A DNA stretch of 23,726 bases from a virus. Below the pieces are notes generated by a model that did not search any database, was not told the origin of the DNA, and saw nothing but the letters and a program-made list of their open reading frames with translations. The stretch covers positions 1 through 23,726 of the IMG/VR virus record IMGVR_UViG_3300042534_000434; one strand, 5' to 3'. Each line of letters opens with the position of its first letter. Positions within the stretch are counted from its first letter, which is position 1. Shown here one piece after another: positions 1 through 23,726 of the stretch. A program made the position numbers and the translations under genes.

Positions 1-539
1 TCGGGTCCCGGCTCGAAGAGCACGACATTGACTTCTCGGACATGAACGCCCGCTGGCAACAGTCGGGCGAACTGACCTCAGGCGACTACGACAAGCTCAA
101 TGAGGCTGGCTTCTCCAAGGAGATGGTTGACGCCTACCTCTCCGGCCTGCAGTACAAGGCGGCCCAGGACACAGCCCTGACCGTCAAGGAGATCAACTCC
201 ATCAAGCAGGAGTACGGCGGCGACAAGGCCTACACCGACATGCTGCAGTGGGCGGCTGACAACCTCAGCGAGGAGGAGGTCAAGGGCTTCAACGAGATCG
301 TCACAGGCAGCAGCACCCTGTCTGCTGTGCGCATGGCAATCTCTGGCTTGCATGCCAAGTACGTCGCCAAGTCTGGCGTCGAGCCACGGCTGATCGGCGG
401 CAAGGCCCCTCGGGATGCAGGGGAAAAGTTCGAGTCCACGGCCCAGCTGGTCGAAGCGATGAAGGACCCCAAGTACCAGAGCGATCCGGCTTACCGCCGA
501 AAGATCGAAGCGCGGCTTGCCCGATCGTCTATTTTCTGA
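1..539 (+). CDS. capsid assembly scaffold protein (T7 gp9-like), 5' truncated
   Basis: This is the C-terminal part of the internal scaffold around which the procapsid shell assembles; it is absent from the mature virion. The frame is open from base 3, before the first internal ATG at 42, so the gene begins upstream of the window. The segment containing SGELTSGDYDKLNEAGF and VDAYLSGL resembles the T7 gp9 region with a tyrosine-containing acidic helix followed by VDAYVSGL. It is rich in Glu, Lys and Ala, predicted helical, and ends in a basic stretch (RRKIEARLARS), as expected for a scaffold whose basic C-terminal helix contacts the coat protein. Its place immediately before the major capsid gene supports the call. 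The basic-tail role is known from scaffolds generally; here it is inferred. Confidence 0.88.
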   Translation, partial: GSRLEEHDIDFSDMNARWQQSGELTSGDYDKLNEAGFSKEMVDAYLSGLQYKAAQDTALTVKEINSIKQEYGGDKAYTDMLQWAADNLSEEEVKGFNEIVTGSSTLSAVRMAISGLHAKYVAKSGVEPRLIGGKAPRDAGEKFESTAQLVEAMKDPKYQSDPAYRRKIEARLARSSIF

Positions 540-552
540 AACGACGGAGAGC

Positions 553-579
553 AAAGGCCCTGGCGACAGGGCCTTTTTT
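553..579 (+). terminator. intrinsic terminator after the scaffold gene
   Basis: A perfect 10-bp stem (553-562 with 567-576) closes on a GCGA tetraloop (GNRA class). Its 3' arm runs into six T residues (574-579). It begins 13 bases after the scaffold stop codon. The stem has A residues on the 5' side, so it may work partly in the reverse direction too. It would limit read-through from the scaffold gene into the capsid gene and so implies a separate promoter for the capsid. Confidence 0.85.
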
Positions 580-637
580 ATTGGCATTGGACCTGTCTAC
601 ACTTTGAACACCTAGACCCGCTCACGGAAGCAACGGC

Positions 638-649
638 CCTCCGCGGAGG
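638..649. repeat. 12-bp perfect palindrome in the capsid leader
   Basis: CCTCCGCGGAGG is identical to its reverse complement. It lies between the terminator and the candidate promoter, about 63 bases before the capsid start. It could be a dimeric protein-binding site or a short hairpin. In this GC-rich genome a chance palindrome is also possible. No second copy was noticed in the other intergenic gaps. Confidence 0.4.
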
Positions 650-670
650 ACACCCAGAGTGAAAGGGAGA
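648..670 (+). promoter_or_regulatory. candidate phage-type promoter for the capsid gene
   Basis: The stretch ends in AAAGGGAGA, which matches the initiation end of the T7 class promoter (ATAGGGAGA). Aligned over 23 positions I count 11 identities, six of them the GGGAGA start. The upstream specificity region does not match T7, as expected if a different phage RNA polymerase is used. The strong terminator just upstream makes a promoter in this gap likely. No RNA polymerase gene is visible in the window, so a host sigma factor promoter is equally possible. A weak TTGGAC (587-592) with CCTAGA (611-616) at 18-bp spacing is the alternative. Confidence 0.35.
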
Positions 671-711
671 TAGAGGTCGGGGACACACCCAACTTCTCTA
701 GGAGACCAGCA

Positions 712-1695
712 ATGGCTGCCCCTAATTTCGACGCCTCCCGGCTTGGTGTCGTCAACACCACGACCGACGGATCCTGGGCTCAGGACAACTCCCTGTTCCT
801 TCAGGTGTTCGCCGGCGAAGTGCTGACTGCCTTCCGCAAGGCCACCATCTTTGAAACCCTGCACACCGTTCGTACCATCGAGTCCGGTAAGAGCGCCAGC
901 TTCCCGATCATCGGCCTGAACAGCGCCGCCTACCACACTCCTGGCAACATGCTGATCGGCACTGCCGTAAAGCATGCTGAAGCTGTCATCAAGATTGACG
1001 ACAAGCTGACCAGCAACGTGTTCATCGCTGACATCGACGAAGCGAAGAACCACTACGACGTCCGCGCTCCGTATTCCACGGAAATGGGCAATGCCCTGGC
1101 CTACACGTTCGACAAGAACGTGGCCGCCATGATTGCCAAGGCCGCTCGTACCAGCACCAACTTCAACACCGACCTTCCCGGCGGCACCCGCATCAAGATC
1201 GTTGCCGCTTCCAAGGCTGCGATCACCGGTGCCCAGCTGGCTACTGCGCTGTTCACTGCGGCGCAGAAGATGGACGAGAACAACCTGCCCGAGAACGACC
1301 GCTACTGCGTTCTGGCTCCGGCTGAGTACTACAAGCTCGTCCAAGAGACCAGCGTGATCAACCGCGACTGGGGCGGCCAAGGCGCTTACGCCGACGGCAC
1401 CGTCCTCAAGGTCGCCGGCATCACCATCCAGAAGTCGAACCACCTGCCTACCACCAACCGTTCCTCGGCCACTGGTGAGCAGAACGACTACAGCGCCAAC
1501 TACACCGACTCGGTGGCCCTGACCTTCAACAAGATGGCCGTTGGCACGGTGAAGCTGATGGACCTGCGGATGGAGCAGACCGGCTCTGATGTCCACGCCC
1601 TGTGGCAAGGCACCTTCATGGTTGCTTCCATGGCACTGGGTACCAACATCCTGCGCCCTGACTGCGCTGTCGAGATCTACACCGCCACCAGCTGA
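712..1695 (+). CDS. major capsid protein (T7 gp10A-like)
   Basis: This is the coat protein that forms the icosahedral shell with an HK97-type fold, 327 residues against about 345 in T7. Family signatures are visible in order: LFLQVFAGEVLTAF near the N-terminus (T7 has LFLKVFGGEVLTAF), SGKSASFPIIG, the NHYDVRAPY segment (T7: NHYDVRSEY), and VGTVKLMDLRMEQ near the C-terminus (T7: VGTVKLRDLALE). The ATG is preceded by AGGAG at 700-704. It has its own upstream terminator and probable promoter and its own downstream hairpin, which fits very high independent expression. T7 makes a longer 10B form by frameshifting near the stop; I see no comparable slippery site here. Confidence 0.96.
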   Translation: MAAPNFDASRLGVVNTTTDGSWAQDNSLFLQVFAGEVLTAFRKATIFETLHTVRTIESGKSASFPIIGLNSAAYHTPGNMLIGTAVKHAEAVIKIDDKLTSNVFIADIDEAKNHYDVRAPYSTEMGNALAYTFDKNVAAMIAKAARTSTNFNTDLPGGTRIKIVAASKAAITGAQLATALFTAAQKMDENNLPENDRYCVLAPAEYYKLVQETSVINRDWGGQGAYADGTVLKVAGITIQKSNHLPTTNRSSATGEQNDYSANYTDSVALTFNKMAVGTVKLMDLRMEQTGSDVHALWQGTFMVASMALGTNILRPDCAVEIYTATS

Positions 1696-1709
1696 CGGTT
1701 GTTTCTCTG

Positions 1710-1729
1710 GGGGCCCTCCGGGGCCCCTT
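1710..1729 (+). terminator. GC-rich hairpin after the capsid gene
   Basis: A 7-bp all-GC stem (1710-1716 with 1721-1727) closes on a TCCG loop of the stable UNCG type. It lies between the capsid stop and the next gene, the position held by the T-phi terminator in T7. Only two T residues follow before C, so termination may be partial. Partial attenuation would give much capsid mRNA and less tail mRNA. Confidence 0.55.
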
Positions 1730-1747
1730 CCACTTACCGGCTGACCA

Positions 1748-2356
1748 ATGGCACTTGCTCGCACCACCTACCTGGAAGCGGTCAACCGCGTCCTCCAGAT
1801 GATGGGCGAAGCGCCCGTCAACAGCTTGAACGGCCAGTACGGCCTGGCCCAGCAGGCCGAAGAAATGCTCAAGGACATCAGCCGCAAGATTCAGAGCGAC
1901 GGCTGGTCCTTCAACACCGACTACGAGCGGGACATGCTGCCCGATGCGATCACCAAGGAGGTGGCCGTTGGGCCCAGTGTCAGCCGTGTCGTGGTCGATC
2001 CCTACGACTACCCCGGCCTGGACGTGGTCCAGCGGGGCGACAAGCTGTACGACCGCCGGGCCAACAGCTATCAATTCGAGGATACCTTCAAGGCTGACGT
2101 GACCTACTTCCTGGACTGGGAAGAGCTGCCTGAACATGCCCGCCAGTACATCGCCGTGAAGGCCGGCCGGCACCTGCAGGAGTCCATCCTGGGCAGCGCT
2201 GACCTGACCCGCATCAACCTTGGCGCAGAGGCCGAGGCCCGGGCATTGTTCCTGGAGCAGGAGACCTACGTCAGCCAGAACAACATGCTGCGTGGAAATC
2301 CCAACCACACCCTGCCGTTCATGACCTACATGCCCAGCCGTGCGCTGCAGCGTTGA
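1748..2356 (+). CDS. tail tubular protein A (T7 gp11-like, gatekeeper)
   Basis: A 202-residue protein that forms the ring below the portal and connects capsid to tail. Near the N-terminus, VNRVLQMMGEAPVNSL parallels T7 gp11 VNDILASIGEPPVSTL, and IQSDGWSFNTD parallels IQSRGWTFNIE; this is the characteristic tryptophan motif of the family. The length is close to T7 gp11 (196). The ATG follows a CCGGCTGACCA leader with no Shine-Dalgarno sequence. The next gene begins 3 bases after the stop, so the two tail proteins are almost certainly co-translated. Confidence 0.94.
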   Translation: MALARTTYLEAVNRVLQMMGEAPVNSLNGQYGLAQQAEEMLKDISRKIQSDGWSFNTDYERDMLPDAITKEVAVGPSVSRVVVDPYDYPGLDVVQRGDKLYDRRANSYQFEDTFKADVTYFLDWEELPEHARQYIAVKAGRHLQESILGSADLTRINLGAEAEARALFLEQETYVSQNNMLRGNPNHTLPFMTYMPSRALQR

Positions 2357-2359
2357 GCC

Positions 2360-5002
2360 ATGCCCCTTGTCAGCAGCTCCATCCCCAACCTGATCAATGG
2401 GGTCAGCCAGCAGCCAGCAGCGCTGCGTCTGGCATCTCAGGCCGAGCAGGTCGTCAACTGCATGCCCAGCCCGGTGGAGGGCCTGAAGAAGCGGCCGCCG
2501 ACCTACAACATCGGCCGCCTGTTCACCGGTTCTGCTGGCACCGGCCGGCCATTCACGACCATCGTCGACAGGGACGGCACCATCCAGTACCTAGTGCTAA
2601 TCCTGGACAACGACATCAAGGTCTTTGGCTTGGACGGCAGCCTCAAGACGGTCAACAAGCCAGACGGCACGGGCTACCTGAACATCACTGGGGAGCCAAG
2701 CTCCACCTTCAGGACCTCATCGATTGCCGACTTCACCTTTATCTGCAACCGCGAGAAGACGGTGGCGATGCTGACGGGCAGCGGCGACCTGTCACCCAGC
2801 TGGGGCACCAAGTCCATGGTGTTTGTCCGGGTGGCTGACTACAGCACCACCTACAGCACCACGGTCAACAGCACCACGGTCAGCTACACCACGGCCGCCG
2901 TGGGCGGCACTGAGCCTGACCTGGTCACCATCGCCAGCAACCTGGCCGCCGAGCTGGCCACGTCGGCCATCAACCCCGTGGCTGCCACCTTGACCTCCAC
3001 CGGTGGCACCACCACAACCGCCACCTTCGCCAGCGTGACTGGGGTGGTGACAGGCCAGTACCTGACCGATTCAGCGAACCGGATTCCCAAAGGGGCCCGG
3101 GTCACCAATGTGGCGGGAACCACGGTGACCTTTTCCCCTGCGGCATCAGGAGTTATCCAGAACAACGACACCATCACCTTCCGTTCTGCCACCTATGTCG
3201 TCGTGGCATCGGACTACATCGTCCGCATCGAGAAAGCCGACGGCACCGACTACACGCTGAGCGCCTCGGACAGCCGGACAGCAGAAGGCATCATCGCCAT
3301 CAAGAGTGCCATCGGCTCGCTGTCTGACCTGCCGACCAAGGCCGAGCACGGCTTCATCGTCAAGATCCAGGGCAGTGCTGCCACCCAAGTCGACGACTAC
3401 TACGTCAGGTTCGTGGCCAATGCTGGCAGCGGCTTTGGTGAAGGCGTGTGGCAGGAAACCGTGGGTCCCGGCATCGCCTACAAGTTTGACCCGACAACCA
3501 TGCCCCATGTGCTGGTCCGGGAGAACGACGGCACCTTCACCTTCAGGGAGTTCGATTGGTCTGGCCGGGTGGCTGGTGATGCGGCGACTGCGCCCAACCC
3601 CAGCTTTGTCGGCAGCACCATCCAGAACGTCAACCTGTTCAGGAATCGCTTGGCCTTCCTGGCTGACGAGAACATCATCTTGTCTGCTGCTGACAGCTAC
3701 GACCGGTTCTGGCCGGAGACGGTGCAGACCATCGTCGACAGCGATCCCATTGACCTGACGACTGGCGGCCGGGAGATCAACTTCCTGGTCAGCAGCTTGG
3801 CCTTTGCCAATGTGCTGCTGCTGTTCAGCAGGCACGGCCAGTTTCGGCTGGACAGCGGCACCGCTGCAGGCCTGGCCCTGACGCCCAAGACCGCGGTGGT
3901 CACGCCCATCACCACCTTCGAGATGATCGACAGCGTGGATCCCGTGGGCGTGGGCCGGACCATCTACTTCTCTGTGCCCAAGGGCGACTTCACCGGCCTG
4001 CGGGAGTTCTTCTTGCCAGATGCCAGTGGCCCAGTTCCGCTGTCCGAGGAGGTGACGTCGTCGGTGCCGCGGTTCGTGCCACAGAACCTGTGCAGCCTGA
4101 TCGCCACCACTTCGGAGGAGTCGATCATTGCCATCAGCAAGGACCAGCCCAAGCGGGTCTACCTCTACAAGTTCTTTTTCCAGGACGACACCAAGCTGCA
4201 GTCGGCCTGGTCCTACTGGGAGGTCAAGGGCACCAAGTCGATCATTGGTGCCGATTTGGTCGACAGCGATCTGTACCTGGTCGTCGAATACAGCGACGGC
4301 GTGTATCTGGAGAAGGTGGTGCTGCGGCCGGAGAACGTGGACACCGGCACCAGCATCGAGGTGCTGCTGGACCGCAAAACCACAGAGGCCAGTTGCTCGG
4401 TGGCCCTGACCAACCCGGCCGGCCTGGACGTGCAGTCGACCATCACCTTGCCCTACCCGATTGCCGATGGCAGCTCGATGGTGGTGGTGGGTCGCTTCTT
4501 TGCTGGCAACACGCTGCAGCATGGCCAAGTGCTCACGCCCATCAGTCAGACCCTGGCGGGTGGCGCTGGTGGCAACGGCACCTTGGTGGTTCGTGGTGAC
4601 CTGACCAGCGCCAAGTTCTACGTCGGGGAGCTGTACGACATGCTCTACGAGTTCAGCACCCAGTACTTGAAGGAGCAGCCGCCTGGTGGTGGCATCGCGG
4701 TAGTGGCCGGCCCCAAGCTGCAGCTGCGCACCTGGACCATGGTCTTTGACCAGACGTCCCACTTTGAAATGAAGGTCACGCCCAAGGGCCGGCAGACCTA
4801 CACCTACCCGTACAACGGCATCACCCCTGGCGACGGGGATTTGCTGGGTGAGCCAGGCCTGGAGACCAGCAAGTTTCGGGTGCCGGTGATGACGGAGAAC
4901 ATCAACGCCCAGATTCAGTTGGCCAGCAGCAGCCCTCTACCCTGCAAGCTGCAGTCTGCAGAGTGGGAAGGTTGGTACCACACCAGAGCACGTCGCATGT
5001 GA
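2360..5002 (+). CDS. tail tubular protein B (T7 gp12-like, tail nozzle)
   Basis: An 880-residue nozzle protein, longer than T7 gp12 (794). The N-terminus contains SIPNLINGVSQQPAALR and EGLKKRPP, matching T7 SIKNLKGGISQQPDILR and EGLQKRPP. Mid-protein NRLAFLADENIILS and the FDWSGR segment are typical of the family. Residues about 155-300 are unusually rich in Thr, Ser, Val and Ala, suggesting an inserted beta-rich surface domain that may explain the extra length. The C-terminal QSAEWEGWYHTRARR resembles the end of other nozzle proteins. The stop overlaps the GTG start of the next gene by four bases (GTGA at 4999-5002). Confidence 0.95.
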   Translation: MPLVSSSIPNLINGVSQQPAALRLASQAEQVVNCMPSPVEGLKKRPPTYNIGRLFTGSAGTGRPFTTIVDRDGTIQYLVLILDNDIKVFGLDGSLKTVNKPDGTGYLNITGEPSSTFRTSSIADFTFICNREKTVAMLTGSGDLSPSWGTKSMVFVRVADYSTTYSTTVNSTTVSYTTAAVGGTEPDLVTIASNLAAELATSAINPVAATLTSTGGTTTTATFASVTGVVTGQYLTDSANRIPKGARVTNVAGTTVTFSPAASGVIQNNDTITFRSATYVVVASDYIVRIEKADGTDYTLSASDSRTAEGIIAIKSAIGSLSDLPTKAEHGFIVKIQGSAATQVDDYYVRFVANAGSGFGEGVWQETVGPGIAYKFDPTTMPHVLVRENDGTFTFREFDWSGRVAGDAATAPNPSFVGSTIQNVNLFRNRLAFLADENIILSAADSYDRFWPETVQTIVDSDPIDLTTGGREINFLVSSLAFANVLLLFSRHGQFRLDSGTAAGLALTPKTAVVTPITTFEMIDSVDPVGVGRTIYFSVPKGDFTGLREFFLPDASGPVPLSEEVTSSVPRFVPQNLCSLIATTSEESIIAISKDQPKRVYLYKFFFQDDTKLQSAWSYWEVKGTKSIIGADLVDSDLYLVVEYSDGVYLEKVVLRPENVDTGTSIEVLLDRKTTEASCSVALTNPAGLDVQSTITLPYPIADGSSMVVVGRFFAGNTLQHGQVLTPISQTLAGGAGGNGTLVVRGDLTSAKFYVGELYDMLYEFSTQYLKEQPPGGGIAVVAGPKLQLRTWTMVFDQTSHFEMKVTPKGRQTYTYPYNGITPGDGDLLGEPGLETSKFRVPVMTENINAQIQLASSSPLPCKLQSAEWEGWYHTRARRM

Positions 5003-5472
5003 CTGCGTACACCCGCCTGGCAACGGTTCACGACATTAAGCCGGTGGCCGCGGCCATGCGGGAAGAAGACAAGGCGGAGGTCATGGCTGGCTGCGGGCAG
5101 TCGCCTGATCACGCCTTGCTGTTCTGCTACTTCAAGGGCTCCCCTTGCATGACAATGGTGGGCAGGAGCGGAAGGCCTGTCGGTATGTGGGGTGTAGTGG
5201 ACCAAGGCGAAGGGGTCGGCCGCATTTGGCTGCTGGCCACTGATGAGCTGGTGGAGGACAAGCAGAACAGCATCCAGTTCTTGCGGCAGGCCAAGCCTTG
5301 GCTGGCCCAGATGTTTCAGCGGTACGAGGTGCTGTTCAACTGCGCTGATGCCCGGAACCAGGTCCACATCAAATGGCTTCGCTGGATGGGTTTCACGTTC
5401 ATCGCTGAGCATCCAAACTATGGGAACGAAGGCAGGTCGTTTCTGGAGTTCGTGAAGGTGCGCCATGTGTGA
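4999..5472 (+). CDS. T7 gp13-like protein, GNAT-related fold
   Basis: A 157-residue protein if GTG at 4999 is used. That start overlaps the previous stop and gives an N-terminus (TAYTRLATVHDIKPV) like the opening strand and helix of GNAT proteins. A second GTG at 4963 would add 12 residues inside the upstream gene. T7 gp13 is 138 residues and is needed for virion morphogenesis. The ending HIKWLRWMGFTF parallels T7 HIRFLKTIGAVF, the typical last helix and strand of the N-acetyltransferase fold. A canonical acetyl-CoA R/QxxGxG/A loop is not obvious, so activity should not be assumed. The 3' end overlaps the next gene by 8 bases. Confidence 0.82.
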   Translation: MTAYTRLATVHDIKPVAAAMREEDKAEVMAGCGQSPDHALLFCYFKGSPCMTMVGRSGRPVGMWGVVDQGEGVGRIWLLATDELVEDKQNSIQFLRQAKPWLAQMFQRYEVLFNCADARNQVHIKWLRWMGFTFIAEHPNYGNEGRSFLEFVKVRHV

Positions 5473-6238
5473 ACCCGTCTCAATCACGCTTGGCATCCTC
5501 AGCGCTGGCCTGGGCATCGCGCAGAGCGTCGCTGGCTACCAGCAGGCCCAGGAGAACGTTGCCATTGCCAATGCGCAGGCTGAGCAGAGCTTCCGGTTCC
5601 AGCAGATGCAGGCCAGTTCGGCTCGTGCATTTGAGCAACTGAAGTCGCAGCAGCAGGCGGCGATCATGGATCAGAACCGCTACTTGGCTGACCAGGCTTA
5701 CGAAAATGACATTGGCCAGCTGAACCTGCGGCTAGTCCAAGAGCAGGAAGCTGCAGCCGAGCGTGCTCGGCAGGCGGCCTTGGCTGGCCAGCAGGGCAGG
5801 GGTGAGGTCAGGGCGACAGGCCGGCTGGGCATGACGGTCGACAATTTGATTGCCGACTACTACCGGCAGCAAGCGGTGTTCGACTACGCCACTGAGCGCA
5901 ACCTGGCCTTTGCGCAGACGCAGACGCAGATGGAGAAGACGGGGGCCGCGGCCAGAAGGGGCAGCCGGATTGCCAGCCAGCAGCCGTACCTGGAGCAGCC
6001 GATCTTGGATCCGCTGGAGCCCATCTACCAAGCAGCGCCCAGTGCCACGCCGTACATCCTGAGCGGCATTGGCGCTGGCATTGGCGGGGTGCAGACGGGC
6101 ATGAGTGCCTACGGGCAGATCAGCAAGATCAAGGCTGGCCAGCCACCAAAGGTGCCAAAGGCGCCAGCAGGGGCCAGTCTTGCGCCCAATGCCGGGGTTC
6201 GGGCCCCCGACTACAGCAGCTACTTCCGCTCCAGGTAA
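5465..6238 (+). CDS. internal virion protein B (T7 gp14-like)
   Basis: A 257-residue protein of the ejected core, expected to insert in the outer membrane at infection. It opens MCEPVSITLGILSAGLG, like the short hydrophobic start of T7 gp14 (MCWAAAIPIAISGAQ). A long Gln- and Ala-rich helix follows, with segments such as QQAQENVAIANAQAEQ and a GMTVDNLIADYYRQQA region that parallels T7 GSSMDRIKRVTEGQFIREA. A Gly/Ala-rich hydrophobic stretch (about residues 196-220) near the C-terminus may be membrane-active. It is longer than T7 gp14 (196). Position between the gp13- and gp15-like genes supports the call; direct sequence similarity is modest. Confidence 0.85.
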   Translation: MCEPVSITLGILSAGLGIAQSVAGYQQAQENVAIANAQAEQSFRFQQMQASSARAFEQLKSQQQAAIMDQNRYLADQAYENDIGQLNLRLVQEQEAAAERARQAALAGQQGRGEVRATGRLGMTVDNLIADYYRQQAVFDYATERNLAFAQTQTQMEKTGAAARRGSRIASQQPYLEQPILDPLEPIYQAAPSATPYILSGIGAGIGGVQTGMSAYGQISKIKAGQPPKVPKAPAGASLAPNAGVRAPDYSSYFRSR

Positions 6239-6241
6239 CCC

Positions 6242-8938
6242 ATGGCACGCCTCTCGACTGGTCAAACCTTCGGCGCTACCGGCCGGGCAACACCGGCACG
6301 GCTCATGGGTGCTGCAGAGCAGATGGCCACGCCGGGCATCCTGGCCCAGTCGTCCATCAACCAACCGGCCCTGCAGCCGCAGGCGGCCCCGGTCGACATC
6401 TTCCAGCAAACCGGAGCGCCCACCGTGGGCGGCCCTGTGCGGTTCTTCGAGCCACCGTCACTGCCTGCTGCCAGCCAGGACATGGCGGCCCTTGCCCGGG
6501 CCCTGGGCAGCTTCAGCCCGCTGCTGCAAACCTTTGGCGAGCAGTACGTCGAGCGGGTCAAGACAGAGGACGCCCGGGCCAAGTTGATCGGCCAGCAGTT
6601 CGCCAATGACCTCCGGGTCAGATACCCGGGCCAGCAGCTGGTGGACCTGCGTGATCAGCTGTACCGCCGTGCCCAAGAGGGCGACGTCGCTGCTGCTGAG
6701 GCCTACAACAAGGTGCAGGCCCTGAGTCCGCTGCAGCTGGCCTACGCCAACCGGTACAACAACAAGGCCCTGCTGCAGGACGACATCAACAGTGCAGTTG
6801 GGCGCTTCGCTCAGCTGACTGAGATCGACGGCACGCCCATCGAGCAGATCCCCCCTGGGGACCCAAGGCTGAAAGCTGCGCAGACCAGCCTGTTCCGTAT
6901 CCCCAACGACCCTGTCGTCTTTGCTGAGCTGGCCCCGCAGGTGGAGGCCAAGTACGCCGAGTTCGACCGGCAACACGCCACACTGCACCGGGACCACAAG
7001 ACCAGGCAGGCGGCCGTTGCTACCAAGGCAAACCTGGCCAGCATCTTTACTGCGCAGTTAATCGACCGCGGCACCGCTGCTGCCAACCTGACCAACATGC
7101 TGACCAACGTCAGGGTTGGCCTGGGCGTTGAGGGTTACCAGAAGCACCTGGAGGACATCATTCCGTGGATGGCCGAGGCTGTACTGGCCGGTTCTGTGGT
7201 TGACGGTCAGCTCAATCTGCAGCGCTGGACTTACCTGTCCAATGAGGCCAGGCAAGTGCTTGGGCAGGTCAGAGTGGGGCCCAACGGCGAAACCCTGTTG
7301 GTCGATCAGCTGGGCGCGAAGGGTGGCGTCAGCGCTGCTCTGCAGTTCCAGGACGAGCTGGTCAAGCGATACAAAGCGTTGAGCGACAACGTTGACTACA
7401 TCTCCAAGGAAAAGGGCGAGGATACCGGCAGACAACTTGCTGCTAAATATCGGCTGGGCGACCCAACGCTCAGCCCGACCGCGCGACTGGCTGCAAAGAC
7501 CCAGGCCCTGCAGGCCGCCATGCAAATCCAAGATCCGGTCTTGCGGCAGACGACTGTCGACGAGATTGAAAGGGAATCCAAGGCGATGGATGCAGTTTCC
7601 GCCAACCAGCAGAAGCTGGTGGAAGCGACCGTCACCTTCGGCTACGACAAGGACCCCAATGTCGAAATCCCAAGGATTGAGGCCTTGGTCCGCAATGGCC
7701 TGATGAGCCCCGAGGCGGGCCGGCGGGTACTGGTTAACTACAGGCAGATCCAGGCAGCCGACCAGCGGCCCATCATCAATGCGGCCAAGGACGCTAAGAA
7801 GCGACTGATGGATCAAGAGCTTGCTGCCATGCAGCGACAGGGGTCAGAAGGTGGCAAGACCTTGACCGTGGCAGAAAGCCAGCGGCTGGCTCAGCGCTCT
7901 GCTGAGCTGGATGCTGACATCGAAGCCATCCGCCGTAGCGGCCTGGCCAACAACATGCCGCCGGCTCAACTTCAGAAGGAGCTGGACCGCTACATCGAAG
8001 ACCAGACCAAGAAGACAACGGCTGCTCCTGCCGCTGGTATCACCACTGATCCGCTGTTCGAGTCACCACAGCAGTGGTCGGACAAACAAGGCTTCTTTGG
8101 CCGCATGGGCCCAGGCAACAGGGCCGGCAACTACCAGTTGCAACAGCAGGCCAAGAACGGTGTGTTGTTCCCGGAGAACGTCTACGACCAAATCTTTAAA
8201 AAGTTCTTGACAACAGGCGAGCTTAGTGAGCCTTTGAAATTGATGATCAAGCGGGCTGGCTACGGAGACAAGCCGGCCCAGTTCTTCCTGGATCAGTGGA
8301 ACAACACCTACCCAGGAACGCCGTTCCTGAAGGAGTACGAGGGCAGGCTGCAGGAGCTGAATGGACTGAAGATCAGCGCTGCTCAGCCGGGCGTCCCATC
8401 GACGGCGTCGGTCTACGGGGCCGTCAGCGGGGCCATCAACAATGCAGCCCAGCTGGCCCTGGACGTGGTGGCACCACCTGCCATGGCTGCGCCAACGCCA
8501 ATGGCGACCAGGTCTGGTGGTGGGGCCAGGGGCCCGTCCGTCCGCACTGATTGGAACAGCGTGGTTTCCATGGCTCGCGCCAGGGGCGCCAAGTTTCCTG
8601 AACTGGTTGCTGCTCAATGGGCGCTGGAATCTGACTGGGGCCGGTCCCCTAGTGGCCGCAACAACTTCTTCGGCCAGAAGGGCGCAGGCACGACCAAGGG
8701 CACATGGGAAGTCGTAAACGGCCGGCGGGTAAACACCCGAGCCAGCTTTATGGATTTCGCCAGTCCCAGTGACAGCGTGGGCTTTCTGGTGAACAAGTGG
8801 TACCAAGGCCGCAATGGCGCTAACAATGCCAGGACGGTCGAGGAGGCGGCACGCATTTTGAAGCAGCAGGGATACGCAACAGACCCGCAGTACGTCAACA
8901 AGCTGCTGCGCATCATCCGCAGCAACAGGAGGCCCTAA
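6242..8938 (+). CDS. internal core protein (T7 gp15-like) with C-terminal GH73-like glucosaminidase
   Basis: An 898-residue protein in the gp15 position (T7: 747). Residues 1 to about 700 are a helical, Gln- and Ala-rich core typical of the ejected tube protein. The C-terminus from about residue 770 is a distinct enzyme-like domain: FPELVAAQWALESDWGRSP followed by NNFFGQKG matches the FlgJ-type glucosaminidase (GH73) pattern QxxLExxWGxS...NnxFGxK, with E796 the likely catalytic acid. A Gly/Ala/Pro linker (about 735-765) separates the two parts. It would cut peptidoglycan so that the ejection channel can cross the wall. In T7 the wall-cutting domain is at the N-terminus of gp16 instead. The start follows the previous stop after CCC, with no clear Shine-Dalgarno sequence. 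Confidence 0.88.
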   Translation: MARLSTGQTFGATGRATPARLMGAAEQMATPGILAQSSINQPALQPQAAPVDIFQQTGAPTVGGPVRFFEPPSLPAASQDMAALARALGSFSPLLQTFGEQYVERVKTEDARAKLIGQQFANDLRVRYPGQQLVDLRDQLYRRAQEGDVAAAEAYNKVQALSPLQLAYANRYNNKALLQDDINSAVGRFAQLTEIDGTPIEQIPPGDPRLKAAQTSLFRIPNDPVVFAELAPQVEAKYAEFDRQHATLHRDHKTRQAAVATKANLASIFTAQLIDRGTAAANLTNMLTNVRVGLGVEGYQKHLEDIIPWMAEAVLAGSVVDGQLNLQRWTYLSNEARQVLGQVRVGPNGETLLVDQLGAKGGVSAALQFQDELVKRYKALSDNVDYISKEKGEDTGRQLAAKYRLGDPTLSPTARLAAKTQALQAAMQIQDPVLRQTTVDEIERESKAMDAVSANQQKLVEATVTFGYDKDPNVEIPRIEALVRNGLMSPEAGRRVLVNYRQIQAADQRPIINAAKDAKKRLMDQELAAMQRQGSEGGKTLTVAESQRLAQRSAELDADIEAIRRSGLANNMPPAQLQKELDRYIEDQTKKTTAAPAAGITTDPLFESPQQWSDKQGFFGRMGPGNRAGNYQLQQQAKNGVLFPENVYDQIFKKFLTTGELSEPLKLMIKRAGYGDKPAQFFLDQWNNTYPGTPFLKEYEGRLQELNGLKISAAQPGVPSTASVYGAVSGAINNAAQLALDVVAPPAMAAPTPMATRSGGGARGPSVRTDWNSVVSMARARGAKFPELVAAQWALESDWGRSPSGRNNFFGQKGAGTTKGTWEVVNGRRVNTRASFMDFASPSDSVGFLVNKWYQGRNGANNARTVEEAARILKQQGYATDPQYVNKLLRIIRSNRRP

Positions 8939-8941
8939 CCC

Positions 8942-11900
8942 ATGCCCTACCAATTCAAAACCGACCCCAAAACCGGAGCACGGATTGCCGTCCCTACGGC
9001 TGACCCCAAGTCTTTTGCGCCAATTCCCAAGCCAGAACAAAGGGCTGGCAAGTTTGACGCATCAACAGTGGTCACCAAGGCCGCCCGAGATCTAACGCAG
9101 GAGTTGGGCGGCAACCTGTTGGCCGACGAGCTTTCCAAGTTTCGGCAATTTGGTGGCGTGCCTCGCAAGCCCGGCGCCCCTGATGCGCCCTTCCTTGGCT
9201 TCCTGCCACCGCTGCCCCAGGTAGAGGCCAGCACTTGGGAATCCAATACCGCAAACTTTGTCCAAGGTGCCTTCGCTTGGGTACTGGCCAGCCGCGGCCT
9301 GCGTGCTGCTGGTCGCGCCGCTGCTGTTCGGGTGCCGGGCGCCGCTGCTGTGGGCGCTGCCGCTCGCCCCGTTGTGCAACCGCTGCGTGGCCTAGCGGCC
9401 CGTGCAACCCAGGCCCCTGGGCTCAAGGGCGTTGCTGGCCGGGCGGCAGTGCAGACCATCAAGGAAGCACCTGCCAGCGCACTGGTCGGTTACGGCGCGT
9501 TCAAGCCAGAGGAGCAGCGTGTCTCCGACCACGTCCTGCGATGGGTCGAGGAGCAGGCCGGCACCCCGCTGTACGACCCACTGGTCGGCTTGATCCGTTC
9601 CAAGCCCGGCGACACCGCTTCGGATGCCCGCTGGAAGAACGCAGTCGAGAGCCTGCTGATCTTTGACCCTGCTGCCAATGCAGTGGTCGAAGGGATCGGC
9701 TTGGCCGCCAAGGCTGTGGTCAACCGGTTTTTCGCCAACCAGGCTGCCACTCCTACCCCTGCGGCTAAGCAGGTTGTTGATGCGTCGGCCCGGGAAGTCA
9801 AGCCGCCTGTCGCTCCAACACCTGAGGCTGCTGCTGCCCCTGCGCGACCAGCCAAACCGGCGCAACCGCCATCCACGGCGCCTGACGACATCACGGTTGA
9901 AACCTTTGGCAAAGCTCGGTATCCCGATCAGCCATTGCCGCAGACGGATCCTTCTGTCGACCCATGGGCCGAGGTCGCCAAAGCTGATGCGGAAGCGCAG
10001 CGGGCTTTCGACTTCCTGGAAACAGCAACTGCCCGGGCTGCCAACACTGTGCCCGACGTGATGGGTGCAGTGCGGCCTGAAGCCCGTGCTGTCGAGCGCC
10101 CTGCATATTCCCAAGTGCGGGAAACTCAGGTGACTGAAATCGCCACTGACCCCCAGCGGTTCCAGTTCAAAGCTGCCGGCATCGGCAAGACCGGTGTCAC
10201 CGGTTCCCTGAAGGAGGCGGCTGAGTATGACCCGCTGTTCGGCAAGATCATCAGCGTCTGGCGTGACCCGAACAACGGTCAGCTGTACGTCGTCAACGGT
10301 CACAACCGCCTGGACCTGGCACGTCGTTCTGGCCGGGAAAGCATCCTGACCTGGGAGATCGAGGCCCCTACGGCTGAGCAGGCCCGGGCCATTGGTGCCA
10401 TGGAAAACATGGCCGAAGGGCAAGGCACCCCATGGGATGCAGCCAAGATCATGCGCGATATGGGCATGGGCCTTGAGGAGCTGCGTCAACGGAACATCAA
10501 CATCCGTGGCCCCATCGCTGAGCGGGCCATTCCGCTGAGCCGCCTGCCACAGGAGATCTTCGACCGCGGTGTTACCGGCAAGCTGGACCTGGCCAAGGCT
10601 GTGGCCCTGGGCAGCGAAGCCTTGGATGACGCGGTCATCCGCGACGTCGCTGCTGCTGCTGGCAAGGGCCGGTGGTCAGCAGAGAAGATTCTGCAGGCCA
10701 TGCAGGAGGCCAAGTTTGCCCAGACCCAGACGACCGGTGGCGGCACCATCCCCGGCATGGAGGACTGGGCCACCAAGACCAGCGACTTCAGCGTGCGTGC
10801 TGATGTGCGTGCTGAGGCCTACCGCTCACTGCGGGAGGAGATGATCGCCCTGACCTCGGCTGCACGGCTGGGCCGCAAGGACATCCTTGAGGCAGCCGGC
10901 AATGTGATCGACGTCGCTGGCAGCCAGGCTGCACGGGACCAAGCGGCCCAAGCCGCTGCTGTGTTCAACCGGGTGACCGGGTACACGGGCCCAGTGCGTG
11001 ACCTGTTGAATGAACTGGTCGAGCAGGTGAAGGGTGGCCGCACCACCAAGAAGGTGGTGGCCGACAACCTGGACCGCCTGCGTCAAGCCATCGAGGACGA
11101 GCTGCAAGGGCCGCGGCTGCCACTGGAGGAGCCCCCTGCTGCAGCTGTCGAGCCAGAGATGGCTATGGAGCCAGAGGCCGCTGCAGAGCCGGAAGTGCCT
11201 GAGGTGACGCCGCAACAGCGCGACGAGACCAAGGCCTTGTTGGATCGGGCATTGGCCACTTTGCCATTGGAAAAGCGGCCAGCAGTGCAGGCCGAGCTTG
11301 AGCGCAGGGCGATGGCTCCGACCGAACCACGCATTGCAGTTCAGCCCATGGGCAATGCGGCAGCGGCTGCGATTGAACCACCACAAGGCTTTGGCGGCCG
11401 TGGCCCCCTGGCCAGCACAGAGGAGTTCGTGCCTGACCCCGGCATGAAACCCTTGGATCCTGAGTTTGTTCAGGCCTTCACCAAGGAGCTGACCGAAGAC
11501 ATCCGACGTGTCGCTGGCAATGACGTCGTCATCCGCTTCCAGCAAGCCTTTGAGATGCGGCAACGACCCAAGGAGTGGGGTGGCACTGGCAGCCCCGGGG
11601 ACATTTCCTACGTGAATGGGTCCTACGACCCCATCAAGGATCTGGTTCGGCTCAATGGCATCGGCACCCGAGGTGTTGCCCGCCAGCGGGGAACCGCCTT
11701 CCATGAAGCCTTCCACCGCGTTCAGTACAACTTCCTCACCGAGAAAGAGCTGAAGGCCCTTAACAGCTTTTGGTCACAGCTCAAGCTGTCCATCGCGGCA
11801 AGCCCTGAAATGGAAGCTGCACGCAAGCGTGGCGGCTCAGTCGTTCTGATTGAGCAGCAGGCCATCGCGTTTCAAAAGTTTGCCTACGCCCGCAAGGAAG

Positions 11901-14900
11901 GCCTTGACCCGATTGCCTTCATGGGCGGCGCCACCGAAGGCCAGCTGAAGGGATACAAGGGCATGGAAAAGATGCCTCGTGCCGAAAAGCTTGCCATGGA
12001 CGCCCTGAACACTGGGGTCCGAATCTTGGACACGCTGCTGGATTTCACGGAGAAAGCCAACAACTACATCCGCGGCCGCGGGTGGACGTCGATCAACTCC
12101 ATCTTTGAGCAGGCCTACAGCGGCGAGCTGGCCAGAACCCGCCAAGGCCTGGGCAATGCTTACGAGTTGGCCAGCAATGCAGAAAGCATCCTTGCCCGTA
12201 TTGATGCAGGCGAGAAGGTTCCCATTGAGGAGCTTCGAGCCGTCAGGGAAGGTCAGCGCCGCACTGACATCCTCAACGCCATTCGGGACATGGACACGGT
12301 CCCATTGGGCGGCGAAGCCAACCGCTTTCGTGGTCGCCTGTTCGAGGAGGCCACTGATGGCCCGGTCCCTGCCGATCCACCTGCAGGCCCAGAGAACAGC
12401 GACGACTGGGTCCGTCGTTTTGCACGGGAGCTAGAGGCCAACCGCCAGGCCCTGCTGAACGGCGAGGTCACCATGGAAGACCTGATGGCCAACAACTTCC
12501 AGAAGGTGCAGTCACCGTCTGGTCGCCAGGTCTACACCGCTCAGCGCGAGGACCTGGTCGATGGCTTGAACGCCATGTCCAAGGTGCTGCCTGACAGGCC
12601 AACTGAATCGGGCATCCCGGTGATGGACGTGAACTCCATCCGCCGCATGAACCAAGACTGGTTCTCCCGGCACGGGGAAGATGGCGAAGCAATCATGGCT
12701 GGCCTGCAGTCGCTGACCCGCGGCTTCGACGAGACCCAGCAGGGGGCCCTGAACCGGGCCATGGCCTTTGCTGACAAGAAGCAGGTGGAGGCAGCCCAGG
12801 AGGCTGCCATGTGGCTGAACAGCGCCAACTTCGAGGGCGTCAACGAATCAGAGCGCCTGGCCCGGCTGATCACTGCTGCTGAATCCAGTCGCGCTGCGCA
12901 CCAGGCCGTAATGAAGGTGACCCGCCGATGGGGCCAGCTGGGCCTGGAGATGCAGATCCCCAGGGACTACGACATTCCGGCCAACCAGAACGTCAAAGAT
13001 GCGTCGATCCCGCAGACGCCTGTCGAGGCTGACCTGCCGCCGGAAGCTGCACCAACCGGCCAGCAGGTCGACGTTGACGCTGAGGTCAAGGCTGAGCTGG
13101 AAGCCGAGCAGGCCAAACCCATTGAAGAGACCCTGACCAACAAGCTGGACGAGGAGCTGGCGGCCGCGGCCAATGGCGGTGAGATCACCCCCAAGGCTGC
13201 TGCTGCTGCTGATGCACTGGCCCAGTCGCTGGTGTCGATTGCTGCTGACAGCAAGGCCCGCACCAAGTTCTGGCGGAACTTTGACGACACCAAGACCTTC
13301 ACGCCCAATGCCCTGCTGATGCTGCGCACCAGCAACCTGATCAGCAGCGGTGTCACCAGCACCACCAACGTGATGAACGGCGTGCTGAACCTGGCCCGGC
13401 TGCCGCTACAGCAGGCAGCAGGCGCTGTGCTGCAAGGCGAACTGAAGCGGTCGATGTACTCGCTGATGATGTTCCAGCAGTACTGGAGCAACATGTCCAA
13501 TGCACTGCGGGTGGCAGGCCATGCGTTCAAGGCAGGCCAGTCGCTGTTCAACCTGGAGAACAGCTCGGTCGACTACCTGAGCCGTATCGCCAAGCAGGAG
13601 GCCCAGGGAGAACTGCTGCAAGACGGCACTGAAGCCATGACCGGCTGGACGGTCAACACCATGAACATGGGCCAAGAGTTTGCTCAGACGAAGCTGGGTC
13701 AGCTGGGCAATCACCTGTGGCGCGTGCTGGGCACCGGCGGCACCCGCGTCGCGCTGACCATCGACACGTTCAACTCCACCTTGGCCGGCTACGCCTACGA
13801 GCACATCCGGCACCTGCCTAGGGGCATGGAGCTGGCAGTCGAGCGGGGCATGAAGGACATGAGCCCCGAGGCTTGGAAGTGGGCGCAGCAGTACGCCGAT
13901 GCCCGCACCCAAGAGACCATCAAGGACGTCGTCATCAACGGCAAGAACCTGGCCGATGTCCACATGGACAGCCCTCGGTCTCAGGCGTTCATGGATTCGG
14001 TGAACTTCACCGACAAGATCTGGGCCGACCTGGAGCCTCGGACCTACGGGGAAGGGGTGCGCATTGGCCAGGCCCGCGGGCTGGAAGGCGAGGACCTGCA
14101 GGCCTTTGCCAAGCAGTACGTCGATGAAGGGCTGGCCACGAACAAGATGGCCGAGTTCTTTGTGAACGGCCCTGTCCCGATCGGCCGCCTTGCCTCGTTG
14201 CCGGGTGAGGCCATGGACACCTTGGCCAATGCCAGGTACATCGGCCCGGTGTTCAAGTTCTTGCAGCCGTTTGTGCGGGTGCCAAACAACATCATCAAGG
14301 ACGCTGCCCGCAACACACCGGCCGCGGCCTTTGTGGACACCTTCTGGCGAGACATCACCAGCGAGGACGCCTTCACCAGGGACCGCGCCCTGGGTGAAAT
14401 GGCTACCGGTTCTGCCGTGCTGGCCTTGGTCACCATGGCAACGACCATGGGCTACGTCCGCTTCAACGGCGGCGGCCCTCAAGACTTTGCTGCCCGGCAG
14501 CGGTGGACTGAGATCGAAGGGCGCATGCCGTACTCCGTGCAGTTCTGGAGCGAAGAAGAAGGCAAGTGGGCTCAGCCTGTTTCCATGCGTGCAATGGAGC
14601 CCTTCGCCACCTTGTTTGGCGCCATTGGCGACTACAACGACATCGCCATGAACCTGTCAACCGAAGCCCGCAACAGGCTGGGCGGCTCGCTGGTGCTCAC
14701 CCTGGCCCGCATGTCGACCAGTGGCGTGCTCAGCAAGTCCTACTTCCAGGGCTTCACTGAGATGTACGAGGCTTTCTTCAATCCCAGCCAGGTGTTGACT
14801 GGCCCCAACCAACGGGATTCCATGGCCCGGTACCTGTCCAGGCTGGTGGCCAGCCTGGTACCGCACAGCTCAGCCTTGCGTGCTGCTCGCCGGGAGGTCG

Positions 14901-15613
14901 ACCCTGTTGCTCGCACCGTGGACCCGAGCGACGTCGGTGGCCTGATGGGCTTCTTCCAAGAGACCTTGGATGAGGTACGCAATGCAGTGGCTGGCTGGTC
15001 AAACGACCTGCCTGCCCGTCGGGACTACATCAACGGCCAACCGATCCTGACCACCGGCATCATCGGCTCTGAGCAGATCCCTGCTGAGATGCCGTTCCTG
15101 CAAGCGCTGATGCAGTACACCCCCATGGCTGCCTTCGGCGTGGGTCGTCAGCCCCGGGGCCCAGTGCATGAGGAGATGGCGCGGCTCCATGGCAAGGGCA
15201 CATCCTTCCTTGGCCCCCGTGCTGCTGACTTCGGCGCTGAGATGCGCCTGTCTGCATCCGAGCTGGAGGAGTACATCGTGACCTTTGCCACGGTGAAGGA
15301 TCAGTTCGGCCGCACCTTTGAGCAGTCAGCCACTGAGTTGATCAACTCACCGCAGTACCAGTCCTGGCCGATCGAGGGCCCGTCTAGCAGGTTTGCCAGC
15401 CTGCGGGCCGCGGCCATTCAAGAAGAGATCCAGCGGTACAAAGAGCTGGCCAAGGAGCAGTACAAGGCGACCACGGCCAAGGGCCAGCTGATCATGGCTG
15501 AGCAGGCAGAGCTGGAATTAGACAGAGGTGAAAAGAACTACATGCGCCGGTACGGTGGAGAGCAACAGGCCCAGCCGTCGGGCGCCCAGCCCTGGTCGAT
15601 CACCCCCCGGTAA
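8942..15613 (+). CDS. giant gp16-like ejected protein with ParB-like and HExxH domains (polyvalent protein)
   Basis: A 2,223-residue protein in the gp16 position (T7: 1,318). By eye: residues 90-160 are Ala/Arg-rich and amphipathic. A Pro/Ala linker follows at about 269-316. A ParB-like domain spans about 395-600, with signature VVNGHNRLDLARRSG (H454, N455, R456) and the downstream ENMAEGQGTPWDAA helices. A second Pro/Glu linker lies at about 725-800. A metallopeptidase-like domain at about 850-1000 has HEAFH (921-925) and a possible third ligand E971 in IEQQAIAF. Another acidic linker is near 1360-1420. From about 1450 the C-terminal half is helical and resembles gp16-type inner core and phage large polyvalent proteins. 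No N-terminal lytic transglycosylase is seen. AGGAGG at 8927-8932 supports the start. In T7 the protein enters the cell with the DNA; enzymatic roles here are inferred. Confidence 0.9.
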   Translation: MPYQFKTDPKTGARIAVPTADPKSFAPIPKPEQRAGKFDASTVVTKAARDLTQELGGNLLADELSKFRQFGGVPRKPGAPDAPFLGFLPPLPQVEASTWESNTANFVQGAFAWVLASRGLRAAGRAAAVRVPGAAAVGAAARPVVQPLRGLAARATQAPGLKGVAGRAAVQTIKEAPASALVGYGAFKPEEQRVSDHVLRWVEEQAGTPLYDPLVGLIRSKPGDTASDARWKNAVESLLIFDPAANAVVEGIGLAAKAVVNRFFANQAATPTPAAKQVVDASAREVKPPVAPTPEAAAAPARPAKPAQPPSTAPDDITVETFGKARYPDQPLPQTDPSVDPWAEVAKADAEAQRAFDFLETATARAANTVPDVMGAVRPEARAVERPAYSQVRETQVTEIATDPQRFQFKAAGIGKTGVTGSLKEAAEYDPLFGKIISVWRDPNNGQLYVVNGHNRLDLARRSGRESILTWEIEAPTAEQARAIGAMENMAEGQGTPWDAAKIMRDMGMGLEELRQRNINIRGPIAERAIPLSRLPQEIFDRGVTGKLDLAKAVALGSEALDDAVIRDVAAAAGKGRWSAEKILQAMQEAKFAQTQTTGGGTIPGMEDWATKTSDFSVRADVRAEAYRSLREEMIALTSAARLGRKDILEAAGNVIDVAGSQAARDQAAQAAAVFNRVTGYTGPVRDLLNELVEQVKGGRTTKKVVADNLDRLRQAIEDELQGPRLPLEEPPAAAVEPEMAMEPEAAAEPEVPEVTPQQRDETKALLDRALATLPLEKRPAVQAELERRAMAPTEPRIAVQPMGNAAAAAIEPPQGFGGRGPLASTEEFVPDPGMKPLDPEFVQAFTKELTEDIRRVAGNDVVIRFQQAFEMRQRPKEWGGTGSPGDISYVNGSYDPIKDLVRLNGIGTRGVARQRGTAFHEAFHRVQYNFLTEKELKALNSFWSQLKLSIAASPEMEAARKRGGSVVLIEQQAIAFQKFAYARKEGLDPIAFMGGATEGQLKGYKGMEKMPRAEKLAMDALNTGVRILDTLLDFTEKANNYIRGRGWTSINSIFEQAYSGELARTRQGLGNAYELASNAESILARIDAGEKVPIEELRAVREGQRRTDILNAIRDMDTVPLGGEANRFRGRLFEEATDGPVPADPPAGPENSDDWVRRFARELEANRQALLNGEVTMEDLMANNFQKVQSPSGRQVYTAQREDLVDGLNAMSKVLPDRPTESGIPVMDVNSIRRMNQDWFSRHGEDGEAIMAGLQSLTRGFDETQQGALNRAMAFADKKQVEAAQEAAMWLNSANFEGVNESERLARLITAAESSRAAHQAVMKVTRRWGQLGLEMQIPRDYDIPANQNVKDASIPQTPVEADLPPEAAPTGQQVDVDAEVKAELEAEQAKPIEETLTNKLDEELAAAANGGEITPKAAAAADALAQSLVSIAADSKARTKFWRNFDDTKTFTPNALLMLRTSNLISSGVTSTTNVMNGVLNLARLPLQQAAGAVLQGELKRSMYSLMMFQQYWSNMSNALRVAGHAFKAGQSLFNLENSSVDYLSRIAKQEAQGELLQDGTEAMTGWTVNTMNMGQEFAQTKLGQLGNHLWRVLGTGGTRVALTIDTFNSTLAGYAYEHIRHLPRGMELAVERGMKDMSPEAWKWAQQYADARTQETIKDVVINGKNLADVHMDSPRSQAFMDSVNFTDKIWADLEPRTYGEGVRIGQARGLEGEDLQAFAKQYVDEGLATNKMAEFFVNGPVPIGRLASLPGEAMDTLANARYIGPVFKFLQPFVRVPNNIIKDAARNTPAAAFVDTFWRDITSEDAFTRDRALGEMATGSAVLALVTMATTMGYVRFNGGGPQDFAARQRWTEIEGRMPYSVQFWSEEEGKWAQPVSMRAMEPFATLFGAIGDYNDIAMNLSTEARNRLGGSLVLTLARMSTSGVLSKSYFQGFTEMYEAFFNPSQVLTGPNQRDSMARYLSRLVASLVPHSSALRAARREVDPVARTVDPSDVGGLMGFFQETLDEVRNAVAGWSNDLPARRDYINGQPILTTGIIGSEQIPAEMPFLQALMQYTPMAAFGVGRQPRGPVHEEMARLHGKGTSFLGPRAADFGAEMRLSASELEEYIVTFATVKDQFGRTFEQSATELINSPQYQSWPIEGPSSRFASLRAAAIQEEIQRYKELAKEQYKATTAKGQLIMAEQAELELDRGEKNYMRRYGGEQQAQPSGAQPWSITPR

Positions 15614-15619
15614 CCACCC

Positions 15620-17116
15620 ATGCCCTTTTCCTACGCCGTCTACACCGGGAATGGGTCGACGACCCAGTTCAACGTTCCGTTCCCGTACATCCGCCGGGAG
15701 CATGTCGTTGCTTCCTTGGACTACGTCAGCCAGGTGTTCACCTGGGTCAACAACACCACCGTCGAAATCACACCAGCTCCTGCCGCTGGTGTGCGGGTAG
15801 AGGTCAGGCGGGTAACGCCCATCAATGCACCGTTGGTGGACTTTGTCGATGGCTCCACCTTGGTCGCTGCTGACCTGGACACCAATGCCCTGCAGCAGAC
15901 CTACGTCAACCAAGAGCAGGACGACGACTTCGCAGACACCATCTCCATCAACTCTCAAGGGTTGCTGGATGCAGGCGGCAAGCGGTTGACCAACCTTGGC
16001 AATCCAACATCCGCTCAGGATGCAGCCACCAAGACCTACGTCGACACAGCCGACAACCTGCGGCTGAAGCGCGACGGCACCCAGGCAATGACCGGCGCAT
16101 TGCCGATGGGTGGCTTCAAGGTCACCGGGCTGGGCACTCCATCCAGCAGCGACGATGCGTCGACCAAGGGGTACGTCGACAGCGCGGTCGGCCTGGCCGG
16201 TGGCTTTGCCGCTGCTGCGTCAGCCAGTGCGTCTGCTGCTGCTGTCAGCGAGTCCAATGCAGCTGCGTCGGAAAGCGCTGCAGGGGTTAGCGAGTCCAAT
16301 GCTGCTGCATCTGAGAGCGCTGCTGCTGGTAGCGCCAGTGCTGCGGCCAGCTCTGCGTCGACCGCTACGACCCAGGCCGGCAACGCCAGCTCGTCAGCCA
16401 GTGCTGCATCAGCCAGTGCCACTGCTGCATCCAACAGCGCATCAAACGCTGCCGCCAGTGCTGCCGCTGCCTTGGCAGCCCTGGACAATTTTGATGACAG
16501 GTACCTGGGCCCTAAGAACAGTGACCCAACGGTCGACAACGACGGCGACCCGCTCGTCGCTGGGGCGCTGTACTGGAACACCCCGCTGGGGGTGATGAAG
16601 GTTTACACCGGCACAGTGTGGGTGGTGGCCTATGTGCCTGGCGATGCCATCAACATCAACTTCGCGCCGTACAGCACGATTGCGTCTAACAACGTGCAGG
16701 GCGCGATTCAAGAGCTGACGGATGAAAAGCTGAACCTGACGGGTGGGGCGCTGACTGGCGACCTGGCCCTGAACGCTCAGTCGGACCTGCGCTTTGCAGA
16801 TGCAGACAGCAGCCACTCGGTCGGCTTCCAAGCCCCCTCAACAGTTGCAGCCAATGTGACCTGGACGCTTCCTGCCGCTGATGCGTCGGTGTCGGGGTAT
16901 GCGTTGAAGTCTGACGGGGCAGGCAACCTCAGCTGGGGCCTAGCAGGAGGAGCGTCGGGGGGTGGCGCTAATCAGGTTTTCTATGAGAATGACCAGGTCG
17001 TGACCACCAGTTACACGCTCACCACCAGCAAGAACGCCATGAGCGCGGGGCCCATCACTATCAACTCCGGCGTCACGGTCACCATCCCTGCCGGCCAATT
17101 CTGGAGCATCGTCTGA
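15620..17116 (+). CDS. tail fibre protein with T7 gp17-like virion-binding domain
   Basis: A 498-residue fibre. Residues 1 to about 150 match the T7 gp17 tail-attachment domain: NVPFPYIRREHVV, then RRVTPINAPLVDFVDGS (T7: RRVTSTTDRLVDFTDGS). Two related modules follow (LTNLGNPTSAQDAATKTYVD and VTGLGTPSSSDDASTKGYVD), a common fibre repeat. Residues about 195-287 form an Ala/Ser-only stalk, probably a trimeric coiled or helical rod. The remainder (LGVMKVYTGTVWVVAY and a Gly-rich C-terminus ending PAGQFWSIV) resembles distal cyanophage fibre domains. It lacks a T7-like receptor tip, so the following fibre genes probably supply it. The stop is followed by TC and the next ATG. Confidence 0.92.
   Translation: MPFSYAVYTGNGSTTQFNVPFPYIRREHVVASLDYVSQVFTWVNNTTVEITPAPAAGVRVEVRRVTPINAPLVDFVDGSTLVAADLDTNALQQTYVNQEQDDDFADTISINSQGLLDAGGKRLTNLGNPTSAQDAATKTYVDTADNLRLKRDGTQAMTGALPMGGFKVTGLGTPSSSDDASTKGYVDSAVGLAGGFAAAASASASAAAVSESNAAASESAAGVSESNAAASESAAAGSASAAASSASTATTQAGNASSSASAASASATAASNSASNAAASAAAALAALDNFDDRYLGPKNSDPTVDNDGDPLVAGALYWNTPLGVMKVYTGTVWVVAYVPGDAININFAPYSTIASNNVQGAIQELTDEKLNLTGGALTGDLALNAQSDLRFADADSSHSVGFQAPSTVAANVTWTLPAADASVSGYALKSDGAGNLSWGLAGGASGGGANQVFYENDQVVTTSYTLTTSKNAMSAGPITINSGVTVTIPAGQFWSIV
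16244..16327 (+). repeat. 42-bp imperfect tandem repeat coding the fibre stalk
   Basis: Two adjacent 14-residue units starting VSESNAAASESAA (residues 209-222 and 223-236) are encoded by similar but not identical codons. The 14-residue length equals two heptads, fitting a coiled-coil rod. The same Ser/Ala pattern decays on either side, so the whole stalk probably grew by unequal duplication. Confidence 0.7.
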
Positions 17117-17118
17117 TC

Positions 17119-18315
17119 ATGACTCTTAATCTTTCTGGATCCAACGGTATCAGCGGCGTTGACGGCTCCGCTGGAACGCCTGCCCTTCAAGGCACCGACG
17201 CCAACACCGGCATCAGCTTCCCCGCAGCAGACACCGTTGCGATCAACACCGGCGGCAGCGAGCGCACCAGGGTGGACAGCTCCGGGCGTTTACTAGTTGG
17301 TACGTCTACGAGTAACGGCGGCCAGCTTGAAGTCAACCGAGCATCAAGCAACGGAGGCTTAGCGGGTGTTCTTAACTATCCACAATTTTCAATAACAAAC
17401 TCGTCTAATTACGGGTGGGCGGTTGGAATGCTTTTTAAGACTCCGCTTGTATCAGGCGGTCCCATTGTAAACAACGCCGCAATATGGTCAGACTGGACAT
17501 CAAGCGATAGTGCTTACCTAGGTTTTGCCACAAATAACGGGGGTACGGTTGCGGAGCGGATGAGGATTGATAGCACAGGATACATTCACGCATCAAATAG
17601 CGGTACATACAACGATTCTGGCTTAACTTTTACTTCGCATACCTATCAGAACGATACGTCTAACGCTGGTGTTCAAGCCTTAATAGCGTGGAACAATAGC
17701 TTTGCAAACATCGTTCACAGTATTAGCTGCTTGAGAGCGGCAAATAGTGCGTACAGTTTCCTACAAGGTACTTCTGGAAACGGTTCTACATCTTTTGCTG
17801 ATAATGAATTCAATCTTCGAGGCGATGGCAACGCTTTTGCAGACGGTACTTGGTCCGGTGGCGGCGCTGACTACGCCGAATACTTTGAGTGGTCTGACAG
17901 CAACCCTGATACAGAAGACCGCCGTGGCATCAGCGTTGTCTTGGATGACGACAAGATCCGCGAAGCCGTTGCTGGCGAAGACCCCATCGGCGTGATCTCT
18001 GGCAACCCCAGCGTCGTTGGTGATGCTGCTTGGAACAAGTGGAGCGGCAAATATCTGCGCGATGAGTTTGGCACTTACATCCAAGAGGACTACGAAGTCG
18101 AGGACGAAGACGGCAACACTGTTGTCCAGCAGCGCCGAAAACTCAACCCCGCTTACGACCCTGACGTGGAGTACATCTCCCGCGAACAACGCCCCGAGTG
18201 GGATTGCGTTGGCCTGATGGGCAAGCTCCGCATACGCAAGGGTCAGGCCACCGGCTCTCGCTGGATCAAGATGCGTGACATCAGCGACTCTGTTGAAGAG
18301 TGGTTGGTGCGCTGA
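17119..18315 (+). CDS. tail fibre / receptor-binding protein with C-terminal peptidase G2-like chaperone domain
   Basis: 398 residues. The N-terminus (LSGSNGISGVDGSAG, then RVDSSGRLLVG) is a common fibre adaptor seen in phage structural proteins. Residues about 60-240 are Asn/Ser/Gly-rich beta-structure encoded by a clearly AT-richer stretch (about 17290-17830). From A250 the ADYAEYFEW signature opens a domain resembling the intramolecular chaperone / autoproteolytic peptidase G2 family, which helps fibres trimerise and then cleaves itself off. The middle part is therefore probably the host-recognition tip, and the last 150 or so residues a removable chaperone. I cannot identify the cleavage residue from sequence alone. 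Confidence 0.82.
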   Translation: MTLNLSGSNGISGVDGSAGTPALQGTDANTGISFPAADTVAINTGGSERTRVDSSGRLLVGTSTSNGGQLEVNRASSNGGLAGVLNYPQFSITNSSNYGWAVGMLFKTPLVSGGPIVNNAAIWSDWTSSDSAYLGFATNNGGTVAERMRIDSTGYIHASNSGTYNDSGLTFTSHTYQNDTSNAGVQALIAWNNSFANIVHSISCLRAANSAYSFLQGTSGNGSTSFADNEFNLRGDGNAFADGTWSGGGADYAEYFEWSDSNPDTEDRRGISVVLDDDKIREAVAGEDPIGVISGNPSVVGDAAWNKWSGKYLRDEFGTYIQEDYEVEDEDGNTVVQQRRKLNPAYDPDVEYISREQRPEWDCVGLMGKLRIRKGQATGSRWIKMRDISDSVEEWLVR

Positions 18316-18317
18316 TT

Positions 18318-18353
18318 AGCCCCCTCCCCCTAACAACCCCCATGACTTACAAC
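18318..18353 (+). repeat. C-rich leader repeat, copy A
   Basis: Spans the pyrimidine-rich spacer and the first four codons of the 47-residue membrane protein. It aligns with 18486-18520 at about 28 of 35 positions with one gap; six of the seven differences are transitions. This suggests duplication of a gene start. Confidence 0.55.
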
Positions 18354-18485
18354 CCCTTCTTCCGCCGAATGTCAGCAGGCAAGCTGCCACCGTGGGATTG
18401 GAGCGACACCCTAGTGGCTAGCACTGTTGCCTTCGTTATTTTGATCGGAATGGGCGCACTTCTTGTAGTCTTTCTAGCCGGTTGA
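18342..18485 (+). CDS. 47-residue single-pass membrane protein, possible holin
   Basis: A short protein with a positively charged N-terminus (NPFFRRMSAGK), a PPWDWSD turn, and one strong membrane segment (LVASTVAFVILIGMGALLVV) running almost to the C-terminus. ATG at 18342 is preferred: the longer GTG start at 18300 lies inside the preceding fibre gene and adds a Pro-rich tail translated from the spacer. In T7 the one-pass holin 17.5 also follows the fibre gene, so a lysis role is a reasonable guess, but nothing else supports it. The leader before its ATG is duplicated before the next fibre gene. Confidence 0.62.
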   Translation: MTYNPFFRRMSAGKLPPWDWSDTLVASTVAFVILIGMGALLVVFLAG

Positions 18486-18520
18486 AGTCCCCTTCTCTAA
18501 TGACTCCCATGACTAACAAC
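18486..18520 (+). repeat. C-rich leader repeat, copy B
   Basis: Second copy of the leader at 18318-18353, including the ATGACTxACAAC gene start. Here it opens only a 13-codon reading frame that ends on the next fibre gene start. Confidence 0.55.
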
Positions 18521-18550
18521 TACAATCAAACCAAGGAGGTGACACCATGA
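18509..18550 (+). CDS. 13-codon mini-ORF overlapping the next start, probable relic or coupling leader
   Basis: Reads MTNNYNQTKEVTP and stops with TGA inside ATGA at 18547-18550. Its start resembles that of the 47-residue membrane protein and its last residues (KEVTP) resemble the end of the 96-residue protein at 19083 (EEVTS). It looks like a small gene deleted down to its two ends. An in-frame ATG at 18500 would make it 16 residues. Whether it is translated is unknown; if so, it would couple translation into the fibre gene. Confidence 0.4.
   Translation: MTNNYNQTKEVTP
18533..18542 (+). promoter_or_regulatory. strong Shine-Dalgarno site for the 179-residue fibre gene
   Basis: AAGGAGGTGA is a full match to the anti-Shine-Dalgarno sequence, 4 bases before ATG at 18547. 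Most structural genes in the window lack such a site. Confidence 0.8.
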
Positions 18551-19086
18551 GCGCCATCAGGCTTACGGGCTCCACGTCCGGCTACGCAGAGATCACACCC
18601 AGCGCCATTGCGGGGGATGTGCAACTGGTGCTTCCGTCAACGGCTGGCACGCTTGACCGCCTCAACCGGGCGGGGAATGTGTTGCAGGTGGTGAATGCGA
18701 CGTACTCGACTTCGACCACAAGAGCCAGCTCTGCCTATGCTGACACTAATTTAACTGCATCAATTACCCCCGCGTCTGCCACAAACAAAATCCTGGTAAT
18801 TGTCCACCATAACGGATGTGGCAAAAACACAAGCGATACACAGCTTCAGTTGCGTTTGCTAAGAGACTCAACGGTAATTGCCCAAATAGAAGATACTGCT
18901 GGGTATGACGGATCAAGCGGATCAAACTACATTGGCACATGTTCTATTTCTTATCTTGATTCCCCTTCTTCTACGTCAGCTATTACCTATAAAACGCAAT
19001 ATGCAAGCGCAGCAAATACATCTCAGGTTCAGTTGCAAGCTAATAGCACTGTCTCAACCATCACCCTCATGGAGGTAGCAGCATGA
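18547..19086 (+). CDS. tail fibre-like protein, cyanophage type
   Basis: 179 residues. The N-terminal LTGSTSGYAEITPSAIAG and LPSTAGTLDRLNRAGNVLQV form a short adaptor I associate with cyanophage fibre proteins. Residues from about 60 onward are beta-rich (alternating Thr, Ser, Val, Ile) and are encoded by AT-richer DNA (about 18720-19080; 24 of 60 G+C in 18781-18840). Probably a receptor-binding or fibre-decorating domain. The start is fixed by the perfect Shine-Dalgarno site at 18533-18542. The gene ends in MEVAA, whose codons include GGAGGT, the ribosome site for the next gene, and the two genes overlap by four bases. Confidence 0.72.
   Translation: MSAIRLTGSTSGYAEITPSAIAGDVQLVLPSTAGTLDRLNRAGNVLQVVNATYSTSTTRASSAYADTNLTASITPASATNKILVIVHHNGCGKNTSDTQLQLRLLRDSTVIAQIEDTAGYDGSSGSNYIGTCSISYLDSPSSTSAITYKTQYASAANTSQVQLQANSTVSTITLMEVAA
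19071..19076 (+). promoter_or_regulatory. Shine-Dalgarno site inside the end of the upstream fibre gene
   Basis: GGAGGT lies 6 bases before ATG at 19083 and is read as part of Met-Glu-Val in the upstream frame. It belongs to a set of three similar junctions. Confidence 0.65.
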
Positions 19087-19373
19087 TGTACTTCGCTTCT
19101 GCCATCTACCAGCTCTACCCAACCGTGGTCCGCACCGTTGGCGAGGATGCGTTCGACGCTGATGGCAACCCCGTAACTTACGACCGCGCAGCCGTTGAAG
19201 CTGAAGCGCAGCGTATGTCCGCCCAACAGGCCCGAGCTTCCGCCTACGCCAGTGAAGCCGACCCGCTGTTCTTCAAAGCGCAGCGCGGCGAGGCAACCAT
19301 CGAAGAGTGGCAGTCTACTGTGGCTGACATTCGTGCTCGCTTTCCGTACCCCACTGAGGAGGTGACATCATGA
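19083..19373 (+). CDS. 96-residue protein of the tail-fibre cassette, function unknown
   Basis: Acidic, helical protein. Visible landmarks are the N-terminal ASAIYQLYPTVVRTVGEDAF, a DADGNPVTYD turn, an Ala/Glu/Gln-rich helix, and the C-terminal DPLFFKAQRGEATIEEW segment. That last segment resembles small proteins found beside fibre genes in cyanophages, so a fibre-assembly or chaperone role is possible but not shown. An ATGATG start overlaps the upstream stop. The gene ends in EEVTS and overlaps the next gene by four bases. Codon use is GC-rich, unlike the middles of its fibre neighbours. Confidence 0.68.
   Translation: MMYFASAIYQLYPTVVRTVGEDAFDADGNPVTYDRAAVEAEAQRMSAQQARASAYASEADPLFFKAQRGEATIEEWQSTVADIRARFPYPTEEVTS
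19356..19365 (+). promoter_or_regulatory. strong Shine-Dalgarno site for the 129-residue fibre gene
   Basis: GAGGAGGTGA, 4 bases before ATG at 19370 and inside the coding end of the 96-residue gene. The whole junction GGAGGTGACAyCATGAG is nearly identical to the one at 18535-18551. Confidence 0.8.
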
Positions 19374-19759
19374 GTACACTAGTCGCGTCTAATCTCAAGA
19401 ACGCATCAGCCACCAACCCCAACATCGTCCTCAATACTGATGGCACGATCGGCGGCGATTGCCTCACGCAAACCTGCCGCGCCTGGGTCAACTTTAACGG
19501 CACCGGCACCGTGGCAATCCGCGCTAGCTACAACGTTAGCAGCATTACAGATAACGATGTGGGCGACTATACGGTAAACTTTGCAACGGCGCTTGCGGAT
19601 GCGAATTATTCAGTATGTGGGATGAAAAATAATCAAAGTAGCAATATCGGCTCCCATCTAAAGATTAACACTCTTTTGTCGGCAAGCGTAAGTGTTGTAA
19701 GTTTTGAAAACAATGCTTCAACAGACTGCCAAACCGTCTGCGTCGCCGTCTTCCGCTAA
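19370..19759 (+). CDS. short tail fibre protein / fibre tip domain
   Basis: 129 residues. Landmarks are NPNIVLNTDGTIGG, then AWVNFNGTGTVAIRASYNVS and ITDNDVGDYTVNFATAL, a pattern widespread in phage fibre tips. The C-terminal half is encoded by AT-richer DNA (20 of 60 G+C at 19621-19680) and ends STDCQTVCVAVFR, a beta strand expected to close the fold. Four cysteines (two early, two late) could stabilise it. The ATGA overlap and strong ribosome site tie its translation to the upstream gene. It probably contributes to receptor binding together with the other fibre proteins. Confidence 0.75.
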   Translation: MSTLVASNLKNASATNPNIVLNTDGTIGGDCLTQTCRAWVNFNGTGTVAIRASYNVSSITDNDVGDYTVNFATALADANYSVCGMKNNQSSNIGSHLKINTLLSASVSVVSFENNASTDCQTVCVAVFR

Positions 19760-19768
19760 GGCCCTACC

Positions 19769-20185
19769 ATGAAAATCATCTACACCAACAACGAAGGCGG
19801 CATCAGCGTCATCCATCCCACGGGTGAACTGAGCATCGAAGAAGTCGCCGCCAAGGATGTGCCCGAAGGCGTGGCCTACGAGATCGTGGAAGACGACGCC
19901 ATCCCCAGTGATCGCACTTTCCGTGGCGCGTGGGTGATGGGCGACTGCTGCGTGGAGCACGACCTCGACAAGTGCAAGGCCATCGGCCACGACAAGCGCC
20001 GCGCTGCCCGTGCTGAGGAGTTCGCCCCACTGGACGAGGTGATCGCCAAGCAAATCCCCGGCAACGACCCCGCCGAAGTGGAAGCCGAGCGCCAACTGGT
20101 CCGCGACAAGTACGTCGCAGTCCAAGACCAAATCGACGCTGCAGCCAGCCCTGACGAGATCAAGGCAGCTCTCGGGCTTGATTAG
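19769..20185 (+). CDS. 138-residue fibre-adjacent protein, possible assembly protein
   Basis: The N-terminal half (MKIIYTNNEGGISVIHPTG, then EIVEDDAIPSDRTFRGAW) resembles a small domain often encoded just after phage fibre genes and in some fibre-assembly proteins. The C-terminal half (residues about 70-138) is a charged helical region, Glu/Lys/Arg-rich, with RDKYVAVQDQIDAA near the end. It has no membrane segment or signal peptide. It lies 9 bases after the preceding fibre gene and lacks a clear Shine-Dalgarno site. Function is not established. Confidence 0.7.
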   Translation: MKIIYTNNEGGISVIHPTGELSIEEVAAKDVPEGVAYEIVEDDAIPSDRTFRGAWVMGDCCVEHDLDKCKAIGHDKRRAARAEEFAPLDEVIAKQIPGNDPAEVEAERQLVRDKYVAVQDQIDAAASPDEIKAALGLD

Positions 20186-20204
20186 TTCCAGCCACTACTA
20201 ACCC

Positions 20205-20342
20205 ATGGCCGTACGCAGCAAGCAAGGCACCGCCGCAGTCCAGCACCAAGCCGGGGCACCTAAGCTCACGCGCCAAGGGCAAGGCAGGCGCAGCAAACCG
20301 CGTGGCACCCGCAAGCTGCTGCGCGGTCAAGGCAAGGGGTGA
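20205..20342 (+). CDS. 45-residue highly basic small protein
   Basis: Starts ATG after a CTAACCC spacer. Twelve of 45 residues are Lys or Arg and none is acidic. Gly/Gln-rich segments such as LTRQGQGRRSKPRGTRK and the ending RGQGKG resemble small basic proteins that I associate with cyanophage genomes. It is probably nucleic-acid or ribosome binding. It is too short for many gene finders, but the conserved-looking ending and the stop-start spacing support it. Confidence 0.6.
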   Translation: MAVRSKQGTAAVQHQAGAPKLTRQGQGRRSKPRGTRKLLRGQGKG

Positions 20343-20378
20343 CGGTGCCGGTAATCTGAACGCAGGTTTTCAAGGTCC

Positions 20379-20633
20379 ATGGCCGAGGTCATTGCAGCAC
20401 TAGTGGGCTCGGCCTTCACCGCTCTGGCGATGGGCGTGAGCAACGGCATCAAAGGCAACACCAACAGCAGGGAGGTCGTTACCCGGTTGACGGTGGCCGT
20501 GGAGAACGTGGCCAAGCGGTTGGAAGAACTGCACGTCGACATAAAGGCAGACAGGAAGGAGACCTTCAGCAGGCTGAACGCAGTGGAGCACCGGGTGACT
20601 GTTGTCGAAGCCAAGATTGAAACCGGGGCATGA
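20379..20633 (+). CDS. 84-residue membrane-anchored coiled-coil protein, possible holin or spanin-like
   Basis: Residues 4-24 (VIAALVGSAFTALAMGVSNG) form a hydrophobic segment able to span or insert in a membrane. The rest (about 32-80) is a heptad-patterned charged helix with VENVAKRLEELHVDIKAD and LNAVEHRVTVVEAKIE. This layout suits an inner-membrane protein with an extramembrane coiled coil, as in some holin-associated or inner-membrane spanin proteins. No lipoprotein partner is seen nearby. The start follows a weak AAGGTCC leader. It overlaps the next gene by four bases (ATGA). Confidence 0.65.
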   Translation: MAEVIAALVGSAFTALAMGVSNGIKGNTNSREVVTRLTVAVENVAKRLEELHVDIKADRKETFSRLNAVEHRVTVVEAKIETGA

Positions 20634-20860
20634 ACCCCATCGAGCAGCCACTGGAGCTGGAGCTGCAACGAGAGGCCCGGCAACGAGAGCTGCTTGCCAT
20701 GTACGAGGACGAGGAGTGGGGGCAGCTGCTGGCCGCGGCTGAGCTGCTGAACACGGCGCTGTCAGAGCAGCTGGCCATCAACCAATGGCTGGTGAAGGAA
20801 GCGGCAGATAATCTTGGGGAAGCTTGGCAAGCCCATCGGGCAGCGCAGGCCAACCATTAA
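20630..20860 (+). CDS. 76-residue helical protein, unknown
   Basis: Acidic, Leu- and Ala-rich; very likely one or two long helices throughout (LELELQREARQRELLAMYED, then LLAAAELLNTALSEQLAINQ). No membrane segment, cysteine pairs or recognisable motif. The ATGA overlap with the upstream coiled-coil gene suggests equal expression and perhaps a physical partnership. The size is close to that of small terminase subunits, but I see no helix-turn-helix or other supporting feature, so no function is assigned. Confidence 0.58.
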   Translation: MNPIEQPLELELQREARQRELLAMYEDEEWGQLLAAAELLNTALSEQLAINQWLVKEAADNLGEAWQAHRAAQANH

Positions 20861-20873
20861 CCCCACCAGGACC

Positions 20874-21014
20874 ATGGACTTTCTTTCCCATCCAGCCTTT
20901 TGGATTGTTGTCGCTGCAGCCAGTGAGCTGATTGCGCTGTCGCCACTGAAGAGCAACAGCGTGGTGCAGCTGGTGTTCCAAATGCTGCATCTGCTGAAAG
21001 CAAAAAAGCCCTAG
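20874..21014 (+). CDS. 46-residue membrane protein, zero-frame product of a possible frameshift gene
   Basis: The N-terminal HPAFWIVVAAASELIAL is a membrane segment, followed by SPLKSNSVVQLVFQMLHLL, an amphipathic helix, and a Lys-rich end. The ATG at 20874 is preceded by AGGACC. An upstream in-frame alternative start at 20814 would lie wholly within the previous gene and is not preferred. The last codons are GCA AAA AAG CCC TAG, which contain a classic A AAA AAG slippery heptamer in the correct register. The short form may be one of two products. A lysis or membrane role is possible but unproven. Confidence 0.65.
   Translation: MDFLSHPAFWIVVAAASELIALSPLKSNSVVQLVFQMLHLLKAKKP
21002..21008 (+). 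promoter_or_regulatory. candidate -1 ribosomal frameshift site A AAA AAG
   Basis: The heptamer sits in the zero frame as xxA AAA AAG, the register required for -1 slippage, four bases before the TAG of the 46-residue frame. A possible stimulating stem starts 7 bases downstream (21016-21025 pairing with 21127-21136, two wobble pairs, about 100-nt loop). A compact hairpin lies at 21043-21057 (GTTGAC, loop CCT, GTCAAC). Neither structure is proven. Confidence 0.5.
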
Positions 21015-21232
21015 AGGTTGGGTGGAAGCAGTGGTGGTTTGAGTTGACCCTGTCAACCAAGCTGGACCAAGCAGAGAAGGACTGGCATGCGGCACAGCCT
21101 GCTAAGCCCATGCCAGTGGTAATCCACCACCCGATCGACGACAAGCTGCAGACTGGTGACAGCCGCCTGCTGGGTGGCGCAATGGAAATCAAAGCTCCGT
21201 GGCGGACCAATGAAGAAAGCAACCAAGGCTGA
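21008..21232 (+). CDS. -1 frame extension (74 codons) of the 46-residue membrane protein
   Basis: A -1 slip at A AAA AAG would join the first 45 residues to this frame and give a 119-residue protein. The extension begins ALEVGWKQWWFELTLSTKL, aromatic and amphipathic, then a charged helix (DQAEKDWHAAQ), a Pro-rich part and a polar C-terminus. Between the last upstream stop of this frame (20924) and TTG at 21044 there is no ATG, GTG or TTG. Independent translation would have to use that TTG, without a Shine-Dalgarno site, and would lose the aromatic segment. The 3' end overlaps the next gene. An alternative is a single-base sequencing or natural indel. Confidence 0.5.
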   Translation, partial: ALEVGWKQWWFELTLSTKLDQAEKDWHAAQPAKPMPVVIHHPIDDKLQTGDSRLLGGAMEIKAPWRTNEESNQG

Positions 21233-21359
21233 GAAGAAGGTGGCCACTGTGATGCGGGAGTTCAAGGGCGGCCAGCTCAGGTCCTCCAGCGGGCAGAAGG
21301 TGACGAACCCACGGCAGGCTTTGGCCATTGCTTTGAGTGAATCACGGAGGCGTCGCTGA
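21210..21359 (+). CDS. 49-residue basic protein, DUF6496-like
   Basis: KVATVMREFKGGQLRSSSG followed by KVTNPRQALAIALSESRRR fits a small family (DUF6496-type) found in phages and bacteria, with the pattern VMxEFKxGxLxSxSGxKVTxxxQAxAIALSE. No biochemical function is known to me. The Lys/Arg-rich ends suggest nucleic-acid contact. The gene overlaps the preceding frame by 23 bases and shares one base with the next start (TGATG). Its CACGGAGG 3' end doubles as the ribosome site for the next gene. Confidence 0.72.
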   Translation: MKKATKAEKKVATVMREFKGGQLRSSSGQKVTNPRQALAIALSESRRRR

Positions 21360-21568
21360 TGTGCTCAGCTGCAATGACAGCAGGCGGTGGCGCCAATGTG
21401 GGCATGGGCCTGGGCACTGGCATCAGTGAAGCCATGGCCGGGATGCGTATTGCCAGGGAGGACGTCAAGCAAGGGACATCCCCCATGGCTGACCCACGGA
21501 TCAATCAGATCTACCAGTCGATGACTCCAGCTTCATTGCCGGGTCGACGTCCGGGTCCCACAGCTTGA
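21359..21568 (+). CDS. 69-residue hypothetical protein, last gene of the late strand
   Basis: The start is supported by GGAGG at 21346-21350 and the TGATG overlap. The N-terminal third is Gly/Ala/Met-rich (GGGANVGMGLGTGISEAMAG), weakly hydrophobic, and somewhat like the opening of internal virion protein B. The rest is polar, with DPRINQIYQSM, and ends in a Pro/Arg-rich tail. That tail is coded within 68 bases that also code, on the other strand, the end of the exonuclease, so it may be unconstrained. Function unknown. Confidence 0.55.
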   Translation: MCSAAMTAGGGANVGMGLGTGISEAMAGMRIAREDVKQGTSPMADPRINQIYQSMTPASLPGRRPGPTA

Positions 21569-22277
21569 CCTCACTGGTGCCGAAGTCGTAGTCACCGTGC
21601 CGCAAGATGCGAGCCAGGCGTGCATTGCGCAAGGCATCGGCATAGGTCATGCCGTTCTTCTTGTAGGCAGCGACGACCCGGTCCCACATCTCAGGCAGGG
21701 TGGCAGCTTCCTCCAGGATCTTGTCAGCTTTGACAGGGCCACAGCCCTTAAGGCCTGGGTACCCATCACTGGCATCACCGGTCAGGACTTGCCGCATCCA
21801 GTTCCTATCAGCAGTAACCCGGTCGATCAGTTCAATACCTTCCCCGGCCATGAGCCGGCACGGAACAGTGCGCAGGTCCTTGTCGATGGTCACCACGATG
21901 GGGTTGCTGTATTGCCCACCGGTAGCAAACAGGCCCATGAGGTCGTCAGCTTCCAAGCCAATGGCCGTGCGGCTTTCAAAGGTGACCTCAGCCCACAGCC
22001 TGATGTCACGCAGGCCCAGGGGTTTGCGCTTGCCGATGCGGTTGGCTTTGTAGTCATGGGCGACTGAGTGTCTGAAGGTGGGGTAGTCCGAGAAGCACAT
22101 GACCACAGCGTTGTCTTCGGTGATGGCACGCCAGCGGTCAATGCGGTGGGCGATGAAGTCTTTGACGTCGCCCTCTTCCAGGTGCAGGGTATGAATCCAT
22201 TCATCCCAGCGGATGTCGGCTTCGCATGCAGCGCATGCGGAATAGATCAGCCAGTCAGCGTCGATGAGCAGGGTCAT
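21501..22277 (-). CDS. 5'-3' exonuclease (T7 gp6-like, FEN family)
   Basis: 258 residues from the preferred ATG at 22277 (MTLLIDADWLIY). A longer start at 22325 would run into the upstream zinc-ribbon gene. Metal-binding acidic motifs are in family order: LIDADWLIY, FSDYPTFR, the DYKANR lysine/arginine helix, EADDLMG, VTIDKDL, and LTGDASDGYPGLKGCGPVKA, the last being the acidic plus helix-hairpin-helix DNA-binding part. The C-terminal LRHGDYDFGTSEVKLWDP matches the T7 gp6 end. In T7 it degrades host DNA and removes RNA primers and recombination intermediates. It is probably co-transcribed after the primase-helicase and zinc-ribbon genes; a CCCACC spacer without a Shine-Dalgarno site precedes the start. 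Confidence 0.93.
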   Translation of the reverse strand: MTLLIDADWLIYSACAACEADIRWDEWIHTLHLEEGDVKDFIAHRIDRWRAITEDNAVVMCFSDYPTFRHSVAHDYKANRIGKRKPLGLRDIRLWAEVTFESRTAIGLEADDLMGLFATGGQYSNPIVVTIDKDLRTVPCRLMAGEGIELIDRVTADRNWMRQVLTGDASDGYPGLKGCGPVKADKILEEAATLPEMWDRVVAAYKKNGMTYADALRNARLARILRHGDYDFGTSEVKLWDPDVDPAMKLESSTGRSD

Positions 22278-22284
22278 GGTGGGT

Positions 22285-22503
22285 TCAATAGAAGCGGACG
22301 TGTTGGTAGCCCTCGTTGCGGGCAAGGCCGGTACTGCCGCCCTTCTTTACCCAGCGCACGGACTTGTCTGGCATCTCCAGCTCCAGGGTGAACCAGGTGT
22401 AGCCGCACTCACGGCAGATGCGTTGTCGAAGGATGGTGTCTGGCTCTTCCCGCCTGGTTTGCAGGACTCTTGATGTGGGATGAGAGCAGCGGGCGCAGTT
22501 CAT
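22285..22503 (-). CDS. small zinc-ribbon protein, NrdR N-terminal-like
   Basis: 72 residues. Two CxxC pairs, C3/C6 and C30/C33, frame RVLQTRREEPDTILRQRICR and are followed by GYTWFTLE. This is the layout of the NrdR zinc ribbon (CxxC ... RRRxCxxCxxRFTTxE). NrdR represses ribonucleotide reductase genes, but its ATP-cone regulatory domain is absent here. The protein could bind DNA or RNA, or act as a replication accessory. It lies 6 bases after the primase-helicase stop and 7 bases before the exonuclease start, the slot that DNA polymerase fills in T7. Its start shows the same CCCACC-ATG context as the exonuclease. Confidence 0.78.
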   Translation of the reverse strand: MNCARCSHPTSRVLQTRREEPDTILRQRICRECGYTWFTLELEMPDKSVRWVKKGGSTGLARNEGYQHVRFY

Positions 22504-22509
22504 GGTGGG

Positions 22510-23726
22510 TCAGGAGAAGTAGGTGGAGATGGGCACGACCAGCCGGCCAGTGTCGGTGTCGTACAGCAGCTTGTCGCAGGGGCCAGTGGATCCAGAGAAC
22601 CGGTTCTTGAGCACCCGCAGCTGCAGCTCATTGCGCTCAGCGATGTCGCCTTGCTGGTTGCGTTCGGCGCCGATCACCATGTCCGACAGCTGGGCAATGG
22701 CATGGCTGCCACGCAGCTGGGACAAAGATGTCTGTGCCCCTTCCTCATGGCCGCGGCCTTCCGGTCGCTTGAGGTGAGACACCAGGATCAGGCCAACGCC
22801 TGTTTGTTCGACCACCTGCCTGAGCTTGGTGCAAGTGACGTCGATGGCACGTCGTTCATCGAGGTCAGCCAGTCCGCTGATGACGATGGTGAGGTGGTCA
22901 AGGATGACCAGGTCTGCGTTCTCTGCATCGGCCAAGTACCGGATCTTGTTGATCAGGTGCTCCGGGTCCATGGATCCGAAGTGGTCGTACAGGAAGCAGC
23001 GACCAGAGCTGAACACCCGGTCGAAGCCATCACGCAATTCATCCTCAGTGGCCAGGCCAGGGTCCAAGTGGATGGGCTTGCCCAGCTCAATGCCAACAAT
23101 GCCCTGCATGGTGCGCTTAACCGATTCCTCCAGGGCGATGTAGCCGACACGCAGACCCTGTCGCAAGAAGTGGTGAGCCACTTCCCTGCAGACGGAGGAC
23201 TTGCCTACCCCACTGCCAGCGCAGATGGTGGTCATCTCCCCTTTGCGGAAGCCATGGGTCATGCGGTTGAGCTGCGGCCAGGGGTATTGGCACACGGCTA
23301 CTGACCCGGGCTTGATCAGTTCATCCCACAGCTCGCTGGCATTGACGATGCCATCGGGTCTGGATGGCGTGGCCTTCCAAAGCAGGTCACGCAGCTGGTC
23401 GCCTTCACCAGCCACCAGCATCTCGTTGGCGTCCTTGCGTGGCAGCCGGCAGATGGCCACCTTGCCAAGGGGCAGGACGGCGAGGGCATCGGTCGATGCC
23501 TTCTGCCCTGGCTCGTCGCTGTCAAAGCACAGCACGATGCGGTTGAACTGGCTGAGCCATGAGGCATTGGCAGCCAGGTACTTCTTGGCGGACTGGGCGC
23601 CATTGGGCACGGACACCACGGGATAGCGGTTGCCTTGCACCTGGCTGACCGACATGCAGTCGATCTCCCCCTCGGTGACGACGACGAAGGCGCCACCGGA
23701 GTAGCCAATGCCTTGGCGCCATAGGT
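22510..23726 (-). CDS. DNA primase-helicase (T7 gp4-like), 5' truncated by the window
   Basis: The frame is open to the window edge: upstream of the first internal Met at 23655 it reads FVVVTEGEIDCMSV, the Toprim catalytic glutamate motif, so the zinc-binding and early primase parts lie outside. Next come LCFDSDEPGQKA (Toprim DxD), PRKDANEML, the helicase Walker A AGSGVGKSS (about 23220-23194), LEESVKRTMQGIVG, Walker B LVILDHLTIV, SHLKRPEGRGHEEG, LSQLRGSHAIAQLSD (motif H4) and ERNQQGD with the likely arginine finger. It unwinds DNA at the fork as a hexameric ring and makes primers. The T7 acidic C-terminal tail that contacts DNA polymerase is missing: the protein ends soon after the last helicase strand (VVPISTYFS). 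Confidence 0.95.
   Translation of the reverse strand, partial: LWRQGIGYSGGAFVVVTEGEIDCMSVSQVQGNRYPVVSVPNGAQSAKKYLAANASWLSQFNRIVLCFDSDEPGQKASTDALAVLPLGKVAICRLPRKDANEMLVAGEGDQLRDLLWKATPSRPDGIVNASELWDELIKPGSVAVCQYPWPQLNRMTHGFRKGEMTTICAGSGVGKSSVCREVAHHFLRQGLRVGYIALEESVKRTMQGIVGIELGKPIHLDPGLATEDELRDGFDRVFSSGRCFLYDHFGSMDPEHLINKIRYLADAENADLVILDHLTIVISGLADLDERRAIDVTCTKLRQVVEQTGVGLILVSHLKRPEGRGHEEGAQTSLSQLRGSHAIAQLSDMVIGAERNQQGDIAERNELQLRVLKNRFSGSTGPCDKLLYDTDTGRLVVPISTYFS

Follow-up and report, generated by a model that had tools for sequence, protein, structure and literature searches.

A putative gp16-like ejection protein of a T7-like aquatic phage with a ParB-type module and a slot for exchangeable predicted enzymes

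The DNA analysed here, a virus record of 23,726 bases referred to throughout as the window, contains a giant open frame whose product is probably a gp16-type ejection protein turned polyvalent carrier, in which a constant ParB module for DNA handling stands beside an exchangeable effector slot and which would act in the cytoplasm early in infection. At least two domains of disparate activity are found in the one polypeptide (ParB fold, zincin, gp16-like part), and the frame adjoins virion genes, lying between the gp15-like and tail-fibre genes. A sequence-only reading had called the product a polyvalent protein, and a general kinship with such proteins is supported by these disparate domains and virion-gene neighbours. 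The same reading placed VVNGHNRLDLARR at residues 450-462 and HEAFH at 921-925, and had the domains separated by Pro/Ala/Glu linkers; both motifs are present where it put them, and Pro/Ala/Glu-rich linkers lie on either side of the domains. The coordinates of all features are collected in Table 1.

The structural module of the window is T7-like, with the genes in the order capsid, tail tubular A and B, phrog_308, gp14-like, gp15-like, giant frame and tail fibre, and the order 14-15-16-17 around the giant frame is that of T7. The capsid protein is 70% identical to the capsid of the Prochlorococcus phages P-SCSP1, and a T7-type RNA polymerase is encoded by 7 of 8 near-full-length relatives; on these two grounds the phage was assigned to the T7-like (Autographiviridae-type) phages, and it is a member of a T7-like, aquatic phage family. 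The ATG of the giant frame occurs 4 bases past the end of the gp15-like frame, with AGGAGG a few bases upstream. The gp15-like protein is, from its domain content, the predicted peptidoglycan hydrolase of the ejection set. Pfam searches found no lytic transglycosylase domain in the N-terminal region or the rest of the giant protein, and no RNA polymerase domain anywhere in it. The giant protein shares with T7 gp16 the operon position and the presumed role, but differs from it in having no detected sequence homology and no N-terminal lytic transglycosylase, the hydrolase being the gp15-like glucosaminidase; in other phages, too, the hydrolase has moved from gp16 to gp15 (PMC8954989).

Table 1. 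Features of the giant frame and of its neighbours in the window, with the basis of each assignment
Feature	Residues	Position	Strand	Basis
gp14-like internal virion protein		5465..6238	+	phrog_15746, 1e-5
gp15-like neighbour, glucosaminidase at C-terminus		6242..8938	+	PF01832 at residues 785-896 (about 8594-8929), 1.9e-19
Putative polyvalent gp16-like ejection protein, 2,223 aa, about 242 kDa	1-2223	8942..15613	+	open frame of 2,223 codons; synteny gp14-gp15-gp16-fibre
N-terminal region	1-370	8942..10051	+	conserved in relatives
ParB-type module with helical extension	378-727	10073..11122	+	phrog_21, PDB profile matches, AlphaFold2 model
VVNGHNR	450-456	10289..10309	+	counterpart of the ParB GERR nucleotide-pocket motif (GERRxxA)
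E488-N489-M490	488-490	10403..10411	+	counterpart of the ParB ENxQR motif
Variable slot	728-1138	11123..12355	+	exchanged between close relatives
Zincin core: helix, beta sheet, HExxH helix, third-ligand helix	about 840-985	11459..11896	+	AlphaFold2 model, FtsH profile match
HEAFH	921-925	11702..11716	+	motif; H921, E922 and H925 invariant in alignment
E971, predicted third zinc ligand	971	11852..11854	+	97% of 68 rows; 42/42 in second alignment
gp16-like C-terminal half	1139-2223	12356..15610	+	hhalign to marine gp16 family
Tail fibre, T7-order successor of gp16		15620..17116	+	place in T7 gene order

Other genes of the window and of its relatives were recorded alongside. A second fibre-region protein (17119-18315, +) carries a Peptidase_G2 autoproteolytic cleavage domain (PF11962, 5e-43). 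On the strand opposite the structural genes (21501-23724, -) are an exonuclease (PF02739) and a Toprim/DnaB-type primase-helicase (PF03796), and between these two genes sits a 72-residue frame (22285-22503, -) that consists of the NrdR zinc-ribbon part alone (PF22811, 1e-8) and may have a role in ribonucleotide-reductase regulation. A family A DNA polymerase (PF00476) was not found in any of 7 near-full-length records (37-43 kb and possibly incomplete; those behind L009, L017, L040, L041, L044, L092 and L066), while the T7-type RNA polymerase was present; this is like the MPP-C cyanophages, which lack a DNA polymerase gene. Four of the same 7 T7-like genomes (G003, G004, G005 and G006, the records of L017, L040, L041 and L044) have a tyrosine integrase (PF00589), which shares the strand of the RNA polymerase and lies about 2 kb upstream.

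The C-terminal half of the giant protein matched phrog_6651, "internal virion protein", at 1e-18 and also proteins annotated as internal virion protein D in several Autographiviridae, and when it was aligned by hhalign with a marine gp16 family (ProddE, HTVC011P, P-SSP7, S-TIP28, CRP-804, CRP-114) the probability was 100 and the E value 1e-50 over 624 columns. Homology to T7 gp16 was not detected by hhalign with five T7-like sequences, the best probability of 1% being near the reversed control. The earlier description of this half as gp16-like thus stands for the marine gp16 or internal virion protein D family, which hhalign finds, and for the gene order; for T7 gp16 itself hhalign gives no such match. 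The gp16 of P-SSP7 was itself assigned by synteny and size. The marine Autographiviridae proteins (P-SSP7, HTVC011P, ProddE, CRP-804) have in common with the giant protein both the C-terminal homology and the place between gp15 and the tail fibre; they are 1,192-1,334 residues long, whereas the window protein, at 2,223, has the ParB module and the putative effector slot in addition. A hydropathy scan of the C-terminal half gave no clear membrane segment. From the gp16 homology and the synteny we infer that the giant protein is present in the virion and is delivered; the gp16-like half would put it in the internal core and carry it into the cell with the genome.

Searches of Pfam, PHROGs and NCBIfam with the giant protein returned no ParB or zincin family match by name, and the case for both domains was therefore built upon profiles, models and relatives. 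Residues 378-727 matched phrog_21 at 1e-36. Since the C-terminal ParB extension is the only part of that "portal" family to be matched, the annotation "portal protein" was rejected for the giant frame. A search of the PDB with the single window sequence gave noise only. A profile of 31 ParB sequences was run against all PDB chains and matched Noc/ParB at 8e-4 to 1e-3 (Noc, ParB and Spo0J overall at 8e-4 to 0.3), in an alignment spanning the nucleotide pocket and the HTH region. Foldseek with the AlphaFold2 model of residues 378-727 (mean pLDDT 76) retrieved ParB, Noc and KorB at E values of 1e-5 to 3e-4 and probability 1.00 (7bnr, 7nfu, 6t1f and others). The NTPase domain and the HTH region are, by this model, of ParB-type fold, and the ParB-like domain proposed earlier is supported by sequence profile (ParB/Noc, E about 1e-3) as well as by fold (E about 1e-5). 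An affinity of DdrB type was not borne out: P1 DdrB, the one DdrB sequence compared, gave no match to the ParB profile, so that the domain is not to be classed as DdrB-like, and it stands nearest to canonical ParB/Noc, HTH region included. No substitution of N452, G453, H454, R456 or N489 occurs among the 31 ParB relatives. At position 488, where the window protein has a Glu aligned with that of ENxQR, 7/31 relatives have Glu and 24/31 have Gln; the Arg of ENxQR is missing. With G453, R456 and N489 conserved but the Arg missing and the Glu often replaced by Gln, binding of NTP by the module is plausible and its hydrolysis uncertain.

The zincin was examined in an alignment of 42 sequences from diverse relatives, in which the sole invariant columns are H921, E922, H925 and E971; the two His residues and E971 are the predicted zinc ligands, and E922 the predicted catalytic residue. 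The members of this alignment were chosen for HExxH and E971 was no selection criterion, so that the invariance of E971 is an independent result, and it falls on exactly the Glu that the sequence-only reading had named as third ligand. HExxH arises in only 0.66% of shuffles of the giant protein. The model of the domain (pLDDT 85, pTM 0.84) has a helix at 840-858, strands, the HExxH helix at 912-930 and a helix at 969-985 bearing E971, in the order expected for zincins, and the zincin profile matched FtsH at 0.0038; the assignment of a zincin made earlier is in agreement with the invariant HExxH...E, with this fold order and with the FtsH match. Foldseek with the zincin model against the PDB gave weak matches (best E 0.08, to the zincin PprI, with none below 0.07), many of them to entries of lethal factor, also a zincin, and against viral models (BFVD) it matched the "large polyvalent protein" of phage MedDCM-OCT-S31-C1 at 5e-12.

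Scanning for the ParB domain gave 283 encoding stretches, and 80 of the 283 loci were read. Among ParB frames with a natural 3' end, 56/59 terminate in the same gp16-like region, and the slot between the ParB module and that region is 138-939 residues long in the relatives. An HExxH zincin was found in 64 of 67 complete slots, or in 52 of 55 after removal of slots 90% alike. HExxH is missing from the other three: L008 and L041 have an ADP-ribosyltransferase-like (ART) domain, and the slot of L040 is nearly empty and holds linker only. Close relatives differ sharply at this site. L008 is 85% identical to the window protein on both sides of the slot, and an ART domain replaces the zincin; the identity of L031 or L034 to L035 is 99% in ParB and 89-95% in the region after the slot, but 13-16% in the slot itself; and L033, which as far as the slot shows 98% identity to L034, contains an additional ART domain. 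The ART matches in the slots of L008, L041 and L033 were to PF13151 (1.5e-5 and 2e-5), PF18760 (0.0016) and PF00644 (7e-4), all below the Pfam curated cut-offs, and the HG[TA] and GxG[FV]Y motifs are aligned in these slots. A Peptidase_M91 match in one slot was dropped, as it comprises L033 residues inside the ART region, where there is no HExxH. Assembly chimeras are an unlikely origin of the slot swaps because the frames are open and contigs assembled from different metagenomes (L028, L029, L030) have one and the same slot. The swaps are recent, and the slot between the ParB module and the gp16 half holds exchangeable predicted enzymes.

A small module, "PRYSYGSKQFQLRFASDLDRAAYI...HGDKVRAAIK", is absent from the window protein, whereas many relatives, and Nohivirus too, have it ahead of the zincin; it is located in the slots of L002, L006, L009, L012, L015 and L035 and in L096 (6417-10871), and gave no convincing match in Pfam.

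The ParB-zincin pair also occurs outside the fusion. In Nohivirus and in L115 (a Sphingomonadaceae-bin contig) it is a gene of its own, directly upstream of a gp16-sized gene, and in L113 (a Cyanobium-bin contig) a ParB gene lies ahead of one that is homologous to gp16 (1e-12), from which we take ParB-zincin to be a separable unit within the ejection operon. Other fusion partners of this ParB family are a portal protein (L109) and a minor-head-like protein (L093-L095), and these fusions together with the stand-alone genes argue that the module travels among virion proteins. In L111, an Acidobacteria bin contig, a frame of 3,105 codons (2035-11349, +) has the same ParB domain mid-protein (1323-1658) and no HExxH; this is possibly another giant phage protein.

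The swapping of the slot between close relatives is the strongest evidence that the slot enzyme is an accessory effector and not a part of the ejection machine, and the exchange of unlike enzymes at one site in near-identical phages fits effectors chosen by host-specific targets. In the mechanism that we propose, the constant ParB-type module (NTP binding and HTH), which follows the conserved N-terminal region, probably acts on the incoming DNA; the slot would accept enzyme cassettes that can be exchanged, in most relatives a zincin peptidase and in some an ADP-ribosyltransferase; and these enzymes would be effectors selected by host-specific targets, released or active in the cytoplasm as infection begins. 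The slot enzymes may serve anti-defence or host takeover, and the evidence points to no particular defence system.

The main rival to this mechanism is that the zincin is no host effector but a protease for maturation or release. It would cut, either inside the head or once entry has taken place, its own polypeptide or other core proteins, and so let the ParB module and the gp16 half act separately. A zincin is retained in most slots despite highly diverged sequences, for which reason it might serve processing rather than attack; the domain is flanked by linkers rich in Pro, Ala and Glu; and P1 DdrB is processed before packaging, autoprocessing having been proposed as a main role of such zincins (PMC5512222). 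The N4 vRNAP, however, also contains a domain of this kind and is packaged without being cut (PMC5512222), and L008, L041 and L040 keep the full fusion without HExxH, so that cutting by the zincin is not obligatory and the fusion can be kept without a zincin. Swaps of the slot between constant flanks are also easier to reconcile with a target that changes than with a cut site that is fixed. We regard a purely processing zincin as possible, if on the unlikely side; processing and effector roles may both be true.

It is rather unlikely, in our estimate, that the ParB module is the functional core of the protein, an NTP-gated clamp or anchor on the entering genome that controls or protects entry, with the slot enzymes as secondary passengers. 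The module is constant while the slot varies, its profile match takes in the NTPase pocket together with the HTH region, and the same module is carried by portal and minor-head-like proteins elsewhere; yet its ENxQR counterpart is without the Arg and has Gln for Glu in most of the relatives compared (24/31), its nucleotide and DNA sites are putative, and ordinary gp16 proteins function without a ParB module. A wider conception, which we consider improbable as a whole, would make the module an NTP-switched DNA clamp in the ejection machine that is delivered with gp16, loads on the entering genome and helps to hold, ratchet or shield it, and the adjacent slot a polymorphic effector site refilled by recombination, with entry and first strike in one molecule. 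It is very improbable that the ParB and zincin regions serve as structural packing or as spacers and are inactive in the host: they are embedded in a large structural protein, any activity of theirs is predicted, and the slot of L040 is linker only, but the active-site residues are the most conserved positions in otherwise diverged domains, and a predicted catalytic fold gives way to a different one.

A gp16-type ejection protein turned polyvalent carrier, which we prefer, resembles the polyvalent proteins of phages and conjugative elements described by Iyer et al. 2017 (PMC5512222), whose listed domains include zincin, ParB-superfamily and ART domains: in both, unrelated catalytic domains occur in one large protein among virion genes, and co-delivery with DNA is predicted. 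The window protein differs in being built on a gp16-type ejection protein (neither gp16 nor internal virion protein is mentioned in the text of PMC5512222), in having a Noc/ParB-like domain with HTH that is not detectably DdrB-like, and in that swaps within its family occur at one slot. A paucity of polyvalent proteins in cyanobacteria was noted (PMC5512222), whereas the window architecture is present in a cultured Prochlorococcus phage. The N4 virion RNA polymerase and its relatives are likewise giant ejected proteins with an embedded zincin (PMC5512222), but Pfam found no RNA polymerase domain in the window protein, and the T7-type RNA polymerase gene of its relatives lies elsewhere in the genome. 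The direct homologue is gene 21 of the P-SCSP1 (MPP-C) cyanophage, with ParB, an HESFH zincin and a gp16-like C-terminus; its product, about 2,560 residues, has a longer slot than the window protein, and in these cultured Prochlorococcus phages the gene is annotated as hypothetical. In the isolation paper of P-SCSP1 internal virion proteins were guessed from size and position, the authors having found no annotation for them (PMC9860041); the P-SCSP1u structure comprises capsid, portal, adaptor, nozzle and fibre (PMC10575957). Our literature search found no paper describing a gp16-type polyvalent protein or the ParB-slot-gp16 arrangement.

The arrangement is directly testable in P-SCSP1u, for which the virion structure is solved for capsid and portal-tail and not for the ejection proteins. 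If our reading is true, the ejection protein of a widespread T7-like group, cultured Prochlorococcus phages included, also carries exchangeable enzymes, and a giant gene so far annotated as hypothetical would be given a function. The polyvalent-protein idea would then extend to gp16-type ejection proteins and to cyanophages, and the slot, being readable from sequence, would be a source of new injected phage enzymes.

Follow-up and report, generated by a model that had tools for sequence, protein, structure and literature searches.

The window, that is, the whole stretch of DNA analyzed in this study (23,726 nucleotides), is a 23.7-kb virus record and probably a fragment. The nearest relatives of its primase/helicase are those of Prochlorococcus podoviruses (59%), and therefore, judging by sequence similarity, a cyanobacterial host is likely. 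The fibre region, all of it on the plus strand, starts with a gene for a T7-type tail fibre protein (15620..17116; N-terminal domain PF03906, Pfam E 2e-43) and the fibre-like gene P with a Peptidase_G2 autoproteolytic domain (17119..18315; PF11962, Pfam E 4.7e-43), which are followed by genes A, B, C, and D. A (18547..19086) encodes a 179-residue fibre protein (phrog_6942, PHROG E 3.2e-8) with relatives in cyanophages, pelagiphages, and methylophages, and C (19370..19759) encodes a 129-residue fibre protein (phrog_11355, PHROG E 2.8e-16). The 96-residue product of B (19083..19373) is conserved in the alignment of its relatives up to a YPYP motif, after which the tail is variable. No named phage matches it at 1e-5; its N-terminal half aligns with a protein of Synechococcus phage RB11-B that the depositors annotated as 'tail assembly chaperone protein' and that is encoded at the same place of the cassette. 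D (19769..20185) encodes a 138-residue protein with the C-terminus IKAALGLD. Five proteins have no match in NCBIfam, and a nucleotide search of the whole cassette against named phages yields weak partial matches only.

Between P and A are located a 47-codon open reading frame with a hydrophobic stretch (18342..18485), which is the last longer frame upstream of the leader and lacks a clear relative in the loci fetched, and a 65-base leader (18486..18550). The leader contains a 16-codon mini-ORF, MTPMTNNYNQTKEVTP (18500..18550), whose stop overlaps the start of A; similar mini-ORFs are present in loci L121, L122, L129, and L143. The leader's opening 35 bases (18486-18520, AGTCCCCTTCTCTAATGACTCCC...) occur in nine other distinct contexts with 0-8 mismatches, and a 22-base part is exact in five contigs. 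Since the leader is shared and the sequence upstream of it differs between contexts (in six of the nine the leader comes after coiled-coil ends that look similar by eye), the common 5' homology edge in the window is 18486. Twelve of 233 alignments begin at this edge, 49 bases before the first of the junctions considered below, and only three begin at 18531-18535. In L155, the start of the leader is followed by unrelated sequence without a Shine-Dalgarno (SD) site or an A gene.

The original prediction placed a repeated gene-junction module at 18535, 19071, and 19358, with upstream frames ending in KEVTP, MEVAA, and EEVTS and a TGA stop in a four-base overlap with the ATG after it; a direct reading of the window agrees with the prediction on all these points. 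Junction 1 is GGAGGTGACACCATGA (18535..18550) and forms the end of the leader; junction 2 is GGAGGTAGCAGCATGA (19071..19086) and codes for the conserved fibre C-terminus MEVAA; junction 3 is GGAGGTGACATCATGA (19358..19373). In each case the ATG opens the next frame, and the SD site is within the final codons of the upstream frame, at a working distance. Both the sequence and the codon choice back the proposal that one sequence serves as protein end, ribosome site, and start, although this triple use is the ordinary design of genes with an ATGA overlap. The frame closing at junction 1 is not a fibre gene but the mini-ORF of the leader. The idea of one repeated string applies to junctions 1 and 3, whereas junction 2 departs from the proposed string GGAGGTGACAYCATGA at three of 16 positions. 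There are two exact matches to GGAGGTNACANCATGA in the window and none to the reversed pattern, which is more than expected by chance; with up to three mismatches there are three matches, which is not unusual (the shuffle mean is 2.24, and 39 of 100 shuffles reach three). A single element copied to all three junctions of the window was considered and rejected, the copy at 19071 being a conserved protein end. GGAGG is present at all three junctions, and the majority of the remaining gene starts in the window lack it; it is also found, slightly further upstream, at the gene start at 8942.

In Cyanobacteria, SD sites are seldom used by leading genes and serve for reinitiation at gene overlaps (Huber et al. 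2019, PMC6728339). The termination-reinitiation overlaps described there resemble those of the window in having the SD site in the upstream 3' end, a four-base overlap, and co-directed genes, and the sparsity of SD sites in the window except at overlaps fits the cyanobacterial pattern as reported there. The window differs from the overlaps described in that work in being a phage fibre cassette, in which one string is repeated between unrelated genes. We infer that the genes are translationally coupled in the cell: the SD site in the last four codons, together with the ATGA overlap, would start the next gene of the tail-fibre operon at each junction.

Junctions 1 and 3 are located beyond the conserved portion of the protein encoded upstream and would serve the gene that follows as its initiation region. 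For instance, beyond YPYP the relatives of B continue with EEVTS, EVES, GV, E, EAE, EVN, EADQ, DQP, or EVTP. Among the relatives of D, whose next-gene classes were set by an A-type N-terminus pattern, SD with an ATGA or GTGA overlap is found in 22 of 26 cases when the next gene is of A type, mostly with an ALE(V/A)xx end and ATGA, and in one of 36 when it is not; this sole case is L155, an A relative by tblastn that the pattern missed. The same tendency is seen in 121 distinct SD+ATGA junctions, 83 of them non-MEVAA, from loci found by protein similarity and hence not selected for the motif. In the 53 non-MEVAA pairs that differ upstream but have their downstream gene in common, 0.82 of the SD bases and 0.66 of the spacer bases are shared, compared with 0.52 and 0.37 for unrelated pairs (2336) and 0.67 and 0.42 for pairs with the same upstream and different downstream genes (22). 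The best reading of these data is that the junction is a translational-coupling signal that mostly moves with the downstream gene. Such an initiation region would write an EVTP or EVTS tail onto any upstream frame.

Junction 2 would, on the other hand, belong to the upstream gene, with the MEVAA codons held in SD form. A-type fibres of very different phages end in MEVAA or MEIAA, and in S-B05, RB11-B, P-SSP7, and MEP402 the glutamate codon is inside a GGAGGT site just upstream of the next start, with ATAATG partly replacing ATGA in P-SSP7 and MEP402. Of 49 distinct A-type C-termini from non-redundant loci, 48 use GAG for this glutamate, where per-locus usage predicts 23.3 (the probability of this excess, 5e-16, assumes independent loci, which these are not), and even among loci with rare GAG this codon is used in 13 of 14. 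These comparisons indicate that the A-type fibre end is kept both as a protein and as a ribosome site. In P-SSP7 the gene following a MEVAA-type end is an A-type or C-type fibre gene and not B, and thus the downstream partner changes across phages; among the closest relatives no swap was found at junction 2.

In our opinion, the junctions are probably coupling sites of two kinds, 1 and 3 owned by the downstream gene and 2 by the upstream gene, in a cassette that has been reshuffled near gene ends. Such reshuffling would place the same junction between many gene pairs. A scan for the longer string GGAGGTGACMYCATGAGC gave 108 stretches, of which 107 loci with 114 sites were examined (two sites near contig ends were left out of the upstream-cluster analysis), and 38 of 83 distinct contexts are in a window-like fibre cassette. 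L343 and L369 were counted outside the cassette, yet by eye they have a C-type downstream N-terminus. In related cassettes, the string stands after about ten unrelated upstream families and is followed by either of two types of fibre gene or by a gene for an HNH endonuclease; the upstream clusters preceding fibre-type genes include B, D, the mini-ORF, and the coiled-coil end, and GCCGCCCTGGAGGTGACCCCATGAGCA stands after several unrelated proteins. Thus the same short sequence occurs between different gene pairs, as in boundary sequences, but with loci selected by the motif the set shows the spread of the string and not a rate. An (A)ALEVTP junction was also observed in L308 near 3882 (reverse strand), before a short gene that is not fibre-like and starts with MSREAERQLNELHEVL.

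Gene-content change at the motif itself is seen at junction 3 and at the HNH gene. The window and L298 (the contig of L121) are homologous from 18482 to 19377, with B 93-100% identical from 19250 to 19369. Across junction 3 the identity falls from 93% to 57, 43, and 33%, collapsing at the start codon at 19370, and the genes downstream have only a diverged N-terminus in common. L357 (851-1396) and L157 (4147-4692) contain an HNH_3 gene (Pfam E 2.5e-16 and 3.3e-16, respectively) that starts with ATGAGCAC, and its relatives are found in L262 (3339-3884) and L249 (5435-5983). In the fibre cassette, these genes follow four different upstream ends, and all four copies end in APQEV(S/I) with their own GGAGGTGA junction, before a C-type gene. 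Both flanks of the L357 gene occur without it in L359 and L398, and the flanks of the L157 gene occur without it in L133, L136, L149, and L353. This is the cleanest gain or loss of a gene at the junction. In L251, apparently only the last HNH codons are left (SFYAPQEVIR).

Breakpoints are seen at or just beside the junction, either upstream of GGAGG or within ATGAGCAC, and it had been suggested that the string is a short homology arm. According to this explanation, enzymes cross over within 16-28 identical bases, and the junction drives the gain, loss, and exchange of fibre genes. The switch between the window and L298 at junction 3, the sharing of the string by about ten upstream families, and the insertion of the HNH gene between two GGAGGTGA copies agree with it, as do pairs with the same upstream and different downstream genes: 12 of 14 switch at +5 to +11 after ATG in a set that includes motif-selected loci, and four of the only five high-identity pairs switch at +7 or +11 in the motif-unselected set. 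Homology edges were also mapped across 128 non-redundant loci, the window among them. Abrupt left edges are enriched at -24 to -9 of SD+ATGA starts (25 of 90 starts versus 5.7 in the null), and right edges are not, except weakly at +7 to +21 (7 versus 3.9). At starts without an SD site, right edges are strongly enriched at -24 to +6 (92 versus 27.8). Since breakpoints are enriched at places free of the motif, the motif is not needed. The edge related to junction 1 is that of the leader, and several more breakpoints are inside B and C. Thus gene content changes at the string in part of the cases and elsewhere in others, the enrichment is not motif-specific, and the motif is one of several boundaries.

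Two DNA blocks inside genes have edges of this kind. The 3' half of B (19230..19369) is strongly conserved in the closest relatives, with left homology edges at 19217-19254. The core of C (19474..19612), found by homology alignments in dozens of loci with sharp intragenic edges, is shared more strongly than any junction motif. The C-to-D boundary (19736-19768, ..GTCGCCGTCTTCCGCTAA..ATG), which has no SD site, is a frequent left homology edge and another shared boundary string.

A peak of left breakpoints at -12 was considered as proof of exchange at the motif and rejected, as much of the set is motif-selected and the 18-base scan pre-selects identity from -12, so that the peak is partly built in. 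Of the 42 non-MEVAA pairs in the motif-unselected set that share their downstream gene, seven have the left breakpoint at -12 and 20 have it from +7 onward, beyond the start codon. As the loci are related, all such counts overstate independence. Moreover, selection against broken genes would give the same pattern, and crossover driven by microhomology and exchange near gene ends combined with selection look the same in these data. It is possible that short identity guides crossover, but we consider the junction unlikely to be the driver of fibre-gene gain and loss.

A related and slightly more doubtful explanation is that the junction is a fixed-frame joint, where genes that start with ATGAGCAC and end with GGAGGTGA and a stop, the HNH gene included, are slotted in or lost between junction copies. 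Such a joint would always leave an intact coupled overlap, as well as a shared EVTx tail on unrelated proteins.

The core of the string is not specific to fibre genes. A family-blind scan for the 15-base core GAGGTGACANCATGA found it in at least 120 loci, and at 96 of the 125 exact sites in the loci listed two frames meet that are each 30 codons or longer, compared with 13% (1238 of 9550) of all ATGA in the same DNA; the reversed core pattern is absent from the listed loci. The phages are mostly unrelated, and relatives of the tested fibre-region proteins are present in only three of the 120 loci listed, which rejects the core as a specific feature of cyanophage fibre cassettes. GGAGGTGA is complementary to the 3' end of 16S rRNA, and the junction string is an ordinary strong SD site fused to an ATGA stop-start overlap. 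Leaving out the selected site, the loci listed have 102 strong-SD ATGA junctions. GAG stands at -11 in 42 of them, more often than in any other phase, and EV is the most frequent residue pair (23 of 102). Thus E-V tails are a product of a well-placed SD site at an ATGA overlap. It is nevertheless improbable that convergence alone, with selection for a strong SD site at any ATGA junction and no history of exchange, has produced the string, as GAG at -11 is commoner in the fibre cassette (94 of 121), the non-SD spacer bases go with the downstream gene (0.66 versus 0.37), the pre-SD bases GCCGCCCT are common to several unrelated upstream proteins, and matching flanks occur both with and without the HNH gene.

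Several known systems have short sequences at module boundaries. PeSL of T4-type phages are reportedly, going by the titles of work by Arbiol in 2010 and Comeau in 2014, mobile regulatory cassettes with promoter-terminator motifs; to judge from these titles, they also are short regulatory sequences where modules are shuffled, whereas the signal considered here is translational and coding. It has been proposed that short conserved sequences mark the boundaries between phage modules, as described in PMC3029335. Like the sequences of that description, the junction is short and shared where gene content changes, but here the boundary is a ribosome site and a start codon, and homology-based exchange is only possible. 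The Start-Associated Sequences of Cluster K mycobacteriophages, for which a role in translation was suggested, also are short repeats before the starts of genes from different families (PMC3203893). By the account given there, they are 13 bases long, with conserved positions not involved in rRNA pairing, while the core of the junction is an SD site inside the upstream end; the consensus printed there, GGGATAGGAGCCC, is not matched by the window junction strings. The literature searches made in this study found no relevant paper on exchange at fibre junctions. Thus the coupling signal is already known, and the fibre cassette is a new instance of it, with the twist that the boundary itself is coding and translational.

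These observations have consequences for annotation, as EVTP and EVTS tails are signatures of the junction and should not be taken for protein homology. They also indicate that one fibre C-terminus, in phages far apart from each other, is constrained both as coding sequence and as ribosome site. Finally, if the junction is indeed a fixed-frame joint, fibre operons would have a built-in, frame-safe place for exchange, which would help to explain how the fibre sets of cyanophages change fast with co-expression intact.
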